Shown: positions 1-64,000 of the stretch, one piece after another
Layout of the letters: the number at the start of each line of letters is the position of its first letter
Numbering within the stretch: position 1 is the first letter of the stretch
From: Minwuia thermotolerans
Lineage (GTDB): Bacteria > Pseudomonadota > Alphaproteobacteria > Minwuiales > Minwuiaceae
NCBI RefSeq assembly: GCF_002924445.1
Contig: NZ_PIGG01000026.1
Span: 186,001-250,000, forward strand
DNA length: 64,000 bases
Direction: 5' to 3'
Notes under the pieces: generated by a model
The model's input: the letters and a program-made list of their open reading frames with translations, nothing else
Told to the model about the DNA's origin: nothing
The model's database searches: none
Translations under genes and position numbers: made by a program

Positions 1-764
1 GCGTCCATCAGATCGACGACGTTGTCGCCGTCCTTGCCGCGGCGGCGTTCGCCGGAACCGGCCACGACCTTGCCCGAGGAGCGCTTCTCCTCGATCAGCT
101 CCCGCATCGCTTCGGCGTACTGGGAACGGAAGTTCTCCGGCTCGAAGGGCGCCGATTTGCGTTCGATCAGCTCGCCGGCGAGGTCCAGCATCTCCTTGTC
201 CAGTTTCCTGTCCGGGATGTCGGCGAACACCCGGTCGCTCCTGCGGATCTCGTCGGCGTAGCGCAGCGTCTCCAGCAGCAGACCGTCGCCGCAGGGCTTC
301 ACCGCCACCACATAGTCGCGGCCCCGGGCGGCCATCTGGCCGAGACCGACCTTGCCGGCCTTGCGCAGGGCGTCGCGGATGACGCTGAAGCCCTCCTGCG
401 CCACCTCGTCGTCGGCGGGAACCACATAGTACGGTTTCTCGAAATAGCGCGGGTCGATCTCCGGCGCGTCGACGAACTGCACCAGTTCGATGGTGCGCCG
501 GGTCTCCAGTTTCAGCGCGTCCAGCTCTTCGGGTTCGATCAGCACGTATTCGTCGCCGTCGACGGCGAAGCCCTTGACGATATCGTCGGCGTCGACGGGT
601 CCGATGCCGGGCACCACCTTTTCGTGGCGGACCCGTTTGCCCGACGGCTTGTGGATCTGATGCAGGGTGAGCCGGCCGGAGCGCTCGACGGCGGAGTAGA
701 GCTCGACCCCAACGGTGACGAGCGACAGCCGGATATGTCCCTTCCAATAGGCGCGCATGGCCAT
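1..764 (-). CDS. ku: Ku DNA end-binding protein (3' end cut by window)
   Basis: Bacterial Ku ring protein, which binds double-strand DNA ends and recruits LigD in non-homologous end joining. The reading frame opens at the ATG at 764 (an in-frame ATG follows at 758) and stays open for 254 codons to the window edge. It begins MAMRAYWKGHIRLSLVTVGV, the typical Ku start, and contains the family pattern HQIHKPSGKRVRHEKVVPG, then EYVLIEPEELDALK and the EKPYYVVP segment of the beta-barrel. The visible part ends in a basic stretch (ERRRGKDGDNVVDLMDA), so only the C-terminal tail and stop are missing. An AAGAGG ribosome site lies about 9 nt before the ATG. A ligD gene is not in the window. Confidence 0.9.
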   Translation of the reverse strand, partial: MAMRAYWKGHIRLSLVTVGVELYSAVERSGRLTLHQIHKPSGKRVRHEKVVPGIGPVDADDIVKGFAVDGDEYVLIEPEELDALKLETRRTIELVQFVDAPEIDPRYFEKPYYVVPADDEVAQEGFSVIRDALRKAGKVGLGQMAARGRDYVVAVKPCGDGLLLETLRYADEIRRSDRVFADIPDRKLDKEMLDLAGELIERKSAPFEPENFRSQYAEAMRELIEEKRSSGKVVAGSGERRRGKDGDNVVDLMD

Positions 765-915
765 GATGGCGGCCTCTTCGTTGTTGTTCTCCGGCCACCC
801 CCGGGGAGCAGCCGTCTTGCACCGCCACAGCCACATGGGCATGTGCCCGGCACTGAAGAACCCCGACGCGATGTCGCGCCGGGGCGGTGCGACAGGAAGA
901 TGCGGGGATCGAGGA

Positions 916-1410
916 ATGGAGACGTTCTACGAACTCATCGGCCGCGGCGCCGAACCGCTCGCTTGGTGGCAGATGTGCATCCGCGCGGCCATCATCCTGA
1001 CCTACGCCGTCGCGCTCTACCGGCTGATGCCCCGGCGGGCCTTCGGCAACAGCGCGGCGATCGATATCGCGGTCATGGTCATCGTGGGCTCCTGCCTCAG
1101 CCGGGCGCTCACCGGCACGGCGCCGCTGCTGCCGACGCTTGCCGCCATGGCGCTTTTCGCCGCGCTCTACGGGGGCCTTTCATGGGCCGCCTATTACAGC
1201 CGGTGGGCTTCGAAGCTGGTGAAGGGGCGTTCCCTGCTGCTGGTGAAGGACGGCGAGGTCGATTGGAAAGCAATGAGGCTGGCCCAACTCGGCCATCGCG
1301 ATCTGGAGGAGAACCTGCGGCAGAACGGCGTCGCCCAGATCGAAAGCGTGGCGGAGGCGCATCTGGAGCGGGATGGCTCGATCAGCGTTGTCCGCCGCGC
1401 CGAGCGATAG
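916..1410 (+). CDS. DUF421 / YetF-like membrane protein
   Basis: 164-residue membrane protein. The first 90 residues hold about three hydrophobic helices (around 18-35, 50-70 and 74-90), followed by the compact cytoplasmic domain typical of DUF421/YetF proteins. That domain contains SKLVKGRSLLLVKDGEVDWKA and then the DLEENLRQNGVAQIESVAEA pattern, close to the family's 'L...LR..G...l.eV..a.lE.dG.iSv' signature. I chose the ATG at 916 rather than the upstream in-frame ATG at 757 because METFYELIGRG matches the usual N terminus and 757-915 overlaps the start of ku. The function of the family is not firmly known. It is divergent from ku. Confidence 0.75.
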   Translation: METFYELIGRGAEPLAWWQMCIRAAIILTYAVALYRLMPRRAFGNSAAIDIAVMVIVGSCLSRALTGTAPLLPTLAAMALFAALYGGLSWAAYYSRWASKLVKGRSLLLVKDGEVDWKAMRLAQLGHRDLEENLRQNGVAQIESVAEAHLERDGSISVVRRAER

Positions 1411-1531
1411 CGGGCGCCGGCGGGGCGCCGCGGTGCGGCGCGCCATCGCGGGCGCTTCAAGCAATGGCGCTGTCCGCCCATGTCGCAGGCGTCCGCCGGA
1501 CAAGCACACAGGAGAACGGGAGACGCACTCC

Positions 1532-1975
1532 ATGCGAAAGGCCACGCTCTTCACGCTCATCGCCATCGCCCTGGCCATGCCGGCGCAGGCGCAGAAGCAA
1601 ACGCAGCATCGCCTGCCTGCCAGCGTCATGGACGGGTTCTACGTCACACTGGCCGATATCCGCGCCAACAGCCGGGCCGTCTTCGATGGTTTCGTCGGAT
1701 CGGAGGACGGGGCCGTGACCCGAGCCGAATTCGTGGGCAATCCGCTGCCCGCGAAGGCGGGGCCGGCAGGTCACAATCCCGAACTCAGGCGGGAGGCGTT
1801 CGGACTGCTGGATGCCGACGACGACGGCCGGCTCACCTACGCGGAGTGGAGCACCCAGATCGACCGCGACGTCTCCTTCGCCGACGAGAACGAGGACGGC
1901 CGCATCTCGTTGACAGAACTGGCGTCCGCCCGCGAGAACATGGGCCTGGGCGACATGATCGGGATGCTGTTCTGA
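1532..1975 (+). CDS. Exported EF-hand calcium-binding protein
   Basis: 147-residue protein with a cleavable signal peptide (MRKATLFTLIAIALAMPAQAQ), so the mature form is periplasmic. Two EF-hand loops are visible: DADDDGRLTYAE near residue 100 and DENEDGRISLTE near residue 121, each with acidic residues at loop positions 1, 3, 5 and 12 and Gly at 6. It probably binds Ca2+ as a sensor or buffer; a partner cannot be inferred. The ATG at 1532 is preceded by GGGAG about 9 nt upstream. The stop is only a few bases from the 3' end of the convergent channel-like gene. Confidence 0.8.
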   Translation: MRKATLFTLIAIALAMPAQAQKQTQHRLPASVMDGFYVTLADIRANSRAVFDGFVGSEDGAVTRAEFVGNPLPAKAGPAGHNPELRREAFGLLDADDDGRLTYAEWSTQIDRDVSFADENEDGRISLTELASARENMGLGDMIGMLF

Positions 1976-1981
1976 TCGGTT

Positions 1982-2398
1982 TCAGTCCTCCCATGCCCGG
2001 TGACAGACCGTGTAGAGGAAGGTCGCCGACCAGGTGAGCAGCATGAAGCCGCCGAGCGACTGCATCATCGCCACCATGCGGATCGGACCGTATGCGTCGA
2101 TCTGCGTGTAGCCGAGCGTGACGAAGTTGATGCCGGAAAAATAGATCAGCCCGCGCCAGGCCTCGCCGGGATTCGCCGCCAGGCTGCCCGTCCAGTCCAT
2201 CTGGAGGAGCAGGTGATAGGCTCCGGCGAAAGCTACGATCTCGGCGGAATGCAGCACAAGCAGACCGGTGAAGACACCGATGATGGCGGCTTGCGGGCGG
2301 CGGTCCACGCCGGGTGTGATCCATCGGATCAACAAGAGCCCGTAATTGTGGGCTGCGCCGACCAGCGCCACCATTACAAATCCGGTCGCCAGCGCCAT
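1982..2398 (-). CDS. Small two-helix ion-channel-like membrane protein
   Basis: 138-residue membrane protein with the plan of a two-transmembrane potassium channel subunit (Ion_trans_2). It has hydrophobic N-terminal helices, a re-entrant pore-like segment, then a last helix (GGFMLLTWSATFLYTVCH). The pore segment reads YFSGINFVTLGYTQI. Canonical K+ channels have T-V-G-Y-G in the selectivity filter; here it is T-L-G-Y-T, so the second Gly is replaced and K+ selectivity is uncertain. Start ATG at 2398 has AAGGA 7 nt upstream. It is convergent with the EF-hand gene and divergent from the L,D-transpeptidase gene. Confidence 0.7.
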   Translation of the reverse strand: MALATGFVMVALVGAAHNYGLLLIRWITPGVDRRPQAAIIGVFTGLLVLHSAEIVAFAGAYHLLLQMDWTGSLAANPGEAWRGLIYFSGINFVTLGYTQIDAYGPIRMVAMMQSLGGFMLLTWSATFLYTVCHRAWED

Positions 2399-2543
2399 TG
2401 TCGGGTCCTTCCTCGCACGAGTTGGTTTGCCGCCTCCGGGTAGCCAGATACGGCCCCATGGTCGGGATTTGAAGGCCGGAGGGGAGGCGAGCCAGATCGC
2501 CGCAGCGCGTTGAATCGGGCGGCTGGGGGCAGACATCCGCTGG

Positions 2544-4199
2544 ATGCTGAAAGGAACACGATCCTCCATTCTCGCCCTTTTCGTCTGTCTGCTTCCAGCG
2601 CCGGCGCTGGCGCAGAACGCCGTTGGCGGCGACTGCGGGCCGGTGGACGGCGAGCAGACCGCCTTCATCCGGGACGGCGCCGTCAGCCGCGCCCTTCATG
2701 CCCGGTTGAACGGTTGCGGACCGTTCGCCGTCGACGGCCACACCCTTGACCGGCAGGGGCTGGCAGCGTTCTACCGCGATCGGGGCTACCAGCCGCTCTG
2801 GGTCGGCGAGCAGGGCGCCTTGCCCGCCGCGCGGACCCTGCTGGACCAGATACGCAAGGCCGACCGGGATCTGCTGCAACCCGGCGACTATGCACCCGAC
2901 GCCATCGCCGCGCGTCTCGATGCGGAGCGTCCTGCCGGGCTGGCCGAACTCGAACTGCTGGCCAGCCACGCCTTCGCCGAATACGGCGTCGATCTGGATC
3001 GCGGATCCGTCTCGTCGGAGATGAATTTCCTCAATGACGCCGTGGCGCCGAGAGACGCCTCCTACGGGTCGATCCTCGACCGCGCCGCCGGGGCGCCCTC
3101 GCTCGAACGCTTTGTCCGCCAGCGGCGGGATCTCAACCCGATCTATGTCGGATTGCGGGACGGACTGCCGCAGCTTCGCCGCGACCAGGACGCGCAGGAT
3201 CGGGTGACCATTCCCGACGGCCCCGTAGTGGCCCGGGGAGAGCGGGACGAGCGGGTGCCGCTGCTGCGCCGGCGGCTGGGCCTTCAGCCGCCACAGGACG
3301 CTTCGGAGAGCGATCTCTACACGGCGGCTCTCGCGCAGGCGGTGGAGCGCTTTCAGGAGGCCAATGGCCTCGCCGCCGACGGCCTGCTGGGCCCGAACAC
3401 CCGCACGGTCCTCAACACCAGTCTGCAGGACCGCCTGCGCATCGCCCGGCTGAACCTGGAGCGCGCGCGCTGGCTGCCCAGGGAGATGGGCGAGCGCCAT
3501 ATCGTGGTGGATATCCCCGGCTTCCGGGTGCGCCTGTTCGAGGATGGCCGCCAGGTCGCCTCCATGCGCGCCATTGTGGGACAGGAATACAACCGCACGC
3601 CGCCCTTCGCGGATCGCGCGGAGTACATCCAGGTCAATCCGTACTGGAACGTTCCCAACTCGATCCTGACGAACGAGATCGCGCCGAAGATGCTGGATAA
3701 TCCCGACTACCTGGCCGAGAACAACATGGAAGTGCTCTCCGGCTGGGGCGCCGGCGCACATGTACTGGACCCCTCCCGGGTGAACTGGCAGGCGGCCTCG
3801 CGCGGCGACGCCGGCTTCCGCGTGCGCCAGCGGCCCGGGCCGGAGAACGCGCTGGGTCAGGTGAAGTTCATGTTTCCCAACCGCTATTCGATCTACCTGC
3901 ACGACACGCCGCATCAGGAGCTGTTCGAAAAGAACCGCCGCACCTTCAGCCATGGCTGCATCCGCGTGGAGGAGCCCATGCGTCTGGCCGAGTTCCTGCT
4001 GCAGGGCACGTCCGGGGCCGGGCGCGAGGACGTCGCACGACTGATCGCCTCCGGCGAGCGCGAGCGTATCGGCCTCGACGTCCGGGTGCCGGTCTACATC
4101 ACCTACTTCACGGCCTGGCCGGCTGCCGACGGCAGCATCGAATTCCGGCCCGACGTCTATGGCCGCGACGCCGAACTGCGCGACCAGATGTTCGAATGA
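2544..4199 (+). CDS. L,D-transpeptidase, YcbB/LdtD family
   Basis: 551-residue periplasmic enzyme that forms 3-3 (mDAP-mDAP) cross-links in peptidoglycan and is not inhibited by most penicillins. A signal peptide ends near ALAQ (residue 24). An N-terminal scaffold domain (to about 220) is followed by a peptidoglycan-binding repeat (LYTAALAQAVERFQEANGLAADG, around 255-285; only part quoted by position) and the YkuD catalytic domain. The catalytic motif HGCIR occurs in FSHGCIRVEEP near residue 475, with the upstream conserved HDTP. Length and domain order match YcbB. It is flanked by unrelated genes, so probably monocistronic. Confidence 0.92.
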   Translation: MLKGTRSSILALFVCLLPAPALAQNAVGGDCGPVDGEQTAFIRDGAVSRALHARLNGCGPFAVDGHTLDRQGLAAFYRDRGYQPLWVGEQGALPAARTLLDQIRKADRDLLQPGDYAPDAIAARLDAERPAGLAELELLASHAFAEYGVDLDRGSVSSEMNFLNDAVAPRDASYGSILDRAAGAPSLERFVRQRRDLNPIYVGLRDGLPQLRRDQDAQDRVTIPDGPVVARGERDERVPLLRRRLGLQPPQDASESDLYTAALAQAVERFQEANGLAADGLLGPNTRTVLNTSLQDRLRIARLNLERARWLPREMGERHIVVDIPGFRVRLFEDGRQVASMRAIVGQEYNRTPPFADRAEYIQVNPYWNVPNSILTNEIAPKMLDNPDYLAENNMEVLSGWGAGAHVLDPSRVNWQAASRGDAGFRVRQRPGPENALGQVKFMFPNRYSIYLHDTPHQELFEKNRRTFSHGCIRVEEPMRLAEFLLQGTSGAGREDVARLIASGERERIGLDVRVPVYITYFTAWPAADGSIEFRPDVYGRDAELRDQMFE

Positions 4200-4261
4200 G
4201 GCGTGGTCTCCGTCACATAACCGGAGCTTGTTCTTCGGACATCTTGTAATAGTTATACGGG

Positions 4262-4843
4262 ATGGGCTCGCAGCTTGATCTCCTGACGCCGGAAATTGTC
4301 TCGCTCCACGACTACTGGCGCTCCAAGGCCGATGCCGACCGCCCGCCTGCGCGCCGTGACATCGATCCGCTGGAACTGGCGCCGGCGCTGCTGCCCCATA
4401 TCGGGCTGATCGACGTGATCCGGGACGGCGGCGCGCTGCGTTTCCGCTACCGTCTCATCGGAACCGCGATGGTGGCTCTGTTCGGCGAGGATTTCACCGG
4501 CACGTTCGCCGACGAGAGCAAGACGGGCGCCTATGGCGCCTATCTCCACGATCTCTACAGCCAGGCCGCGCTGGGTCCGGCCGCGGTGGCTTCGGTGGCG
4601 CGTTTCGGCTTCCGCGGCTCGAACCGGCGCGTCGACCGGTCCTTCCTCAGGATGGAGCGGCTGATCCTGCCGCTTCGCGTGGACGAGGATGTGGGGATGC
4701 TGCTGTTCAGCAGCGTCGTCATGCCGGCGACCCTGGAGGACGGGCGGGGCGCGCCGGCGTTCCGGCAAGCCAGCCTGATCGGCTTCGACGAGACCCGACG
4801 CGGTGTCGCGCCGGTCGCGCGCGAGGCCGGAAGGGTAGCCTGA
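4262..4843 (+). CDS. PAS_5 domain protein
   Basis: 193-residue cytoplasmic protein of the PAS_5 (DUF1457) family common in alphaproteobacteria. Diagnostic patterns are YWRSKADADRPPARRDIDP, LLPHIGLIDV and RFRYRLIGTAMVALFG, followed by the G-x-F-x-DE segment. These proteins are single PAS folds with no known output domain; ligand and role are unknown. It is the last host gene before the prophage: its stop lies 27 bp left of attL. The tRNA-Gly gene that was originally next to it is now separated from it by 48 kb. Confidence 0.82.
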   Translation: MGSQLDLLTPEIVSLHDYWRSKADADRPPARRDIDPLELAPALLPHIGLIDVIRDGGALRFRYRLIGTAMVALFGEDFTGTFADESKTGAYGAYLHDLYSQAALGPAAVASVARFGFRGSNRRVDRSFLRMERLILPLRVDEDVGMLLFSSVVMPATLEDGRGAPAFRQASLIGFDETRRGVAPVAREAGRVA

Positions 4844-4870
4844 CGGCGCGAGGCGATACCGGAAGGATGG

Positions 4871-4922
4871 AATTGGAGCGGGCGATGAGATTCGAACTCA
4901 CGACCCCAACCTTGGCAAGGTT
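4871..4922. repeat. attL: 52-bp copy of the tRNA-Gly 3' half
   Basis: Identical to 53037-53088. It covers the CCA end, acceptor, T arm and anticodon arm of tRNA-Gly(GCC) on the minus strand and stops at 4922. The sequence then diverges, so this copy is not a functional tRNA. It marks the left end of the prophage. Confidence 0.95.
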
Positions 4923-4959
4923 CTCAAGGCCTTCGAAATAGTCTCGTAAATTCAATGAA

Positions 4960-5958
4960 CTAGGCGGAATTCCTTTTCCGGGTGCTCTTGTTTTGCACGT
5001 CCGGGAAGGCGTCCGAAGCGCGTTTGACGACATTGATGTCGGCGTGATCGTAGCGGGCGACGGAGCGGATGTCCTTCCACCGCCCGGTCTTCAGCAGGTC
5101 GACCGAGTCCTTGCCGCCATACTGGCGCATCCAGGTCGCATAGCTGTGCGAGCCGAGTTCGTGCGGGCGCAGATACTCGACCTCGGCGGCGGTGCACGCC
5201 GCCTTCAGCGGCTTGTAGACGCGGTGGTAGTCAGTCCAGCCGAAGAGCCGGCCGTTCGGGTAGTCCGGCAGGTTGGCGAGCTCGGCGACGACGACGGGCG
5301 GCAGATGGATCAGGCGCGGCTCCTCTGTCTTCGACGTCAGCAGCCGCGCCCAGCCTTCCGCCAAGTTCAGGTCGTTGCCGTTCCTGTCGAAGCCCAGCGC
5401 CTCGGATGGCCGGCAGCCGGTGTTCAGGATGAAGATCAGGAACGCGCGCAGGCGCTGGTCGCAGTGGGGGAGCAGCTTCCGGAAATAGTCCGGCGATCCG
5501 GCCCGCGTGACGGGCTTCTTCATTTTCGGCCGCCGCCATTTGCGCGGCTGGCACAGGCCGTCCTCGACGGCATGGTTCCAGACCGCGATGAACGGCGTGT
5601 AGATCGAGCGGTTGCGCCAGGCCCCGCCGCCATCGGGGCTGATCTTGCGGGCCGCCCGGTCGAGACGCGGCTGGTCGATCTCGGCCAGCCTGAGGTGCCG
5701 GAACTCCTCGATCAGCTTGCCTAGATAGCGGGATTCGCCGCCGTTTTCCATGTAGGCGACGGCGGCCTCTAGGAACGTCGCTGTCGCCTCGGCGCCATGG
5801 ACACTACGGTGTTCGATTTCGCTTTCGCGCCGGATCCGGAGCGATTCCGCGAGGGTGCGGTCAGCAGTTCCTGTGCTCTCGAATACAGCCTGGCCTCGGA
5901 CGGTGCCGCGGAGGTACCAGTTTTTCGACCGGCCGCGCCGGGTGAGCTTGAGCGGCAT
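4960..5958 (-). CDS. int: Tyrosine-family phage integrase
   Basis: 332-residue site-specific recombinase catalysing integration at the tRNA-Gly gene. Its stop is 38 bp from attL. An N-terminal DNA-binding part is followed by a core-binding domain (about 55-135) and the catalytic domain (about 155-310). Arg183 (NTGCRPSEAL), a candidate Lys210 (TSKTEEPRL) and the nucleophile Tyr303 (SVARYDH) are clear. The HxxR box is unusual: it reads H-E-L-G-S-H from His266, so the second catalytic arginine is not at its usual place, and Trp294 stands where His or Trp is expected. The ATG at 5958 has a perfect GGAGG; a longer in-frame start at 6066 lies inside the HTH gene and is less likely. Confidence 0.93.
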   Translation of the reverse strand: MPLKLTRRGRSKNWYLRGTVRGQAVFESTGTADRTLAESLRIRRESEIEHRSVHGAEATATFLEAAVAYMENGGESRYLGKLIEEFRHLRLAEIDQPRLDRAARKISPDGGGAWRNRSIYTPFIAVWNHAVEDGLCQPRKWRRPKMKKPVTRAGSPDYFRKLLPHCDQRLRAFLIFILNTGCRPSEALGFDRNGNDLNLAEGWARLLTSKTEEPRLIHLPPVVVAELANLPDYPNGRLFGWTDYHRVYKPLKAACTAAEVEYLRPHELGSHSYATWMRQYGGKDSVDLLKTGRWKDIRSVARYDHADINVVKRASDAFPDVQNKSTRKRNSA

Positions 5959-6140
5959 CTCATGGCCTCCTTGATCGCGCGGATGTCGCTCTCGTCGAAA
6001 CGGTAGTGGCGCCCGGCGCGCATGACCCTGATCTCGGGATGCGCCTTGAGGAAATCCTGCATCCACCGGCGCGAGACACGCAAGGTCTCGCAGGCCTGGG
6101 CCATGGTGAGACAGCGTTCCTCCTTCATGGGCCCGGTCAT
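5769..6140 (-). CDS. Excisionase-like helix-turn-helix protein overlapping int
   Basis: 123-residue protein. Residues about 8-60 form an excisionase/MerR-like HTH domain (LTMAQACETLRVSRRWMQDF, then the wing ending RHYRFDESDIRAIKEAM). It is the probable excisionase or directionality factor. The domain ends exactly at the ribosome-binding site of int, and the frame then continues as a Ser/Arg-rich tail (CRSSSPGAAGRK) that overlaps the first 190 bp of int in another frame. Its ATG at 6140 overlaps the stop of the preceding gene (ATGA), which supports translation from here. Whether the tail matters is unknown. Confidence 0.7.
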   Translation of the reverse strand: MTGPMKEERCLTMAQACETLRVSRRWMQDFLKAHPEIRVMRAGRHYRFDESDIRAIKEAMRCRSSSPGAAGRKTGTSAAPSEARLYSRAQELLTAPSRNRSGSGAKAKSNTVVSMAPRRQRRS

Positions 6141-6532
6141 GGCTCTGCTCGGTTATCGAGACCCTTGGCTCTGAGCGCGTGGAAGGTGGCAGCGGAAGGT
6201 TTTGCCGGAATGGATTGACAGCGGGCGTCCGGATGCGATTGTGCGCCGCAGGCCGGGGTCACGGCTTCTGGCGGCCCGGCGGACGATGCTGGTTCGTATT
6301 CGGATGAAACAGCGTTCTTTTGCGTCGACCGCGCCGCATCTGAAATGGTGCGGGCCTTGTTTTCGCGACTGCAAGATCTGTCCGCAGAGGTAGGTGTGGC
6401 TTTCGACCGGGTCGACACTGGATGCGACTCGTTCAGCACTCGAGCATCTGGTGTCGACCTCATCTCTTTCTGTTCGACATCGATAATGTTCCGGATCGCC
6501 TGGTACGTCTTCATCATCCGCGCCGCGCTCAT
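6137..6532 (-). CDS. Hypothetical early phage protein
   Basis: 131-residue protein with no recognised domain. The N terminus (MSAARMMKTYQAIRNIIDVEQ) looks like an ordinary helix; the rest is Ser/Ala/Thr-rich and low in complexity, and codon use there is less GC-rich than in its neighbours. Support for it being real is positional: its ATG overlaps the stop of the upstream small gene (ATGA at 6532-6529), and its stop overlaps the ATG of the HTH gene (6140-6137). No function can be proposed. Confidence 0.5.
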   Translation of the reverse strand: MSAARMMKTYQAIRNIIDVEQKEMRSTPDARVLNESHPVSTRSKATPTSADRSCSRENKARTISDAARSTQKNAVSSEYEPASSAGPPEAVTPACGAQSHPDARCQSIPAKPSAATFHALRAKGLDNRAEP

Positions 6533-6642
6533 CGGCGGAACGCCGCCGGCATGGCTTTGTGCTCGCCGCCGGTCTCGCGATTGATGGCTCGGCCGGGGTT
6601 CGACGTCGCGTCGGTCCTTTCGATGCCTGTCTGTTCAGCCAT
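6529..6642 (-). CDS. 37-residue hypothetical peptide
   Basis: Short frame beginning MAEQTGIERTDATSNPG and ending MPAAFRR. It is linked on both sides by stop/start overlaps: its ATG (6642) lies within the end of the upstream gene (stop 6637-6635), and its TGA overlaps the ATG of the next gene. A GGAAGGCCCGGG stretch precedes the start. It is a polar peptide without recognisable motifs. It is listed because the chain of overlaps is typical of a translated phage operon. Confidence 0.45.
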   Translation of the reverse strand: MAEQTGIERTDATSNPGRAINRETGGEHKAMPAAFRR

Positions 6643-6973
6643 TTCCCGGGCCTTCCGGCTGGGTCCGGGCATAATGACGATCGAGGGCGTCCATGGCGAT
6701 TTTCAGGGTCTCGCGCAGATCGCGCTTGCCCCAGAAGGTCACAGCCGCCGAGTCGTCGTCGCCGGGACGGTGCATGAACGGGCCCTGCAGCTGCTGGGCC
6801 TGGCCATCTTCGGCTGGGTCGACCGGCCGGACGCCGTGCCCGCCGGCCTCCGGCTTGTAGCTGACCGGCAACGCCAGATAGATGCGCAGGCCGGTGAAGG
6901 TCTGGCCGTCGATGACTTTCTCGACGATCTCGATCCGGTCGGTCATTTCCTCGGCGTAGACGTTGACGCGCAT
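6635..6973 (-). CDS. Conserved phage hypothetical protein
   Basis: 112-residue protein starting MRVNVYAEEMTDRIEIVEK and containing TFTGLRIYLALP and DDDSAAVTFWGKRDLRETL. This pattern belongs to a small protein often found in early operons of alphaproteobacterial prophages; its function is not known. The fold is probably mixed alpha/beta. It sits 10 bp after the HD-domain gene in the leftward early operon. Confidence 0.65.
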   Translation of the reverse strand: MRVNVYAEEMTDRIEIVEKVIDGQTFTGLRIYLALPVSYKPEAGGHGVRPVDPAEDGQAQQLQGPFMHRPGDDDSAAVTFWGKRDLRETLKIAMDALDRHYARTQPEGPGNG

Positions 6974-6983
6974 GGCGGTCTCC

Positions 6984-7679
6984 CTAGTTGGCCATGGCCG
7001 CGGCCGGGTGGCGCAGCGCGGGCAGGTGCTCGTCCAGGGTTTCGGCGTAGACCTCGGCCGCCGTGGCCCACGGCCAGGGCGTGATCTTCGCGCCCTTCGG
7101 CGTCTTCGCCAGCAGCGGGTCGGCCTTCAGCCAGTCGCGCCGTGCCGGGCCGTCCGGGACCAGCCAGCGGACCTCGCGGCCCAGCATCATGCGGTCGGCC
7201 TTGCGGACCTCGAACTCGATCGCTGCGGGCCGGGGCCATTCCAGGCCGGCGCGGGCGTGGATCGCGCGGTCGGCGATCTCCTTCAGATTCCCGAGGGCCA
7301 GCCGGACCGCGAGGCGGGCGTGCTGGTCGGTCATGCCGAGGTTCGCGGTGTCGGCCATCCGGGCCGCCGATTCCTGCAGCGCCCATTGCAGCGGCGTGAT
7401 CCAGTCGCCGAGCGCGGCCTCGTGGGCGTCGTGGAGCAGGAAATACGGCTTCACCTCGGCCGTGCAGTGGTCGAGGCCGAGGACCGAATGCTGGGCCACC
7501 GAGTAGGGCGCGCCCTCGGTGGCGCCGGCGAAGCGCGGCAGCCGGGCCAGCATCTCGGCGAGATCGCGGAAGTCGATGTCGTCCGGCGCGGCCGAGAGGA
7601 AGGGGTACTTCCGGCCGGAAGCCATGACCATGAAAGGGTCGTCGCTCAGGCCGGGATGGGGAATGCGGGGATGGGTCAC
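6984..7679 (-). CDS. HD-domain phosphohydrolase (YfbR-like)
   Basis: 231-residue protein with the HD-superfamily metal-binding pattern: SVAQHSVLGLDHC supplies the first His, FLLHDAHEAALGDWITP the HD pair, and a further Asp lies near KADRMML. This is the arrangement of YfbR-type 5'-deoxynucleotidases and of HD proteins in phage operons, so a role in nucleotide turnover during infection is plausible but not shown. The start is the GTG at 7679, which overlaps the TGA of the HNH gene (GTGA) and has GGAGG 7 nt upstream. Longer ATG starts lie inside the HNH gene. Confidence 0.72.
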   Translation of the reverse strand: MTHPRIPHPGLSDDPFMVMASGRKYPFLSAAPDDIDFRDLAEMLARLPRFAGATEGAPYSVAQHSVLGLDHCTAEVKPYFLLHDAHEAALGDWITPLQWALQESAARMADTANLGMTDQHARLAVRLALGNLKEIADRAIHARAGLEWPRPAAIEFEVRKADRMMLGREVRWLVPDGPARRDWLKADPLLAKTPKGAKITPWPWATAAEVYAETLDEHLPALRHPAAAMAN

Positions 7680-8236
7680 GAATCTGCCTCCGGAACGTGG
7701 GTCCAGGTCCGCCGCTTGCGGATCAGGTAGACGGTGCTGATGGAGACGCCGAAGTTGTCGGCGATGTCGGCATAGCGTTCGCCGCCATCGGCGCGGCGAC
7801 GGATGGCCGGGATATCGGCCTCGGAAAGGACGGCTCCGTTGGCCTTCGAGCCGCACAACCTTGTGCCGTGACGGGTGCGGTCAGCCTGATTTTCAAGCGC
7901 GCTTGCCCATCGAAGATTGGAGACCCGGTTGTCATCCTTGTCGCCGTTGTTGTGGGCGACGAGGGCGTCGTCGAAGGGCGGCGGGCCCAGGAAGGCGTCG
8001 GCCACCAGCCGCGATACACGGCGGTTGAAGCTCTGGCTGTCGCGGGTCAGGCAAACGACGTGGTAGCCGTGGGTCCGGGCGTGCGCGAGTATCCGGGCGC
8101 GCTTTCCGGCAACCCGTCCCCATGAGCTGACCTCGTAACCCGGCGCTTCGGAGATCGGCCGCCAGACCTCGACCCGATCGAATTCAGCGATCAGGCCGTG
8201 AACGGTCGCCGTCCCTGTCGCCGATTGAATGTTCAC
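7676..8236 (-). CDS. NUMOD4/HNH endonuclease
   Basis: 186-residue protein combining a NUMOD4 segment (EVWRPISEAPGYEVSSWGRV, about 22-41), an HNH nuclease core (LVAHNNGDKDDNRVSNLRWA, about 90-115) and a C-terminal HTH (YADIADNFGVSISTVYLIRK). This is the layout of free-standing HNH homing-type endonucleases of phages. They nick or cut specific DNA and often spread by homing; some help packaging. The start is the GTG at 8236, overlapping the upstream TGA. It lies in the early leftward operon, not beside the terminase genes. Confidence 0.82.
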   Translation of the reverse strand: MNIQSATGTATVHGLIAEFDRVEVWRPISEAPGYEVSSWGRVAGKRARILAHARTHGYHVVCLTRDSQSFNRRVSRLVADAFLGPPPFDDALVAHNNGDKDDNRVSNLRWASALENQADRTRHGTRLCGSKANGAVLSEADIPAIRRRADGGERYADIADNFGVSISTVYLIRKRRTWTHVPEADS

Positions 8237-8640
8237 GCTGCGCTCCCGCGGCCGAGGTCGGCGAGGATGCGGTGGGCCTCGGCGACCGCGTCGTCGCCGA
8301 GGGCGTCGATCTCGGCCTGGCTGAAGCCGGCGCGCCGCATGTCGCGCTCGGTGATCTGGGCATCCGGCCCGCGGCGGACCCACTCGGCGGCGAGCGCCTC
8401 GGCCATCTCCCGGGTGCGGAGCGGCGCGTCGGCCCCGGGCTGTCCGTCCATCCGCTGCCCGTCCATGCCATGACCGTCGTCGTCCGGTTCGCGGACGGCG
8501 CTCTGGGCGCAGGGCGCGGCGGCGCGGGCCGCGGCGTGGTGGCGGGCGATCTCGCGGTCGATCGCGGTCTCGGTGCGGCCCTTCAGGGCGCCGGCGGCGT
8601 GGCCGGGGGCCGCGGTGAGGGGGTCGTGGAGATGCAGCAT
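8233..8640 (-). CDS. Hypothetical early phage protein
   Basis: 135-residue polar protein and probably the first gene of the leftward early operon. GGAGG lies 7 nt before the ATG. The central part is rich in Asp/Gly/Met (DDDGHGMDGQRMDGQPG), and the C-terminal half is helical (EMAEALAAEW, DMRRAGFSQAEIDALGDDAV). No domain is recognised. The stop overlaps the GTG of the HNH gene, which implies coupled translation. Confidence 0.55.
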   Translation of the reverse strand: MLHLHDPLTAAPGHAAGALKGRTETAIDREIARHHAAARAAAPCAQSAVREPDDDGHGMDGQRMDGQPGADAPLRTREMAEALAAEWVRRGPDAQITERDMRRAGFSQAEIDALGDDAVAEAHRILADLGRGSAA

Positions 8641-8689
8641 CGGAGCCTCCGTTTGCGGAAAACGGAAGCGACGGTGCGGATTTTCTCAA

Positions 8690-8730
8690 AATACGTCAAG
8701 TGAGATTTTTAATTTATACGTGAGAACAGA
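8690..8730. promoter_or_regulatory. Probable leftward early promoter with repressor half-sites
   Basis: AT-rich island (8690-8730) in an otherwise GC-rich region, between the repressor stop and the first leftward early gene. It contains GTGAGATT at 8700-8707 and GTGAGAAC at 8720-8727, and on the minus strand a TATAAAT -10-like box between them. The same GTGAGA motif recurs in the repressor/Cro intergenic region. A clear -35 was not found. Confidence 0.5.
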
Positions 8731-8749
8731 TGTCGAATCGGAGCAGGAT

Positions 8750-9445
8750 CTAGACGCCGTAGAGCTCGTGGTTGCGCATCACCTTGTGGCAGCGGATGAC
8801 GAGGCGGGCCTCCCAGGTGGTCTCCTGCGGCGGGTTGTACTGCTCGACCACCAGCTTGTCGGACGAGCGGGAGACCAGGCGCTTGACGAAGCTCTCGGCC
8901 TCGGCGTGCTCGTCGGCCTTGACGGTGAAGACAATGTCGTCACCGCGGCGGACGACGCGGTCGGGGTGGACGTAGATCAGGTCGCCGTGTTCGTAGCGCG
9001 GCGCCATCGAATCGCCGACCACCTGCAGGGCGTAGGCGTTCTTCGCCCCGGCGAGGCCGGCGGGGCGGCGGACATAGTCGACGGTGTTGCCGATCTCGAA
9101 GGCGCCGCGGAAGCTGCCGGCGGCGGTGCCGTGGAGCGGCACGTCGCGCGGGGCCTCGTGGCGCGAGCCGATGGCCGGCGTGCCAAAGGCCGGCGCGGTG
9201 TTGCCGGCGCCGCGGTCGCGCAGTTCCTTCACCGTTGCCGGCGGCGGTTTCAGCAGTTCCTCGGGCGTCGCGTCGAGCAAGGCGGCGGCGCGGGCCAGCT
9301 GATCCTCGTTGATGGGCTGCACGCCGTTCTCGATGCGGGAGATGACGGCGGAGACGCGGCCGATGGCGTCGGCGAGGTCGGCCTGTTTCAGGCCCCGGGC
9401 GTTGCGCCAGGCCTTCAGGTGCCGCCCGTCGAACTTCTTTTTCAT
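8750..9445 (-). CDS. Phage repressor, HTH plus S24 peptidase (CI-like)
   Basis: 231-residue lysogeny repressor. Residues about 5-60 form an Xre-type HTH (LKQADLADAIGRVSAVISRI). The C-terminal S24/LexA-like domain has the catalytic Ser in VVGDSMAPRYEHGDL and the Lys in SFVKRLVS, so RecA-stimulated self-cleavage and SOS induction are expected. The linker contains Ala-Gly pairs that could be the cleavage site. The start is uncertain: ATG 9445 is chosen, while a GTG at 9472 adds nine residues but sits on an operator-like motif. It is divergent from the Cro-like gene. Confidence 0.85.
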   Translation of the reverse strand: MKKKFDGRHLKAWRNARGLKQADLADAIGRVSAVISRIENGVQPINEDQLARAAALLDATPEELLKPPPATVKELRDRGAGNTAPAFGTPAIGSRHEAPRDVPLHGTAAGSFRGAFEIGNTVDYVRRPAGLAGAKNAYALQVVGDSMAPRYEHGDLIYVHPDRVVRRGDDIVFTVKADEHAEAESFVKRLVSRSSDKLVVEQYNPPQETTWEARLVIRCHKVMRNHELYGV

Positions 9446-9461
9446 GGCCGCCAGCTTACCG

Positions 9462-9545
9462 ACCTTTCTCACTTTTGGACTTGCTTTGCGATTTCAGATG
9501 TGAACTAAAATGCAAATGAGATTGTGAGATTAGGGAATTCACGCG
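9462..9545. promoter_or_regulatory. Repressor/Cro divergent operator region
   Basis: AT-rich intergenic segment between the repressor and the Cro-like gene. ATGAGATT (9516-9523) is followed directly by GTGAGATT (9524-9531), and GTGAGAAA occurs on the minus strand at 9472-9465. These resemble the half-sites at 8700 and 8720. For rightward transcription TTGCTT (9481) and TAAAAT (9506-9511) are a possible -35/-10 pair with a 19-bp spacer. Confidence 0.55.
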
Positions 9546-10025
9546 ATGCGACTCGATGATTGGCTCGCCGCCCGCGGGCAGGGGAAGGCCGACTTCGCCT
9601 CCGCGGCCGGGCTCTCCGCACCCACGCTTTCGCGGGTACTGGTCGGGCGGTCGCTGACCCGGACCAATGTCGACGCCGTCTTCCGCGCCACGGGCGGCGA
9701 GGTGACGCCGAACGATCTCTTCGGCCTCGGGCCGGACCAGGCCGAGGCGGCGGGCGAGGGCGCGCAGGCGCCGCCCTTCCTGAGCGAGTTCCGCCCGTCC
9801 CGGCCCGGCTTCGACGGTGCTTCGGCGGTGACCGAGGCCGCCGTGCGGCTGGCCCACCGGGCCATGACCGGCGGTGTCGATCTGGAGAATGCGACGGGCG
9901 TGCTTGTCCATGCGGTCAGGGTGCCGGCGCCCGGGGCGGACGGCAACGCAAAGGCCGCGCCCGGTTTTGCGGCCTCGAACCCGATCCTGCCGCGCCCGGC
10001 GACGCCGGCGGAGGCAATGCGGTGA
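9546..10025 (+). CDS. Cro-like HTH regulator
   Basis: 159-residue protein, first gene of the rightward early operon. Residues 1-60 form an HTH (LDDWLAARGQGKADFASAAG then LSAPTLSRVLVGRSLTRTN, quoted in two pieces), like the YdaS/Cro type that lacks a peptidase domain. The C-terminal 90 residues are Ala/Pro/Gly-rich with no known domain. Position opposite the S24 repressor and divergent orientation point to a Cro or early activator role. ATG at 9546 follows the operator region directly. Confidence 0.72.
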   Translation: MRLDDWLAARGQGKADFASAAGLSAPTLSRVLVGRSLTRTNVDAVFRATGGEVTPNDLFGLGPDQAEAAGEGAQAPPFLSEFRPSRPGFDGASAVTEAAVRLAHRAMTGGVDLENATGVLVHAVRVPAPGADGNAKAAPGFAASNPILPRPATPAEAMR

Positions 10026-10591
10026 GCGGCGCGGGGCTGGACTGGGAGCGCGAGCTCTCGGCGACCGATCTCCGCGCCCTCGACGCGGCCTTCCGCGATC
10101 TGGTCCGTCTGGTCGGCGGCGTCGAGAACGCCGGGCTGCAGTCGTCCCGCGACAAGGCGCAGATCAGCCGCTACGGCTCGCCCAACGTCGAGGTGCACGC
10201 GCCGGTCGACGTCGTCGCCCGGCTGGAGGCGGTCGCCGGGCCGGTGGTCACACGGGCGCTGGCGCGGCTGGCGGGCCATGTCCTGATCCCCCTGCCGCCC
10301 GCCGGCGGCGATCCGGAATGGGCCGGCTACATGGCCCGGGTGACGAAGGAGACCTCCGACGTCCTGGTCAAGGTCTCGCAGGCGCTCTCGGGCGAACTCG
10401 ACGGCGGCCAGGCCGGCACCATCACCGCCGCCGAAAGCCGGGCGCTGGGCCTGCGCGCCGAGATCGCCGAGGCGATCGAGAAGCTGGCCGAGCTCGACCA
10501 CGGCCTGAAGCGGCTGGAGACGCCTGACGCGCAGCGGACCGCCGGCGGCGCTGCTCCGCCGGACAAGGACTCGGCCGGGAGGCGGTCATGA
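10022..10591 (+). CDS. Hypothetical early phage protein
   Basis: 189-residue, largely helical protein starting with GTG at 10022, which overlaps the stop of the Cro-like gene (GTGA). GGAGG lies 8 nt upstream. It contains LRALDAAFRDLVRLVGG, VDVVARLEAVAG and a long C-terminal helix (AESRALGLRAEIAEAIEKLA). No domain is recognised. The second position of the operon suggests early control or replication support, but nothing in the sequence shows this. Confidence 0.6.
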   Translation: MSGAGLDWERELSATDLRALDAAFRDLVRLVGGVENAGLQSSRDKAQISRYGSPNVEVHAPVDVVARLEAVAGPVVTRALARLAGHVLIPLPPAGGDPEWAGYMARVTKETSDVLVKVSQALSGELDGGQAGTITAAESRALGLRAEIAEAIEKLAELDHGLKRLETPDAQRTAGGAAPPDKDSAGRRS

Positions 10592-10803
10592 TCTCGAACC
10601 GTTACCGGCAGGGGCCCGCGGACGGCGAGGCGCTGCCGCACGCGGTGATCGATACGCATTTCGGCGGCGACGTCGTCGCCCGCTTCCGCAGCGAGTGCCT
10701 GGCGCGCGAATTCTGCCGCCAGCTCAACGAGCCCTTCTACCGCCCGACGCCGCCGCAGTTCCGGCTGGCGTCCGGCGGACACGCCATGGGCGGCGCGTCG
10801 TGA
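10588..10803 (+). CDS. Small hypothetical phage protein
   Basis: 71-residue protein (MISNRYRQGPADGEALPHAV then a mixed segment with FRSECLAREFCRQLNEPFY). The ATG overlaps the preceding stop (ATGA) and the stop overlaps the next GTG, so it is embedded in the coupled early operon. No motif is recognised. Two Cys residues (SECLAREFC) are the only notable feature. Confidence 0.55.
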   Translation: MISNRYRQGPADGEALPHAVIDTHFGGDVVARFRSECLAREFCRQLNEPFYRPTPPQFRLASGGHAMGGAS

Positions 10804-11318
10804 AGCGGCCTGCGCCGTACCGGCAGGGGCATCAGCGCGCCCGGGGCCGGGTCGGGCCGGAGGAACGGCGGCAGATCCTGGCCGCCTACCGGCTGGGCGA
10901 GGCCGAGGCGGATATCGCGTTGCATCACGGGCGACGTCTGGAGACCATCCAGCGGGTGGTGCGCGAGGGCGAGGCCGATCCGGCACCGCGCGGTCCCCGC
11001 GGCGGCCGGCGGTTGTGGACGCCGGAAGAGCGCCGCGTCGCCATCGACATGGCGGCGGCCGATGCAAGCCATGCGGCGATCGCGAAGGCGCTGGGGAAGA
11101 CCGAGCGCCAGGTCCGGGACCTGCTGGATCTCTGGCGCCGCGGCCTGCCGATCGAGGTCGCGCCGGCCCGCCCGGCGACGATCCGCGACTGCCTCAACTG
11201 CGGCCGCCGCTTCGCCTCCGAAGGCCCGCACAACCGGCTCTGCGGTCCCTGCCGCCAGGCCGGATCGGCGGGCTTCGAGGACTGCCATCTGTTGCCCGGG
11301 GCGGGGGTGAGGCTGTGA
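10800..11318 (+). CDS. HTH protein with C-terminal zinc ribbon
   Basis: 172-residue DNA-binding-like protein, GTG start overlapping the upstream stop. Two helical HTH-like units are visible: EERRQILAAYRLGEAEADIA (about 18-40) and a SANT/GcrA-like unit WTPEERRVAIDMAAADASHA continuing into IAKALGKTERQVRDLL (about 65-105). A zinc ribbon follows: CLNCGRRF ... LCGPCR (about 130-155), four Cys in C-x2-C/C-x2-C spacing. The C-terminal layout recalls GcrA proteins, and the next gene is a clear GcrA homologue, so the two may be related. Target unknown. Confidence 0.6.
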   Translation: MKRPAPYRQGHQRARGRVGPEERRQILAAYRLGEAEADIALHHGRRLETIQRVVREGEADPAPRGPRGGRRLWTPEERRVAIDMAAADASHAAIAKALGKTERQVRDLLDLWRRGLPIEVAPARPATIRDCLNCGRRFASEGPHNRLCGPCRQAGSAGFEDCHLLPGAGVRL

Positions 11319-11887
11319 GCGTCTGGGGCCAGCCCGGCGGGGTGACGCGGCTGCGCGAGCTGGTCGCCACGAAGGCGACGGCGGAGGCCATCGCCTGCGC
11401 GCTTTCGCGCGAGTTCGATCAGACCGTCAGCCGCTCGGCGGTGCTGGGCAAGGCAAAGCGCCTCGGCCTCGTGGTCGGCGACGGCCGCAAGGGGCCGGTG
11501 AAGCCTGCCGCGCCAAAGCCTCGACGGGTGACGTCACCCGCATCGCGCAAGGCGCCGCCGCAGGAAACGCCATCGGCGCCGAAGCGGGCCGCGCCGCCGG
11601 TGCCCGCCCCGCCGCCGCCGCCACCGATCGAGGGCGGGGCGGAGAGTGGCCGCGCCGTCGGGTTCTTCAAGGATCCGGACGACGCGCCGCTGGGCGAGCG
11701 GCCGACGAGCCCCGGGCCCCGGCGGTGTCACTACATCTACGGCGAGCCGTCGAGCGGCCGCTACAGCTATTGCGGCGATCCGGCGAAACCGGGGTCGTCC
11801 TGGTGCCCGGATCATCACCGGCGCTGCCACAGCGGCGTGCGCGTCGCCCTGGGCCACGTCGCCCTGCCGCGGTGGGCGCTGTCATGA
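11315..11887 (+). CDS. GcrA-family regulator (phage-encoded)
   Basis: 190-residue homologue of GcrA, the alphaproteobacterial cell-cycle regulator that binds RNA polymerase sigma-70 and GANTC sites methylated by CcrM. The N terminus has the GcrA HTH pattern (VTRLRELVATKATAEAIACA ... SRSAVLGKAKRLGLV). A Pro/Ala-rich linker of about 60 residues follows. The C terminus carries the GcrA Cys/His cluster (CHYIYGEPSSGRYSYCGD ... WCPDHHRRC). Start is the GTG overlapping the upstream TGA. A phage copy could redirect host transcription or read the methylation state set by the phage methyltransferases; this is inference. Confidence 0.8.
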   Translation: MSVWGQPGGVTRLRELVATKATAEAIACALSREFDQTVSRSAVLGKAKRLGLVVGDGRKGPVKPAAPKPRRVTSPASRKAPPQETPSAPKRAAPPVPAPPPPPPIEGGAESGRAVGFFKDPDDAPLGERPTSPGPRRCHYIYGEPSSGRYSYCGDPAKPGSSWCPDHHRRCHSGVRVALGHVALPRWALS

Positions 11888-12639
11888 ACGGGGGGCAGAA
11901 CGTCTCATCGGCCGTGATGGCCTCCCGGGTCGAGGCGCGAGATTCGCTGGACGATTTCCCGACGCCGCCCTGGGCGACCCGCGCGCTCTGCGAATGGCTC
12001 TCGGCGCGCATCGACGAGGAGCCGAACAGCCATCCGCCCCTGAGCGAGCAGCGCGCATGGGAGCCGGCCTGCAACCGGGGCTTCATGGCCCGACCGCTGG
12101 CGGAGTCCTTCCGATCGGTCCATGCCTCGGACGTCCACGACTATTCGGCCGAATGGGAAGGACAGCACCGGCTCTGCGACTTCCTGTTCCCGTTGTCGGA
12201 GCCGCCCAGCATCGCCGCGCAGGGCGTCGACTGGATCATCACGAACCCGCCCTTCCGGCTGGCGGCGGACTTCATCCGCCGGTCCGGCGAGTTCGATTGC
12301 GGCTATGCCATGTTCGTCCGGCTGGCCTTCCTCGAGGGCGGCGAGCGGTGGCGATCGATCTACAGCAACCCGGCCCTGCGGCCGAACTGGATCCTCGCTT
12401 TCAGCGAACGGGTGCCGCTGGTGAAGGGGCGGGTCGATCCGGAGGTTACCACGGCGACCGCCTATTGCTGGCTGGTCCGCTTTCCGCGGTCCTCCGGCGA
12501 GCACCCCCTGCTGGACTGGATCCCACCCGGCGCGCGGGAGCGCCTCGAGCGTCCCGGCGATTACGGGCCGGCGGCCCCGGCGGCCGTCGCGCGCCATGCC
12601 GATCTGTTCGAAGGAGGGGACGATGCCGTTTCTGCTTGA
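11884..12639 (+). CDS. Class I DNA methyltransferase-like protein (NPPF motif)
   Basis: 251-residue protein, ATG overlapping the upstream stop. Motif IV of N6-adenine methyltransferases is present as DWIITNPPFRLAADF (about residue 118). Near residue 57 REP-like AWEPACNRGFMARPL is a plausible SAM-binding motif I. After NPPF come CGYAMFVRLAFLEGGERW and a C-terminal variable region. It resembles small phage adenine methyltransferases that modify phage DNA against restriction. The N-terminal DDFPTPPWATRALCEWL is typical of the group. Specificity is unknown. Confidence 0.75.
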   Translation: MNGGQNVSSAVMASRVEARDSLDDFPTPPWATRALCEWLSARIDEEPNSHPPLSEQRAWEPACNRGFMARPLAESFRSVHASDVHDYSAEWEGQHRLCDFLFPLSEPPSIAAQGVDWIITNPPFRLAADFIRRSGEFDCGYAMFVRLAFLEGGERWRSIYSNPALRPNWILAFSERVPLVKGRVDPEVTTATAYCWLVRFPRSSGEHPLLDWIPPGARERLERPGDYGPAAPAAVARHADLFEGGDDAVSA

Positions 12640-13006
12640 GACGCGCCTGGTGGCGCTGACCGAGGCCGAGTTCGAGGGCGCGCTTCGCGGCGACGTCGAC
12701 CCGCGGTCGCTGGAGGGCGCGCGCGAGTGCTGGCGCCATGACGGCCTGATCGAGACGCCGGAGAAGCTGGTCGACCATCTGGAGCAGACCGGCCGCCACT
12801 ACCGCCGGCGGCTGACGGCGACGCCGGAGGCGACGGCGGGCGTGCCCGACTGGATCCGCCGCCTGGCGCCGGGCGCCGTGGTCTCGACGGCCGGCGTGGC
12901 GCGGGCCCTGTGCTGCTCCATGTCTCATGCCGCGGCGTTCGTTTCCGCGGCCGTCGCCGCCGGCGTGCTCACCGTCGACGGCGACCGCTACAGGCGGTCG
13001 TCATGA
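12623..13006 (+). CDS. Hypothetical phage protein, winged-helix-like C terminus
   Basis: 127-residue protein starting at ATG 12623 after a strong GGAGG; it overlaps the end of the methyltransferase gene by 17 bp. The N-terminal half is helical (LTEAEFEGALRGDVDP). The C-terminal half (VVSTAGVARALCCSMSHAAA then FVSAAVAAGVLTVDG) looks like a small winged-helix domain. No family is recognised. The stop overlaps the start of the cytosine methyltransferase gene. Confidence 0.55.
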   Translation: MPFLLETRLVALTEAEFEGALRGDVDPRSLEGARECWRHDGLIETPEKLVDHLEQTGRHYRRRLTATPEATAGVPDWIRRLAPGAVVSTAGVARALCCSMSHAAAFVSAAVAAGVLTVDGDRYRRSS

Positions 13007-14424
13007 GCGGGCCCATCCTGATCGCCGATCTGTTCTGCGGCGCGGGCGGGACGTCCGCCGGCGCGGTGCGCGCCCTGAACCGGCTCGGCCTCGCGCACGA
13101 GCTGGTCTGCGTCAATCACTGGGCCGTGGCGATCGAGACCCACACACGGAATCATCCGGAAGCCCGCCATCACTGCGTCGACCTGGCGACGGCCCGGCCC
13201 GAGGCCATCGTGCCCGAAGGCCGGCTCGACCTGCTGGTCGCCTCGCCGACCTGCACCTATCACAGCCGCGCCCGGGCCGGGAAACCGACCACGGATCAGC
13301 AGCGCATGGACCCCTGGCACGTCGTCACCTGGGCGACGTCGCTGGAGGTCGACCGGATCATGGTCGAGAACGTGCCCGAGTTCATGGACTGGGGCCCGGT
13401 CGATGCGGAGACGGGCAAGCCCGATCCGTCGCGGCGCGGCGAGTATTTCGGCGCGTGGATCGCGGCGCTCGAAGCCATCGGCTACGACGTCGAGAGCCGG
13501 ATCCTGAACTGCGCCGACTATGGCGACGCGACCACGCGCCAGCGCTTCTTCCTGCTGGGGCGGCGTCGCGGGCGGCCTATCCGCTGGCCGTCGCCCAGCC
13601 ATGCGCCCGCCGAGAAGGCGGCGGCGCTGGGCCGGCGGCCGTGGCGCCCGGCGCGCGAGATCATCGACTGGTCGCTGCCGTCCGAATCGATCTTCACCCG
13701 CGCCAGGCCGCTCTCGGAGAAGACGCTGGCGCGGATCGCGGCGGGGCTGGCGAAGTTCGGCGGCGCGGCGGCGGAGCCGTTCCTGGTCGTGCTGCGCAAT
13801 CACTGCGACGCCCGGGGCCTCGACCCCGGGTCGTGGCCCGGGGCAGGCCTGCCTCCGGCGGATGCGAACCTGCAAGGATCGCTGACAGGTTCACCACCGG
13901 CCATGGTCATCGGCCAGCACGGCGGGGCGACGGCGCGGCCCGTCGACCGGCCGGTGCCGACCATCGCCACGCTGGGCGCGGTCAGCCTGGTCGAGCCGTT
14001 CATGGTTCCGAACTTCGGCGAGCGCGACGGGCAACCGCCGCGGGTCCACGCTCTCGACGATCCGCTGCCCACGGTGACGTCGCGCGGGGCAGGCAACCTG
14101 ATCCAGCCCATGCTGACTGCCTATTACGGCGCGAATGCGGGCTGCAAGCCGGTCACGGAGCCGATGGACACGGTGACGACGAAGGACCGCTTCGGCCTGG
14201 TCGAGCCCGACGCCGGCCCGCCGGTCGACATCCGCTACCGCATGCTGCAGCCGCACGAGCTGGCCGGGGCCATGTCCTTCGACGCCGACTACGACTTCGC
14301 CGGCACGAAGACCGAGATCAAGCGCCAGATCGGCAACGCCGTGCCGACCCGCACCGCCGAGGCGCTGATCGGTGCGGCCTTCGCCGAGGAAGCCGGCGGC
14401 GCCGGCGGGCGGGCCGCGGCATGA
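13003..14424 (+). CDS. C5-cytosine DNA methyltransferase
   Basis: 473-residue 5-methylcytosine methyltransferase. Motif I is LIADLFCGAGGTSAGAV; the catalytic Cys is in LLVASPTCTYHSRARAG (motif IV, with PTC in place of PPC, as in many phage enzymes); motif VI is MVENVPEFMDWG; motif VIII is ATTRQRFFLLGRR; motifs IX-X are near LQPHELAGAMSF and IKRQIGNAVP. The target-recognition region (about 300-430) has three imperfect repeats (PVPTIATLGAVSLVEPF, PLPTVTSRGAGNLIQP, PMDTVTTKDRFGLVEP). It also contains the peptide LDPGSWPGAG encoded by a REP-like palindrome. It likely protects phage DNA from restriction. Confidence 0.93.
   Translation: MSGPILIADLFCGAGGTSAGAVRALNRLGLAHELVCVNHWAVAIETHTRNHPEARHHCVDLATARPEAIVPEGRLDLLVASPTCTYHSRARAGKPTTDQQRMDPWHVVTWATSLEVDRIMVENVPEFMDWGPVDAETGKPDPSRRGEYFGAWIAALEAIGYDVESRILNCADYGDATTRQRFFLLGRRRGRPIRWPSPSHAPAEKAAALGRRPWRPAREIIDWSLPSESIFTRARPLSEKTLARIAAGLAKFGGAAAEPFLVVLRNHCDARGLDPGSWPGAGLPPADANLQGSLTGSPPAMVIGQHGGATARPVDRPVPTIATLGAVSLVEPFMVPNFGERDGQPPRVHALDDPLPTVTSRGAGNLIQPMLTAYYGANAGCKPVTEPMDTVTTKDRFGLVEPDAGPPVDIRYRMLQPHELAGAMSFDADYDFAGTKTEIKRQIGNAVPTRTAEALIGAAFAEEAGGAGGRAAA
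13820..13847. repeat. REP-like palindrome, copy 1
   Basis: CCCCGGG (13824-13830) and CCCGGGG (13837-13843) form an inverted repeat followed by CAGGC. It is in frame inside the cytosine methyltransferase and encodes LDPGSWPGAG. Related copies are at 16289-16316 and, inverted, at 28231-28256. Confidence 0.6.
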
Positions 14425-14531
14425 AGTACGGATTCGAAATCGCCATGGGCGCGGTTGTGGCCCTCGGCCTCGGCGTCTTCGCCGGCATTGTCTGGCCGCT
14501 GCTGACTGCCGCGCCGGGGGTGTGTTTCTGA
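14421..14531 (+). CDS. 36-residue single-span membrane peptide
   Basis: Short gene starting at the ATG that overlaps the stop of the cytosine methyltransferase (ATGA) and ending with a TGA that overlaps the next ATG. The peptide begins MKYGFEIAMGAV, has one strongly hydrophobic helix (VVALGLGVFAGIVWPLL) and ends in a short tail with Cys. The conserved overlap on both sides argues that it is translated. The role is unknown. Confidence 0.6.
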   Translation: MKYGFEIAMGAVVALGLGVFAGIVWPLLTAAPGVCF

Positions 14532-14806
14532 TGGCGGTGCGGCGCACAGCGAGGGGACGGGCGGTGTTCGGCTGCGATGCGCCGGGCTGCGGGGCTTATG
14601 GCGCCTTCGGCTTCAGCCCGCCGGGCGGCGGGGTCGAGGAGGGGCAGCGCTTCTGCCGCGTCCACGCCGAGGCCCACGACCGCGAACAGGTCGAGGCCGG
14701 CCATATCGCCCCGGCCCAGGCGCTGTTCCGCGAGAACCGCTCGCTGCGGCCCGCAGTGCGGAAGCGCGACGCTGCGGTGACCGAGAACGCGGAGCGGTTG
14801 CTGTGA
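14531..14806 (+). CDS. Small putative zinc-binding phage protein
   Basis: 91-residue protein with CDAPGCGAYG near residue 14 and FCRVHAEAH near residue 40; Cys and His spaced this way suggest one zinc site. The rest is a charged helix (REQVEAGHIAPAQALFRE). The ATG overlaps the upstream stop. No family is recognised. It is followed by a noncoding-looking segment rather than another coupled gene. Confidence 0.55.
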   Translation: MAVRRTARGRAVFGCDAPGCGAYGAFGFSPPGGGVEEGQRFCRVHAEAHDREQVEAGHIAPAQALFRENRSLRPAVRKRDAAVTENAERLL

Positions 14807-14870
14807 TGGCGGACTTGACATCGCCGGCGGCTGCGGCACTCTGGGCGGCGGAGCTTGACACCTCCTTGAT

Positions 14871-15000
14871 GGCGGGAATCCGCCCCCGAAATCCAGGCGG
14901 ATTTTCTCTGCCTACCCTATGGCGGGAGGCCGGTAGCGGTAACGCCCGGGCCTGTCCATCAACAGGTGTCACCTCCCGTCGCCCGGGCGGTCTGACAGCC
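14871..15000 (+). ncRNA. Candidate structured RNA in the early operon
   Basis: About 130 nt with nested inverted repeats. (1) AATCCGCC (14877-14884) pairs with GGCGGATT (14896-14903). (2) CTACC (14912-14916) pairs with GGTAG (14932-14936). (3) CGCCCGGGC (14943-14951) pairs with GCCCGGGCG (14981-14989) and encloses CCTGT/ACAGG (14951-14955, 14962-14966). (4) GGGAGG (14924-14929) can also pair with CCTCCC (14972-14977), which would be a long-range or pseudoknot contact. Two TTGACA boxes lie upstream (about 14815 and 14854). The segment interrupts a chain of coupled genes. It may be a leader or regulatory RNA, comparable in place to P4-type immunity RNAs, but I cannot assign a family. A frame stays open through it from 14803, so a coding role is not excluded. 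Confidence 0.5.
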
Positions 15001-15039
15001 TTCCGAGCGGCGTCCTGCAGCGCCCTGATGGAGGCCGGC

Positions 15040-15375
15040 ATGACCCATGACGCCCGCATTGCGCCCGCACGGCGCAGCCCCCGATACGCACTTTCCCCCG
15101 ATCATCTGAGCCATCTCGGCCGCGCCGAATATCTGCTCGGCGAGCTGCTGGAGCGCGCCGACGTGATCGAGACGCCCGCCGGGCCGGTGCTGGCCTTCGC
15201 GCCGGGCCGCGGCCTGCTGGCGGCGCTGGCCGACTGGGGCGCGGACCTGGCCGACGACGAACCGGACGGCGGCGACGAACCCGACGACGACCGGGAAGAC
15301 GACGATCCGGCGGAAGCGGAGCCGGACGATGAGGCGGCGTGGTCGCCGCTGCTGCTCAGAGGAGGTCAGGGATGA
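15040..15375 (+). CDS. Hypothetical early protein with acidic tail
   Basis: 111-residue protein starting at ATG 15040, which has GGAGG 6 nt upstream. The frame is open back to 14803, but the intervening codons lie in the structured segment and look non-protein-like. The middle part is helical (LGRAEYLLGELLERADVIE). The last 35 residues are almost all Asp/Glu/Pro (DDDREDDDPAEAEPDDEA), like a DNA-mimic or scaffold tail. Function unknown. The stop overlaps the next ATG. Confidence 0.6.
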   Translation: MTHDARIAPARRSPRYALSPDHLSHLGRAEYLLGELLERADVIETPAGPVLAFAPGRGLLAALADWGADLADDEPDGGDEPDDDREDDDPAEAEPDDEAAWSPLLLRGGQG

Positions 15376-15764
15376 GTGAGGCGGCGGAGGGCTCGCGGCC
15401 CATTCTGGTTGATCTGGGGAACGGGCTCAGCGTGGTGACGCGCCGCGCTTCCACCGAGGTCGTGGCCCAAATACTGCTTGAAGTCGCGGATAACCACCCC
15501 TTCTCGGGGTCGGCCTGGGGTGGTGCGCCGGCACGCTTCCAGGCGTTCTGCTCGTGTCTCGGGTACGTTCTGATATCGGAATGGCGCGGTGTTTGTCCGG
15601 ACGATCCGGAGCGCCGCAATGGTGGGATGATGGCCGAAGAGCCCGCGTTCGCCACCATTCTGTTATCCGATGGGTCCCGCGCCTTGCGCTATTTGCACGC
15701 CCTCGGCTTCGATCTTTCGACACTGCCGGACTGGATCCTGCCCAGGCCCGAGGGGTGGGACTAG
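15372..15764 (+). CDS. Hypothetical early phage protein
   Basis: 130-residue protein, ATG overlapping the upstream stop. It contains PILVDLGNGLSVVTRRASTE, ARFQAFCSCLGYVLISEWRG and ATILLSDGSRALRYLHALGF. Codon use is slightly less GC-rich than its neighbours. No domain is recognised. It stops directly before the primase ATG (TAGATG), so it is probably co-translated with the replication genes. Confidence 0.55.
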   Translation: MSEAAEGSRPILVDLGNGLSVVTRRASTEVVAQILLEVADNHPFSGSAWGGAPARFQAFCSCLGYVLISEWRGVCPDDPERRNGGMMAEEPAFATILLSDGSRALRYLHALGFDLSTLPDWILPRPEGWD

Positions 15765-16838
15765 ATGGCCGTCTCGCCCGAGAGACAGGCTCTGGCCGAG
15801 GAGGTGCGGCGGCGCGTGGCGCTGGTCGAGCTGGTCGGCCGCGACGTGCCATTGAAGCGGCGCGGCGGCGACCACTGGGCCTGCTGTCCGTTCCATTCCG
15901 AGCGCTCGCCGTCGTTCAAGGTCTCGGAGGCGCGGGGCGACTGGCACTGCTTCGGCTGCGGCGCGCATGGCGACTGCTTCGGCTGGATCATGGCCCGGCG
16001 CGGCGTCGGCTTCGCCGAGGCGCTCGACGAGCTGGCGGATCTGGTGGGGCTGGCCGTTCCAGCATCCGGCGCGGCGCGCGACCCGCTGCCGCCGGTCGCA
16101 GAGCGGAAGTCCCGCGCCGCGATGGAGGCCGACGACCGGGCGGCGATCGAGCGGGCGCGGGCGATCTGGGCCAGCGGCCGGCCGATCGCGGGCACGCGGG
16201 CCGAAAGCTATCTCAGGGCGCGCGGGATCACGATTCCGCTGCCGCCGACGCTGCGCTATCACCCGGCGCTCAGATACACATATGAACTGGACCCCGGATC
16301 GGCGTCCGGGGCAGGCGAGCGCGCGCCCCGGAAATATGCGGTCCACGGCGTCTACCCGGCCATGCTGGCGGCGATGCAGAACGCGCAGGGTATCGTCGTC
16401 GGCGTGCACCGGACCTACCTGGCGCCGGATGGTGATCCCCGCAAGGCCGACGACCTGCCGCCGGACCCGCTGCGCCCGGAGAAGCGCCTGGGCGCGAAGA
16501 AGATGGCCGGGCGGCCCTGGGGCGGGGCGATAAGGCTCTGCCCGGCGGCCCCGCGGATCGGCCTGGGCGAGGGCATCGAGACGGCGCTGTCGGTGATGCA
16601 GGCCGCCGGCCGGCCGGTCTGGGCCGCCGGATCGCGGGGCAATTTCGCCGCCGTCGACCTGCCCGAGACGGTCGAGGCGGTCGACATCTACGCCGACGGC
16701 GAGCGGGCGCGCGAGGATGCCCGGAAGGTGATGGCCAAGGCGGCGCGCTTTCACCAGGACGCGCGGCGGCGCATGCGCGTGCACTGGGCGCCCGAGGGTT
16801 TCGACTTCAACGACGTGCTGATGGGGCGGTGGCCATGA
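15765..16838 (+). CDS. Phage DNA primase, CHC2 zinc finger plus Toprim
   Basis: 357-residue primase that makes RNA primers at the phage fork. The N terminus has the DnaG-type zinc finger (HWACCPFHSERSPSF ... WHCFGCGAHGDCFGW, about 34-75). The Toprim part has IGLGEGIETALSVMQAAGR (catalytic Glu) near residue 270 and VEAVDIYADGERA for the second acidic motif. It lacks the DnaB-binding C-terminal domain of cellular DnaG. A REP-like palindrome inside the gene encodes ELDPGSASGAGE at about 174-186. The stop overlaps the helicase start. Confidence 0.9.
   Translation: MAVSPERQALAEEVRRRVALVELVGRDVPLKRRGGDHWACCPFHSERSPSFKVSEARGDWHCFGCGAHGDCFGWIMARRGVGFAEALDELADLVGLAVPASGAARDPLPPVAERKSRAAMEADDRAAIERARAIWASGRPIAGTRAESYLRARGITIPLPPTLRYHPALRYTYELDPGSASGAGERAPRKYAVHGVYPAMLAAMQNAQGIVVGVHRTYLAPDGDPRKADDLPPDPLRPEKRLGAKKMAGRPWGGAIRLCPAAPRIGLGEGIETALSVMQAAGRPVWAAGSRGNFAAVDLPETVEAVDIYADGERAREDARKVMAKAARFHQDARRRMRVHWAPEGFDFNDVLMGRWP
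16289..16316. repeat. REP-like palindrome, copy 2
   Basis: CCCCGGA (16292-16298) and TCCGGGG (16305-16311) form an inverted repeat followed by CAGGC. It is in frame inside the primase gene, where it encodes LDPGSASGAG. It shares the core ACCCCGG...CCGGGGCAGGC with the copy at 13820-13847. Confidence 0.6.
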
Positions 16839-18370
16839 CCGACCGCGAGGGGAACGGCGAGACGCCCGGGGGCGGCGAAGGCGAGGGCGGCGTCGAGATG
16901 GAACGCTGGCCAGCCGACAGGCCGCGGCCCGAGGGGCTCGGCGTCGGCGACGCGGCGGTGATGGCGGCGCTGGGCGAGGCGCGGATCTGGTCGACGGGCA
17001 CGTCGATCGGGGTCGACGAATTCAACGCCGAGTTCGCGGTCGTCCAGACCGGCGGCAAGACGCTGATCCTGAAGGAGAACCCGCCCGATCCGGGCGGCCT
17101 GGAGCCGCGCATCGACCTGCTCCGCCGCGAGGACTTCGAGCTCTGGACCCGGCCGAACCGGACGGTGGTGGTGGGCCGCGAGAAGAAGGGCGGGGGGTTC
17201 CTGGGCAATGTGGTGCCGTCCTCGGCGATCTGGCTGTCGAGCCCGCGCCGGCGGCAGTACCGCGGCATCGAGTTCGCGCCCGCCGCGCCGGGGCAGGACA
17301 ACGGCCGGGCCGGGTTCTACAACCTCTGGCGCGGCTTCGCCGTCGAGCCCGACCCGGCCGGCGCGGCCAAGTGCTCAAAGTTCCTGGCGCACATCTGGGA
17401 GAACGTCGCGCAGGACGATATCCGGCTCTATGACTGGATCCTGGGCTTCCTCGCCCAGATGGTCCAGGCGCCCGAGGTCCGGCCCGGCGTGGCGCTGGTG
17501 CTGCGCGGCAAGCAGGGCGTCGGCAAGTCGACCATCGGCGACATCATGGGCGCGCTGTTCCCGGGCAACTACGTCCTGGCCGATCAGGGCCGCTATGTCA
17601 CTGGCCAGTTTAACGCGCATCTGGCCGACTGCCTGCTGTTGCAGGCCGACGAGGCCTTCTGGGCCGGTGATCACGACGCCGAGGGCCGCCTGAAGGGCAT
17701 GGTCACCGGCCGCTACCAGATGATCGAGCGCAAGGGCGTCGACCCGATCAAGGTGGCCAACTTCGTGCGGCTCATCATCACGTCGAACAAGTCCTGGGTG
17801 GTGCCCGCGGGCGCGGAGGAGCGGCGCTTCTGCGTCGTCGACGTGGGCGAGGACCGGATCCAGGACCGCGAATATTTCGGCGCGCTCTACCGCGAGATGC
17901 TGGAAGAGGGGGGTTTGAGCGGGCTGCTGCATCACCTGATGGAGATCGACGTCGAGGCCGCCGACCTGAACGCCATTCCAGAGACCGGGGCGCTGCTGGA
18001 GCAGAAGGTGCGCGGCATGAGCCCGGAGGAAAGCTGGTGGTTCCATCGGCTGTCGGAGGGCGCGCCGACGCCGGGAGTCAAGGGCTGGGAAGAGGTGGTG
18101 CCCAAGGCCTGGCTGCACGCCGACTATATCGCCTATGCCGATCGTCTCGGCTTTCGGCACAAGCTGGCGGAGAACTCCTTCGGCTCCGCGATGGTGCGCA
18201 TGCTGCCATGGACCAAGAGCGTTTTCCGAACGCCGCCTATGCGCGAGGGGGACCCTCACCCAGGCGATCGCGTCCAGTGTCGTCTCCTGCCGCCGCTGGC
18301 GGCCTGCCGGGCCTATTTCTCCGCTCAACTCCAGGCTGCGATCGACTGGGGCGATGAGGGCGGCTCATGA
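16835..18370 (+). CDS. Phage replicative helicase, SF3-like P-loop ATPase
   Basis: 511-residue ATPase of the VirE/DUF5906 type that follows primase genes in many phages and satellites. Walker A is RGKQGVGKSTIGD (about 225), Walker B is DCLLLQADEAFW (about 265), and sensor 1 is VRLIITSNKSWVVP (about 310). An N-terminal domain of about 200 residues precedes it, and the C terminus is helical. Start is ATG 16835, overlapping the primase stop; GTG 16829 adds two residues. It should unwind phage DNA together with the primase. The iteron cluster starts 9 bp after its stop. Confidence 0.85.
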   Translation: MTDREGNGETPGGGEGEGGVEMERWPADRPRPEGLGVGDAAVMAALGEARIWSTGTSIGVDEFNAEFAVVQTGGKTLILKENPPDPGGLEPRIDLLRREDFELWTRPNRTVVVGREKKGGGFLGNVVPSSAIWLSSPRRRQYRGIEFAPAAPGQDNGRAGFYNLWRGFAVEPDPAGAAKCSKFLAHIWENVAQDDIRLYDWILGFLAQMVQAPEVRPGVALVLRGKQGVGKSTIGDIMGALFPGNYVLADQGRYVTGQFNAHLADCLLLQADEAFWAGDHDAEGRLKGMVTGRYQMIERKGVDPIKVANFVRLIITSNKSWVVPAGAEERRFCVVDVGEDRIQDREYFGALYREMLEEGGLSGLLHHLMEIDVEAADLNAIPETGALLEQKVRGMSPEESWWFHRLSEGAPTPGVKGWEEVVPKAWLHADYIAYADRLGFRHKLAENSFGSAMVRMLPWTKSVFRTPPMREGDPHPGDRVQCRLLPPLAACRAYFSAQLQAAIDWGDEGGS

Positions 18371-18378
18371 CGCGAGGC

Positions 18379-18627
18379 GTAGGGGCTGTAGGGGTGCGCG
18401 TAGGGGTTTGCGGCCAGCTATATCGTTGAAATTAAAGAGCGGGGTAGGGGATGTAGGGGTTGTAGGGGCTATATCGCGCGCGTGTGTAAACATCGGCTTC
18501 ATCATATCCGGGGTTTTTCTTATGCGCGCGGGAGAAACCCCTACAACCCCTACAACCCCTACGGCAGATAGAAATATCAATGTCTTGGCGCGTAGGGGTT
18601 TCGACTATCAGCCCCTACAACCCCTAC
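18379..18627. repeat. GTAGGGG iteron cluster, candidate phage origin
   Basis: Twelve exact GTAGGGG heptamers in 249 bp. Seven are forward (18379, 18388, 18400, 18444, 18453, 18462, 18592) and five inverted as CCCCTAC (18538, 18547, 18556, 18612, 18621). Many are spaced 9 bp apart. The triads at 18444-18468 and 18538-18562 are inverted with respect to each other and could pair into a 25-bp hairpin with one mismatch region. The left triad plus a preceding G run also makes a perfect G-quadruplex pattern (four GGGG runs at 18441-18468, loops 2, 5 and 5). The spacer is AT-richer. Position directly after primase and helicase suggests a replication origin. I see no protein-coding gene here. Confidence 0.7.
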
Positions 18628-18643
18628 ATGGAGGTGATCGGCG

Positions 18644-19243
18644 ATGATGCAGTACCGGAACCAGGGCGCGGCGCCGGCCTCGGCGCCAATGAAGCGGGAG
18701 ATGGATGTCGAGGACCTGCTGGTCTGGGCGTTCCGCGAGCAGCAGGTGCAGGCGGTGCTCGGCCGGACGGCCGCGGCGCGGATGGCGGGTCCGGCGATGT
18801 ACGCCCGGGACTCGACGGTGGTGCTGGCCAAGATCGCCGAGCTGGGGTGCTGGGTGGATGGCGGCGGCGCGCCGTCGGACAGGATCCACGGCGATGCGGT
18901 CGAGGTCTGGTCGGCGGTCGCTCACCTGCCGGCGGCCCAGGCCGGGGCGGTGGCGCACTACGCCCAGGCCGGGGCGGCGCCGGAATGGCCGGGCGATATC
19001 GAGCTCCGGTGGATCCCGCGCCGCGATACGCGGGGGCGGGTTGCCTACGAGTTCTCTGATTCGCAGCGCCGCGACGGCAAATACACGCCGGTCCGGCTCT
19101 ATCCGAACTGGGAGTCGGTCGAGCTGATGATGCAGGCCTGGAACGACTGGGTCGACGGATTGTCCTTGGTTTGCAAGCTGTTGGAGGGCCGGCTGGAGGA
19201 TCATGCGGCGCTGCCGAGCGGCCGTTCGAAGTGGAGGGCTTGA
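18644..19243 (+). CDS. Hypothetical phage protein
   Basis: 199-residue protein starting at ATG 18644 after GGAGG and directly downstream of the iterons. The N-terminal half is helical (MKREMDVEDLLVWAFREQQV); the C-terminal half contains YTPVRLYPNWESVELMMQAW. No domain is recognised. Its place between the candidate origin and the methyltransferase/terminase block suggests replication control or packaging regulation, but this is only positional. Confidence 0.6.
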   Translation: MMQYRNQGAAPASAPMKREMDVEDLLVWAFREQQVQAVLGRTAAARMAGPAMYARDSTVVLAKIAELGCWVDGGGAPSDRIHGDAVEVWSAVAHLPAAQAGAVAHYAQAGAAPEWPGDIELRWIPRRDTRGRVAYEFSDSQRRDGKYTPVRLYPNWESVELMMQAWNDWVDGLSLVCKLLEGRLEDHAALPSGRSKWRA

Positions 19244-19365
19244 CCGACGTTCTGGATTTGGTCACCCTTCGACACAGTGAGAAAGGTTCACGGGTCCTAC
19301 CTAGCCGAAAACGTAAACGGTTGGCGGGGGCGCAGAACATCTCCAGTTTTTTCCATTCCATTGAA

Positions 19366-19413
19366 GTTGACGAGTTGACGGCAGTTGACCGCTGCCGGGT
19401 GACGGCGTTGACG
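19366..19413. promoter_or_regulatory. Cluster of GTTGAC repeats before the ParB-methyltransferase gene
   Basis: GTTGACG at 19366, 19374 and 19407, GTTGACC at 19384 and GTGACG at 19399, all in the last 62 bp before the ATG at 19428. The rest of the 184-bp gap (19244-19427) is AT-richer and holds no convincing gene. It could be stacked -35-like elements or a regulator-binding array for the late operon. Confidence 0.4.
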
Positions 19414-19427
19414 CGCGAGGTTGGCCG

Positions 19428-20756
19428 ATGCCGAAGAGGGCTGCTGCGGTGCCGGCCGGCGCCCGTGAGATCGTCATGGCGCCGATCACCGAACTGATTC
19501 CCTATGCTCGGAACGCCCGGACGCATAGCGACGACCAGGTCGAGATGATCGCGGCCTCCATCCGCCGATACGGCTTCAACGCCCCGGTGCTGACCGACGG
19601 CGAGGGCGGCATCCTGGCGGGCCATGGCCGCGTGCTGGCGGCGGAGCGGGCGGGCCTCGCCGAGGTGCCGACGGTCCCGTTGGGCCACCTGAACGCAGAA
19701 CAGCGCCGCGCCTATATCCTTGCCGATAACCGCATCGCCGAGCACGCCGGCTGGGACGAGGACCTGTTGCGGATCGAGCTGGAGGCGCTGGCCGAGCTCG
19801 AGGTCGATCTCGACGGCCTCGGCTTCGATGCGGACTTCATGGCCGGGCTGTTCGACGAGGCCGTCGGCGGCGAGGCCGAACCGGAGCCCGATCAGGGTTC
19901 GGAGACGGAAGACGATGCGCCGGAGCCCGAAGCGGACCCGGTGAGCCGGCCCGGCGATATCTGGCTGCTGGGCGAGCATCGCCTTGGCTGCGGCGACAGC
20001 ACCGACGCCGCCTTCGTCGCCCAGGTCCTGGCCGATGCGAAGCCGGGCCTGATGGTCACCGATCCGCCCTATGGCGTCGCCTATGATCCCGACTGGCGCA
20101 ACCGGGCCGAAGGCATCGGCGGCTGGGGCGATCCAGAAAAGGCCCGGGCCGGTGCCAAGTCGTCTAGGGCGGTCGGTACAGTTTCGAACGACGACCGCGC
20201 CGACTGGCGAGAGGCCTGGGAGCTGTTCCCGGGCGATATCGCCTATATCTGGCATTCGGCGCTGCACGCCTCCGAGGTCGAGGCCTCGTTGATGGCAGCG
20301 AAGTTCGAGACCCGCGCCCAGATCATCTGGGCCAAGTCGTCGATCGTGATCTCGCGCGGCCACTATCACTGGAAGCACGAGCCCTGCTGGTACGCCGTCC
20401 GCAAGGGCGGCACGGCCAACTGGAAGGGTGACCGCAAGCAGGCGACCGTCTGGGAGATCTCGCACCGGCGCTCGCCGACCGGCCATGGCACGCAGAAGCC
20501 GGTCGAGGCCATGCGCCGCCCGATCCTGAACCACACCGGGCCCGGCGATCAGGTCTACGACCCGTTTCTGGGCTCGGGGACCACGCCGATCGCCGCGGAG
20601 CTCACCGGTCGGACCTGCTTCGGCCTGGAGCTCAACCCGGCCTATTGCGACGTCATCATCCGCCGCTGGCAGGACGAAAGCGGCGGCCTGGCAACTCACG
20701 CCCAGACCGGCGAGACCTTCGAGGGACGGGCCGCGAGGCCTGAGGCCGCCGACTAG
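19428..20756 (+). CDS. ParB-N domain fused to DNA methyltransferase (N6/N4 type)
   Basis: 442-residue fusion. Residues about 15-110 are a ParB N-terminal-like domain (LIPYARNARTHSDDQVEMIA, then GGILAGHGRVLAAERAGL). After a Glu/Asp/Pro linker comes a methyltransferase domain: GLMVTDPPYGVAYDPDW (motif IV, about 205-222) precedes YDPFLGSGTTPIAAEL (motif I, about 382). This is the order of the beta class that also includes CcrM. ParB-methylase fusions are common in temperate phages of alphaproteobacteria. It probably methylates adenine in phage DNA before packaging; the target is unknown. Confidence 0.88.
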   Translation: MPKRAAAVPAGAREIVMAPITELIPYARNARTHSDDQVEMIAASIRRYGFNAPVLTDGEGGILAGHGRVLAAERAGLAEVPTVPLGHLNAEQRRAYILADNRIAEHAGWDEDLLRIELEALAELEVDLDGLGFDADFMAGLFDEAVGGEAEPEPDQGSETEDDAPEPEADPVSRPGDIWLLGEHRLGCGDSTDAAFVAQVLADAKPGLMVTDPPYGVAYDPDWRNRAEGIGGWGDPEKARAGAKSSRAVGTVSNDDRADWREAWELFPGDIAYIWHSALHASEVEASLMAAKFETRAQIIWAKSSIVISRGHYHWKHEPCWYAVRKGGTANWKGDRKQATVWEISHRRSPTGHGTQKPVEAMRRPILNHTGPGDQVYDPFLGSGTTPIAAELTGRTCFGLELNPAYCDVIIRRWQDESGGLATHAQTGETFEGRAARPEAAD

Positions 20757-20782
20757 GTCACCCCATCGGAGGACAGGTCGAT

Positions 20783-21352
20783 ATGGCACCCGTCACGCAG
20801 GCCGGCTACGCCGAAACGCGCGGCGTGACCCGGCAGTACATCAACAAGCTCACGAAGGAAGGCCGCCTGCGGACTATCGGCCCGCGGAAGATGATCGACC
20901 CGGCAGAGGCCGATCAGGTCCTGGGCTATGCGACGGAGGCGGCGCCAGACGAAGAGGCACCCCCGGCCGCCGCGCCGGTCCTGGACCCGGATCCGGAACC
21001 CGGCCCGTCGCCGCGTCCGGCGCCGGCCACGCCCGCCGATTCCGCAGGGATGAACTATACCCGCGCCCGAGCCGCGACCGAGACCTTCCGGGCCAAGCAG
21101 GCCGAGCTCGAGCTCAAACAGCGCATGGGGCAGCTGCTGCCGCGCGACATGGTCGTCGAGGCCATGTCGGAGGCGGGCGTCCGCATCGCGCGCCACCTCG
21201 ACCGGCTGGTCCGGGACGCCGACGAGATTGCCGAGGTCGCCGGCCGTGGCGGCGCGCGGGAAGTCCGCCAGATGTTGCGCCAGAAGGTGCGCCAGCTGCG
21301 CGCCGAAATCGCGGCCGAGATCACGCTCACCGATGAGCCGGGAGGCGAATGA
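20783..21352 (+). CDS. Terminase small subunit, Nu1-like
   Basis: 189-residue DNA-recognition subunit of the packaging motor. The N terminus is an HTH resembling lambda Nu1 (YAETRGVTRQYINKLTKEGR), a Pro/Asp-rich linker follows (about 55-85), then helices (TRARAATETFRAKQAELELK) and a long C-terminal helix that would bind the large subunit. It is immediately followed by the gpA-type large subunit. A cos site should lie nearby but I could not locate it by eye. Confidence 0.83.
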   Translation: MAPVTQAGYAETRGVTRQYINKLTKEGRLRTIGPRKMIDPAEADQVLGYATEAAPDEEAPPAAAPVLDPDPEPGPSPRPAPATPADSAGMNYTRARAATETFRAKQAELELKQRMGQLLPRDMVVEAMSEAGVRIARHLDRLVRDADEIAEVAGRGGAREVRQMLRQKVRQLRAEIAAEITLTDEPGGE

Positions 21353-21355
21353 CCG

Positions 21356-23401
21356 ATGTGGAATGAGGGCCAGGCGTGGAGCAGGGCCAGCGTCGCCGCC
21401 ATTGTAGCGGGCGCGCTGGCGTCGACGATCGCGCCCGCCGAGAGCATCACGCCGTCCGCCTGGGCGGCGAAGAATCTGGTCGTGCCCGACGGCCCCTATG
21501 AGGGCCAGCTCTGGGACCCGACGCTGACGCCACAGCTCGCCGAGATCATGGACCACCTGTCGCCGGACAGTCCCGTGAACGCGATCTCGCTCCGCAAGTC
21601 GGCGCAGCTCGGCGCGACGACCATCGGCATCGCCTGGTCGGGCTATGTCACCGACATCGACCCGGCGCCCTTCATGACCGTCATGCCGACGCTGGACGGC
21701 GCCGACGGCTACAACCGCGAGAAACTGCACCCGGCGATCGTCGCCTCCGAGCCACTCCGGCGTAAGATCGTCGAGGCTCGATCGCGGTCCTCGCGCTCTT
21801 CCACGGCCCGGACCAAGCGATTCCCCGGCGGCTCCATCATCCTGACCGGCGCCAACTCGGCGGCCGATCTCCGCTCCAAGACGCGGAAGTACATGAACCT
21901 CGACGAGGTCGACGAGTGGCCGATCGATCTGGCGGGGCAGGGCGACCCGTTCGAAATGGCCGCCGCCCGACAGCTCGCCTACCGGGAGAGCGGCGACTGG
22001 AAGCGCTTCGCCACCTCGACGCCGACGATCAAGGGCGCCAGCCGCATCGACGACCTCTTCGAGGCCGGCGATCAGCGCTACTGGGAAATCCGATGCCCCC
22101 ACTGCGGTGGCGAGCAGCGCCTGGTCTTCGGCGGCCGCGACGCGCCTTACGGGCTGAAGTTCGCGACGACCTATCCGCACCGCGCCCACTATGTCTGCCG
22201 CCATGCCGGCTGCGTTATCGAGCATTCCGCCAAGGCGGCCATGGTCCGCGGCGGACGCTGGGTCGCGGCCAACCCGGGTCCGGGCCGCGATCCGTCCTAC
22301 CACCTCGACACCCTGACCTCGCTGCTGGTCGGCTGGGACGACGTTGCCGACGCCTTCCTGAAGGCGGGCAAGAACCCCGAGAAACTGAAGACCTTCTGGA
22401 ACCTCTGGCTAGGGCTCCCCTGGGAGGAGCGGGGCGACGCGCCGGACTGGCAGCGGCTCTACGCGCGGCGCGCCGACTACCCGGCCGGCGTCGTGCCCCA
22501 TGGCGGCCTGGTGCTCACCGCCGGCGTGGACGTCCAGGGCGACGGGCTCTACTGCGAGGTCGTGGCCTGGGGCCGGGGCGAGCGGTCCTGGACCGTCGAC
22601 GCCCGCTTCATTCCCGGCGACACCGCGCGTGAGGGCGACCCGTGCTGGACCGAGCTCGACCGGCTCTACAACGCCCGCTGGCCCATGGCGACCGGCGGCT
22701 CCATCCCGCTGGATCTGATGGGCGTCGATTCCGGCTTCAACACGAACGCGGTCTACGCCTTCGTCCGCCACCGGCCCAAGGCCATGGCCCTGAAGGGCGT
22801 GGCCGGCTGGACCGCCCCGCCGATCGGCACGCCGACGAAGCTGGACGTCAATACCGCCGGCAAGAAGAAGCGCCGCGGCCTGCAGGTCTGGCCGGTCGGC
22901 ACCTGGGCGCTGAAGGCCAAGTTCTACGGCTTCCTGCGCCAGCCCGGCCGCGCCGAGGGCGAGGACGCCGATCCGGAAGGCTACTGCCATTTCGGGCAGT
23001 TCCTCGACCGCCGCTACTTCCAGCAGCTGACCGCGGAGTACATCGCCGAGAGCGAACGCAAGGGCCACAAGCGGCGCGAATGGGTCGCCCGCGGCGAGAA
23101 TCATTTCCACGACTGCCGGGTCTACAATCTGGGCCTCGCCTGGCGCCTCAAGCTCGACCGCCTGAGCGAGGACGACTGGACCGGGCTGTCGCGCCAGCGG
23201 GACGCCAGGCCCGACCAGGGCGACATGGTGGCGCTGATGAACGGCGCGCCCGAACCCGGATGCACCGCGAAGCCTTCGCCGCCGGCCGCGCCGGAGACCG
23301 GCGACCCTGCCACGCCCGAAGCCACCGCGCCGCCTTCGAAATCCACCCGGCCGCGCCGCCGCGGTCCCCGCGTCGTCTCCTTCCGCAACACGGGACGCTA
23401 G
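21356..23401 (+). CDS. Terminase large subunit, lambda gpA family
   Basis: 681-residue packaging ATPase and nuclease. The N-terminal ATPase region contains KSAQLGATTIGIAWSGY (atypical Walker A, as in the gpA family) and MNLDEVDEWP (Walker B). The zinc-binding insertion IRCPHCGGEQRLVF (C-x2-C) with YVCRHAGC follows near 245-285. The nuclease domain begins at GLVLTAGVDVQGDGLYCEVV, with LDLMGVDSGFNTNAVY as the second acidic motif. The C-terminal 50 residues are Pro-rich and basic. GpA-type terminases cut at cos, so the virion DNA should have cohesive ends. Confidence 0.93.
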   Translation: MWNEGQAWSRASVAAIVAGALASTIAPAESITPSAWAAKNLVVPDGPYEGQLWDPTLTPQLAEIMDHLSPDSPVNAISLRKSAQLGATTIGIAWSGYVTDIDPAPFMTVMPTLDGADGYNREKLHPAIVASEPLRRKIVEARSRSSRSSTARTKRFPGGSIILTGANSAADLRSKTRKYMNLDEVDEWPIDLAGQGDPFEMAAARQLAYRESGDWKRFATSTPTIKGASRIDDLFEAGDQRYWEIRCPHCGGEQRLVFGGRDAPYGLKFATTYPHRAHYVCRHAGCVIEHSAKAAMVRGGRWVAANPGPGRDPSYHLDTLTSLLVGWDDVADAFLKAGKNPEKLKTFWNLWLGLPWEERGDAPDWQRLYARRADYPAGVVPHGGLVLTAGVDVQGDGLYCEVVAWGRGERSWTVDARFIPGDTAREGDPCWTELDRLYNARWPMATGGSIPLDLMGVDSGFNTNAVYAFVRHRPKAMALKGVAGWTAPPIGTPTKLDVNTAGKKKRRGLQVWPVGTWALKAKFYGFLRQPGRAEGEDADPEGYCHFGQFLDRRYFQQLTAEYIAESERKGHKRREWVARGENHFHDCRVYNLGLAWRLKLDRLSEDDWTGLSRQRDARPDQGDMVALMNGAPEPGCTAKPSPPAAPETGDPATPEATAPPSKSTRPRRRGPRVVSFRNTGR

Positions 23402-23406
23402 AGCCA

Positions 23407-23613
23407 ATGGCCACGACCGCCGAACTCCAGGCCCGCCTCGCCGCCCTCGAGACGGCGATCGCGACCGGCGCGCTCCGCGTCACCCATGACGGGCGGACCG
23501 TCGAGTACCGCAGCCTGGCCGAGATGGAAGCCGTCGCCGCCCGGCTGAAGCGCCAGATCGGGACCACGACCCGTCACCGCCGCATCCTGCCCTATGCCGC
23601 GAAGGGGCTTTGA
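23407..23613 (+). CDS. Head-tail joining protein, gpW-like
   Basis: 68-residue protein (MATTAELQARLAALETAIAT; then TVEYRSLAEMEAVAARLKRQ) with the length and pattern of lambda gpW, which plugs the portal and builds the tail-binding site. It lies between the terminase large subunit and the portal gene exactly as in lambda. A basic C-terminal tail (TTRHRRILPYAAKGL) is typical. Confidence 0.8.
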   Translation: MATTAELQARLAALETAIATGALRVTHDGRTVEYRSLAEMEAVAARLKRQIGTTTRHRRILPYAAKGL

Positions 23614-23616
23614 GCC

Positions 23617-25164
23617 ATGTCCGTCGCCCGCACCCGCGCCCGCCTGAAGTCGCTCAAGCCCGCCGGCGTCAGGGCCATGCAGGCGAACTTCGCCCGCCCT
23701 TACGATGCCAGCTCGCGCTCGGGCCGGCTGCAGGGCTGGATGGCGTCTGCCTCCGGCCCGAACGCCGTCGCCCGGGCGAGCGTCCACGAGATGCGCCGCA
23801 AGACCCGCCAGATGGTGCGCAACAACCCCTGGGCCGCCTCGGCGATCTTGACCCAGGCCTCCGAGTGCATCGGCTCTGGCGTCAAGCCCATGTCGAAATC
23901 GCCGGACCGCAACTTCCAGAACGCCGCCCAGGAACTCTGGGCCGACTGGACGCCGGAGGCCGACGCCGACGGCCGGCTCGATCTCTACGGTCTGCAGGCC
24001 CTGGCCGCCCGGGAGATGTACGAGGCCGGCGAGATCTTCGTCCGCCGTGTCGACCGCGATCCGGCGTCCGGCCTGCTGCTGCCGCTGCAGTACCAGCTGA
24101 TCGAGGCGGAGCAGGTGCCCGTCGAACTGGACCGCCTGGAGCCGAACGGCAATGTCATCCGCCAGGGCGTCGAGTTCGACCCGTCGGGCCGCCGCGTCGC
24201 CTATCACGTCTGGCGCGAGCACCCGAACGACGCCTCGATCGAGGCCCATGCGGGTGAGATCGTCCGCGTCCCGGCGGACGAGATGATCCATCTCTTCAAG
24301 CCGCTCCGCGCCGGCCAGATCCGCGGCTTGCCCAACCTCGCGCCGGTGTTGCTGAAGGCCTTCGATCTCGACGGCTACGAGGACGCCGAACTGGTGCGCA
24401 AGAAGATGGCGGCCATGTTCGCCGCCTTCATCACCACGCCCGACCCGGAGGACCGCTCGCCGCTGGAAACGGCGACCGACACGGCCGACGCCGCCGGCTC
24501 GGTGGCGACCGAGATCTCGCCGGGCACGATGGTCTATCTGGAGCCGGGCGACGAGGTGAACTTCTCCTCGCCCGCCGATGTCGGCGGCGCCTATGGCGAG
24601 TTCCTGACCTGGCAGCTCCGCGCCTTCGCCGCCGGGGCGGGCCTCTCCTACGATCAGGTCACCGGCGACCTGACCAAGGTCAACTATTCCTCGATCCGGG
24701 CCGGCACGCTGAAGCTGCGCCGCCGCATGCGCATGGACCAGCAGCAGATCATCGCCCACCAGCTCTGTCGGCCAATCTGGCGCGACGTGATCGATACCGG
24801 CGTCATGGCCGGCGAGCTGCAGGTCCGCGACTTCATCGGCAACCGCCGCGCCCATCTCCGGGTGCAGTGGATGGCCGAAGGCTGGGAATGGGTCGACCCG
24901 CAGAAGGAACAGGCCGCCGAGCAGTCGGCGGTCCGCAACGGCTTCACCAGCCGCCAGGCCGTGGTCGCGAAGCTCGGCCGCGACGTCGATGTCGTCGATC
25001 AGGAGATCCGCTCGGACAACGACCGGGCCGACCGTCTCGGCCTGGTGCTCGACACCGACCCGCGCCGGGTCTCCCGCGCCGGCCTCACCCAGGCCCGGCC
25101 GGAAGGCTCCGAGATCCCGCAGGACGAGGCGGACCGGCGGGAAGACGACGAGGCGGCGCGGTAG
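23617..25164 (+). CDS. Portal protein, lambda gpB family
   Basis: 515-residue dodecameric portal through which DNA enters and leaves the capsid. Family patterns include ARTRARLKSLKPAGVRAMQA at the start, MVRNNPWAASAILTQASECI, EAGEIFVRRVDRD and YDQVTGDLTKVNYSSIRAGT. The C-terminal region is charged and probably disordered. It begins 3 bp after the gpW stop and is followed after 1 bp by an accessory gene rather than by the protease. Confidence 0.93.
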   Translation: MSVARTRARLKSLKPAGVRAMQANFARPYDASSRSGRLQGWMASASGPNAVARASVHEMRRKTRQMVRNNPWAASAILTQASECIGSGVKPMSKSPDRNFQNAAQELWADWTPEADADGRLDLYGLQALAAREMYEAGEIFVRRVDRDPASGLLLPLQYQLIEAEQVPVELDRLEPNGNVIRQGVEFDPSGRRVAYHVWREHPNDASIEAHAGEIVRVPADEMIHLFKPLRAGQIRGLPNLAPVLLKAFDLDGYEDAELVRKKMAAMFAAFITTPDPEDRSPLETATDTADAAGSVATEISPGTMVYLEPGDEVNFSSPADVGGAYGEFLTWQLRAFAAGAGLSYDQVTGDLTKVNYSSIRAGTLKLRRRMRMDQQQIIAHQLCRPIWRDVIDTGVMAGELQVRDFIGNRRAHLRVQWMAEGWEWVDPQKEQAAEQSAVRNGFTSRQAVVAKLGRDVDVVDQEIRSDNDRADRLGLVLDTDPRRVSRAGLTQARPEGSEIPQDEADRREDDEAAR

Positions 25165-25165
25165 G

Positions 25166-26008
25166 ATGTCGACGCTGGCTCAACGGATTGTCGAGTGCCG
25201 CCTCGATGAATATGAGGCCCTGCGGGCGAAAAAGATCGAAGCGGCCAGGTCGCGCCTTCTTCCCTTGTGGGAGGGGAACCATGTGGTCACGGCGCACCGC
25301 AGCTTGAGTGAGATCGTGGCCCGCGATGCGGAGCAGGCCGCGGCGCGCTTCGTTCTGGACGATTCGATTGCCCGCGCTCTGAGCCAGCTATTGCACGATG
25401 ACGAAAGTGTCGACGCGGCCCTGCGTCATGCCCATGCACCGTCGCCCAGTACCTGGATCGAGACCGGCAAACGATCCGGCGACGGTGCGTTTGGCGTTCT
25501 CCTGGAAGCATCAGGAACGTTTCGAGAGGTTAATTTCACCGCCTTCGAGGATGGGCCGGATGGATCGATAGAGGTTGGCCTGGTCGGAGTGATGGACTTC
25601 AGCCGTATTGAAGACGGTCAAATTCAATTAATTGACTTTAAAGATGAAGAACTGGCCACTCAGACCACCGGCTTTATCATTGCAACCTGCGCCTTCCTGA
25701 GTATTCCGGGCGCTGTGGAGCGGACGGGGTGGCACTATTCGCCGGCCCAACAGAAGAAGCGAATGAAAGCCCGCCGCCCGCCGCTGCTGAGCTTCAACAA
25801 GGTGACCCTGCGCCTGCCGCGGAAGTCGGGGACAAGCAGGGGCGCGTCGTGTGACGCGGCGGGCCCCGTCCGCCGTCACCAGGTGATGGGGCATCACCGC
25901 GTTCTGGATCGCAACACGCGTTCGGAGCGACTGACCTGGGTGATTCCGCACTGGCGCGGCGATGCCGCCGCCGGCGTCGTGCTCAAGGAACGCACGATCT
26001 CGACCTGA
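25166..26008 (+). CDS. Accessory protein of unknown function between portal and protease
   Basis: 280-residue soluble protein with no recognised domain. It starts one base after the portal stop (TAGGATG). Two parts are visible: a helical N-terminal half (LAQRIVECRLDEYEALRAKK; DEQ-rich to about 130, with STWIETGKRSGDGAFGVLLE) and a C-terminal region ending VIPHWRGDAAAGVVLKERTI, where an HWR motif and basic residues dominate. The middle (about 25530-25680) is clearly AT-richer than its neighbours, a sign of separate origin. In lambda nothing lies between B and C, so this is an insertion (moron). Confidence 0.65.
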   Translation: MSTLAQRIVECRLDEYEALRAKKIEAARSRLLPLWEGNHVVTAHRSLSEIVARDAEQAAARFVLDDSIARALSQLLHDDESVDAALRHAHAPSPSTWIETGKRSGDGAFGVLLEASGTFREVNFTAFEDGPDGSIEVGLVGVMDFSRIEDGQIQLIDFKDEELATQTTGFIIATCAFLSIPGAVERTGWHYSPAQQKKRMKARRPPLLSFNKVTLRLPRKSGTSRGASCDAAGPVRRHQVMGHHRVLDRNTRSERLTWVIPHWRGDAAAGVVLKERTIST

Positions 26009-26021
26009 CAGGAGTGTCGCT

Positions 26022-27500
26022 ATGAATTTCGCCGGCCGGGACTTCAGCCTGGACGCCATCCAGGCGCGCCTGTTCAACACGCCGCTGCTGATCAGCCAGG
26101 CCAAGCTCGACGCCATCATGGGCGTCGTCGGCCCGCGCCTCGACGTGGTCCGGCTGGTGACGCCGGCGGGCGTGCTGGGGCCGGTCGAGATGACGGCGGA
26201 GGCGAAGGCGGAGCGCGTCCGCGTCGGCGCCAGCCGCTATGGCGACGCCGCCCGACAGCGCATCTTCCAGCTCGCCGACGGCGTCGCCGTGATCCCGGTG
26301 CGCGGCACGCTGGTGCAGCGCAACGGCCTCGACCCGTATTCGGGCATGACCGGCTATGACGGCATCTGGCGCAAGATCGACGCCGCCGAAGCGGACCCGG
26401 AAGTCCGCGGCATCGTCCTCGACATTGACAGCCCGGGCGGTGAGGTCGCCGGCTGTTTCGACCTGGCCGACCGCATCGCCGGGGTGGAAAAGCCGACCCG
26501 CGCCATCCTGACCGAGATGGCCTGCTCAGCAGCCTATGCGCTGGCCGCCGCGTGCGACGACATCTGGATCCCGCGCACCGGCATGGCCGGCTCCATCGGC
26601 GTGGTCGCCATGCACGTCGACTACTCGGCGGCGCTGGCCGACGCCGGCATCGAGGTCACGCTGATCTTCGCCGGCGCCCACAAGGTCGACGGCAACCCCT
26701 ACGAGCCGCTGCCGGACGGCGTGGCCGACGAGCTGCAGGCGGAGATCGACGATCTCTACCGGCTGTTCGCCGAGGCCGTGGCGCCGCGCCGCGGCCTGAA
26801 AACGGACGCCGTCATGGCGCTCGAATCCCGTGCGCTCGCCGCGGCCAAGGCGCTGGAGGCCGGTCTGGTCGACCGGGTCGCCAGCCCGCCCGAGGCGATG
26901 GACGATTTCCGCGACCAGCTGAAGGGCGACGACGGCGCGCCCGGGTCCGCGGTCTCTCAGGCCGCCGTCATGACGAAGGGAGCTGCAGCCATGAAGGGCA
27001 ACAGGCGCCGCGCCGGGGCCAACCCGGAAGACAACACCGAGGCCGAGGACCGCGACGAGGAAAAGGTCGCCGAAGACCGCGAGGACGAGAAGGCAAAGAA
27101 GGCCGAGGACGACGATCCCGACGACCGCGCCGCCGAGGATGACGAGGACGGCGAGGAGAAGGACCCCGCTGCCGAGGACGAGGACGGCGACGACAAGCCC
27201 GCCGCGAAACGCGGGGGCAAGGTGGTCGACATGAAGGGCCGCCAGCCCGACGGCCGCGCCGTCGCCACGGCGATCGCCGAGACCTGCGAACTGGCCGGCT
27301 GCCCCGAACGCACCCGCGCCTTCCTGGCCTCGAAGGTAAGCCTCGCCGAGGTGCGCCAGACCCTGCTCGCCGAACGCGCTGACCGTCAGGCGGCCTCCGG
27401 CGTCAGCACCGCCCATGGCGGCGGCCTGCCGTCCTCTGCCGCGAAGCCGGGCGAGGGCCTGGTGAAGGCACACCAGCGGCTGGGCAACCGCCGCTTCTGA
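26022..27500 (+). CDS. Prohead protease with fused scaffold (lambda C-like)
   Basis: 492-residue S49/SppA-type maturation protease with a C-terminal scaffold. The protease domain (about 85-290) has GIVLDIDSPGGEVAGCFDLA (oxyanion segment), the catalytic Ser in EMACSAAYALAAA and the Lys in GAHKVDGNPYEPL. From about 320 the sequence becomes extremely acidic and lysine-rich (DREDEKAKKAEDDDPDD), the scaffold part, ending with a short folded tail (GRAVATAIAETCELAG). ATG 26022 has AGGAG 7 nt upstream. It processes the prohead and is then lost from it. A nested start for a separate scaffold is present. Confidence 0.9.
   Translation: MNFAGRDFSLDAIQARLFNTPLLISQAKLDAIMGVVGPRLDVVRLVTPAGVLGPVEMTAEAKAERVRVGASRYGDAARQRIFQLADGVAVIPVRGTLVQRNGLDPYSGMTGYDGIWRKIDAAEADPEVRGIVLDIDSPGGEVAGCFDLADRIAGVEKPTRAILTEMACSAAYALAAACDDIWIPRTGMAGSIGVVAMHVDYSAALADAGIEVTLIFAGAHKVDGNPYEPLPDGVADELQAEIDDLYRLFAEAVAPRRGLKTDAVMALESRALAAAKALEAGLVDRVASPPEAMDDFRDQLKGDDGAPGSAVSQAAVMTKGAAAMKGNRRRAGANPEDNTEAEDRDEEKVAEDREDEKAKKAEDDDPDDRAAEDDEDGEEKDPAAEDEDGDDKPAAKRGGKVVDMKGRQPDGRAVATAIAETCELAGCPERTRAFLASKVSLAEVRQTLLAERADRQAASGVSTAHGGGLPSSAAKPGEGLVKAHQRLGNRRF
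26991..27500 (+). CDS. Nested scaffold protein (Nu3-like), internal start
   Basis: In-frame internal ATG at 26991, with AAGGGAG 9 nt upstream, would make a 169-residue acidic scaffold (MKGNRRRAGANPEDN onward) identical to the C-terminal part of the protease. This is the arrangement of lambda C and Nu3. A scaffold in excess over protease is needed for prohead assembly, which explains the internal start. A second in-frame ATG lies at 26970 (MTKGAAAMKG) but has a weaker site. Confidence 0.65.
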   Translation: MKGNRRRAGANPEDNTEAEDRDEEKVAEDREDEKAKKAEDDDPDDRAAEDDEDGEEKDPAAEDEDGDDKPAAKRGGKVVDMKGRQPDGRAVATAIAETCELAGCPERTRAFLASKVSLAEVRQTLLAERADRQAASGVSTAHGGGLPSSAAKPGEGLVKAHQRLGNRRF

Positions 27501-27569
27501 CCCCGAACGCCGGACCGGCGGGTCCGTTCCGAAACACGCAATTCCGAGAAGCATGAAAGGAACCAGGTC

Positions 27570-28229
27570 ATGAGCCTGAAAACCGAGACCCGGCATGCCG
27601 GGGAATTCATCGTCTCCGAGGCGAACGGCGCCCGTTCGCGCGAGGCCATCGTCATCTCCTCGGCCGTCGCCGCCGTGCTCTACGCCGGCACCGTGCTGGG
27701 CATGGTCGCCGTCGACACCGCCGACCTCACCGCCGCGGCGGTCGCCGGCAACACCGGCAATGGCGGCATCACGCTGGGCGATCCCGAGTTCGCGGCCGGC
27801 GTGAAGGCCGGCGTCTACCGCATCACCTGCATCGAGGCGGCGACCGATGGCGGCACCTTCTCGGTCGAGGATCCGGACGGCGTCGAGATCGGCGTCGCCG
27901 AGGTCGGCACGGAGTTCGATGGCGAGGTGGTGTTCACGATCGCCGACGGCGGCACCGACTTCGCCGCCGGCGACGCCTTCACCATCACCGTTGCCGAGGG
28001 GTCGGGCAAGTATGTCGTCTATGACCCGACCAATGACGACGGCAGCCAGACGGCGGCGGCGATCCTTTACGAGGAAGCCGACGCCACCTCTGCCGACGCC
28101 GATGCGGTCGCTCTCGTCCGCGATGCCGAGGTGAACGCGGAAGAGCTCACCTGGTTCGACGGCGCCAATGCCGGCCAGAAGGCGACCGGCCTGGCCGAAC
28201 TGGCGCTCAAGGGCGTCGTCGGCCGCTAG
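27570..28229 (+). CDS. Head decoration protein, gpD family
   Basis: 219-residue capsid-stabilising protein. The N terminus (MSLKTETRHAGEFIVSEANG; ARSREAIVIS) and the C terminus (DAEVNAEELTWFDGANAGQK) match lambda gpD. Between them lies an inserted domain of about 100 residues (YRITCIEAATDGGTFSVEDP ... GTDFAAGDAFTITVAEGSGKY), which many gpD homologues of alphaproteobacterial phages have. It trimerises on the expanded capsid. Confidence 0.88.
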   Translation: MSLKTETRHAGEFIVSEANGARSREAIVISSAVAAVLYAGTVLGMVAVDTADLTAAAVAGNTGNGGITLGDPEFAAGVKAGVYRITCIEAATDGGTFSVEDPDGVEIGVAEVGTEFDGEVVFTIADGGTDFAAGDAFTITVAEGSGKYVVYDPTNDDGSQTAAAILYEEADATSADADAVALVRDAEVNAEELTWFDGANAGQKATGLAELALKGVVGR

Positions 28230-28230
28230 G

Positions 28231-28256
28231 CCTGCCCCGGACCTGAACCGGGGTTT
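28231..28256. repeat. REP-like palindrome, copy 3 (intergenic)
   Basis: CCCCGG (28235-28240) and CCGGGG (28248-28253) flank ACCTGAA. It is the reverse orientation of the motif at 13820 and 16289, preceded by GCCTG. It lies between the gpD and capsid genes and might act as a processing or attenuation site. Confidence 0.5.
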
Positions 28257-28321
28257 CCACCACCACCACCGAACGGAAACCACGCGGCGGTCTTCCCGTC
28301 CGCGAACCAAGGAGAATTGCC

Positions 28322-29347
28322 ATGGCAGACATGGATGTCTTCAAGGCCGACGGGTTCTCGATGATCTCGATGACCGCGGCCATCAACGCGCAGGAGTTCC
28401 TGCCGTCCTTCCTGGGCGACCTCGGCCTGTTCGAGCCGAAGCCGATCCGGACCGAGAAGTTCGAGATCGAGTCCTATGACGGCGTGCTCACTCTGATCCA
28501 GTCCGATCAGCGCGGTGCACCGATCTCCGAGCAGAAGCGCGAACTGCGCAAGGTCCGTGACTTCCGCACCGTGCGCCTGGCCCGGGGTGATACCATCCAG
28601 GCCTCCGAGATCCAGAACATCCGCGCCTTCGGCCAGGAATCCGAGCTGATGCAGGTGGAGGCGGAGGTCGCGCGCCGGCAGATGAAGCTGAAGCGCGATC
28701 TGGAACTGACCTGGGAGAACATGCGCCTGGGCGCGGTCCAGGGCATCGTCACCGATGCCGACGCCTCGACGATCTACAACTTCTTCACCGAGTTCGGCGT
28801 CTCTCAGCCGTCCGAGATCGACTTCGATCTCGACAACGCGTCCCCGGCCTCCGGCGCGGTGCGGAAGAAGTGCTCCGAGGTGGTCCGGGCCATGGCCCGG
28901 GCGGCGGCGGGCGTCTGGATCGAGGGCCGGACCTATCCCATGGGTCTCTGCGGCGACGCCTTCTGGGACGATCTCACCGGTCACTCCGAGGTCCGCGAGA
29001 CCTATCTGCAGACGCAGCAGGCGGCGGACCTCCGCCAGGGCAACGCCTTCGAGAGCTTCCGCTATGGCGGCATCACCTGGGTGAACTATCGCGGCACCGA
29101 CGACAACTCCAAGGTCGCGGTCGGCACCGACAAGGCCAAGTTCTTCCCGGTCGAAGCGCCGGGGGCCTTCGAGGTCGCCTTCTCGCCGGCGGAGAGCTTC
29201 GACTTCGTCAACACGCCGGGCCTGCCGTTCTACTCCTGGCCGGTCTGGGACCGGGACCGGAACATGTGGGTGCGGATCGAGATGGCGTCCTACCCGATGT
29301 TCTATCCGACCCGCCCGAAGATGCTGCAGCGCGCCAAGCGCACCTGA
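28322..29347 (+). CDS. Major capsid protein, gpE family
   Basis: 341-residue HK97-fold capsid subunit of the lambda E type. Family patterns are FSMISMTAAINAQEFLPSFL, SYDGVLTLIQSDQRGAPISE and the C-terminal FDFVNTPGLPFYSWPVWDRD. It is preceded by a strong site (AAGGAG, 8 nt). It is expected to be the most abundant virion protein. Confidence 0.93.
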   Translation: MADMDVFKADGFSMISMTAAINAQEFLPSFLGDLGLFEPKPIRTEKFEIESYDGVLTLIQSDQRGAPISEQKRELRKVRDFRTVRLARGDTIQASEIQNIRAFGQESELMQVEAEVARRQMKLKRDLELTWENMRLGAVQGIVTDADASTIYNFFTEFGVSQPSEIDFDLDNASPASGAVRKKCSEVVRAMARAAAGVWIEGRTYPMGLCGDAFWDDLTGHSEVRETYLQTQQAADLRQGNAFESFRYGGITWVNYRGTDDNSKVAVGTDKAKFFPVEAPGAFEVAFSPAESFDFVNTPGLPFYSWPVWDRDRNMWVRIEMASYPMFYPTRPKMLQRAKRT

Positions 29348-29363
29348 CCGGAGCCCGGGACCG

Positions 29364-29747
29364 ATGACGGACGCCTTCGCCGCTGCCATGGCCACGATCT
29401 TCCGGGACCCGAATATCGGCGTCTCGGCTGTGGTCTGGCCGGCGGCGGCGTCCGTTCTCGACGCCTGGGATGGTGTCGGCGAGCCCGACCTTGGCGATGC
29501 CGGGGCCGCGCTCGCCGTTCGCGCCGCGCTGTCGACGCCCGACAGCTCCGGCGACCTCTACGGTCTGGGCGTGGTGCGCGAAGCACCGCTGGCCGACATC
29601 CCGGTCGAGGATGCGCCGGCCCTCGCCGCGGCCGACGTTCTCCAGATCGGCTCGACATATTACGCCCTGGCCGAAGCGCCCCGGCGGGACGCCCTGGGGC
29701 TCGTCTGGCGTGCGCCGCTGCGCGCCGGCCGCGTGGCGTCCGCCTGA
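29364..29747 (+). CDS. Head-tail connector, gpFII-like
   Basis: 127-residue protein. The C-terminal part (AAADVLQIGSTYYALAEAPR) resembles the beta-sandwich of gpFII-type head-tail joining proteins, where 'D.l.idG..Y.v...p..D..G...v.L' is typical. The N terminus (MTDAFAAAMATIFRDPNIGV) is also usual. It follows the capsid gene as in lambda. It would complete the neck after gpW. The stop overlaps the next ATG. Confidence 0.7.
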   Translation: MTDAFAAAMATIFRDPNIGVSAVVWPAAASVLDAWDGVGEPDLGDAGAALAVRAALSTPDSSGDLYGLGVVREAPLADIPVEDAPALAAADVLQIGSTYYALAEAPRRDALGLVWRAPLRAGRVASA

Positions 29748-30442
29748 TGCGCCTCGAAGCCGCCATCCGGGGCGACCTGAAGAAGATCGTCTCCGCCGAG
29801 GTTCGCCAGGCCCGCCGGGCGATCAACGCCGGCATGCGCGAGGCGGGCAAGGGGCTCCGCGACGATATGAAGGCCCATGTCCGCCAGGCGGGCCTGGGCA
29901 AGTTCGCGACCCGCTGGGTCTTCCGGGTCAACCGCCCGCGGGAGCCGATGGACATGTCCGTCGCCGTCTTCCCGCGCGGCACGGCGACCCGGACCATCAT
30001 CGGCGCCTTCGATACCGGCGGCATCATCCGCCCGAAACAGGGGCGCTATCTCGCCATCCCGACCGACTTCAACCGCAAGGACGGCCGGCGCGGCGGCAAG
30101 GTCCTGAAGCAGATCGACGAGCTGGACGACGCCTTCGTGCAGCGCAGCCGGTCGGGGACGCTGATCGTCTTCAGTCGGGTCCGGCTCGCCCAGGAAAAGA
30201 TGCAGGACAAGGTCCGCGTCCGCGACCTGGCCTTTGCCGAGGGCCGGCTTCTCGGCTCCGGCCGGCGCCGGCGGACGCACGAGTTCCTGGCCGCGGGGAT
30301 CGTGCCGATGTTCGTGCTCAAGCCCTCGGTCCGCATGCCGAAGCGCCTCGATCTCGACCGGGTCAAGCGGCCCTGGGACGCGAAGCTGCCGCGGCTGATC
30401 GTCGAGCACTGGGAGAAGGAAAGCCGCCGTGCCCGAACCTGA
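29747..30442 (+). CDS. DUF6441 minor tail protein (gpZ-like position)
   Basis: 231-residue basic protein starting MRLEAAIRGDLKKIVSAEVR; the segment LRDDMKAHVRQAGLGKFATR and FDTGGIIRPKQGRYLAIPTD are characteristic of the DUF6441 family found in lambda-like prophages between the neck and tail terminator genes. The position corresponds to lambda Z, a minor tail protein needed to join tail and head. The ATG overlaps the preceding stop; its 3' end overlaps the next gene by 14 bp. Confidence 0.72.
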   Translation: MRLEAAIRGDLKKIVSAEVRQARRAINAGMREAGKGLRDDMKAHVRQAGLGKFATRWVFRVNRPREPMDMSVAVFPRGTATRTIIGAFDTGGIIRPKQGRYLAIPTDFNRKDGRRGGKVLKQIDELDDAFVQRSRSGTLIVFSRVRLAQEKMQDKVRVRDLAFAEGRLLGSGRRRRTHEFLAAGIVPMFVLKPSVRMPKRLDLDRVKRPWDAKLPRLIVEHWEKESRRART

Positions 30443-30878
30443 TCCGAGCCCTCGCGAGACCGCCCTCACGGCACTCGCTGCCGCCGTTGCTGCGGCCCTG
30501 CCGGAGGCCGACGTCCGCCGCAACGAACCCGGGCGGCAGCGGATCCCGGCCGGCGGGCTGGTGAGTGTCAATGATGGCGACCCGGGCAATCCGGAAGTCT
30601 CGCTCTCGCCGCCGCGCTACTGGTTCCGCCACCGTGCCGAGATCGTGGTGGTGGTCGAAGGCTACGCCGCCGCCGCCCGCGCCACGGCGACCGATCGGGC
30701 GGTCTCGAAGATCACCGCCGCGCTGGAGGCTGACCCGACGCTCTCGGGCGCCGTCGAATATGCCGAGGCCGGCGCGCCGAAGTCCGAGGATCTCGCCGAC
30801 GAGGAGGGCGGGACGCCGCTCCGCGGCGTCAGCCTGCCCGTGGTCCTCGACTACCAGAGTTCATCGGCGGCCGGATAG
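30429..30878 (+). CDS. Tail terminator-like minor tail protein (gpU position)
   Basis: 149-residue alpha/beta protein, GTG start inside the previous gene. It has TALAAAVAAALPEADVRRNE, an alternating strand segment RAEIVVVVEGYAAAARATAT and the C-terminal GVSLPVVLDYQ typical of tail terminator proteins that form a hexameric ring ending tail growth. Its place before the tail tube gene agrees. Direct similarity to gpU is weak by eye. Confidence 0.6.
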   Translation: MPEPDPSPRETALTALAAAVAAALPEADVRRNEPGRQRIPAGGLVSVNDGDPGNPEVSLSPPRYWFRHRAEIVVVVEGYAAAARATATDRAVSKITAALEADPTLSGAVEYAEAGAPKSEDLADEEGGTPLRGVSLPVVLDYQSSSAAG

Positions 30879-30911
30879 GCCGCGCCCTCAAACGTTGAAG
30901 GGAGACAAGCC

Positions 30912-31892
30912 ATGTCGGAGATCCGCGCCCGCGGCCTGGGCCTGAAGGTCCTCGCCGCTTTCGAGAGCGCCTTCGGGACCAAGGTCGACGGTTCCGGCGG
31001 CGGGGTCTACACCCAGCTGCCCGTCGGCGCCTATTCGCTCGGCAAGTCGAAAGCGCTCAACCGGGAGCCCGTCCTGCACGGCGGCCGGGACATGAACGAC
31101 CCCTATTACGAGGCCCAGGAGGTCTCCGGCCAGGTCCGCGTGCCCATCGACCAGGACGCTATCGGCTTCTGGCTGAAGCTGATGGCCGGCGCGCCCGACA
31201 CCACCGACAATGTCGGCGACTATACCCATGTCTTCACCTTCGGCGCCGAGGCCCTGCCATCCATGTCCATCGACGCCGGCCATGCGCGCCTGGCGACGGC
31301 GAAGCACTTCCTCCATACCGGCGTCAAGGCGAACGCCATGAGCTTCGAGAGCGGCCGCGGCGGGCAGGCCTGGGCGACGCTGGACCTGGTGGCCCAGGAC
31401 GAGGCGGAGGCCAGCTCGGCCGAGGACGCCACGCCGGCCACCGATCACATCCTGGTGCCCAAGGCCTTCCTCAAGCGCCGGGGCGTGATGACGCTGGGCG
31501 GCTCGGCCATCGGCTCGCTGATGGGCTGGTCCATGTCGGTCGCCAACAACCTGGAAGCGATCGAGGCGATCCGCGCCGACGGCCTGATTGAGGGCCTGGA
31601 CGAGGGCGAGGTCGCGGTGACCGGCGACATCACCGTCCGCTTCTCGACCGCGACGGACGTCCAGACGCCGGGCAAGAACGAAACCCCGGTGGCGCTGCAG
31701 ATGAAGTACGACAACGCCGCCGCCGACCGCTCGCTCATCATCGACGTGCCCCGGGCCTTCCTGCCGCAGGTCAAGCGGGAGGTCGACGGCCCCGACGGCG
31801 TCGAGGTGACCTATTCCTGGGCCGCCGCCCTGGACAGCGCCGACGGCTACGCGGCCCAGGCGACCCTGCTCAACACCGTCGCCAGCTACTGA
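30912..31892 (+). CDS. Major tail tube protein
   Basis: 326-residue tail tube subunit (gpV role). The sequence has the phage tail-tube beta-barrel pattern: ESAFGTKVDGSGGGVYTQLP, VSGQVRVPIDQDAIGFWLKL and the long beta-rich C-terminal half ending in YSWAAALDSADGYAAQATLL. AGGGAGA lies 8 nt upstream of the ATG. A tail chaperone with frameshift and a tape measure gene follow, so the tail is long and noncontractile. Confidence 0.85.
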   Translation: MSEIRARGLGLKVLAAFESAFGTKVDGSGGGVYTQLPVGAYSLGKSKALNREPVLHGGRDMNDPYYEAQEVSGQVRVPIDQDAIGFWLKLMAGAPDTTDNVGDYTHVFTFGAEALPSMSIDAGHARLATAKHFLHTGVKANAMSFESGRGGQAWATLDLVAQDEAEASSAEDATPATDHILVPKAFLKRRGVMTLGGSAIGSLMGWSMSVANNLEAIEAIRADGLIEGLDEGEVAVTGDITVRFSTATDVQTPGKNETPVALQMKYDNAAADRSLIIDVPRAFLPQVKREVDGPDGVEVTYSWAAALDSADGYAAQATLLNTVASY

Positions 31893-31981
31893 TCCGCCGC
31901 CCGCGGGGCGTAACGGCTACGGCCTTACCGGGCGGCCCGCCGGCCCGGATGCTGGCGGCGAGAGAAACGAAAGGAGCGGCG

Positions 31982-32551
31982 ATGATCCGACTGACCCTGC
32001 CCGACGAACCCTACTGGATCGATCTCGGCGACGGCGTCGCGGTCCGGGTGCGGCCCTGCGACACCCGCGCCTACCAGACCGCGCGCTCGGCGTCGCGCAT
32101 GGCGGCGTCGGAAGCGCTGGCCGCGATCGAGACCGTCGAGAGCCATGGCGGCTCGATCGCGGATCTCGACCTCACCGACCGCGCCGAGATCGAGGGGCTG
32201 TCGCAGCAGGTCTTCGTCCAGGCCCTGGCCCGGGCGGCGATCGTCGACTGGCGCGGCGTGGTCGACGACGAGGACCGGCCGCTGGCGCTGACGCCCGAGC
32301 GCGCCGCCGAGCTGATGAGGTTTCACGATATCGCCGAGCGCTTCCTCGACGAATACGGCATGCCCTATGAACGGCGGTTCTCGGAGGGAAACGCATCCGG
32401 GCCCTCGGCCGCTGGCATTTCGGCGGAGGGCCCGACTACTGCGCCGGATGCCGCGAAGCCGGATCGCCCTGCGCCGGCGGACGGCGCGGGGGAAACGGAC
32501 GGCGATGCCCCTACCGGGCCTGCCAGCCGCGATCGGAAGAAGGCGCACTGA
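31982..32551 (+). CDS. Tail assembly chaperone, gpG-like
   Basis: 189-residue chaperone that coats the tape measure protein during tail assembly. The N-terminal 135 residues (MIRLTLPDEPYWIDLGDGVA ... FHDIAERFLDEYGMPYERRF) are the conserved domain. Beyond the slippery site the zero frame is a low-complexity Ala/Pro/Asp/Gly tail ending DRKKAH. AGGAG lies 8 nt before the ATG. A paralogue lies at 35097-35471. Confidence 0.82.
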   Translation: MIRLTLPDEPYWIDLGDGVAVRVRPCDTRAYQTARSASRMAASEALAAIETVESHGGSIADLDLTDRAEIEGLSQQVFVQALARAAIVDWRGVVDDEDRPLALTPERAAELMRFHDIAERFLDEYGMPYERRFSEGNASGPSAAGISAEGPTTAPDAAKPDRPAPADGAGETDGDAPTGPASRDRKKAH

Positions 32552-32754
32552 TCTGGTCCCTGGCCGACCGGCTGATGGGCCAGGTCCGCACCGCCGGCAT
32601 GGGCGCGGCGGCTATCGGCCTCGACATGGCCGCGGCGCTGCGCCTGGCCGAGGCGGAGGGCGTCCAGCCCTCGATCGCCAGCCACCTGCTGGCTCAACTC
32701 GAGGCCGGCCTGGTCGCCGGCTGGAACGAACGCATCAAGGCGCGGGAGGGGTAG
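31982..32754 (+). CDS. Tail assembly chaperone GT, -1 frameshift product
   Basis: A -1 shift at 32386-32392 joins the first 137 codons of the G gene to a 120-codon frame that has no canonical start codon of its own. The downstream part begins RIRALGRWHFGGGPDYCAGC, crosses the zero-frame stop at 32551 and continues as IWSLADRLMGQVRTAGMGAA to the TAG at 32752. The result is 257 residues. In lambda G and GT are made this way; GT links the tape measure to tail tube subunits. Cys residues in DYCAGC may bind metal. Confidence 0.8.
32386..32392 (+). promoter_or_regulatory. Programmed -1 frameshift site (G GGA AAC)
   Basis: The heptamer GGGAAAC is in the correct phase: the zero frame reads GAG GGA AAC and the -1 frame GGG AAA. 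It matches the X XXY YYZ rule and is almost identical to the lambda G/T site (G GGA AAG). The -1 frame is open for 120 codons beyond it. Confidence 0.85.
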
Positions 32755-32757
32755 AGG

Positions 32758-32889
32758 TTATTTTCCTTTTTTGCCGGCGTCGCTCGGCTTTTTCGGGGGG
32801 CGTGGTGCTGGCCGCCGGGTTCCTTCATTGACGGGCTTGCGACCGCCTGAATCCCCGCTTTTGGTTCCTGTGCTTGGCTTCTTGACCAT
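32758..32889 (-). CDS. 43-residue basic Lys/Pro-rich peptide
   Basis: Small minus-strand gene: MVKKPSTGTKSGDSGG, then GRKPVNEGTRRPAPRPPKKP and a Lys-rich end. AAGGGGA lies about 10 nt before the ATG. It is antisense to the tail genes and divergent from the membrane protein gene at 32927, with the promoter region between them (32890-32926). The peptide is strongly basic and probably disordered, so it could bind nucleic acid or a membrane. No family is assigned. It is part of the accessory cassette between the two G genes. Confidence 0.6.
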   Translation of the reverse strand: MVKKPSTGTKSGDSGGRKPVNEGTRRPAPRPPKKPSDAGKKGK

Positions 32890-32926
32890 GTCGAGCGTTC
32901 CCCTTCCTGTGATAGGATGATCGACG

Positions 32927-33451
32927 ATGAACCAGATCGGCTACAGCGCGGCCTCCGCCGAAATCCTGCGAGAGATTATCCGGCAGGCCGAGATCAAGTT
33001 GCAAGCCCAGCTCCAGGCGGCCCTGGCCGCCGACAGCCGGGCGCTGGGCGTCGCTGCGGCCATGGCGACGATCGCGGCCTTGCTGATGGGCGGCGCGGCG
33101 GCCGTGTTCCAGTCGGCAACGGCCCCCGCGGCGCTGGCCTGGATCGGCGTCTGGGTTGCGGGGATACTGCTCTTCGCGGGCACCCTCGCCGTTGTGTCCG
33201 CCCGCGCGATCGGTTTCGATTTTCCAGGATCAGAGCCGTCCGCCTGGGAAGATGACATCGGCAACGCGAGCACGCTGAAGCAGTCGCTGGGCGACATGGC
33301 GGATCATTACGACACGATGATCGCGGACAATGCGCGGCGCATGAAACGCGCGGGGTGGATATTCAACGCGTCGCTGATCGCCGCCGGTCTCGATCTGGCC
33401 GGCGGCATCGTCTGCGTTGTCCGCCTTCTGGCGCCAGCATCCGGGGGTTAG
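32927..33451 (+). CDS. Accessory membrane protein, three predicted helices
   Basis: 174-residue integral membrane protein. A cytoplasmic amphipathic start (ASAEILREIIRQAEIKLQAQ) precedes two close helices (VAAAMATIAALLMGGAAAVF and AWIGVWVAGILLFAGTLAVV, about 42-85). A soluble loop containing LKQSLGDMADHYDTMIADNA follows, then a last helix (ASLIAAGLDLAGGIVCVVRL). No lambda tail gene corresponds to it. The divergent small basic peptide and the position in a prophage tail operon suggest a lysogeny-expressed exclusion or defence module; this is inference. Confidence 0.65.
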   Translation: MNQIGYSAASAEILREIIRQAEIKLQAQLQAALAADSRALGVAAAMATIAALLMGGAAAVFQSATAPAALAWIGVWVAGILLFAGTLAVVSARAIGFDFPGSEPSAWEDDIGNASTLKQSLGDMADHYDTMIADNARRMKRAGWIFNASLIAAGLDLAGGIVCVVRLLAPASGG

Positions 33452-33681
33452 CCCTTCTTCAACCGAACCCCGGGGCCGGAGCCATTGCCGTCGATGAACT
33501 CGACGCCGGCGTCTTCGAGGGCGCGGCGGATCGCGGAGAGGGTCGAGCGGATCGGCTGCCGGGCACCGCGCTCGAAATCGACAATAGTGCGCACCGCAAC
33601 TTCTGCATCGGTGGCGAGTTGGTTGCGGGACCAGTTGAGTAGCGCACGAGCTGCGCGGCACTGAGCGGCATCAATAGACAT
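33448..33681 (-). CDS. Small Xre-type HTH repressor
   Basis: 77-residue HTH protein: AAQCRAARALLNWSRNQLAT, then DAEVAVRTIVDFERGARQPI and the C-terminal strand GVEFIDGNGSGPGVRLKKG. This is the common small single-domain Xre regulator. It is divergent from the BRO antirepressor gene, with repeated operator-like sequences between them, and its stop overlaps the stop of the membrane protein gene. It probably controls the BRO gene and itself. Confidence 0.78.
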   Translation of the reverse strand: MSIDAAQCRAARALLNWSRNQLATDAEVAVRTIVDFERGARQPIRSTLSAIRRALEDAGVEFIDGNGSGPGVRLKKG

Positions 33682-33694
33682 GTAAAAATGAACC

Positions 33695-33736
33695 TTGCAT
33701 GATTTATGCGCAACATGTAGTGTTGCATGAATTATG
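33695..33736. promoter_or_regulatory. Operators of the HTH/BRO switch
   Basis: Two near-identical direct repeats, TTGCATGATTTATG (33695-33708) and TTGCATGAATTATG (33723-33736), lie 28 bp apart. Between and overlapping them is an inverted repeat GCAACA/TGTTGC (33710-33715, 33721-33726). TTGCAT at 33695 and TAGTGT at 33718 are a possible rightward -35/-10 pair with a 17-bp spacer. The segment is AT-rich. Confidence 0.6.
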
Positions 33737-33763
33737 TCGATGTGACGCTTCGGAGGCAACGCA

Positions 33764-34603
33764 ATGATGATGCAGAATCTTGCGACGTTCGAGTTCGAGG
33801 AGATCATGGTCCGGGCGACCGAGATCGACGGCGCGCCATGGTTCGTCCTGGTCGACGTCTGCCGGGCGCTGGAGATTTCCAACTCGCGGGATGCGGCCCG
33901 CCGGCTGGACGAGGACGAGAAGGGTGTCGCTTTTTCCGACACCCTGCCCGGGCAGCCCGCACGCGGCGGCCGGCAGGAACTCACCATCATCAGCGAGAGC
34001 GGCATGTACACGCTTGTCCTCCGCGCCAACGGCGCGACCAAGCCGGGTACGGTCGCGAACCGCTTCAAGAACTGGGTCACGCGCGAAGTCCTGCCGGCGC
34101 TGCGCCGCACCGGCCGCTACGAGATCGCCGCGCCGGCCCCCGCCGACGACGACCCGGCCGATTGCCTCGACCCGCTGGACCGCATCGGCATGGACAAGGT
34201 CAATGGCTGGATCGGGCTGGTGCGGGAGGCGCGTATGGTCGGCGGCCGCGCCGCCGGCCTCGCCATCTGGCGCACCTCGCCCCTGCCGCAGTTCCCGGCG
34301 ACGCCGGCGGAGGCGGTCTCGGGGGTTGTGGCGGACGCGGGCGACGACGCCTGTACCGAATTCCTGGAAACCGAGATCGTCGCCGAGCGCGGCGCGGAGG
34401 TGCCCAAGAATGCCGTCTATGACAGCTATTGCGCCTTCGCCAGGGCGCGGGGCGAGATGCCGCTGTCGCGGACGGCCTTCGGCATGCGGCTGGGTCGCCG
34501 GCACCCGATCGGCACCGTCCGACGGGGAAGCGGCGGCGGCGGTGCGCGCTTCTGGGCCTATCGCGGTGTGCGGCTGTGCAAGCTGCTGGAGGACGCGGCA
34601 TGA
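33764..34603 (+). CDS. BRO-N antirepressor with C-terminal wHTH
   Basis: 279-residue protein. Residues about 8-115 are a BRO-N domain (FEEIMVRATEIDGAPWFVLV ... TIISESGMYTLVLRANG, then FKNWVTREVLPALRRTGRYE). The C-terminal domain (VYDSYCAFARARGEMPLSRT then AFGMRLGRRHPIGTVRRG) resembles the winged helix at the end of phage/poxvirus D5-type primases. BRO-N proteins act as phage antirepressors or DNA-binding regulators. GGAGG lies 7 nt before ATG 33764. It forms a second switch with the divergent HTH gene inside the late region. Confidence 0.82.
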   Translation: MMMQNLATFEFEEIMVRATEIDGAPWFVLVDVCRALEISNSRDAARRLDEDEKGVAFSDTLPGQPARGGRQELTIISESGMYTLVLRANGATKPGTVANRFKNWVTREVLPALRRTGRYEIAAPAPADDDPADCLDPLDRIGMDKVNGWIGLVREARMVGGRAAGLAIWRTSPLPQFPATPAEAVSGVVADAGDDACTEFLETEIVAERGAEVPKNAVYDSYCAFARARGEMPLSRTAFGMRLGRRHPIGTVRRGSGGGGARFWAYRGVRLCKLLEDAA

Positions 34604-34630
34604 TCAATCACGACAGCCTAGGAGGCCACC

Positions 34631-34813
34631 ATGAGCTCTTTCGTTGCCCGACGGACAGCCCTCGAATTGGCGATGCAGTACAGCCGCAACGCCTCGATCG
34701 AGGATCAACTGGAGAAGGCAGAGAAAATCCATGCCTTCCTCGTCAAGCGCGCCCCGCCGCCGCGCGAAGATGGGGCGGGGGAGCCGGCGGCATCACAGGA
34801 GGCGGGCGACTAA
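34631..34813 (+). CDS. 60-residue hypothetical protein
   Basis: Small helical protein (MSSFVARRTALELAMQYSRN, then ASIEDQLEKAEKIHAFLVKR) with a polar C terminus; GGAGG lies 7 nt before the ATG. It follows the BRO gene after 27 bp and is probably in the same transcript. It overlaps the 3' end of the minus-strand gene at 34810. No family is recognised; size and composition would suit a small DNA-binding or modulator protein. Confidence 0.6.
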   Translation: MSSFVARRTALELAMQYSRNASIEDQLEKAEKIHAFLVKRAPPPREDGAGEPAASQEAGD

Positions 34814-35007
34814 CGGCTTCGCGGATTGGCGATGAGTTTGGCGAACGCCGCGTACTTGTCAGCAATCCACTCGAAATCGGCGCTGAGATGGCCGTCATCA
34901 TTGACCTTGCCTTCAGCCCGTCCGACCGCAAGCATCATGGCGTAGGCCACGGCTTGGGCGGAATCGCCCGTGACGTGGACATCCGGAAGCGGGAACCCAT
35001 TGCTCAT
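34810..35007 (-). CDS. 65-residue hypothetical protein, minus strand
   Basis: Starts at ATG 35007 (AAGGAG 7 nt upstream; an ATG at 35013 would overlap that site). Sequence MSNGFPLPDVHVTGDSAQAV, then AYAMMLAVGRAEGKVND and FEWIADKYAAFAKLIANPRS. It is predicted to be alpha-helical, with a DxxA-type N terminus seen in small phage proteins. It runs against the tail operon and probably has its own promoter in 35014-35096. Confidence 0.55.
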   Translation of the reverse strand: MSNGFPLPDVHVTGDSAQAVAYAMMLAVGRAEGKVNDDGHLSADFEWIADKYAAFAKLIANPRSR

Positions 35008-35096
35008 CGTCATTCTCCTTTTCCCCGTGTGAAGCCCGGCATGCTAGCGCGGCGATGGCGTTCGGTCACCGCCTGCCGGTTGCAGGGGAGGGCGGC

Positions 35097-35471
35097 ATGA
35101 TCCGTCTCGCCGCTGCCGGGGACTGGTGGATCGATTTCGGCGACGGGCTGCGGCTCCGGGTCCGCCGCGCGTCCACCGGCGACCTGGCGGCGGCGCGGCT
35201 GGCCGCGGCGATGGCGGCCGACAATCACTGCGACCCGCCGGCCCGGGAGGGCGCGGCGGCGGAAATGTGGGCCGTGGCGCTGGGCCAGCGGCTGATCCTC
35301 GACTGGGAGGGGGTGCTCGGCCCCGACGACGAACCCGCCCCGGCTGATGCGGCGAACGTGGCGGAACTGCTGAGCTATCCCGACATCGCCGAGCGTTTCC
35401 TCGACGAGATCGCCGCGCCCTGGCCGGGCCTGCCGCCCGCTCCGGCGCTTCGGCTGGCGGCGACGGGTTAG
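35097..35471 (+). CDS. Second gpG-like tail chaperone (paralogue)
   Basis: 124-residue protein clearly related to the gpG-like protein at 31982. Compare MIRLAAAGDWWIDFGDGLRL with MIRLTLPDEPYWIDLGDGVA, LILDWEGVLGPDDEPAP with AIVDWRGVVDDEDRPLA, and PDIAERFLDE with HDIAERFLDE. It ends shortly after the conserved domain, has no slippery heptamer and no -1 extension. GGGGAGG lies 7 nt before the ATG. It may be a duplication or a remnant acquired with the accessory cassette. Confidence 0.75.
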   Translation: MIRLAAAGDWWIDFGDGLRLRVRRASTGDLAAARLAAAMAADNHCDPPAREGAAAEMWAVALGQRLILDWEGVLGPDDEPAPADAANVAELLSYPDIAERFLDEIAAPWPGLPPAPALRLAATG

Positions 35472-35875
35472 TGGGTTTCGAGCCAGTCGATCAGGTGGCG
35501 GGTGACCGGCACCTTCTCGCCGGTCTCGACGTCGATGGCGTTGCGGACGTTGTAGAGGTTGAAGTGCCGCCAGTCCCGGCGGCCATGACACCAGGCGCGG
35601 ACATATTTCGGGTACTTGGCGCCGTGCAGCGAGCGGACGGTGATGCGCCGCTTCGAGGTCCGGCCATTCCGGTCCTCGTACCAGATGTCCCATTCGGCAT
35701 CGAGATTGCCGAGCAGCGTGGGTCCGGCATCGAAACTGCCGGAGTAGGGCGGGACGGGCACCCTCGATGGCGGGTCTGATGCTGGCTGTGTCGGAAGCGG
35801 TCGCCGCTTCTGAAGGATGATGATGACGACGATCCCGGCTGCGACGACGCCAGCTATGGCAAGTAGGAACTCCAT
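35468..35875 (-). CDS. Membrane-anchored WYL-like domain protein
   Basis: 135-residue protein. One N-terminal helix (FLLAIAGVVAAGIVVIIILQ), a Pro-rich linker (to about 60), then a compact beta-rich domain: AEWDIWYEDRNGRTSKRRIT, VRSLHGAKYPKYVRAWCHGR and HFNLYNVRNAIDVETGEKVP. That pattern is like the WYL fold, a ligand-sensing domain often found in phage-defence and stress regulators. It is antisense to the tail operon and 9 bp downstream of the other minus-strand membrane gene. No lambda counterpart. Confidence 0.65.
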   Translation of the reverse strand: MEFLLAIAGVVAAGIVVIIILQKRRPLPTQPASDPPSRVPVPPYSGSFDAGPTLLGNLDAEWDIWYEDRNGRTSKRRITVRSLHGAKYPKYVRAWCHGRRDWRHFNLYNVRNAIDVETGEKVPVTRHLIDWLETH

Positions 35876-35884
35876 GGCCCGCGA

Positions 35885-36268
35885 TCAGAGCCGCGGCTCT
35901 TTCTCTCCCATTCGGAGGAATCGGGCCGCTGGGTCGTCTGCATCGTCCCTCGAAGATCCTGGTGACGTCGGTCGGGGGCGCGACCTGTCGCGCCGAGCGC
36001 CGTCACTGTTCGCCGCCGCCGCGGCGCGACCAACTGATTTGGCCATGCGGTCAGCGGTTTCCTGCCGTTGGTACTCGGTATCGCCGGCCGCGATCAGCAA
36101 CATGACAGTGAAATAGGGCGACAGCAGCAAGCTGATGCCGAACCAGTTTGTGCCGTCCCGGCCTCTCTGGGATGCGGCCCAGGCGACCGCAAACGCGCCG
36201 GCGATCCACGTCACGACGATCACCAGCAAGCTAATACCACCTACGGTTTCAGCAAATCCGGCCATCAT
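35885..36268 (-). CDS. Small membrane protein, superinfection-exclusion-like plan
   Basis: 127-residue protein with two helices (ISLLVIVVTWIAGAFAVAWA and WFGISLLLSPYFTVMLLIAA) separated by a polar loop (SQRGRDGTN). A long, charged, disordered C-terminal tail follows. Two-helix proteins with a GR..xxW loop are typical of small phage membrane proteins, some of which are linked to superinfection immunity. It starts 14 bp from the divergent tape measure gene and precedes the WYL-like gene, so the two probably form an operon expressed in the lysogen. Confidence 0.6.
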   Translation of the reverse strand: MMAGFAETVGGISLLVIVVTWIAGAFAVAWAASQRGRDGTNWFGISLLLSPYFTVMLLIAAGDTEYQRQETADRMAKSVGRAAAAANSDGARRDRSRPRPTSPGSSRDDADDPAARFLRMGEKEPRL

Positions 36269-36282
36269 TCGGAGTTCCCCTC

Positions 36283-38622
36283 ATGGTTGAACGCGACGTC
36301 ACGATCCGCCTTCGTCTGAAGGATGGCGAGAAGGTCGAGAACCGGCTGAAGAAGCTGGGCGTCGGCGGTCAGCGGGCGCTGGCGAAGATCGAGCGTTCCT
36401 CGAAGCCGGCGTCGAAGTCCCTGCTGGCGCTGAACGCCGCCTCGGGCCGGGTGCAGCTCGGCATGGGTGCGCTGGCCGGACGCGCCGGTGGCCTCGGCAA
36501 TGCGCTGGGCGCCCTCGGTCCCGCCGGCCTCGGCGTCGGCGCGGCCATGGGAACGGCGGCGCTGGCCATGAACATGGCGATCCGCGCCGCCCGGGAGGCG
36601 GTGGTCCAGTTCTCCGACCTCGCCAACACCGCCGACAAGTTGGGCGTCACGGTCGAGAGCCTGCAGGAACTGCGCTTCGCCGCCGAGCAGGTCGGCGTCT
36701 CCAGCCAGACCATGGATCTGGCGATGCAGCGCTTCACCCGCCGCCTGGCGGAGGCGCAGCAGGGCGCGGGCGAGCTGAAGCCGATCCTCGATCAATACAA
36801 CATCGCTATCCGCGACGCCGAGGGGAACAGCCGCTCGGCGGCGGAAGTCCTGGGCGACCTGGCCGACGCCGCCGCCGGCGCGGAGAAGCCACAGGAACGG
36901 CTCCGCATCGCCTTCAAGGCCTTCGATTCGGAGGGCGCGGCGCTGGTCAACCTGCTGCGCCAGGGCCGCGAGGGACTGGAGGGCTATGCGGCCCAGGCGC
37001 GCGCGACCGGCGCGGTGGTCGAGGACCATATCGTCCAGAAGGCGCGCGACACGGGCGACGAGCTGAACCGTCTCGATCAGCAGAACCGGGCGCTGATGAG
37101 CCAGATCGGCGTCTTCTTCGCCGATTGGCACGTCACCTTCGTCAAGGTGAAGAACGAGGTGCTGGCGGCCATCAACGATATTCTCGATCTCTTCCGGGAT
37201 CTCGACGAGCTGTCATCCTCCGGCATCCGCTCCGAGATGGATGATATCGACCAGCGCCTTGGCCGCTGGCGCGAGCGGCTGGAGGCGGTGACCACGTCGC
37301 TCAGCCACGTCTCCCCGGCCGAGAGGGCCCGGGCCGAGGCGGTGCTGGAGGGCCGCGGCGGTTCGATGCTGCAGAACTCGAACGACCAGACGCTGCGCCT
37401 TCTCAAGCAGCAGGCGGTCCTCGAAGAGAAGATCGCCGAGGATATGGCGCGCCGCGCCGATCTGCAGGCCCGCCTCGACGAACTGGCCGTCGACCGGAGG
37501 GACCGCGAAGACAGCGTCGCCGGCGGCGGGACCGGGGTCGATGTCGACTCGTCGGCCGAGACCGACAAGGTTGCCGACGTGATCAAGGGGCTGGAGGATC
37601 GCCTCCAGGTCATGCGGCTGGAGGCCAAGGGCGCGGCGGGCGAACTCGCCGCCGCCCAGGCCCGGTCGCTGCAGCAGGCCGGCTTGTTCGGCGCCGCCGA
37701 TACGGACGCCAGGGCGCAGAAGATCCGCGACCTGGTTGCCGCCATGCGGTCCATGACCGAGGAAGAACAGCGCCTCAAGCAGGTCGAGCAGGATCGCGCC
37801 GCCCTGATCGACCGCTACACGACCGCCGAGGAGCGCCGCCAGAAGCTGCTGGCCGATGCGCCGGCCCTGCTCAAGGGCGCGAAGCAGGCCGAGGAGATCC
37901 TCGCGCGCATCCGCAAGGACGTGGAGCGGGAGCGCCTCGACGCCGCCACCGACTTCTCGTCCGGCGTGAAGCGCGCCTTCCGCGACATGGCGGCCGATGC
38001 GGAGGACGCCGCCTCGGTTGCCGAGGACGCCATCAAGAGCGGTATGTCGGGCGCGCAGGACGCGATCAAGGGCTTCGTGCGCACCGGCAAGCTGGACCTC
38101 GCCAGCCTGGGCGACGTCGCCCTCGACATCTTCGCCGACATCGCCGCGCAGCAGGCGACGACCCGGCTGATCAATCCCTTCCTTTCTTCGATCGGTCTCT
38201 TCGCCGCGGACGGCGCGGTGCTGAGCGGCGGCCGGGTGATCCCGCATTCGCGGGGCGGGCTGGTCGACGGCCCGACCTTCTTCCCCATGGCCCGGGGCAA
38301 TATCGGTGTCATGGGCGAAGCGGGGCCGGAAGCCATCATGCCGCTGGAGCGCACCCGTGACGGCGCGCTGGGCGTCCGCGCCCTGCTCGACGCCGGACCC
38401 GCGGCGCCTTCCGCCGCCGGCCCGCGCATCGTCTTCGCGCCGGTGATCCAGATCGGCGGCGGCCAGGGCGGCGACCCGCGCCGCGACCGGGAGCTGGCCG
38501 ACACCATCGCCGACCGCCTGCGCCGGGAGTTCGAGAACATGATCGACGAACGGGTCGCCGACAATCTCCGCCCGGGCGGGATGCTCTCGCCCTTCGGCGA
38601 CACCGGCAGGTTCGGCTACTGA
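36283..38622 (+). CDS. Tail tape measure protein, gpH-like
   Basis: 779-residue protein that sets tail length and is ejected with DNA. The N-terminal region is helical with hydrophobic segments (ALGPAGLGVGAAMGTAALAM). Long coiled-coil parts lie around 330-600 (DMARRADLQARLDELAVDRR; YTTAEERRQKLLADAPALLK). The C terminus has the lambda-H-type region with GFVRTGKLDLASLGDVALDI and RGNIGVMGEAGPEAIMPLER. By the usual 1.5 angstrom per residue the tail would be roughly 115 nm. Confidence 0.92.
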   Translation: MVERDVTIRLRLKDGEKVENRLKKLGVGGQRALAKIERSSKPASKSLLALNAASGRVQLGMGALAGRAGGLGNALGALGPAGLGVGAAMGTAALAMNMAIRAAREAVVQFSDLANTADKLGVTVESLQELRFAAEQVGVSSQTMDLAMQRFTRRLAEAQQGAGELKPILDQYNIAIRDAEGNSRSAAEVLGDLADAAAGAEKPQERLRIAFKAFDSEGAALVNLLRQGREGLEGYAAQARATGAVVEDHIVQKARDTGDELNRLDQQNRALMSQIGVFFADWHVTFVKVKNEVLAAINDILDLFRDLDELSSSGIRSEMDDIDQRLGRWRERLEAVTTSLSHVSPAERARAEAVLEGRGGSMLQNSNDQTLRLLKQQAVLEEKIAEDMARRADLQARLDELAVDRRDREDSVAGGGTGVDVDSSAETDKVADVIKGLEDRLQVMRLEAKGAAGELAAAQARSLQQAGLFGAADTDARAQKIRDLVAAMRSMTEEEQRLKQVEQDRAALIDRYTTAEERRQKLLADAPALLKGAKQAEEILARIRKDVERERLDAATDFSSGVKRAFRDMAADAEDAASVAEDAIKSGMSGAQDAIKGFVRTGKLDLASLGDVALDIFADIAAQQATTRLINPFLSSIGLFAADGAVLSGGRVIPHSRGGLVDGPTFFPMARGNIGVMGEAGPEAIMPLERTRDGALGVRALLDAGPAAPSAAGPRIVFAPVIQIGGGQGGDPRRDRELADTIADRLRREFENMIDERVADNLRPGGMLSPFGDTGRFGY

Positions 38623-38623
38623 G

Positions 38624-38983
38624 ATGAGCATTGCGGATCTCGACGCCCTCGGCCTGCCGCTGCCCGGCCTCGCCTCCGAGGTTTCGGAGGAGGCGGCCGT
38701 GGTGCCCGCGCCCTTCGGCGACGGCTACGACCAGGATGTCTCGGAAGGCGTCAACAATCTCCGCCTCGCCTGGCGGCTGGTCTGGCCGAAGCTGACCACC
38801 GCCGACCGCGACGCGCTGGTCGGGTTTCTCCGCGCCCGCCGGGGCGTCGAGCCGTTCCTCTGGACCCAGCCCGGCGACGCCGCCCCGCTCAAATGGACCT
38901 GCCGCTCGTGGAACCCGGGCAAGCGCCTGCGCAACGGCCGCTACGACGTCACCGCCAGCTTCGAGCAGGACTTTACGCTGTGA
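38624..38983 (+). CDS. Minor tail protein M-like
   Basis: 119-residue tail tip protein. VVPAPFGDGYDQDVSEGVNN and LVGFLRARRGVEPFLWTQPG, then LKWTCRSWNPGKRLRNGRYD and VTASFEQDF, are the pattern of gpM/distal-tail-like proteins of lambda-type siphoviruses. It lies directly after the tape measure gene, as M does in lambda, and its stop overlaps the GTG of the L gene. Confidence 0.82.
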   Translation: MSIADLDALGLPLPGLASEVSEEAAVVPAPFGDGYDQDVSEGVNNLRLAWRLVWPKLTTADRDALVGFLRARRGVEPFLWTQPGDAAPLKWTCRSWNPGKRLRNGRYDVTASFEQDFTL

Positions 38984-39696
38984 GCATCGACGCCGAGAAA
39001 CAGTCGCTGGCCCCGTCCGGCGTGGTGACGCTGTGGGAGCTGGACGCGACCGCCATCGGCGGCTCGCTGTTCCGCTTCACGGCGCAGTCGGAATCGGACG
39101 CGTCGCTGGTCTTCGGCGGCGTGACCTACGTCCCCGTGCCCTGCCGCGCCAGCGGCTTCGGGCGCACCGCCCGGGGGCAGCAACGCCGCCCTCGCATCGA
39201 GCTGCAGGACGCGGCCAAACTGATCCTGGCCGAGGTCCGCGCGCTGGACGGATTGCGCGGGGCGAAGCTCACCCGCATCCGCACCTTCCGCGATCACCTG
39301 GACGACGGCGACGATCCGGACCCGACGGCGGTCTGGCCGCCCGAGGTCTATCTGATCAACCGCCGCGTCTCGGGCGACGCCCGCACCTCGCTCACCTTCG
39401 AGCTGGCCAACAGCCTGGACCAGGCCGGGGTGATGATCCCGGCGGGCACGGCGATGAAGGGCTTCTGCAACTTCATCTACCGCCGCTACGACGCCGGCTC
39501 GGAAGCCTTCGTCGTCGACGCTCACGACCCGTGCCCGTTCACCGGGGCGGCGATGTTCGACGCGGAAGGCGAGGCGGTGACCGACCCGGCCGACGATGTC
39601 TGCGGCAAGCGGCTCACCGACTGCAAGCTGCGCTTCGGCCAGACCGCGGCGCTGCCCTATCGCGGCTTCCCCGGCCTGCGGAGGTTCGATATCTGA
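38980..39696 (+). CDS. Minor tail protein L-like (Fe-S type)
   Basis: 238-residue tail tip protein; GTG start overlaps the M stop. N-terminal part SGVVTLWELDATAIGGSLFR is typical of gpL. The C-terminal domain has four cysteines in FCNFIYRR, HDPCPFTG and VCGKRLTDCKLRFG, the arrangement that binds a 4Fe-4S cluster in lambda gpL. It acts in building the tail tip with K, I and J. Confidence 0.87.
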   Translation: MSIDAEKQSLAPSGVVTLWELDATAIGGSLFRFTAQSESDASLVFGGVTYVPVPCRASGFGRTARGQQRRPRIELQDAAKLILAEVRALDGLRGAKLTRIRTFRDHLDDGDDPDPTAVWPPEVYLINRRVSGDARTSLTFELANSLDQAGVMIPAGTAMKGFCNFIYRRYDAGSEAFVVDAHDPCPFTGAAMFDAEGEAVTDPADDVCGKRLTDCKLRFGQTAALPYRGFPGLRRFDI

Positions 39697-40418
39697 TGTT
39701 CGCCCCTGACGTCATGGCCGAGATCCGCGCCGACGCGGTGGCGCGCTGGCCCGAGGAAGCCTGCGGCGTCTTAGCCGGCGGCCGCTACCGGCCCTGCCGC
39801 AACATCGCCGACGATCCGCGGCGCGGCTTCCGCATCGCCCAGGCCGAGATCTCGGCGGCGCGGCAGGCCGGCCCGATCGAGGCGATCGCCCACAGCCACC
39901 CGGACGGCTGGGCCTGCCCCTCGGCGCTGGACATGGCGCGCCAGAAGCAGTGGGACGTCCCCTTCATCATCACCGTCGCGCACGAGAGCGGGGCCGAGCC
40001 GCCGCTGGTCTTCGGCCGCCAGGTCCCGAAAGCGCCGCTCACCGGCCGGGGCTTCGTCCACGGCGTCCGGGACTGCAAGGCCCTGATCGACGACTGGTTC
40101 CGGGCGCATCGCGGCGTCGAGCTGCTGGACCTGCCGCGCGACTGGGAGTGGTGGCGGACGGGTGGTGACCTCTACCGCGAGCACTTCGCCGCCGCCGGTT
40201 TTCGCGACATCGCCGAGGGCGAGCTCCGGCCCGGCGACTGCGTGCTCTTCGCCATCCGCTCGGCCGTGCCCAATCATGCCGCCGTCTTCCTGGACGGCGA
40301 GCGCATCGTCCATCACCCCGCCGGCCGCGCGCCGGTCGACCCGGCCATGCTGAGCCGGATCGATCCCTATACGCGCTGGCGCGGTCACGCCGTCCGCTGG
40401 GCGAGGTATCATGCTTGA
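39696..40418 (+). CDS. Tail tip protein K-like, JAB protease plus NlpC/P60
   Basis: 240-residue protein with two enzyme domains. The JAB/Mov34 part has EEACGVL and the JAMM ligands HSHPDGWACPSALD (about 66-79). The NlpC/P60 part has the catalytic Cys in FVHGVRDCKALIDDWFR and His in NHAAVFLDGERIVHH. In lambda, K degrades peptidoglycan or processes tail tip proteins during tip assembly and DNA entry. The ATG overlaps the L stop; its 3' end overlaps the J gene by 8 bp. Confidence 0.9.
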   Translation: MFAPDVMAEIRADAVARWPEEACGVLAGGRYRPCRNIADDPRRGFRIAQAEISAARQAGPIEAIAHSHPDGWACPSALDMARQKQWDVPFIITVAHESGAEPPLVFGRQVPKAPLTGRGFVHGVRDCKALIDDWFRAHRGVELLDLPRDWEWWRTGGDLYREHFAAAGFRDIAEGELRPGDCVLFAIRSAVPNHAAVFLDGERIVHHPAGRAPVDPAMLSRIDPYTRWRGHAVRWARYHA

Positions 40419-43400
40419 CGATGACGAGCGCGAGTCCGCCCCCCGCCGCTCCCCCTCCCGACCGCCCATGAGCCTATCCTCGGGGAGGCCGGGAGGGGGT
40501 GCGGGCCGGTCCAGTGGCGCCCGCGCAGGATCCCCGATCCCGCATATCGTCGACCGGCGCTCGCTGGCGCCCCCGCCGGCCGCCATCACCATCGTCCTGC
40601 ACGGCAGTCTCGGGGCCCGCTTCGGCGGGCCCTTTTCTTTGCAGGCCCCGTCGCCGATCGAGGCGCTGAAGGGTCTGGGCCACCAGCTCCCCGGCTTCTG
40701 GGCGGCGCTGACGAAGGGCGTCTGGCGGCTGGCCTGGGACCGGAACGCCCCGGACCGGGCCATCGGCGCGCCGGCGCTGGCGCTGCGCCGCCGGGGCCGG
40801 CGGACCCTGCACGTCCAGCCGGCGGCGGAAGGCGCGGGACGCGGTGGGACGGGCAAGCTGATCCTCGGCTCGCTGATCGCGGCGGCGGCCATCGGCGCGG
40901 CCTTCTTCACCGGCGGCGCGTCCCTTGCCGCGGCCGGGTCTCTCAGCGAGGCGACCATCGGCGCCACGATCGCCGAAGGCTTCGGCGCGACCATTGCCGG
41001 CACCGGCATCAGCCTGGGCCAGGTCGCCTTTTTCGGCGCCATGACCGCGCTGGGCGGTATCAGCCAGATGATGTCGGCGACGCCGACGGCCGATCTCGGC
41101 CGGCTCGCCGACCGCCAGGAGAGCTTCCTGTTCGACCAGCCGGTCAACGTCTCGGCGGAAGGCGCGGTGATCCCGCTGGTCTATGGCCGCCCCGGCCGCA
41201 CCGGCTCCGTCGTCGCCTCGTCCGGCATCGCCGTCGAGCGCATCGACCTGCTGGCGAAGCAGTCGGCCGCCGACCAGACGGGCGGCGATCCGCCGGACCC
41301 GGCGGAGCTGTTCGAGAGCAATGCCACCTTCGATCCGCCGGCTTCCGGCGCAGGCGGGGCGGGCGGCAAGGGCGGCCAGACCGTCGTCGCCGAGGAGGAC
41401 CCGAACACCGTCCAGGCCCGCGAGACCGCGCGCATCGTGGACGTGATCGGCGACGGCGAGAACGGCGGCCTGGTCGACGGGCTGAAGTCCTATTTCCTGG
41501 ACGGCACGCCGGTGATGGGGGCCGACGGCTCGCTCAATTTCTCCGGCATCACCGTCGCCGAGCGCGTCGGCCTGCCCGACCAGGAGGCGATCCCGGGCTT
41601 CCCCGAGATCGAGACGGAGGTCGGCGTCGGCGTCGAGGTGACCGAATCCACGCCGGTGGTGCGCACCATCAACGATCCGGACGCCGACGCCGCCCGGGTC
41701 AAGGTGCGCCTGCCGGCGCTGACCGAACAGGACACCAGGACCGCCGATCTGCACGGGGCCGAGGTGGAGATCGCCATCGACCGCAAGGATCCGGGCGGCG
41801 ACTTCGTCGAGGTGGTGCGCGCGACGATCGCCGAGAAGACCACCTCCGACTACACCGAGGCCTATCGCGTCGAGCTGCCCGGCGCCGGCCCCTGGGAAAT
41901 CCGCATGCGTCGGATCACGCCCGACGCCGAGACGGTGGCGCTGAACAACCGGACCTTCTTCTCCAGCTATACCCGCATCATCGACCTGAAGCTCAGCTAT
42001 GCCGGCCGCCACGTCATCGCGACCACGGTCAACGCCGAGCAGTTCGGCGGCCGCGTGCCGACGCGGAGCTGGGACGTATGGGGCCGGATCGTCAAGGTGC
42101 CGTCGAACTACGATCCCTTCGCGCGCACCTATGACGGCGTCTGGGACGGGACCTTCGTTCGCAACTGGACCAACAACCCGGCCTGGGTGTTCTACGACCT
42201 GCTGACCGACGGCCGCGTCGGCCTCGGCCGCTTCGTCGACGCCGAGCGGATCTCGAAATTCGACCTCTACGCTATCGCGCAGCGCTGCGACGGCATGGTC
42301 GACGACGGCTTCGGCGGTACCGAGCCGCGCTGGACCTTCGACGGCACGATCAAGACCCGCCGGGCGGCGATCGCCTGGTTGATGACCGTGGCGTCGGCCT
42401 GGCACGGCCTGGTCTACTGGGGCCCGGGCGTGGTTTCGGCGACGATGGACGCCCCGGGCGACCCGGTACAGATCGTCGCCCCGGCCAACACCATCGACGG
42501 CCGCATCGAGGCCGAGGAGGCGCCGCTCTCGGCGCAGCATTCGACGGTGCTGGTGCGCTTCCGCGACCCGGACCAGGACTTCGCCCCCGATATCGCCGTG
42601 GTCGAGGACCGCGCCCGGCTGGCGCGCTTCGGCTACCGGCCGATGGAGCTCGACGCCTTCTGGATCCGGAGCCGCGGCCAGGCCACGCGCAAGGGCCGGA
42701 CGGTGATCGAGGACGAGGCCGCCGACACGACCTACACCTACGCCGCCGCGCTGGACCATCTGGCCGCCCTGCCGGGCATGAAGGTGCGCCTGCGCGAGGC
42801 CGCCGAGGTCGGGGTCGAGGCCGGCGGGCGGGTGAAGTCGGCCACCGTCTCGGAAGTCGTGCTCGACCGCGAGGTGACGCTCTCGGACGGCACCGCCTAC
42901 ACGCTCTCGGTCATCCTGGCCGACGGCAGCCTGGCCGAGCGCGCGGTCGCCACCGCGGCGTCGACCACGGACACGCTGGCGCTTGGCGACGATCTGCCCT
43001 CGGCGCCGCTGGTCAATGCCGTCTGGGCGCTGGTCGGCGAGAACGACGTCCAGGGCCAGATCGTCGCGATCGAGGAGGAGGCGGTGAACCGCTACCGCGT
43101 CTCCGCGGTCAAGCACGATCCCGACCGCTACGCCCGCATCGAGGGCGGGCTGAAGTTCGACCCGCCGACATCGGCCTCGATTCCGTCCGGCCCGCTGCCG
43201 AAGATCTCCGGCTTCTCGGCCGAGGAGTATCTCTACCTCTCCGGCTCGGCGGTGCTGCCCGCGGCGGTGCTGAGCTTCGAGCCCTCGCAGGACGCCCGGG
43301 TCCGGCTCTACGAGGGGCTGCTGAAGCGTCCGGGCGAGCCGTCCTTCGCGCGCCTCGGCGAGACCTCCTCGCCGTCCTTCCCGCTGCGCGACGTCCAGGC

Positions 43401-44562
43401 TGGCATCCATCACCTCCGCGTCCGGCCGATCGCCCGCGACGGCTCGCGCGGGGCCTTCGCCGATTTCCAGGTCAACCTGCTGGGCGCGGCCTCGCCGCCG
43501 GCGGACGTAACCGGCTTTCGAGCGACGCGGGTGGGCGCCAGCACGCGGCTGACCTGGACGGCGGTCGCCGACCTCGACCTGAAGGGCTACCGCATCCGCC
43601 ACACCGCCAAGGTGGCGGCCGCGAAATGGTCGGACGGCCTCGACATCGCCGGCCTCATCCCGGCCTCGGCCACCGAGTTCCTGGCGCCCTCGCTGAAGGG
43701 CACGTACATGATCCGGGCCGTCGACCTGTCGGGCTCGCCGAGCCGCAATCCGGCGCTGATCGTCACCGACCGGGCGCCGGAGACGCTGAACGCCGTCGCC
43801 ACCATCGACGAGTTCCCGGAACTGGCGGGCGCGATGACCGACGTCGAGGAGGTCTCCGGCGGTCTGCAGCTCGGCACCGACGAGGCCGGCGATGTCGAGG
43901 CCAGCGGGACCTACGAGTTCGACGGCACGCTCGACCTCGGCGAGGTCTACACCAGCCGGATCACGGCCGTGCTCGAGGCGACGGGCGTCGACCTCGGCCT
44001 CAACATGGACGAGTGGGCCACGCTCGCCGCGGTCGCCTTCCTGGCCGGCGACCCGGGCCAGGACCTGGCCGACTGGCTGGCGCTCAGCCAGGTCGAGACC
44101 ATGGCCGGCGTGGTGCCCGAGGACCGGTTCTCCGCGACGCTGCAGATGCGCACCACCGAAGACGACCCGGCCGTCGCGCCCGCCTGGTCGGCCTGGACCG
44201 ACCTCGCCATCGGCGACGTCACCGCGCGCGCCTTCCAGTGGCGCATCGTCTTCACCTCGGCGGCGCCCCGTATCGCGCCCCGGGTCACGGCGGCGTCGGT
44301 CACCGTCGACATGCCCGACCGCGTGGTCTCCGGAGGCGATATCGCCGCCGACGCCGCGGGCGAGGCGGTGCTCTTCAGCCCGGCCTTCAAGGCGACGCCG
44401 GTGATCCAGGTGACGGGCCAGGACATGGCGACCGGCGACTATTTCGAGGTCACGGCGAAGAGCCGGACCGGCTTCACCGTGCGCTTCTTCGACGACGCCG
44501 ACACCGGCATCGCGCGCACCTTCGACTATCTGGCCGCCGGCTATGGCGAGGTCGCGGTCTGA
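40411..44562 (+). CDS. Tail tip host-specificity protein, fused I and J
   Basis: 1383-residue protein. The first about 50 residues are low-complexity (Ser/Pro/Arg). Residues about 55-285 look like lambda gpI: ITIVLHGSLGARFGGPF, a glycine/alanine-rich membrane-like segment (IAAAAIGAAFFTGGASLAAA) and PVNVSAEGAVIPLVYGRPGR. From about 330 the gpJ-like part starts (VDVIGDGENGGLVDGLKSYF), including DIAVVEDRARLARFGYR, fibronectin-like domains (GFRATRVGASTRLTWTAV) and a C-terminal receptor-binding region. In lambda I and J are separate genes. It should contact the host receptor. Confidence 0.9.
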   Translation: MLDDDERESAPRRSPSRPPMSLSSGRPGGGAGRSSGARAGSPIPHIVDRRSLAPPPAAITIVLHGSLGARFGGPFSLQAPSPIEALKGLGHQLPGFWAALTKGVWRLAWDRNAPDRAIGAPALALRRRGRRTLHVQPAAEGAGRGGTGKLILGSLIAAAAIGAAFFTGGASLAAAGSLSEATIGATIAEGFGATIAGTGISLGQVAFFGAMTALGGISQMMSATPTADLGRLADRQESFLFDQPVNVSAEGAVIPLVYGRPGRTGSVVASSGIAVERIDLLAKQSAADQTGGDPPDPAELFESNATFDPPASGAGGAGGKGGQTVVAEEDPNTVQARETARIVDVIGDGENGGLVDGLKSYFLDGTPVMGADGSLNFSGITVAERVGLPDQEAIPGFPEIETEVGVGVEVTESTPVVRTINDPDADAARVKVRLPALTEQDTRTADLHGAEVEIAIDRKDPGGDFVEVVRATIAEKTTSDYTEAYRVELPGAGPWEIRMRRITPDAETVALNNRTFFSSYTRIIDLKLSYAGRHVIATTVNAEQFGGRVPTRSWDVWGRIVKVPSNYDPFARTYDGVWDGTFVRNWTNNPAWVFYDLLTDGRVGLGRFVDAERISKFDLYAIAQRCDGMVDDGFGGTEPRWTFDGTIKTRRAAIAWLMTVASAWHGLVYWGPGVVSATMDAPGDPVQIVAPANTIDGRIEAEEAPLSAQHSTVLVRFRDPDQDFAPDIAVVEDRARLARFGYRPMELDAFWIRSRGQATRKGRTVIEDEAADTTYTYAAALDHLAALPGMKVRLREAAEVGVEAGGRVKSATVSEVVLDREVTLSDGTAYTLSVILADGSLAERAVATAASTTDTLALGDDLPSAPLVNAVWALVGENDVQGQIVAIEEEAVNRYRVSAVKHDPDRYARIEGGLKFDPPTSASIPSGPLPKISGFSAEEYLYLSGSAVLPAAVLSFEPSQDARVRLYEGLLKRPGEPSFARLGETSSPSFPLRDVQAGIHHLRVRPIARDGSRGAFADFQVNLLGAASPPADVTGFRATRVGASTRLTWTAVADLDLKGYRIRHTAKVAAAKWSDGLDIAGLIPASATEFLAPSLKGTYMIRAVDLSGSPSRNPALIVTDRAPETLNAVATIDEFPELAGAMTDVEEVSGGLQLGTDEAGDVEASGTYEFDGTLDLGEVYTSRITAVLEATGVDLGLNMDEWATLAAVAFLAGDPGQDLADWLALSQVETMAGVVPEDRFSATLQMRTTEDDPAVAPAWSAWTDLAIGDVTARAFQWRIVFTSAAPRIAPRVTAASVTVDMPDRVVSGGDIAADAAGEAVLFSPAFKATPVIQVTGQDMATGDYFEVTAKSRTGFTVRFFDDADTGIARTFDYLAAGYGEVAV

Positions 44563-44583
44563 CCCCCGGAATGGAGCATCTGC

Positions 44584-45678
44584 ATGGCCCTCTTTGATTC
44601 GATAGACCCGGAGACAACGAGCGGGAGCGCGCTGGCGTCGCTTCTCGGCGACCGCGCCGCCGCGCTGCTCAGCCAGCACAAGGGCGCCGCCCGGCCGGCC
44701 TATGTCGTTGCCGGCATGACCTGGATCTCGGACGCCGCCGATCCGCTCTGGACGGTCTATCTCTATGACGGCGCCGACGACATTCCGCTCTTCGAGATCG
44801 ACAAGACGGCCAACACGGCGCTGCCGGCCCGGGCCGGCTGGCGCGTCGGCGCGACCGCGCCGGACCCGACGCACGCCTATATGCGCTGGCTGGATACGGC
44901 CAACAATCTGCTCAAGGTCCGCAACGCCGCCAACAATGGCTGGGTGACGATCGCCAGCTTCGACGGCACGACGTGGATCCCGTATCGCAGTGGCACGGCG
45001 CTGGGCACGGCCGCGGTCCTGGGCGTCGCCGCTGGCGGCAGCGGCGATCTGCTGAGAGCCGACGGCAGCGCGGCAAGCCTGACCGGCCTGCTCGCGCAGA
45101 CGATCGCGAGCCAGGCCGAGGCCGAGGCGGGGACAGAGAACACCAAGCGCATGACGGCGCTCCGCGTCGCCCAGGCCGTAGCGGCGCTGGGCGGCGGCGG
45201 CCTGGCGCGGGGCGGCGGGCTGGACCTCTCGTCCGGGACGGGTGGGGTGATCACCGACCTCGGCGGCGTGACCGATCCGGACATCATCCTGCTCGCGTTG
45301 TACAAAGCGACAGTCAATGCGGGTGACAACCTGCTTTGGCGGATCGGTGATGCCGACGGTGTCGAGAGCAGCGGATATCAAAGCGTCTCGGGGCACAGCT
45401 CCACGGCCGGCGCCTATGCCCAGGACGCCAGCGGGTTTGTGCTGGATCAGGCTGGGTCGGGGCCCGCGTGGAGCGGGTGGATGATGCTGCTCCGGATGAG
45501 CGGCAACAAGTGGGTCGCAGGCCATTCCATGATGTCGGGAGCCAATGGCTGGTTGCTCTCTGGTGGTGGGCACAAGGAACTCTCCGGCGTCCTCGACCGG
45601 GTCGAGCTGCTGGCGTCCGCCGGCGCCAGTTTCAACAACGCCGGCGCCGAAGGCCAGCTTTTCGCGGGGAAATTCTGA
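44584..45678 (+). CDS. Tail fibre protein
   Basis: 364-residue fibre. The N-terminal part (MALFDSIDPETTSGSALASL; PAYVVAGMTWISDAADPLWT) is like the attachment domain of side fibres that bind the J tip. A short helical repeat typical of fibre shafts follows (QAEAEAGTENTKRMTALRVA). The C-terminal third (about 215-364) is glycine- and serine-rich and beta-like, probably the receptor-binding knob. The stop overlaps the next ATG. Confidence 0.75.
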   Translation: MALFDSIDPETTSGSALASLLGDRAAALLSQHKGAARPAYVVAGMTWISDAADPLWTVYLYDGADDIPLFEIDKTANTALPARAGWRVGATAPDPTHAYMRWLDTANNLLKVRNAANNGWVTIASFDGTTWIPYRSGTALGTAAVLGVAAGGSGDLLRADGSAASLTGLLAQTIASQAEAEAGTENTKRMTALRVAQAVAALGGGGLARGGGLDLSSGTGGVITDLGGVTDPDIILLALYKATVNAGDNLLWRIGDADGVESSGYQSVSGHSSTAGAYAQDASGFVLDQAGSGPAWSGWMMLLRMSGNKWVAGHSMMSGANGWLLSGGGHKELSGVLDRVELLASAGASFNNAGAEGQLFAGKF

Positions 45679-46208
45679 TGAGACTGATCGCCATTACAGG
45701 GACCGACGCGGAAGGGCGTGTCACCAAATATGTCGCCTTCGACGACGACGCCCGCGCCGAGATCGAGGTGGTCGAGCGTACGGCCGGCGAGGCGCTCACA
45801 GCCGAGCAGGCGGTGATGCGGTTCCAGGCGGATCACCCCGATGCCGAGATCGTCGAGGACACTCTGGGTGGTGACCCGGCGCAATGGCGCAAGGTCGATG
45901 GCGACTGGGTCATCGACCCGCGCCCGGCGCCACGCCAGACCGTGCTGGCCTACAGCGCCTTCGAGGACCGCTTCACCGCGGCCGAGCAGGATGCGCTGGC
46001 CGACTTCGTCTACGCCACCGATCCGGCGACCGGCAGGCCGCTCAGAAAGCAGCTGCTGAAGGCCTATAACCGCGCCGTCGCCAGCAACCGCGTCGATCTC
46101 GACGCGCCCGAGACCGCGGCCTTCATGGACGCCCTCGTCTCCGGCGACGTGCTTGGCGCCGACACCGACCCCGAAACCAATCCGCGGAAGGCGGAGATAC
46201 TCGCCTAA
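45678..46208 (+). CDS. Hypothetical tail-fibre-associated protein
   Basis: 176-residue protein, ATG overlapping the fibre stop. It begins MRLIAITGTDAEGRVTKYVA, has a Glu-rich strand-helix region, and ends in helices (FTAAEQDALADFVYATDPAT; RKQLLKAYNRAVASNRVDLD). No domain is assigned. Close coupling with the fibre gene suggests a fibre assembly chaperone or a second fibre component. Confidence 0.6.
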   Translation: MRLIAITGTDAEGRVTKYVAFDDDARAEIEVVERTAGEALTAEQAVMRFQADHPDAEIVEDTLGGDPAQWRKVDGDWVIDPRPAPRQTVLAYSAFEDRFTAAEQDALADFVYATDPATGRPLRKQLLKAYNRAVASNRVDLDAPETAAFMDALVSGDVLGADTDPETNPRKAEILA

Positions 46209-46221
46209 CTAGGAGGCCAAT

Positions 46222-46524
46222 GTGAGCAGAAACCAGGAACCCGTGCCGGTCGAGTCGACCGCGAACAACAATGGCTGGACCGAGCTGACCAACGGGGATG
46301 CAACCTCGGCCAAGTTCCAGGTCTGGAAGGGCCTCTTCGTCATTCGCTACACCGTCAATGACTCGCCGCCCGCCGCGGACGCCGGGGGCTGGATCTACGG
46401 CGTCCGCGAAGGCGAGGGCTATAGCCCGCTGAGCAGTCAGACGCCCCTATCCGGCGCCAAGCGCATCTGGGCCCGGCCGTGGGAAGGCTGGGACGCGGGG
46501 ACGATCACGGTGAGCCACGACTGA
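46222..46524 (+). CDS. Small beta-rich tail protein
   Basis: 100-residue protein starting at GTG 46222 with AGGAGG 7 nt upstream. Aromatic residues and alternating strands dominate (FQVWKGLFVIRYTVNDSPPA; RIWARPWEGWDAGTITVSHD), which suggests a small beta-sandwich binding module, as found among tail adhesins. No family is recognised. The stop overlaps the next ATG. Confidence 0.58.
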   Translation: MSRNQEPVPVESTANNNGWTELTNGDATSAKFQVWKGLFVIRYTVNDSPPAADAGGWIYGVREGEGYSPLSSQTPLSGAKRIWARPWEGWDAGTITVSHD

Positions 46525-47720
46525 TGGGCCACCCGTTCGGCATTCGCTCGCCGTTCGGCATGCGATCGCCCTTTGGCGCGCGCGACGACGGCCTGGCTTT
46601 CCTGTTCGCAGGCGGCGAGGAAGGCGCCTGGTACGACCCGAGCGACCTGTCCACACTGTTTCAGGACTCAGTCGGCACAACCCCGGTCACGGCGGACGGC
46701 GATCCTGTCGGCCTGATGCTCGACAAGTCGAAGGCACTGGCGCTCGGTGCGGAGCTGGTGACGAACGGTGATTTCGACACGGACACGACCGGCTGGGCTG
46801 GATCCAGCGGCGGATCGATCAGTGCGGTGGCAGGTAATCTGGTGCTGGAAGTTCCGGCAGGTGACAACTTTGCTGAAGCCCGCTACGTCGCAACTGTTGA
46901 ATCCGGGAAATTCTACAAGATCACTGTCGATCTGATCGAGGTTAACGTCTCCGGCACTTCGGGCGCTCGAATATCTGCTGCAGACAGCACAAATCTTGGC
47001 GACACATGGGGTGTAACGGCGAGCAATCTATCGCCCGGAACCCACCAGCTTATCGTACAGGCCGACAACACGGGCCTTGCGCTAAGGCTGTTCGCTGACA
47101 ACGGCAGCGGGGTCAGCGACGAGACCGTGCTGTGGGACAATGTGTCGATCAGGGAAATCGCCGGCAACCACGCGACGCAATCCACCTCCGCTGCGCGCCC
47201 GGTGTACAAGACCAGCGGCGGGCTGCACTGGTTGCAGTTCGATGGCGTCGATGATTTTCTAAACATCGGAAGTGCGCTGGATCTGTCGCCCGCGGCCGGC
47301 AGCCAGGTCTGGACGCAGGCGTTCGGTGCAGATAGCAATAGCGACACAACCTATGTCTACGTTAGTCAGCGGGGCGCTAATACACCGTTCATCACGGCTG
47401 CTAACGATGGGTCTACGAACACAACTATAGTGTCCAATGACCTGACACTGAACAATACTTACGTCGACGGGAACCTAGAGACGCCTGCGAATCAAGGCGA
47501 TCTACACACTCTGCTGGAGGGCCGGCACCTCGGGCGGATGGAGGCGTCTGTTCCGAGCACATCGACATTCGACGCCCCCCAAATCGGACAATACACGACC
47601 GCTTCCTTCGATTTCAGCGGGTTCATCTATTCCTACGTGCTCGTGAACAAGGCCCTCACCGCATCTGAGATGTCCCGCCTCGACGCCTATCAGGCTCGCA
47701 AATCAGGGGTGACGCTATGA
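46524..47720 (+). CDS. Putative receptor-binding tail protein with lectin-like domain
   Basis: 398-residue protein. It begins with a curious repeat (FGIRSPFGMRSPFGAR). Then WYDPSDLSTLFQDSVGTTPV is the N-terminal signature of a family of tail proteins. A carbohydrate-binding-module-like part follows (ELVTNGDFDTDTTGWAGSSG to about 220), then a LamG/concanavalin-like domain (LHWLQFDGVDDFLNIGSALD; GFIYSYVLVNKALTASEMSR). Base composition is distinctly less GC-rich than in the rest of the prophage, as expected for a host-range gene exchanged between phages. Confidence 0.72.
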   Translation: MGHPFGIRSPFGMRSPFGARDDGLAFLFAGGEEGAWYDPSDLSTLFQDSVGTTPVTADGDPVGLMLDKSKALALGAELVTNGDFDTDTTGWAGSSGGSISAVAGNLVLEVPAGDNFAEARYVATVESGKFYKITVDLIEVNVSGTSGARISAADSTNLGDTWGVTASNLSPGTHQLIVQADNTGLALRLFADNGSGVSDETVLWDNVSIREIAGNHATQSTSAARPVYKTSGGLHWLQFDGVDDFLNIGSALDLSPAAGSQVWTQAFGADSNSDTTYVYVSQRGANTPFITAANDGSTNTTIVSNDLTLNNTYVDGNLETPANQGDLHTLLEGRHLGRMEASVPSTSTFDAPQIGQYTTASFDFSGFIYSYVLVNKALTASEMSRLDAYQARKSGVTL

Positions 47721-48088
47721 GCAGCCATCCCTATTCGGTCTCCCTCGCCGTCCCTGCCGCAGCCCAGGATGATGCCAACGCGCTGGCCGTGGCGCTGGGC
47801 TGGGATGTCTGGCCCGGGCGGACGTTCAGCGTGCCGCTGTCTGCGGACGGTGCCGCGCCGGCCTCCCACTACGGCTGTCACACTTGGGCGACGCAGGGTT
47901 TCCTCGACACTCTGAGCGCGGCGCAGGGCGGCGCCCTGCCACCCGTGGACTGGTCGGAGTACGAACTGACCGAGGTGCGGGTCGGCGAGGTCGTCGCCGC
48001 GCTGCTGGACCATGTGCAGACCGGCGATGTCGGCTTCGACACGTTCCTCGCCGACAGTGGCCTTCAGCGGGTGGTGGTCGAGGAATGA
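47717..48088 (+). CDS. Hypothetical protein after tail adhesin
   Basis: 123-residue protein, ATG overlapping the upstream stop. Sequence SHPYSVSLAVPAAAQDDANA and GWDVWPGRTFSVPLSADGAA, then CHTWATQGFLDTLSAAQ and a C-terminal DVGFDTFLADSGLQRVVVE. It resembles small proteins that follow adhesin genes in alphaproteobacterial prophages. No function is known. It ends the fibre block. Confidence 0.58.
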   Translation: MSSHPYSVSLAVPAAAQDDANALAVALGWDVWPGRTFSVPLSADGAAPASHYGCHTWATQGFLDTLSAAQGGALPPVDWSEYELTEVRVGEVVAALLDHVQTGDVGFDTFLADSGLQRVVVEE

Positions 48089-48089
48089 T

Positions 48090-48111
48090 CCCCCGCCCTG
48101 GCCGGCGGGGG
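48090..48111. terminator. GC-rich hairpin after the tail block
   Basis: CCCCCGCC (48090-48097) pairs with GGCGGGGG (48104-48111), loop of six, immediately after the stop at 48088. There is no T run, so it is a possible attenuator or RNA-processing hairpin rather than a clear intrinsic terminator. The rest of 48112-48282 holds no gene that I can support. Confidence 0.35.
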
Positions 48112-48282
48112 TTGCGGTCAGGGAAGGTTTGATCGACGGGTCCACCCGCCCCCGGAAATTTCCAATGTCTGACTGGAGGTTCGGCCGATGACCGGAGTCC
48201 CGCCTTCTATACTGCGCGGCCTTGCCGACTCTGCTCCGCGCGTCGCCTTCCGCCATGGGTGGCCGATTGAGGGGGTGCGGTA

Positions 48283-48816
48283 ATGCCGCCCGCCCGCCCG
48301 CGCCCGATCGAGGAACGGGTCGCGACGCTGGAGGAGGCCGGCCGCTCCATGGCCGCGGCGCTCGACCGCGTCGCCGCCGGCCTCGAAGTCCATGTCCGCG
48401 ACTGCGGCCGCGGCCACGTCGAGATGGCGGAACGGCTCGCCCGCGGGGACGCCACCATGCGCGAGAACGGCCGGCTGGCGCAGGAGGCCCTGAAAGGCGT
48501 CGAAACGGCGAACCGCGGCATCGCCGAGCTGACCGATTTCGTCAAGAAGGACAGGGCGGCGTCGACGGCCGTGGAGCAGCGGGCGATCGAGGCGCGGGTC
48601 CGGGCCGAGGTCGAGGCCGAGGCCGCGCGGGAACTGGCCGAACAGCGCCGCCAGCTCGGCAACGCCCGGCTGCGCAACTGGGTCCTCACCGCCAGCCTGG
48701 CCGCCGCCGTGGCGCTCTCGACCTGGCTGCTGAAGCGCGAGGTCGCCCAGATCGACGCGGCGCTGATCCTGCTCCGCGACCTTGTCAACGAGAAGAAGCT
48801 GGAGGAACTGCGCTGA
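48283..48816 (+). CDS. Coiled-coil protein with C-terminal membrane helix (lysis region)
   Basis: 177-residue protein. A long helical, charged region (about 8-140: ERVATLEEAGRSMAAALDRV; AIEARVRAEVEAEAARELAE) precedes one transmembrane helix (NWVLTASLAAAVALSTWLL, about 142-160) and a short charged end. Such proteins are common before endolysin genes and may be holin accessory or spanin-like. Its stop overlaps the ATG of the lysin-like gene. Confidence 0.6.
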   Translation: MPPARPRPIEERVATLEEAGRSMAAALDRVAAGLEVHVRDCGRGHVEMAERLARGDATMRENGRLAQEALKGVETANRGIAELTDFVKKDRAASTAVEQRAIEARVRAEVEAEAARELAEQRRQLGNARLRNWVLTASLAAAVALSTWLLKREVAQIDAALILLRDLVNEKKLEELR

Positions 48817-49376
48817 TGGATACATCCGCCTGGGCCCGCGAGGTCCGCGACCACGTCATCTGGCCGACGCTGGACTGGCTGGGCCCGCCCTTCGACGACC
48901 TGGCCGCGGTACAGCTGATCTGCATGACGGACGCGCACGAGAGCTGGTTCGTTCATCTCCGCCAGGTCGCCCGCTTCGACGCCGGGCGACCTGTCTTCGG
49001 GCCCGCCCGGGGGCTGGGCCAGATGGAGCCGCCGACCCTGGCCGACAATCTGAACTGGGCGCGGCGCGCCGGCGGCGTCTCGCGGACCCTGTGGGAGAAG
49101 CTGCAGCTCTGGACCGGCGGACACATGCCGGCCGATCGGCTGATGGGTGACATGGTCTTTGCCACGATCGCGGCGCGGATCCACTACTGGCGCCGGCCGG
49201 AGGCGCTGCCCGCCGCCGGCGACGTCGACGGCCTGGCCGGCTACGCCAAGAAGTACTGGAACACGCATCTCGGCGCGGCCACCGAGGCCGACTACGCCGA
49301 CGCCTTCCGGACCCTGTTTCCCCCCACCGCCTGGCGGCCGGACCGGATCTTCCGGACGGACCTGGCGGCAACCTGA
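48816..49376 (+). CDS. Endolysin-like lytic transglycosylase
   Basis: 186-residue protein. The pair CMTDAHESWFVHL (catalytic Glu candidate) and ARGLGQMEPPTLADNL has the spacing of the E-S and G-L-x-Q-x-x-P-x-T motifs of lysozyme-like transglycosylases. The C terminus carries YAKKYWNTHLGAATEADYAD, common in phage muramidases. It lacks a signal peptide, so it would need a holin. Its place between a membrane protein and a holin-like gene supports a lysis role. Confidence 0.68.
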   Translation: MDTSAWAREVRDHVIWPTLDWLGPPFDDLAAVQLICMTDAHESWFVHLRQVARFDAGRPVFGPARGLGQMEPPTLADNLNWARRAGGVSRTLWEKLQLWTGGHMPADRLMGDMVFATIAARIHYWRRPEALPAAGDVDGLAGYAKKYWNTHLGAATEADYADAFRTLFPPTAWRPDRIFRTDLAAT

Positions 49377-49387
49377 AAGGAATAGCG

Positions 49388-49606
49388 ATGAAGATCAGAG
49401 CGCGATTCACGATCGATGAGAAGATCGAGAAGCGAGACGGCTGGGAGATCAAGGCGTCTCCCGTGGTCGGCAACAGCGAGGAGAACGAACGCTTCTTCCG
49501 GTTCACCCCCTATGGCGCCCTCAGCCTCGGTCTCGTGAACCCGGAGACTGCGGCTCAACTCGCGGTCGGCCAGACTTACAACGTGGACTTCACGCCGGCC
49601 GACTGA
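49388..49606 (+). CDS. 72-residue hypothetical protein
   Basis: Small beta-rich protein (MKIRARFTIDEKIEKRDGWE; then RFFRFTPYGALSLGLVNPET) ending in VGQTYNVDFTPAD. It looks like a one-domain structural or accessory protein; similar short proteins occur near lysis genes in lambdoid prophages. GAAAGGA precedes the ATG. Function unknown. Confidence 0.55.
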   Translation: MKIRARFTIDEKIEKRDGWEIKASPVVGNSEENERFFRFTPYGALSLGLVNPETAAQLAVGQTYNVDFTPAD

Positions 49607-49633
49607 CCGCCTCCCCGCAACCGAGACGTCGAT

Positions 49634-49661
49634 CAACGGCCCGCCCACCGGCGGGCCGTTG
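49634..49661. terminator. 12-bp hairpin in the lysis region
   Basis: CAACGGCCCGCC (49634-49645) pairs perfectly with GGCGGGCCGTTG (49650-49661), loop of four bases. There is no T run; the next gene starts 30 bp later. It is an attenuator or processing hairpin rather than a full terminator. Confidence 0.4.
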
Positions 49662-49691
49662 CCGTTCGGGCCATCACGAAAGGAGACGCCC

Positions 49692-50375
49692 ATGGACTTC
49701 GATACCATCCTGACCTGGCTGGCGCTCGCGCTGGCGGCGCTGTTCGCGCTTCGCGGCGTGGCCCTCGAGGTCGTCAAGCGCACGGCGACGCCGGTCGACG
49801 ACCGGATCGTCGGCAAAGTCTACAAGTGGCTGGAGTTCGTCGCCGGCGTGCTGCCGGCCCGCTTCAAGGCCACGATCGCCATGCGGCCGGGCGATCCGAA
49901 ACCGCCGAAGGACGGCCCGACGCTGCAGGCCTCGCCGCTGGCGGTCCTGGTCGCGCTGGCCCTCGGCCTCGCCCTGCTCGCCGGCTGCACCGTGGTGGGC
50001 GAGGGGCTGCGCTCGAAGGCGGAAACGCCGCCGCAGCTCAACCTGGAGCTGCTGGCGCGCTACGACGCCATCCAGACCGGGGTGCTCGGCCTGCTGCGGA
50101 CCGAGACCGTGCCGATCGAGGTCCGCCGCGAGATCCGCACGGCCGAACAGACCGCCCGCGCCGCCGTGCTGGCCCATGACCGGGCGATCGCCGGCGGGGC
50201 AGGGGACCGCGAAAGCCTGGCCCGGGCAGCCGTCTCGGCGATCGAGCGCCTGCTCGACATCGTCCGGGCCCGCACCGGCCGCGACCTGGCGCTCCGCATC
50301 GCCGATCCGCCCGGACGGGGCCTTGCCGTCCTCGCACACCGCCGCGTCCCGGCCGCCGAGGGAGGGCTCATCTGA
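49692..50375 (+). CDS. Holin-like protein with internal lipobox (possible spanin part)
   Basis: 227-residue protein. An N-terminal helix (TILTWLALALAALFALRGVA) with the following VDDRIVGKVYKWLEFVAG resembles small phage holins. A second hydrophobic segment ends in a lipobox (LALGLALLAGC, Cys near 100), then a long periplasmic-type helical part follows (about 110-227). It could be a fusion of a holin and an outer-membrane spanin. An internal ATG at 49881 could give the lipoprotein alone. The ATG at 49692 has GGAG upstream. Confidence 0.58.
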   Translation: MDFDTILTWLALALAALFALRGVALEVVKRTATPVDDRIVGKVYKWLEFVAGVLPARFKATIAMRPGDPKPPKDGPTLQASPLAVLVALALGLALLAGCTVVGEGLRSKAETPPQLNLELLARYDAIQTGVLGLLRTETVPIEVRREIRTAEQTARAAVLAHDRAIAGGAGDRESLARAAVSAIERLLDIVRARTGRDLALRIADPPGRGLAVLAHRRVPAAEGGLI

Positions 50376-50629
50376 TGGAAGCGAAGCATCTGGCGATCGT
50401 CGCCCGCCTGGCCGCGGAAGCGGTCGCGCTGGCGGTCACGGTCAACGACGCGACCGCGCGCTGGCGCGCCGCCAACCGCCTGGTCGAGCGGCTGCGGGCC
50501 GAGAACCGGCCGCCGACCGAGGCGGAGCTGCAGGTCTTCCGCGACCGCATCGCCGAGCGCGGGGCCGCGATCGACGCCCTGGATCTGGGCGGCGAGGGCG
50601 ACGGCCAAGGATCCGGACCCGAGGGCTGA
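50375..50629 (+). CDS. 84-residue hypothetical protein, end of late operon
   Basis: Helical charged protein (MEAKHLAIVARLAAEAVALA; WRAANRLVERLRAENRPP; LQVFRDRIAERGAAIDALDL) with a flexible Gly/Asp end. The ATG overlaps the upstream stop. It is the last gene before the strong terminator. The same kind of small helical protein often follows spanin or holin genes; its role is not known. Confidence 0.58.
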   Translation: MEAKHLAIVARLAAEAVALAVTVNDATARWRAANRLVERLRAENRPPTEAELQVFRDRIAERGAAIDALDLGGEGDGQGSGPEG

Positions 50630-50659
50630 CGGCCTCCCGGTCGGACCCTCGAAACTAAG

Positions 50660-50688
50660 GGGCGGGGCTTCGGTCCCGCCCTTTTTTT
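50660..50688 (+). terminator. Intrinsic terminator of the late operon
   Basis: GGGCGGG (50660-50666) and CCCGCCC (50675-50681) form a 7-bp stem with an 8-base loop, followed directly by seven T residues (50682-50688). It lies 31 bp after the last late gene and separates the lytic genes from the EAL cargo gene. Confidence 0.9.
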
Positions 50689-50893
50689 GTGTCCAGAGCC
50701 AGGCTGCACCCGTTCCACCGGTCGATGCCGGAACGTGACGCTTGAAACAACCGCTGAGCGTATTGGCTCTGCGCTTAGCGCAACCCTGACAAGGTATGCA
50801 CGCACTACTCAGATAGGAAACGAGGGCCATTTCTCTGTTGCTGCAGGTGAACCATAGGTCGCTCGGGGGCGTAGTCTCGGCGGCCCCAAAAAA

Positions 50894-52624
50894 GTGGCGG
50901 TGATGACCCTTGTGACGACGGCCACGTTCATCGATACGAAGACTGCACCGGTCACCCAGGCGATCCGCCTGTTCCGCCGCCACTGGGTCGCGATACCCCT
51001 GATCCTGCTGGCCTTCGCCGGAGCCTGGCTACTGGTGTACGCGGACGGCGGCACGAAGTACGCCCATCTGCACGCCATCTATTTTCCGATCCTGCTGGCG
51101 GCCTTCCGCTATGACGAGATAGGCGGCTTCACCGCAGGGCTTGTCGGCATGATCCTCATGGGCCCGCTGATGCCCCTCGACGTCGCCGCCGGGGAGCTGC
51201 AACCGACCGCGAACTGGTTGTTTCGCGGCCTCTACCTCTGCGCCATCGGCGTGATCATCGGCCTGCTCAACCGCCTCGTGCTGCGCGGCCGGGAGGAGCG
51301 GTTCCGGCTGGCGAACTACGACGCGAGCACCGAACTGCCGCTCGCCGCGCCGCTCCGGCGCCATATCCGGGAGGTGCTGGAGGCGAAGGGCGGCTCCACC
51401 GGCGGGCATGCCGTCATCCACCTCAGCCTGACAAATGGCGACAACATACATTCGTCCTTCGGCGTCGACGCCTACGAGATGCTGATGCGATCCTGCGCGC
51501 AGCGCATCGGCGGATCCATTCCCGAAGGCGGCTTTCTCGCGCGCGGCGGACAGTCGCGGTTCCTCTGCTTCCTGATCAACACGACCGAGGACGCGGCGGT
51601 GGCGGTGGGGCGCGACCTGCAGGCGGCGCTGCGCGCGCCCCTGGACATGGGCGGGCTGCCTGCGCTGGTGGACTGCGAGATCGGCATCGCGACCTATCCC
51701 GAACATGGAGCCGATCCGGAAGAACTGTTGCGGGCCTCCTTCGCCGCCATCGCGCGCGCCGGCCAGGCTCCGAACCGGACGGTGCACCTGTTCGATTCCG
51801 AGCAGGACGGCGCCCAGCGCGACAACCTGCGCCTGCTGTCGGAGCTGCGGGGGGCGATCGACGAGAGGCGGCTGATCTTCCACGCCCAGCCGAAGTTCGG
51901 CGCAGACGGTTCGCTGTGGGGCGCCGAACTCCTCGTTCGGTGGCCGCATCCAGCCGGCGGCTTCATCATGCCGGGCCGGTTCATTCCGCTGGCGGAGCAG
52001 TCGCGGATGATCTTCGACGTCACCCGTTTGTGCTTCGAGGCCGCCAGGGACCATATGGCGCAGATCCGCGAAATGACGCCCCGGGCGGGGCTCCACTTCT
52101 CGGTGAACATCTCGGGCAGCGACCTTTCCGATCCGCGCTTTCCGGAGATGCTGCACGACGCCTTCGGCGACGATCCCGCCGACCTCGCCCTGCTCGAGCT
52201 CGAGATCACGGAAACCGCGATCATCGAGGATCTGGAACGGCTGATTCCCGTGCTGGAGCGGGTCCGCGAAACCGGCGTCCGCATCGCCATCGACGATTTC
52301 GGCACGGGCTACTCGTCGTTGACCTATCTCAAGAAGATTCCGGCCGACACGCTGAAGATCGACCAGTCATTCGTCCGCGGCGTCCTGGAGTCGGAGCGCG
52401 ACGCGATTCTCGTGCGCCGCACCATCCAACTCGGCAAGGACCTGGGCATGGACATCGTCGCCGAGGGCGTCGAGACGCAGGAAATCGCCGACTGGCTGGT
52501 CGCCAATGGCTGCGACCGCCTGCAGGGATACTTCTTCTCCAAACCGCTGCCGGCGCCGGAATGGCGCGAGCTGGCCGCGGACAGGGTCCGGCGCCTGACG
52601 CCGGACTTCACGGCTTCCGAATAG
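50894..52624 (+). CDS. Membrane c-di-GMP phosphodiesterase, degenerate GGDEF plus EAL
   Basis: 576-residue inner-membrane protein. About three or four helices lie in residues 30-130 (WVAIPLILLAFAGAWLLVYA; GLYLCAIGVIIGLLNRLVL). A GGDEF-fold domain spans about 140-305 but its active site is lost (ARGGQSRF in place of GGDEF). The EAL domain (about 315-560) keeps the key residues: Glu345 (AELLVRW), Asn405, Glu437, Asp467-Asp468 (DDFGTGYSSL), Lys488 (LKIDQSF), Glu524 (AEGVE) and Gln544 (LQGYFFSKP). It should hydrolyse c-di-GMP and so favour motility over biofilm. Start GTG 50894 or ATG 50903. It lies inside attR, after the phage late terminator, so it is cargo expressed from its own promoter (50689-50893). 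Confidence 0.9.
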   Translation: MAVMTLVTTATFIDTKTAPVTQAIRLFRRHWVAIPLILLAFAGAWLLVYADGGTKYAHLHAIYFPILLAAFRYDEIGGFTAGLVGMILMGPLMPLDVAAGELQPTANWLFRGLYLCAIGVIIGLLNRLVLRGREERFRLANYDASTELPLAAPLRRHIREVLEAKGGSTGGHAVIHLSLTNGDNIHSSFGVDAYEMLMRSCAQRIGGSIPEGGFLARGGQSRFLCFLINTTEDAAVAVGRDLQAALRAPLDMGGLPALVDCEIGIATYPEHGADPEELLRASFAAIARAGQAPNRTVHLFDSEQDGAQRDNLRLLSELRGAIDERRLIFHAQPKFGADGSLWGAELLVRWPHPAGGFIMPGRFIPLAEQSRMIFDVTRLCFEAARDHMAQIREMTPRAGLHFSVNISGSDLSDPRFPEMLHDAFGDDPADLALLELEITETAIIEDLERLIPVLERVRETGVRIAIDDFGTGYSSLTYLKKIPADTLKIDQSFVRGVLESERDAILVRRTIQLGKDLGMDIVAEGVETQEIADWLVANGCDRLQGYFFSKPLPAPEWRELAADRVRRLTPDFTASE

Positions 52625-52922
52625 CCGATGGTCGTTCGGGCGCGCGCGGAATTTTCGGCTTCTCGAGTGCCAGGGCGCATCCGTCCCATCGATCGCCTCG
52701 CCGAGGGCAGGCGCCGGCGTTGCGGATGGCCGTCAGCATGTCGGGGATCGCCTTCCCGTGGCCGAATCGGCGGAGCAGGGTGTGCAGCCGATAACGGCCG
52801 ACACGGTCGCAGCGTCCGCACCGGATATCGATCATCCGGTCCTCGACAAGATCCAGCAATGTGCGTGAGCCGCCTGGCATTTCGTCAATCTGGACCGGAA
52901 CGGACCGGAAATACAGGTGCAC
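52608..52922 (-). CDS. Conserved hypothetical protein with Cys pair
   Basis: 104-residue protein of a family common in alphaproteobacteria and their prophages: LVEDRMIDIRCGRCDRVGRY, RLHTLLRRFGHGKAIPDMLT and CPRRGDRWDGCALALEKP. Cys pairs (CGRC and C...C) suggest a zinc ribbon. It is convergent with the EAL gene (17-bp overlap) and is the last gene before attR; its promoter lies in 52923-53036. Function unknown. Confidence 0.6.
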   Translation of the reverse strand: MHLYFRSVPVQIDEMPGGSRTLLDLVEDRMIDIRCGRCDRVGRYRLHTLLRRFGHGKAIPDMLTAIRNAGACPRRGDRWDGCALALEKPKIPRAPERPSAIRKP

Positions 52923-53036
52923 GGATTCTGCACGCCTATCCGTGCACGTTCATGCACCGTTCTGCCGATTCGCGCCAATCCCCGCCGATTGGCGGAAGGT
53001 CTACACTGGCCCTAACGGCCTGTAATGATTGGAAGA

Positions 53037-53088
53037 AATTGGAGCGGGCGATGAGATTCGAACTCACGACCCCAACCTTGGCAAGGTT
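53037..53088. repeat. attR: 52-bp repeat inside the tRNA-Gly gene
   Basis: Identical to 4871-4922. It covers the 3' end through the anticodon stem of tRNA-Gly(GCC); the remaining 5' part of the tRNA to the right is host sequence. The phage supplies the 3' half, so the tRNA stays functional. Confidence 0.95.
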
Positions 53089-53114
53089 GTGCTCTACCCC
53101 TGAGCTACGCCCGC
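53040..53114 (-). tRNA. tRNA-Gly (anticodon GCC)
   Basis: On the minus strand the sequence runs from GCGGGCG to CGCCCGC-T-CCA. The acceptor stem is 7 bp (GCGGGCG/CGCCCGC), the D arm is GCTC-AGGGGTA-GAGC, the anticodon arm is CAACC-TTGCCAA-GGTTG and the T arm is GTGAG-TTCGAAT-CTCAT with one weak pair. The CCA end is encoded (53042-53040). It is the integration target of the prophage. Confidence 0.95.
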
Positions 53115-53207
53115 GTGAGAGGCCGTCGAAATAGGATATTTCCGGAAGCCATGCAAGGCTCTTTTTTGCCCTGCAGGGGATGTCCGGGGGGTGACGCCGC
53201 GTCGGCC

Positions 53208-53612
53208 TCAGGCGCCGGGGTCGCCCGGCCCCCGGCCGGTGGTTGCGACGCCCCGTTCGGCCAGCAGCAGCTTCACCTCGGCGACCACGTCCTTCAGGTG
53301 AAAGGGCTTCGACAGCACCTTGGCGGCGTGCTTGCCCTGGCGGTGGGACTGCATGGCGACAGCGGCGAAGCCGGTGATGAACATGACCCGGATGCCGGGG
53401 TCGGCGCGCTCCGCGCGGCGGGCGAGTTCGATGCCGTCCAGCTCCGGCATGACGATGTCGGCGAGCAGCAGGTCGAACTTGTCGGGGCCCAGGTGCATCA
53501 GGGCTTCCATGCCGTCGCGGACCGACACGACGTCGTGCCCGTCGCGCCGCAGCGCCCGCGCCAGATAAGGCCGGAGCGAGTTGTCGTCCTCAGCCAGAAG
53601 TATCCGCGCCAT
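53208..53612 (-). CDS. cpdR: CpdR-type single-domain response regulator
   Basis: 134-residue receiver-only protein. Acidic pair in ILLAEDDNSLRPYLARAL, phospho-acceptor Asp in FDLLLADIVMPELDGIELAR, and the conserved Thr/Lys positions in VMFITGFAAVA and AKVLSKPFHLKDVV. The sequence matches CpdR throughout. In Caulobacter, unphosphorylated CpdR directs ClpXP to the pole and starts degradation of CtrA, PdeA and others; CckA-ChpT phosphorylate it. The C-terminal tail (ATTGRGPGDPGA) is longer than usual. It is divergent from the N-formylglutamate amidohydrolase gene, a usual neighbour. Confidence 0.9.
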   Translation of the reverse strand: MARILLAEDDNSLRPYLARALRRDGHDVVSVRDGMEALMHLGPDKFDLLLADIVMPELDGIELARRAERADPGIRVMFITGFAAVAMQSHRQGKHAAKVLSKPFHLKDVVAEVKLLLAERGVATTGRGPGDPGA

Positions 53613-53783
53613 GTGACTTCCCCTTGGCGTGACCGCGCTCGGCCGCGTGTTTCCCTCGACCGCAACGATAACGCCGTTCGGTGGTCGAAGGGAACGGTTT
53701 GCGAGCCGGCACCCCGCGTCCTATCATCGAATTGGCCATGATTTCGTTAATGCCGCCGCCGCGCATTCCAGCAACGGATTCCG

Positions 53784-54677
53784 ATGCAGATCGACCCCAG
53801 CCATAGCCTGATCGACCCGCCGGTCGACGCGCGCCTTCCCGACGTCCAGACGATGCCCGTCGTACTGGCCTCGCCCCATTCGGGATCGACCTATCCGCCG
53901 GAGTTCCTGGCCGCCTCGCGGCTGGACCGCCATGCCATCCGGAAATCGGAAGACAGCTTCGTCGACGAGATCTTCATGCCCGCGTCCGACCGCGGCGCGC
54001 CGCTACTCAGGGCACTGTTTCCGCGCGCCTATTGCGACGTCAACCGGGAGCCCTACGAACTCGACCCGAAGATGTTCTCCGACGCGTTGCCGGCCCATGC
54101 CAACACCAGCTCGCTGCGCGTCGCCGGCGGGCTCGGCACCATCGCCCGTGTGGTTTCCAGCGGCGAGGACATCTACCATTCGAAGCTCAGCTACGCGGAG
54201 GCGGAGCGACGGATCCGGCGCTATTACCGGCCCTATCACGACGCGCTGTCGACCATGGTGCAGGACACCTTCGCCAGTTTCGGCGTCTGCATCATCATCG
54301 ATTGCCATTCCATGCCGTCTCAGGCGCTGCCCACGGAGCGCCGCCGCGCCGGCGAGCGCCCGGACATCGTGCTCGGCGACCGTTTCGGCACCTCCTGCGC
54401 CCGGGGCCTGAGCGACCTGGCGCACGAGTTCCTTTCGGCCCGCGGCTATGCGGTCAGCCGCAACGCGCCCTATGCGGGCGGTTTCTGCACCACCCACTAC
54501 GGCCGGCCCGCCGCCGGTCTGCACGCGCTGCAGATCGAGATCAACCGCGCGATCTACATGGATGAAGCGCGCTACCGGCGATTGCCGCGCATGACGCGCT
54601 TGGCCGGAGACCTGGCCGACATGGTTGAAGCCCTGAGCCGGATCGAGGGCTGGAGCATGCGTTCGGCGGCGGAGTAG
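53784..54677 (+). CDS. N-formylglutamate amidohydrolase
   Basis: 297-residue zinc amidohydrolase of the HutG/FGase family, cleaving N-formylglutamate to glutamate and formate. Diagnostic motifs: VVLASPHSGSTYPPEF, RAYCDVNREPYELDP, IIIDCHSMPSQA and APYAGGFCTTHYG, then LHALQIEINRAIYMDE. No hut genes are nearby, so a peptide- or nitrogen-salvage role is as likely as histidine degradation. ATG 53784 was taken from the conserved N-terminal length. Confidence 0.88.
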   Translation: MQIDPSHSLIDPPVDARLPDVQTMPVVLASPHSGSTYPPEFLAASRLDRHAIRKSEDSFVDEIFMPASDRGAPLLRALFPRAYCDVNREPYELDPKMFSDALPAHANTSSLRVAGGLGTIARVVSSGEDIYHSKLSYAEAERRIRRYYRPYHDALSTMVQDTFASFGVCIIIDCHSMPSQALPTERRRAGERPDIVLGDRFGTSCARGLSDLAHEFLSARGYAVSRNAPYAGGFCTTHYGRPAAGLHALQIEINRAIYMDEARYRRLPRMTRLAGDLADMVEALSRIEGWSMRSAAE

Positions 54678-54689
54678 CCCCTCGGGGCG

Positions 54690-55259
54690 CTACCAGGGTT
54701 CGATCCCGACCTCCGGCCAGAGCGTGGCGATGCGCGCCGCCTTTCGTTCGTAGCTGGCCGCGTTGGGCAAACGGCGATTGGGCCGCAGCCGCAGATTCAG
54801 TACATCGGCGCAACCAAAGGGCGCGTGCAGTTCGATTCCGGTTCGGGACAGCCGCGCGGCGAGGGCCTGCGCCGTGGCCGGATAGTAGTCCAGGGACCGG
54901 AGCGCCGAAGTCAGCCGGGGATAGCCGGCGCCGAAGCGCGCGCGGTACCAGAGATGGACGCGGGCCTGGTTGCGGAGCTCGATGGGCGGGTCCGTCAGGG
55001 GCGCCGCGGCGGCCAGGCGGCGGGCCGCCCGATCCTCCGCTTCCCATGAGAGATCCGACGCGTCGAAATAGATGATGTCCAGATCCTTCAGCCCGTGGCC
55101 GGCGGGGCGGCCTGTCAGGGCATTCCAGACGGCGCCGTACAAGGCGCCCGAAACCAGCCACGCGCCGGCCGGCGCGGCTTCGCCGATGAGATTCAGCGTC
55201 CGTGTGACGACAGCGTCGCCGGCGAGAAGCCCGACAGTTTCTGCAAGGTCCCGATCCAT
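54690..55259 (-). CDS. Nucleotidyltransferase-like protein (NTP_transf_6 family)
   Basis: 189-residue protein of the DUF925/NTP_transf_6 type. The segment ALTGRPAGHGLKDLDIIYFD carries the D-x-D metal motif; VHLWYRARFGAGYP and FGCADVLNLRLRPN are also typical, as is the C-terminal KAARIATLWPEV. The substrate of this family is unknown. It is convergent with the amidohydrolase gene (12 bp between stops). Confidence 0.85.
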   Translation of the reverse strand: MDRDLAETVGLLAGDAVVTRTLNLIGEAAPAGAWLVSGALYGAVWNALTGRPAGHGLKDLDIIYFDASDLSWEAEDRAARRLAAAAPLTDPPIELRNQARVHLWYRARFGAGYPRLTSALRSLDYYPATAQALAARLSRTGIELHAPFGCADVLNLRLRPNRRLPNAASYERKAARIATLWPEVGIEPW

Positions 55260-55330
55260 GGCCTATCCCGTCCTGCCGTGGCTTGCGCAATGCAGCATAG
55301 TTGGGGAGCGGCGCATCGGTCGAGGTCAGA

Positions 55331-55424
55331 AAAAATGGGCCGTTCCCGTGAGGGAACGGCCCAAGTCTAGGGAGGAAACGCCCGAAAATCGGGCTGTGAT
55401 AGCCACCGATCAAGCGACTATCAC
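55331..55424 (-). ncRNA. MmgR-like (alpha-r8 family) trans-acting small RNA
   Basis: On the minus strand a promoter-like pair (TTGTAC at 55461-55456, TAGGAT at 55437-55432, 18-bp spacer) precedes a 94-nt unit. It has hairpin 1 with GTGATAG/CTATCAC, hairpin 2 GCCCGA-TTT-TCGGGC, a single-stranded TTTCCTCCCT, and an intrinsic terminator with an 11-bp stem (GGGCCGTTCCC/GGGAACGGCCC at 55337-55362) followed by ATTTTTT. The core TTTCCTCCCT is the conserved anti-Shine-Dalgarno-like motif I recall for the alpha-r8/MmgR sRNAs of alphaproteobacteria. It likely represses mRNAs by base pairing, with Hfq. No protein gene lies in 55260-55602. Confidence 0.72.
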
Positions 55425-55602
55425 GGTCGAAATCCTATCTCGCATCTGCGAGATTGTACAAGGAAAATCGTGCTGCAGCGCGAAAAATACGTCCCGGATT
55501 CGAAAGGACGCGGCGTCACGCTGCGCTGCCGCAATGCAGCTCCTCTGGCTGGCCCGGGCCTTGCTTCAGGGTTGGCAGTTCGTCTGTCTCCGGAGTTCCC
55601 TC

Positions 55603-56295
55603 ATGCACCTGTTGCGTACCGTCATGACTCTCTTCTGCCTGGCCGCGCCGGCTGCCGCCGCGGCGCTTGGCGATCCAGCGGATGGCGCGCGCGCCGTGAT
55701 CTGCCGCGATGCGGCGCTGCTGGCCGAGAAACGCCACAACATCCCCGCCGGTCTGCTGGCGGCGATCGCGGTCGTCGAATCGGGGCGGATGCTGCCGGAC
55801 GGGGCGGAAAAGACTGCCTGGCCGTGGACAATTAATGCCGAGGGGACGGGCCACTGGTTCGAGACCCGCGAAGAGGCCATGGCCAAGGTCGAGCGATTGA
55901 AGTCGGAGGGCGTCAGGAGCATCGACATCGGCTGCATGCAGGTGAACCAGAAATATCACCCGGACGCGTTCGGGGATCTGCGGCAGGCCTTCACGCCGAT
56001 CGTGAACGCGGACTATGCCGCACGGTTCCTCAAGGAGCTGTTCGAGGAGACGCGTTCATGGTCGCGCGCCGTCTCCTTCTATCACAGCCGCACGCCCGAA
56101 CGCGCCCTGCGCTACCGCAAGCTGGTGATGGACGCCTGGAACACCGAGCGGGTGCACGCCCTTGACGCCGGCCGCGCCGAAGTGCTCGCGCGCACCGGCC
56201 GCAACCGGGCCGCCGCAAGCGGATTGCGCATCCGCCGCGGCTCGACGGTCTATTTCCGTTCGGGCGGCAATACGGTGCGCGTCCGCCGATACTGA
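55603..56295 (+). CDS. Periplasmic lytic transglycosylase (SLT fold)
   Basis: 230-residue exported enzyme that cleaves glycan strands. The signal peptide is MHLLRTVMTLFCLAAPAAAA. The catalytic Glu is in LAAIAVVESGRML; then WPWTINAEGTGHWFETREEA, VRSIDIGCMQVNQKYHPDAF and AVSFYHSRTPERALRYRKLV follow the pattern of transglycosylase_SLT proteins. ATG 55603 has GGAG 7 nt upstream and gives the proper signal peptide; longer upstream frames lie in the sRNA region. It is convergent with secA. Confidence 0.85.
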   Translation: MHLLRTVMTLFCLAAPAAAAALGDPADGARAVICRDAALLAEKRHNIPAGLLAAIAVVESGRMLPDGAEKTAWPWTINAEGTGHWFETREEAMAKVERLKSEGVRSIDIGCMQVNQKYHPDAFGDLRQAFTPIVNADYAARFLKELFEETRSWSRAVSFYHSRTPERALRYRKLVMDAWNTERVHALDAGRAEVLARTGRNRAAASGLRIRRGSTVYFRSGGNTVRVRRY

Positions 56296-56311
56296 CGGGA
56301 CGGCGGGCGGC

Positions 56312-59035
<2,724 letters not shown>

Positions 59036-59242
59036 GAAATGTATCCCTGAATGCCGGCCCTCCGGGGGGCGTGAATCGACGTGAAATGCCGAGCGGAGGC
59101 CGGGAGAACTGCGTGTGCGTGACATAGGCGGGCCCGGAACGCCTGTCAACGCGACGCCGAGGCCGAGCCCGCGGTTGTGACGCGGCACCTGAAGCTATAT
59201 GTGTGGCGGCGACCCTATCGTTTCCGGAAACAGGATCCCGAC

Positions 59243-60157
59243 ATGCTCAAGTCCCGCGTTCTGGGCGCCGCGACGGCGCTTGCCATCGGTCTGGCGGCGG
59301 CGTCGGCCGTGGCGCAGCAGACCCAGCAGGCCGCGCCCGCCATGCCCGCCGAGGAGAACCCGGTGGTGGCCCGCGTCGGCGGCCAGGAACTGCGCTTCGA
59401 CGAGGTCATGGCGCTGATGCAGGATCTGCCGCAGCAATACCGCCAGGTGCCCATCAACGTGCTCTATCCGATGCTGGTCCGCCGCGCGGTGAACAATCGC
59501 CTGCTGCTGGAGGCGGCGAAGGAGACGGATGTCGCCGAGAGCGAGGATCTGAAGGCGGAGGTGGAGGCCTTCCGTCGCTCGCGCATCCTCGAATATTTCC
59601 TGCTCGACAGGATCGAGGCGGAAATCGACGAGGCGGCGCTGCAGGCGCGCTACGAGGAGTACGTCAAGACCGCGGATCCCGAACCGGCCGTCCACGCCCG
59701 CCACATCCTGCTGAAGACCGAGGACGAAGCCCGTGCGGTCATGAAGGAGCTGGAAGAGGGCGCCGACTTCGCCGAACTGGCGATGCAGAAATCGACCGGG
59801 CCCAGCGGTCCGCAAGGCGGCGATCTCGGCTTCTTCCAGAAGGGCCAGATGGTGCCGGAGTTCGAGGCTGCGGCCTTCGCGATGGAACCGGGCGAGGTCT
59901 CGGAATCCCCCGTCAAGACCCAGTTCGGCTGGCACGTCATCAAGGTCGAGGATCGCCGCGAGCATCCGACCTTCGAGGAGAAGAAGGAAGAGCTCCGCCA
60001 GGAGATGAGCGGCGAGGTCATCCGGGACCTGATCGCCGATTTGCGCGACGACGCCGAGATCGAGGAGTTCCAGATCGACGGCTCGCCGCTGCCCCCGCCG
60101 GGCGAGGCCCAGGGCGGCCAGCCGCAGCCCGCCCAGGAAGAGCCCAGGGCCGAATAG
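59243..60157 (+). CDS. Periplasmic parvulin-type peptidyl-prolyl isomerase
   Basis: 304-residue SurA/PrsA-like foldase. Signal peptide MLKSRVLGAATALAIGLAAA to about 26 (ASAVAQQ). Helical chaperone part (VLYPMLVRRAVNNRLLLEAA) precedes a parvulin domain: VHARHILLKTEDEARAVMKE, GPSGPQGGDLGFFQKGQMVP, then FGWHVIKVEDRR. The C terminus is Pro/Gln/Glu-rich. It would assist folding of exported proteins delivered by the adjacent SecA. The ATG at 59243 gives the signal peptide start. Confidence 0.9.
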   Translation: MLKSRVLGAATALAIGLAAASAVAQQTQQAAPAMPAEENPVVARVGGQELRFDEVMALMQDLPQQYRQVPINVLYPMLVRRAVNNRLLLEAAKETDVAESEDLKAEVEAFRRSRILEYFLLDRIEAEIDEAALQARYEEYVKTADPEPAVHARHILLKTEDEARAVMKELEEGADFAELAMQKSTGPSGPQGGDLGFFQKGQMVPEFEAAAFAMEPGEVSESPVKTQFGWHVIKVEDRREHPTFEEKKEELRQEMSGEVIRDLIADLRDDAEIEEFQIDGSPLPPPGEAQGGQPQPAQEEPRAE

Positions 60158-60190
60158 GCGCGGACACCACAAGGGAGCGCGCCCCGCGCC

Positions 60191-60994
60191 ATGTACGCGA
60201 TCCCCTTTCCGGTCATCGATCCCGTGGCCGTCGATCTCGGACCGCTGGTGATCCGCTGGTATGCGCTGGCCTATATCGCCGGGCTGGTGATCGGCTGGCG
60301 CTACGCCATGCGTCTGGGCGACCGGCCGGACACGCCGGTGCGCCGGGAGCACCCGGACATGTTCCTGGTCTGGGCCACGATCGGCATCATTGCCGGCGGC
60401 CGGCTCGGTTATGTGCTGTTCTACGCGCCGGAATACTACTTCGCCCATCCCGGCGAGATCGTCGCCGTCTGGCAGGGCGGCATGTCGTTCCACGGCGGCT
60501 TGCTGGGGGTTGTCGCTGCCGGCCTGCTGTTCTGCCGGGTCAAGAAGATTCCGGCGTTCGCCTTCGGTGACATATTGTCGACCGTCGCGCCCATCGGGCT
60601 GTTCTTCGGGCGCATCGCCAACTTCGTGAACGGCGAACTCTGGGGACGGCCCACCGACGCGCCCTGGGGGATGATCTTCCCCCGCGCCGACGACCAGCCG
60701 CGCCATCCCAGCCAGCTCTACGAGGCGTTTCTGGAGGGCCTGCTGCTGTTCGCAGTGGTCAATCTGCTGGTCTGGCGCTTCGGCGCCTATCGCCGTCCGG
60801 GGCTGGTGATGGGGGTCTTCGTTGCCGGCTATGGCGCCGCGCGTTTCATCGTCGAGTTCTTCCGCCAGTGGGACGAAGGCGTCGAGCCCCTGTTCGGCTG
60901 GCTTTCGCGAGGTCAGCAGCTCTCGATCCCGATGATCGCGATCGGCCTCTACTTCGTCGTGCGCGCGCTCCGCCGCCCGCAGCAACCGGCATGA
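60191..60994 (+). CDS. lgt: Prolipoprotein diacylglyceryl transferase
   Basis: 267-residue inner-membrane enzyme that attaches diacylglycerol to the lipobox Cys of prolipoproteins. The family signature is present as FGRIANFVNGELWGRP (about 138-153), with GMSFHGGLLGVVAAGL and HPSQLYEAFLEGL. Seven hydrophobic segments can be counted. AGGGAG lies upstream of the ATG. It overlaps the next gene by 4 bp. Confidence 0.97.
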   Translation: MYAIPFPVIDPVAVDLGPLVIRWYALAYIAGLVIGWRYAMRLGDRPDTPVRREHPDMFLVWATIGIIAGGRLGYVLFYAPEYYFAHPGEIVAVWQGGMSFHGGLLGVVAAGLLFCRVKKIPAFAFGDILSTVAPIGLFFGRIANFVNGELWGRPTDAPWGMIFPRADDQPRHPSQLYEAFLEGLLLFAVVNLLVWRFGAYRRPGLVMGVFVAGYGAARFIVEFFRQWDEGVEPLFGWLSRGQQLSIPMIAIGLYFVVRALRRPQQPA

Positions 60995-62085
60995 ACGGGC
61001 TGGAGGCGCGGATCCGCGCGGAGATCGAGCGCGACGGGCCGATGCCGCTGGACCGTTACATGGCGCTGGCGCTGACCGATCCCGTGCACGGCTATTACAT
61101 GGGCCGCGATCCCCTGGGGGCCGGTGGCGATTTCATCACCGCGCCGGAGATCTCGCAGATGTTCGGCGAGCTTCTCGGTCTGTGGCTGGCCGACTGCTGG
61201 CAGCGCGCGGGCGAGCCCCGCGATGCCATCCTGGCCGAGCTCGGGCCGGGCAGAGGGACGCTGATGGCGGATGCGCTGCGCGCCATCGGCCGCGCCGCGC
61301 CGGCAATGCTGGAGCACGCGGCGCTCTGGCTCGTGGAAGCCAGCCCGGCGCTCAAGGCCATGCAGCGCGATCGCCTCGAGGGGGCAGGGGCCCGCTGGGC
61401 CGGGACCGTCGAGGACCTCCCCGACGGCCCCCTTTTCCTGATCGCGAACGAGTTTTTCGACGCCCTGCCGGTCCGGCAGGTCGCGCGCCGCGGCGAGGGG
61501 CTGGCCGAGCGCGCTGTCGGCCTCACCGGCGGCGAGCTTGCCTTCGTCGATGCGCCGCTGGCCCGTCCGCTGCCCTATGACACGCCGGAACTTGCAGACG
61601 GCGAGGTCTTCGAGCTGTGCGAGGCGGGCCAGGAGACCGCAGCCCTGATCGGCCGGCGGATCGCCGGCCAGGGCGGTGCGGCGCTGATCGTCGATTATGG
61701 CCACGGTGTCAGCGCGCCGGGCGACACGGTGCAGGCGATGCGGAACCATGCCTTCCACCCGGTGCTGAGCGAGCCCGGCAGCGCCGACCTGACCGCCCAT
61801 GTCGACTTCGCCGTTCTGGCGCGCGCGGCCGCCGGCGATGGCGCCGCGGTCCACGGACCGATCGGCCAGCGCCAGTTGCTGCTGCGTCTCGGCATCGAGG
61901 CCCGGCTGGGCCAGCTCATGAAGAACGCCGACCAGGCCACCGCCGACGGGCTCGCCGCCGGATTCCGGCGGTTGACCGATCCGGAGTTCATGGGTCACCT
62001 GTTCAAGGCGCTGGCAGTCTCGCCCGCCGACCAGCTGACGCCCGCAGGATTCGCCGATGAAGACGCTTACAGCCGCAACGCTTGA
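60991..62085 (+). CDS. MidA/NDUFAF7-family SAM-dependent methyltransferase
   Basis: 364-residue class I methyltransferase of COG1565. DPLGAGGDFITAPEISQMFG and LGLWLADCW are the typical N-terminal signature; the SAM-binding loop is ILAELGPGRGTLMADALRAI; FLIANEFFDALPVRQ and ALIVDYGHG follow. The eukaryotic relative NDUFAF7 methylates an arginine of complex I; a similar substrate in bacteria is possible but unproven. It is coupled to lgt (ATGA) and overlaps pgeF by 29 bp. Confidence 0.9.
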   Translation: MNGLEARIRAEIERDGPMPLDRYMALALTDPVHGYYMGRDPLGAGGDFITAPEISQMFGELLGLWLADCWQRAGEPRDAILAELGPGRGTLMADALRAIGRAAPAMLEHAALWLVEASPALKAMQRDRLEGAGARWAGTVEDLPDGPLFLIANEFFDALPVRQVARRGEGLAERAVGLTGGELAFVDAPLARPLPYDTPELADGEVFELCEAGQETAALIGRRIAGQGGAALIVDYGHGVSAPGDTVQAMRNHAFHPVLSEPGSADLTAHVDFAVLARAAAGDGAAVHGPIGQRQLLLRLGIEARLGQLMKNADQATADGLAAGFRRLTDPEFMGHLFKALAVSPADQLTPAGFADEDAYSRNA

Positions 62086-62827
62086 GGGCCTGCCGGGCCT
62101 TGCCCACGGCTTCTTCACGCGAAGGGGCGGCGTCTCGCAGGGCATCTACGGCAGCCTCAACGCCGGCCCGGGCTCGGGCGACGATCCGGCGGCCGTGGCC
62201 GAAAACAGGGAGCGGGTGGCGCGGGCGCTGGGCGCGGCGCATCTGGTGACCGTCCATCAACATCACAGCGCCGACGTGGTCCGGGTCGACGGCCCCTTCA
62301 CCGGGCCCCGGCCGAAGGCCGACGCCATGGTGACCGACCGTCCGGGGCTGGCGCTGGGCGTTCTCTCCGCCGATTGCGGACCCTTGCTGATGGCAGATCC
62401 GGAGGCGGGCGTGATCGGGGCGGCCCATGCCGGCTGGGGCGGCGCCCTGAAGGGCATCATCGGGAACACCATCGACGCCATGGAGACGCTGGGCGCGGAC
62501 AGGGCGCGGATCCGCGTGGCCCTCGGGCCGGCGCTGGCGCAGCCGTCCTATGAGGTCGGCCCGGAATATCGCGCGCGTTTCGTTGCGGACGACCCTCGGA
62601 ATGAACGCTTCTTCAGCCAGCCGGACGGCGCGCCCAGGCCCTTCTTCGACCTGCCGGGCTACATCGCGGCTCGCGTCATGGCCACGGGCGTCGCGCCGGC
62701 GCATTTCGCCGATCTGGCGCGGGACACCTACGCGGAACCCGGCCTGTTCTACAGCTACCGGCGGAGCGTCCATCACGGCGAGCCGGACTATGGCCGGCTG
62801 GTCGCGGCGGTGATGCTGACGCCATGA
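62057..62827 (+). CDS. pgeF: Laccase-domain protein PgeF (YfiH)
   Basis: 256-residue enzyme. Family members act on purine nucleosides and in peptidoglycan editing (removal of misincorporated L-Ser UDP-MurNAc). Metal ligands and motifs: AHGFFTRRGGVSQGIYGSLN, LVTVHQHHSADVVRV, GVLSADCGPLLMAD, GAAHAGWGGALKGII and YSYRRSVHHG (some quoted in short form). ATG 62057 lies within the methyltransferase gene, giving a 29-bp overlap. Confidence 0.93.
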   Translation: MKTLTAATLEGLPGLAHGFFTRRGGVSQGIYGSLNAGPGSGDDPAAVAENRERVARALGAAHLVTVHQHHSADVVRVDGPFTGPRPKADAMVTDRPGLALGVLSADCGPLLMADPEAGVIGAAHAGWGGALKGIIGNTIDAMETLGADRARIRVALGPALAQPSYEVGPEYRARFVADDPRNERFFSQPDGAPRPFFDLPGYIAARVMATGVAPAHFADLARDTYAEPGLFYSYRRSVHHGEPDYGRLVAAVMLTP

Positions 62828-62899
62828 TTTGCGGATCGACAGTCCCCGAAATATTGTGGCCGCTGATCATCGGCTCGCCGGGTAAGGCCTGACAGGGAC

Positions 62900-64000
62900 A
62901 TGGCGCTACATTTCAGCCGCGAGGAGTTCGGGCAGCGGCTCGCCGCCACCTGCGCCGCCATGCGCGCGGAGCGGCTGGATGCGATGCTGATCTTCCGCCA
63001 GGAGAGCATGTACTGGCTCACCGGCTACGACACCTTCGGCTATGTCTATTTCCAGTGCCTGGTGCTGACCGCCGACGAGCGCATGGTGCTGATGACGCGT
63101 TCGGCCGACCTCCGGCAGGCGCAGCTGACCTCCATCGTCGGGGACATCCGCATCTGGGAGGACCGGGAGGGCGCCAATCCGGCGGACGATCTGCGCGAGA
63201 TCATGGCCGAACTGGACCTGGACGGCGCGCGCGTCGGCGTCGAGCTGGAGGCCTATGGCCTGACGGGCAGATCGCTCAGGATGCTCGACCGGGCCATGGA
63301 GGGCTTCTGCGCCATGACCGACGCCTCGTTCCTGATCAGCCGGCTTCGGCTGGTGAAGAGTCCGGCCGAGATCGAGTATGTCGAGAGAGCGGCCGAACTG
63401 GCCGACGACGCGTTCGACGCAGCGCTCGAAACCGCGCGTCCGGGCGCGTTCGAAGGCGATATCCTGGCCGCAATGCAGGGGGCCGTGTTCCGGGGCGGCG
63501 GCGACTATTCCGGCAACGAGTTCGTCATCGGCTCGGGCGATCACGCCCTGCTCTGCCGCTATCAGGTGGGACGGCGGCGCCTTGACGCCGAAGATCAGCT
63601 CACCCTGGAGTGGGCCGGCGTCTACCGGCGGTATCATGCCGCCCTGATGCGGACCTTCACCGTCGGGCGCACGACCGGCCGTCACCGCGACCTGCATGCC
63701 GCCAGCATGGAGGCGCTGCAGGCCTGCGAGGCCAGGCTGCGTCCCGGCTCGACGATGGGCGACGTGTTCCGGGCCCATTCGGACGTCTTCGACCGGCGCG
63801 GGCTCAGGGCCCATCGCCTCAACGCCTGCGGCTACGCCCTGGGGACCACCTTCGCACCCAACTGGATGGACTGGCCGATGTTCTACCGTGACAATCCGGT
63901 GGAGATTCGTCCGGGGATGGTGTTCTTCGTCCACATGATCCTGGCCGACAGCGACAGCGGAACCGCCATGACGCTCGCCCGGACGTCCCTGGTCACGGAG
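62900..64000 (+). CDS. M24-family creatinase/Xaa-Pro peptidase-like protein (3' end cut)
   Basis: 367 codons are visible and the frame is still open at the window edge. The N-terminal creatinase domain begins MALHFSREEFGQRLAATCAA and includes SMYWLTGYDTFGYVYFQCLV. The pita-bread domain starts near LVKSPAEIEYVERAAELADD. At the place of the two Asp metal ligands it reads LEWAGVYRRYHAALMRTF, with no Asp. This points to a metal-independent, creatinase- or ectoine-hydrolase-like enzyme rather than a metallopeptidase. AGGG lies 3-6 nt before the ATG. Confidence 0.82.
   Translation, partial: MALHFSREEFGQRLAATCAAMRAERLDAMLIFRQESMYWLTGYDTFGYVYFQCLVLTADERMVLMTRSADLRQAQLTSIVGDIRIWEDREGANPADDLREIMAELDLDGARVGVELEAYGLTGRSLRMLDRAMEGFCAMTDASFLISRLRLVKSPAEIEYVERAAELADDAFDAALETARPGAFEGDILAAMQGAVFRGGGDYSGNEFVIGSGDHALLCRYQVGRRRLDAEDQLTLEWAGVYRRYHAALMRTFTVGRTTGRHRDLHAASMEALQACEARLRPGSTMGDVFRAHSDVFDRRGLRAHRLNACGYALGTTFAPNWMDWPMFYRDNPVEIRPGMVFFVHMILADSDSGTAMTLARTSLVTE

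Follow-up and report, generated by a model that had tools for sequence, protein, structure and literature searches.

The twelve GTAGGGG heptamers directly downstream of a DUF5906-type helicase gene in a prophage of Minwuia thermotolerans very probably constitute the replication origin of that prophage with the helicase as its initiator, an assignment made from sequence and supported by comparison with related loci. The best reading of the array was a bipartite origin resembling the Rep-ori of phage P4 and the PICIs that would be bound by the helicase itself and at which replication would start. The idea of such an origin is already known, since it is present in the available portions of the PICI literature (PMC6092414; PMC10111431; PMC10803314), and the present analysis adds its occurrence in full-size prophages and plasmids of the helicase clade together with a measured layout.

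The window (the whole stretch of DNA analysed, 64,000 nucleotides; GC 0.69) is part of a 4.9-Mb genome and contained a prophage with an integrase (4960-6066), CII-like regulator, portal, major head protein, tape measure, GpA-type terminase, and tail-tip J protein. An HNH endonuclease with a NUMOD4 motif was encoded at 7676-8689, and an EAL/GGDEF gene plus tRNA-Gly right of the tail genes (50894-53114) perhaps belonged to the host flank. The features relevant to the proposed origin were as follows.

15765-16838, plus strand: DnaG-type primase gene with CHC2 zinc ribbon, DUF7146, and Toprim_3 Pfam matches above cut-off; phrog_510 primase
16829-18370, plus strand: SF3-type helicase gene, DUF5906/NrS-1 polymerase-like (PF19263, E 7e-25); proposed origin-binding initiator
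18023-18367, plus strand: C-terminal winged-helix domain of the helicase (residues 399-513) from predicted fold and hmmsearch; proposed iteron reader
18379-18394, plus strand: left outer iteron pair (18379-18385 and 18388-18394), the pair element of the shared layout
18400-18406, plus strand: left single iteron, oriented like the iterons beside it; this arrangement is the less common one (7 of 27 strict arrays including the window)
18441-18468, plus strand: G-quadruplex-like motif of four GGGG runs with loops of 2, 5, and 5, not conserved in the family
18444-18468, plus strand: left inner iteron triad (starts 18444, 18453, and 18462), 9-bp pitch
18469-18537, no strand: spacer between the inverted triads, 69 bp, A+T 0.49; proposed melting region
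18538-18562, minus strand: right inner iteron triad (starts 18538, 18547, and 18556), 9-bp pitch, inverted relative to the left triad
18592-18598, plus strand: right single iteron, inverted relative to its own half
18612-18627, minus strand: right outer iteron pair (18612-18618 and 18621-18627), the pair element of the shared layout
18644-19243, plus strand: gene after the array with a PHROG match to phrog_9306 (function not assigned by the match)

The array (18379-18627) occupied the space between the helicase stop at 18370 and the next gene at 18644 and contained 12 exact GTAGGGG/CCCCTAC heptamers, with seven starting on the plus strand (18379, 18388, 18400, 18444, 18453, 18462, and 18592) and five on the minus strand (18538, 18547, 18556, 18612, and 18621). 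Start-to-start steps were 9 bp in 6 of 11 cases and otherwise 12, 44, 76, 36, and 20 bp. Just two further copies were found in the rest of the window, for which the expectation over the entire window was 2.88 (sd 1.58; maximum 7 in 100 shuffles). In dinucleotide shuffles of 18371-18643 (n = 2000) a count of 12 was never attained by any 7-mer (maximum 9, mean 2.2), and the runner-up repeated 7-mer of the window was a CG repeat with 7 copies (250-bp windows, 25-bp step). The tandem pair pattern GTAGGGGNNGTAGGGG had six matches in the 4.9-Mb genome, all inside the array. The original prediction of twelve exact heptamers in both orientations and mostly at 9-bp steps, of two triads inverted across an AT-richer spacer (A+T 0.49 vs. 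0.31 for the whole window), and of a location directly after the primase and helicase genes was confirmed by these coordinates.

Arrays of this kind were identified beside related helicases. Helicase relatives were present in 383 of 50,697 phage records, 9 of 72,556 plasmids, and 8 of 385 genomes of the same class including the window's own. A discovery scan for de novo 7-mers in 28 helicase loci plus the window displayed triads at 9-bp pitch with inverted copies, but with different letters, in 8 of the 28, five of them from genomes and the others a Roseomonas plasmid, Vibrio vulnificus pMP1, and Roseobacter phage RDJL Phi 2 (array approximately 2.1 kb past the helicase); an E. coli plasmid in the same scan had eight copies with one pair at 9 bp, and the layout was also present in small plasmids. 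Exact triads between -50 and +800 of the helicase stop had a pitch of 9 in 20 of 112 loci (stop included in 109), with no other pitch from 7 to 24. The test set consisted of genome loci from the best 80 of 105 helicase relatives. The non-redundant set retained 151 of 192 loci, 64 of them from the genome test set, once loci were excluded that shared 90% identity or more, lacked the stop, or had less than 300 bp of downstream sequence. Between -30 and +300 of the stop, exact triads occurred at pitch 9 in 34 of the 64 genome loci (pitch 11 in three, pitch 10 in one, and none at other pitches from 7 to 24) and in 19 of the 87 other loci, which contained no other pitch. Pairs near the stop of the 64 genome loci had pitch 9 in 54 and pitch 18 in 41, with every other pitch in 18 or fewer. 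Away from the stop, pitch-9 triads were found in 4 of the 64 genome loci and 3 of the 87 others, and other pitches in one or two.

Using an array score permitting one mismatch, which favours the 9-bp pitch by design while the exact-triad pitch scan does not, a strong array was found at the helicase stop of 69 of the 151 non-redundant loci compared to 3 of 2807 control windows of the same loci. A strong array at the stop was absent in the other 82, and in an earlier scan 37 of 108 loci failed to exceed all of their own control windows. No such array was found in the Yuavirus records L061 and L064, and the nearest helicase relative (L071, 58% identical) had a degenerate CTGGGCA-type array. The same kind of triads lay approximately 2 kb downstream in L069 (+2141 from the helicase stop) and L129 (+2393), and L012 contained 13 ACAGCCT copies (3843-3959) mostly at 8-bp steps approximately 2.9 kb past its helicase match. 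The check for conservation beside homologous helicases therefore came out in favour of the layout (69/151 vs. 3/2807) and against the heptamer letters.

The letters themselves were rejected as a conserved signal by scans of viral contigs and genomes. Three GTAGGGG at 9-bp pitch occurred in 27 stretches of the viral contigs, most of which by eye resembled coding Pro/Thr repeats. Apparently non-coding GTAGGGG arrays of mixed orientation were present in viral contigs L015/L022, L037, and L027; no match to the window helicase was found in the DNA examined around them (some stretches were short), and a different initiator may use similar letters there. Convergent pairs with a gap of 25-55 were not found in the viral contigs, a range that excludes the window's own gap of 69. 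Among 143 genomes including the window's own, four others contained one or two matches to GTAGGGGNNGTAGGGG, a number not above that of the reversed control pattern.

Arrays of repeated sites such as these can bind regulators, and repeats in both orientations between two genes would fit repressor operators or a region that controls transcription of the early operon rather than an origin. Consensus scans of 18300-18700 revealed no sigma-70-like promoter and a sole terminator-like site (18301-18313) that lay inside the helicase gene, and the place and layout of the arrays tracked the helicase gene across loci and small plasmids, making an operator function very unlikely. A partition or centromere-like site was a further candidate. 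The replication genes were flanked by a C5 DNA methylase (13006-14424) and by a ParB_N plus N6/N4 methylase fusion (19428-20756), and the latter protein matches ParB-like PHROGs and is encoded approximately 0.8 kb downstream of the array that it might read. Plasmid pMP1 (L058) carries an array without such an annotated gene, and this explanation was considered extremely improbable.

The layout of the arrays was more constant than their letters. The commonest layout was pair, single, triad, spacer, inverted triad, single, and pair, giving six iterons per half. In the 41 loci with both triads, the left triad started at a median of +73 from the stop (quartiles 68 and 81). The spacer was 49-170 bp long with a mean GC of 0.54 vs. 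0.63 for the locus and was lower than its locus in 35 of the 41, part of which may reflect the intergenic position where lower GC is usual. Strict matching kept 27 of the 41 two-triad loci. Six iterons were counted in the left half of 20 and the right half of 16 of these strict arrays, half of each six arising by selection because both triads were required; twelve iterons in total were found in 14 arrays and eleven in 6, while the other 7 had 6, 9, 10, or 13. Read outward, the commonest half was three direct, one inverted, and two direct copies (25 of 54 halves). The offset of the inverted single was 51-54 in 37 of 48 cases, and direct outer copies were mostly at offsets 72-74 and 82-84 or 92, with rarer iteron offsets approximately 10-11 bp from the main ones. 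These classes suggest a spacing by helical turns, a reading taken from the visible offset classes, as periods between 9 and 10.5 bp could not be told apart when the offsets of the inverted singles were tested. The window fitted the layout except for its left single at 18400, which was on its neighbours' strand as in six other of the 27 arrays.

Aligned per-locus consensuses were centred on GGTNGGACAG, and the window letters ACCCCTACAA were an outlier in the same register. Iteron-letter distance (n = 41) followed the winged helix of the helicase when corrected for the core (partial Mantel 0.21, p 0.007) and the core when corrected for the winged helix (0.19, p 0.015), but not the Head (0.00). 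The value for the two winged-helix helices alone was 0.14 (p 0.06), and the highest uncorrected correlation was with the linker 346-398 (0.50). Co-variation was positive, but specificity for the winged helix was rejected because the letters followed the core about equally well.

Two structural elements had also been proposed within the array. Four GGGG runs with loops of 2, 5, and 5 are present at 18441-18468, which would allow a G-quadruplex in the GTAGGGG triad to be the working element. A G3+ motif occurred in 7 of 41 two-triad arrays including the window and the layout was kept with G-poor iterons such as AGATAGC, so that the motif looks incidental and a working role has next to no likelihood. 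The window strand also folds with a long hairpin (z -6.2), but this hairpin follows from the inverted triads because they are complementary and did not hold up as a separate element.

The fold is relevant to another explanation, by which the DnaG-type primase recognises the heptamers in single-stranded form or the initiator recognises the inverted-triad hairpin, as proposed for pRN1. Precedents in the accessible parts of the literature include priming at an 8-nt site by the NrS-1 polymerase (PMC8718748), priming seen at iterons with the SCCmec CCPol-MP (PMC7581432), and the stem-loop downstream of the replication gene that pRN1 requires (PMC4234260), and the good folding of the window strand agrees with the hairpin version. 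Array-associated proteins carried CHC2 (L059), PrimPol (L069 and L057), or no recognised primase domain (L058 and L056), the arrays of L059 and L069 lying approximately 0.3 and 2.1 kb further downstream, which argues against primase sites; a simple hairpin would have no need of outer pairs and singles at preferred offsets. This explanation was judged improbable. Because the array-associated proteins differ in this manner, the helicase is their common factor, and it is a better candidate for the iteron binder than the product of the gene at 18644.

The helicase matched PF19263 (DUF5906) with 88.3 bits compared to a cut-off of 27.6, as for a DUF5906/NrS-1-type helicase, and its other Pfam match (VapE) was below cut-off. 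The AF2 model (pLDDT 90.5) had the NrS-1 C-terminal region as its best PDB fold match (Z 25.7), then the SaPI5 primase-helicase (Z 19.4) followed by AsfvPrimPol and vaccinia D5. Residues 395-513 modelled alone (AF2 pLDDT 91.1) matched the RFX-DBD 1dp7 (Z 7.1, 74 aligned), RFX5 (Z 6.5), and the P4 origin-binding domain 1ka8 (Z 5.6, rmsd 3.1, 70 aligned; tied with ORC winged helices), with every RFX and P4 match at Z < 8. An hmmsearch with the winged helix identified RFX5 (E 8e-4), and pairwise hhalign of the C-termini gave low probabilities (25 vs. P4 alpha and 49 vs. the CFT073 PICI Rep). These matches predict an RFX-like winged helix at the C-terminus, similar to the origin-binding domain of P4; the fold evidence is modest since Foldseek alone returned nothing below E 0.001 (top row RFX5, E 0.08). 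By this prediction, the helicase has the SF3 fold with C-terminal winged-helix domain of a P4/PICI-type Rep.

The array shared two further traits with the P4/PICI-type Rep-ori: short iterons grouped on either side of an AT-richer region, and a position directly 3' of the helicase/rep gene, the first heptamer starting 9 bases past the stop. The P4 alpha protein is an SF3 helicase with a C-terminal winged-helix origin-binding domain (PMC4234260, in its available text; 1ka8), and the P4 ori has iterons in a 3-1-2 half-site (9310, 9320, 9331, inverted 9353, 9396, and 9406). The type I iterons annotated in the P4 record (GGTGAACA) have letters near GGTNGGACAG, and crr directly follows the alpha gene, matching the array position in the window. 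P4 differs in that ori and crr are separated by several kb, the ori pitch is 10-11 bp, and the layout is not clearly recognisable in crr, whose repeats each have five annotated iterons. In addition, alpha contains its own primase whereas the window primase is a separate gene, and alpha matches D5_N, DUF5906, and Pox_D5. Membership in the P4 alpha family proper was rejected, and the window helicase was not so classed, because D5_N and Pox_D5 Pfam matches were tested and not found; among 47 aligned proteins, five matched Pox_D5 at E 0.01 and none D5_N.

According to the portions of the reports available, PICIs have two iteron sets with an AT-rich region between them 3' of rep, and deletion of the ori lowered plasmid maintenance for the E. 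coli CFT073 PICI (PMC6092414), PICI genes for Primase, SSB, and DUF5906 colocalise with mapped origins (PMC10111431), and DUF5906 is among the models for the PICMI satellite primase, the deletion of which lowers replication (PMC10803314). The origin of the CFT073 PICI (EcCICFT073) resembles 2-1-3/3-1-2, with 0 or 1 mismatches to a 9-mer in the left half, 1 to 3 in the right half, and a few extra weak matches among the copies. It differs in that several copies are degenerate and its Rep carries D5_N and Pox_D5. The SaPI5 primase-helicase is a near fold match of the window helicase, but PICIs and SaPIs are satellites whereas the prophage of the window is full-size and has genes for a terminase, a portal, the tail, and an integrase. 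The literature titles and abstracts searched held no description of the layout beside DUF5906 helicases in full-size phages, and for PICIs it may already be contained in published iteron maps (figure of PMC6092414).

The C-terminal helicase (DUF5906) of the NrS-1 polymerase was the best PDB match by both fold and sequence profile. It is fused to a PrimPol while the window has a separate CHC2/Toprim primase gene, a difference in architecture and not in helicase family, and the available text mentions an 8-nt priming site that is present twice in the genome, but no iteron array (PMC7102993). The C-terminal domain of the SCCmec helicase Cch2 binds a putative origin directly downstream of its gene, which has just three 5-nt iterons in the part of the report available (PMC7581432). 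Lambda-type origins have iterons inside the O-type initiator gene, in contrast to the window array between two genes, and no O-type initiator was matched by Pfam among nine proteins of 12644-23401. Classical iteron plasmids encode a Rep_3 initiator beside the iterons, and no Rep_3 match was found among the same nine neighbours. The iteron-type origin proposed after the helicase was consequently retained in having two arrays that face each other over a lower-GC spacer and a conserved layout, while its lambda-like frame gave way to a resemblance to the P4/PICI Rep-ori.

In the proposed mechanism, the initiator would be the helicase encoded directly upstream of the array and its C-terminal RFX-like winged helix would bind each heptamer. 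The six iterons per side (triad, single, and pair) could gather the subunits of one hexameric SF3 ring, perhaps one subunit per iteron, and the inverted half-sites would set a second ring head to head with the first across the lower-GC spacer, as in double-hexamer loading. The two rings would melt the spacer and the adjacent DnaG-type primase might then prime. A tentative generalisation, held at somewhat less than even confidence, is that bipartite origins of D5/NrS-1-type self-loading helicases share a geometric code (2-1-3/3-1-2) that extends over P4, PICIs, full-size phages, and small plasmids, with six iterons per half, one per subunit, and clusters spaced by helical turns, while the letters drift to a private code for each replicon.

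If true, sequence data could reveal where the origin lies and how it is patterned in many phages and plasmids with a helicase annotated as DUF5906, primase, or even integrase. The agreement of six iterons per half with a hexameric helicase would provide a direct handle on how self-loading helicases form two opposed rings at an origin. With letters that vary on a constant layout, the arrays would also be a natural set of variants in which to study how RFX-like winged helices recognise DNA. Regarding annotation, 13 of the 40 phage records listed (e.g., H3, H4, and H6) label the DUF5906 helicase as an integrase or putative integrase, which is probably a misannotation.
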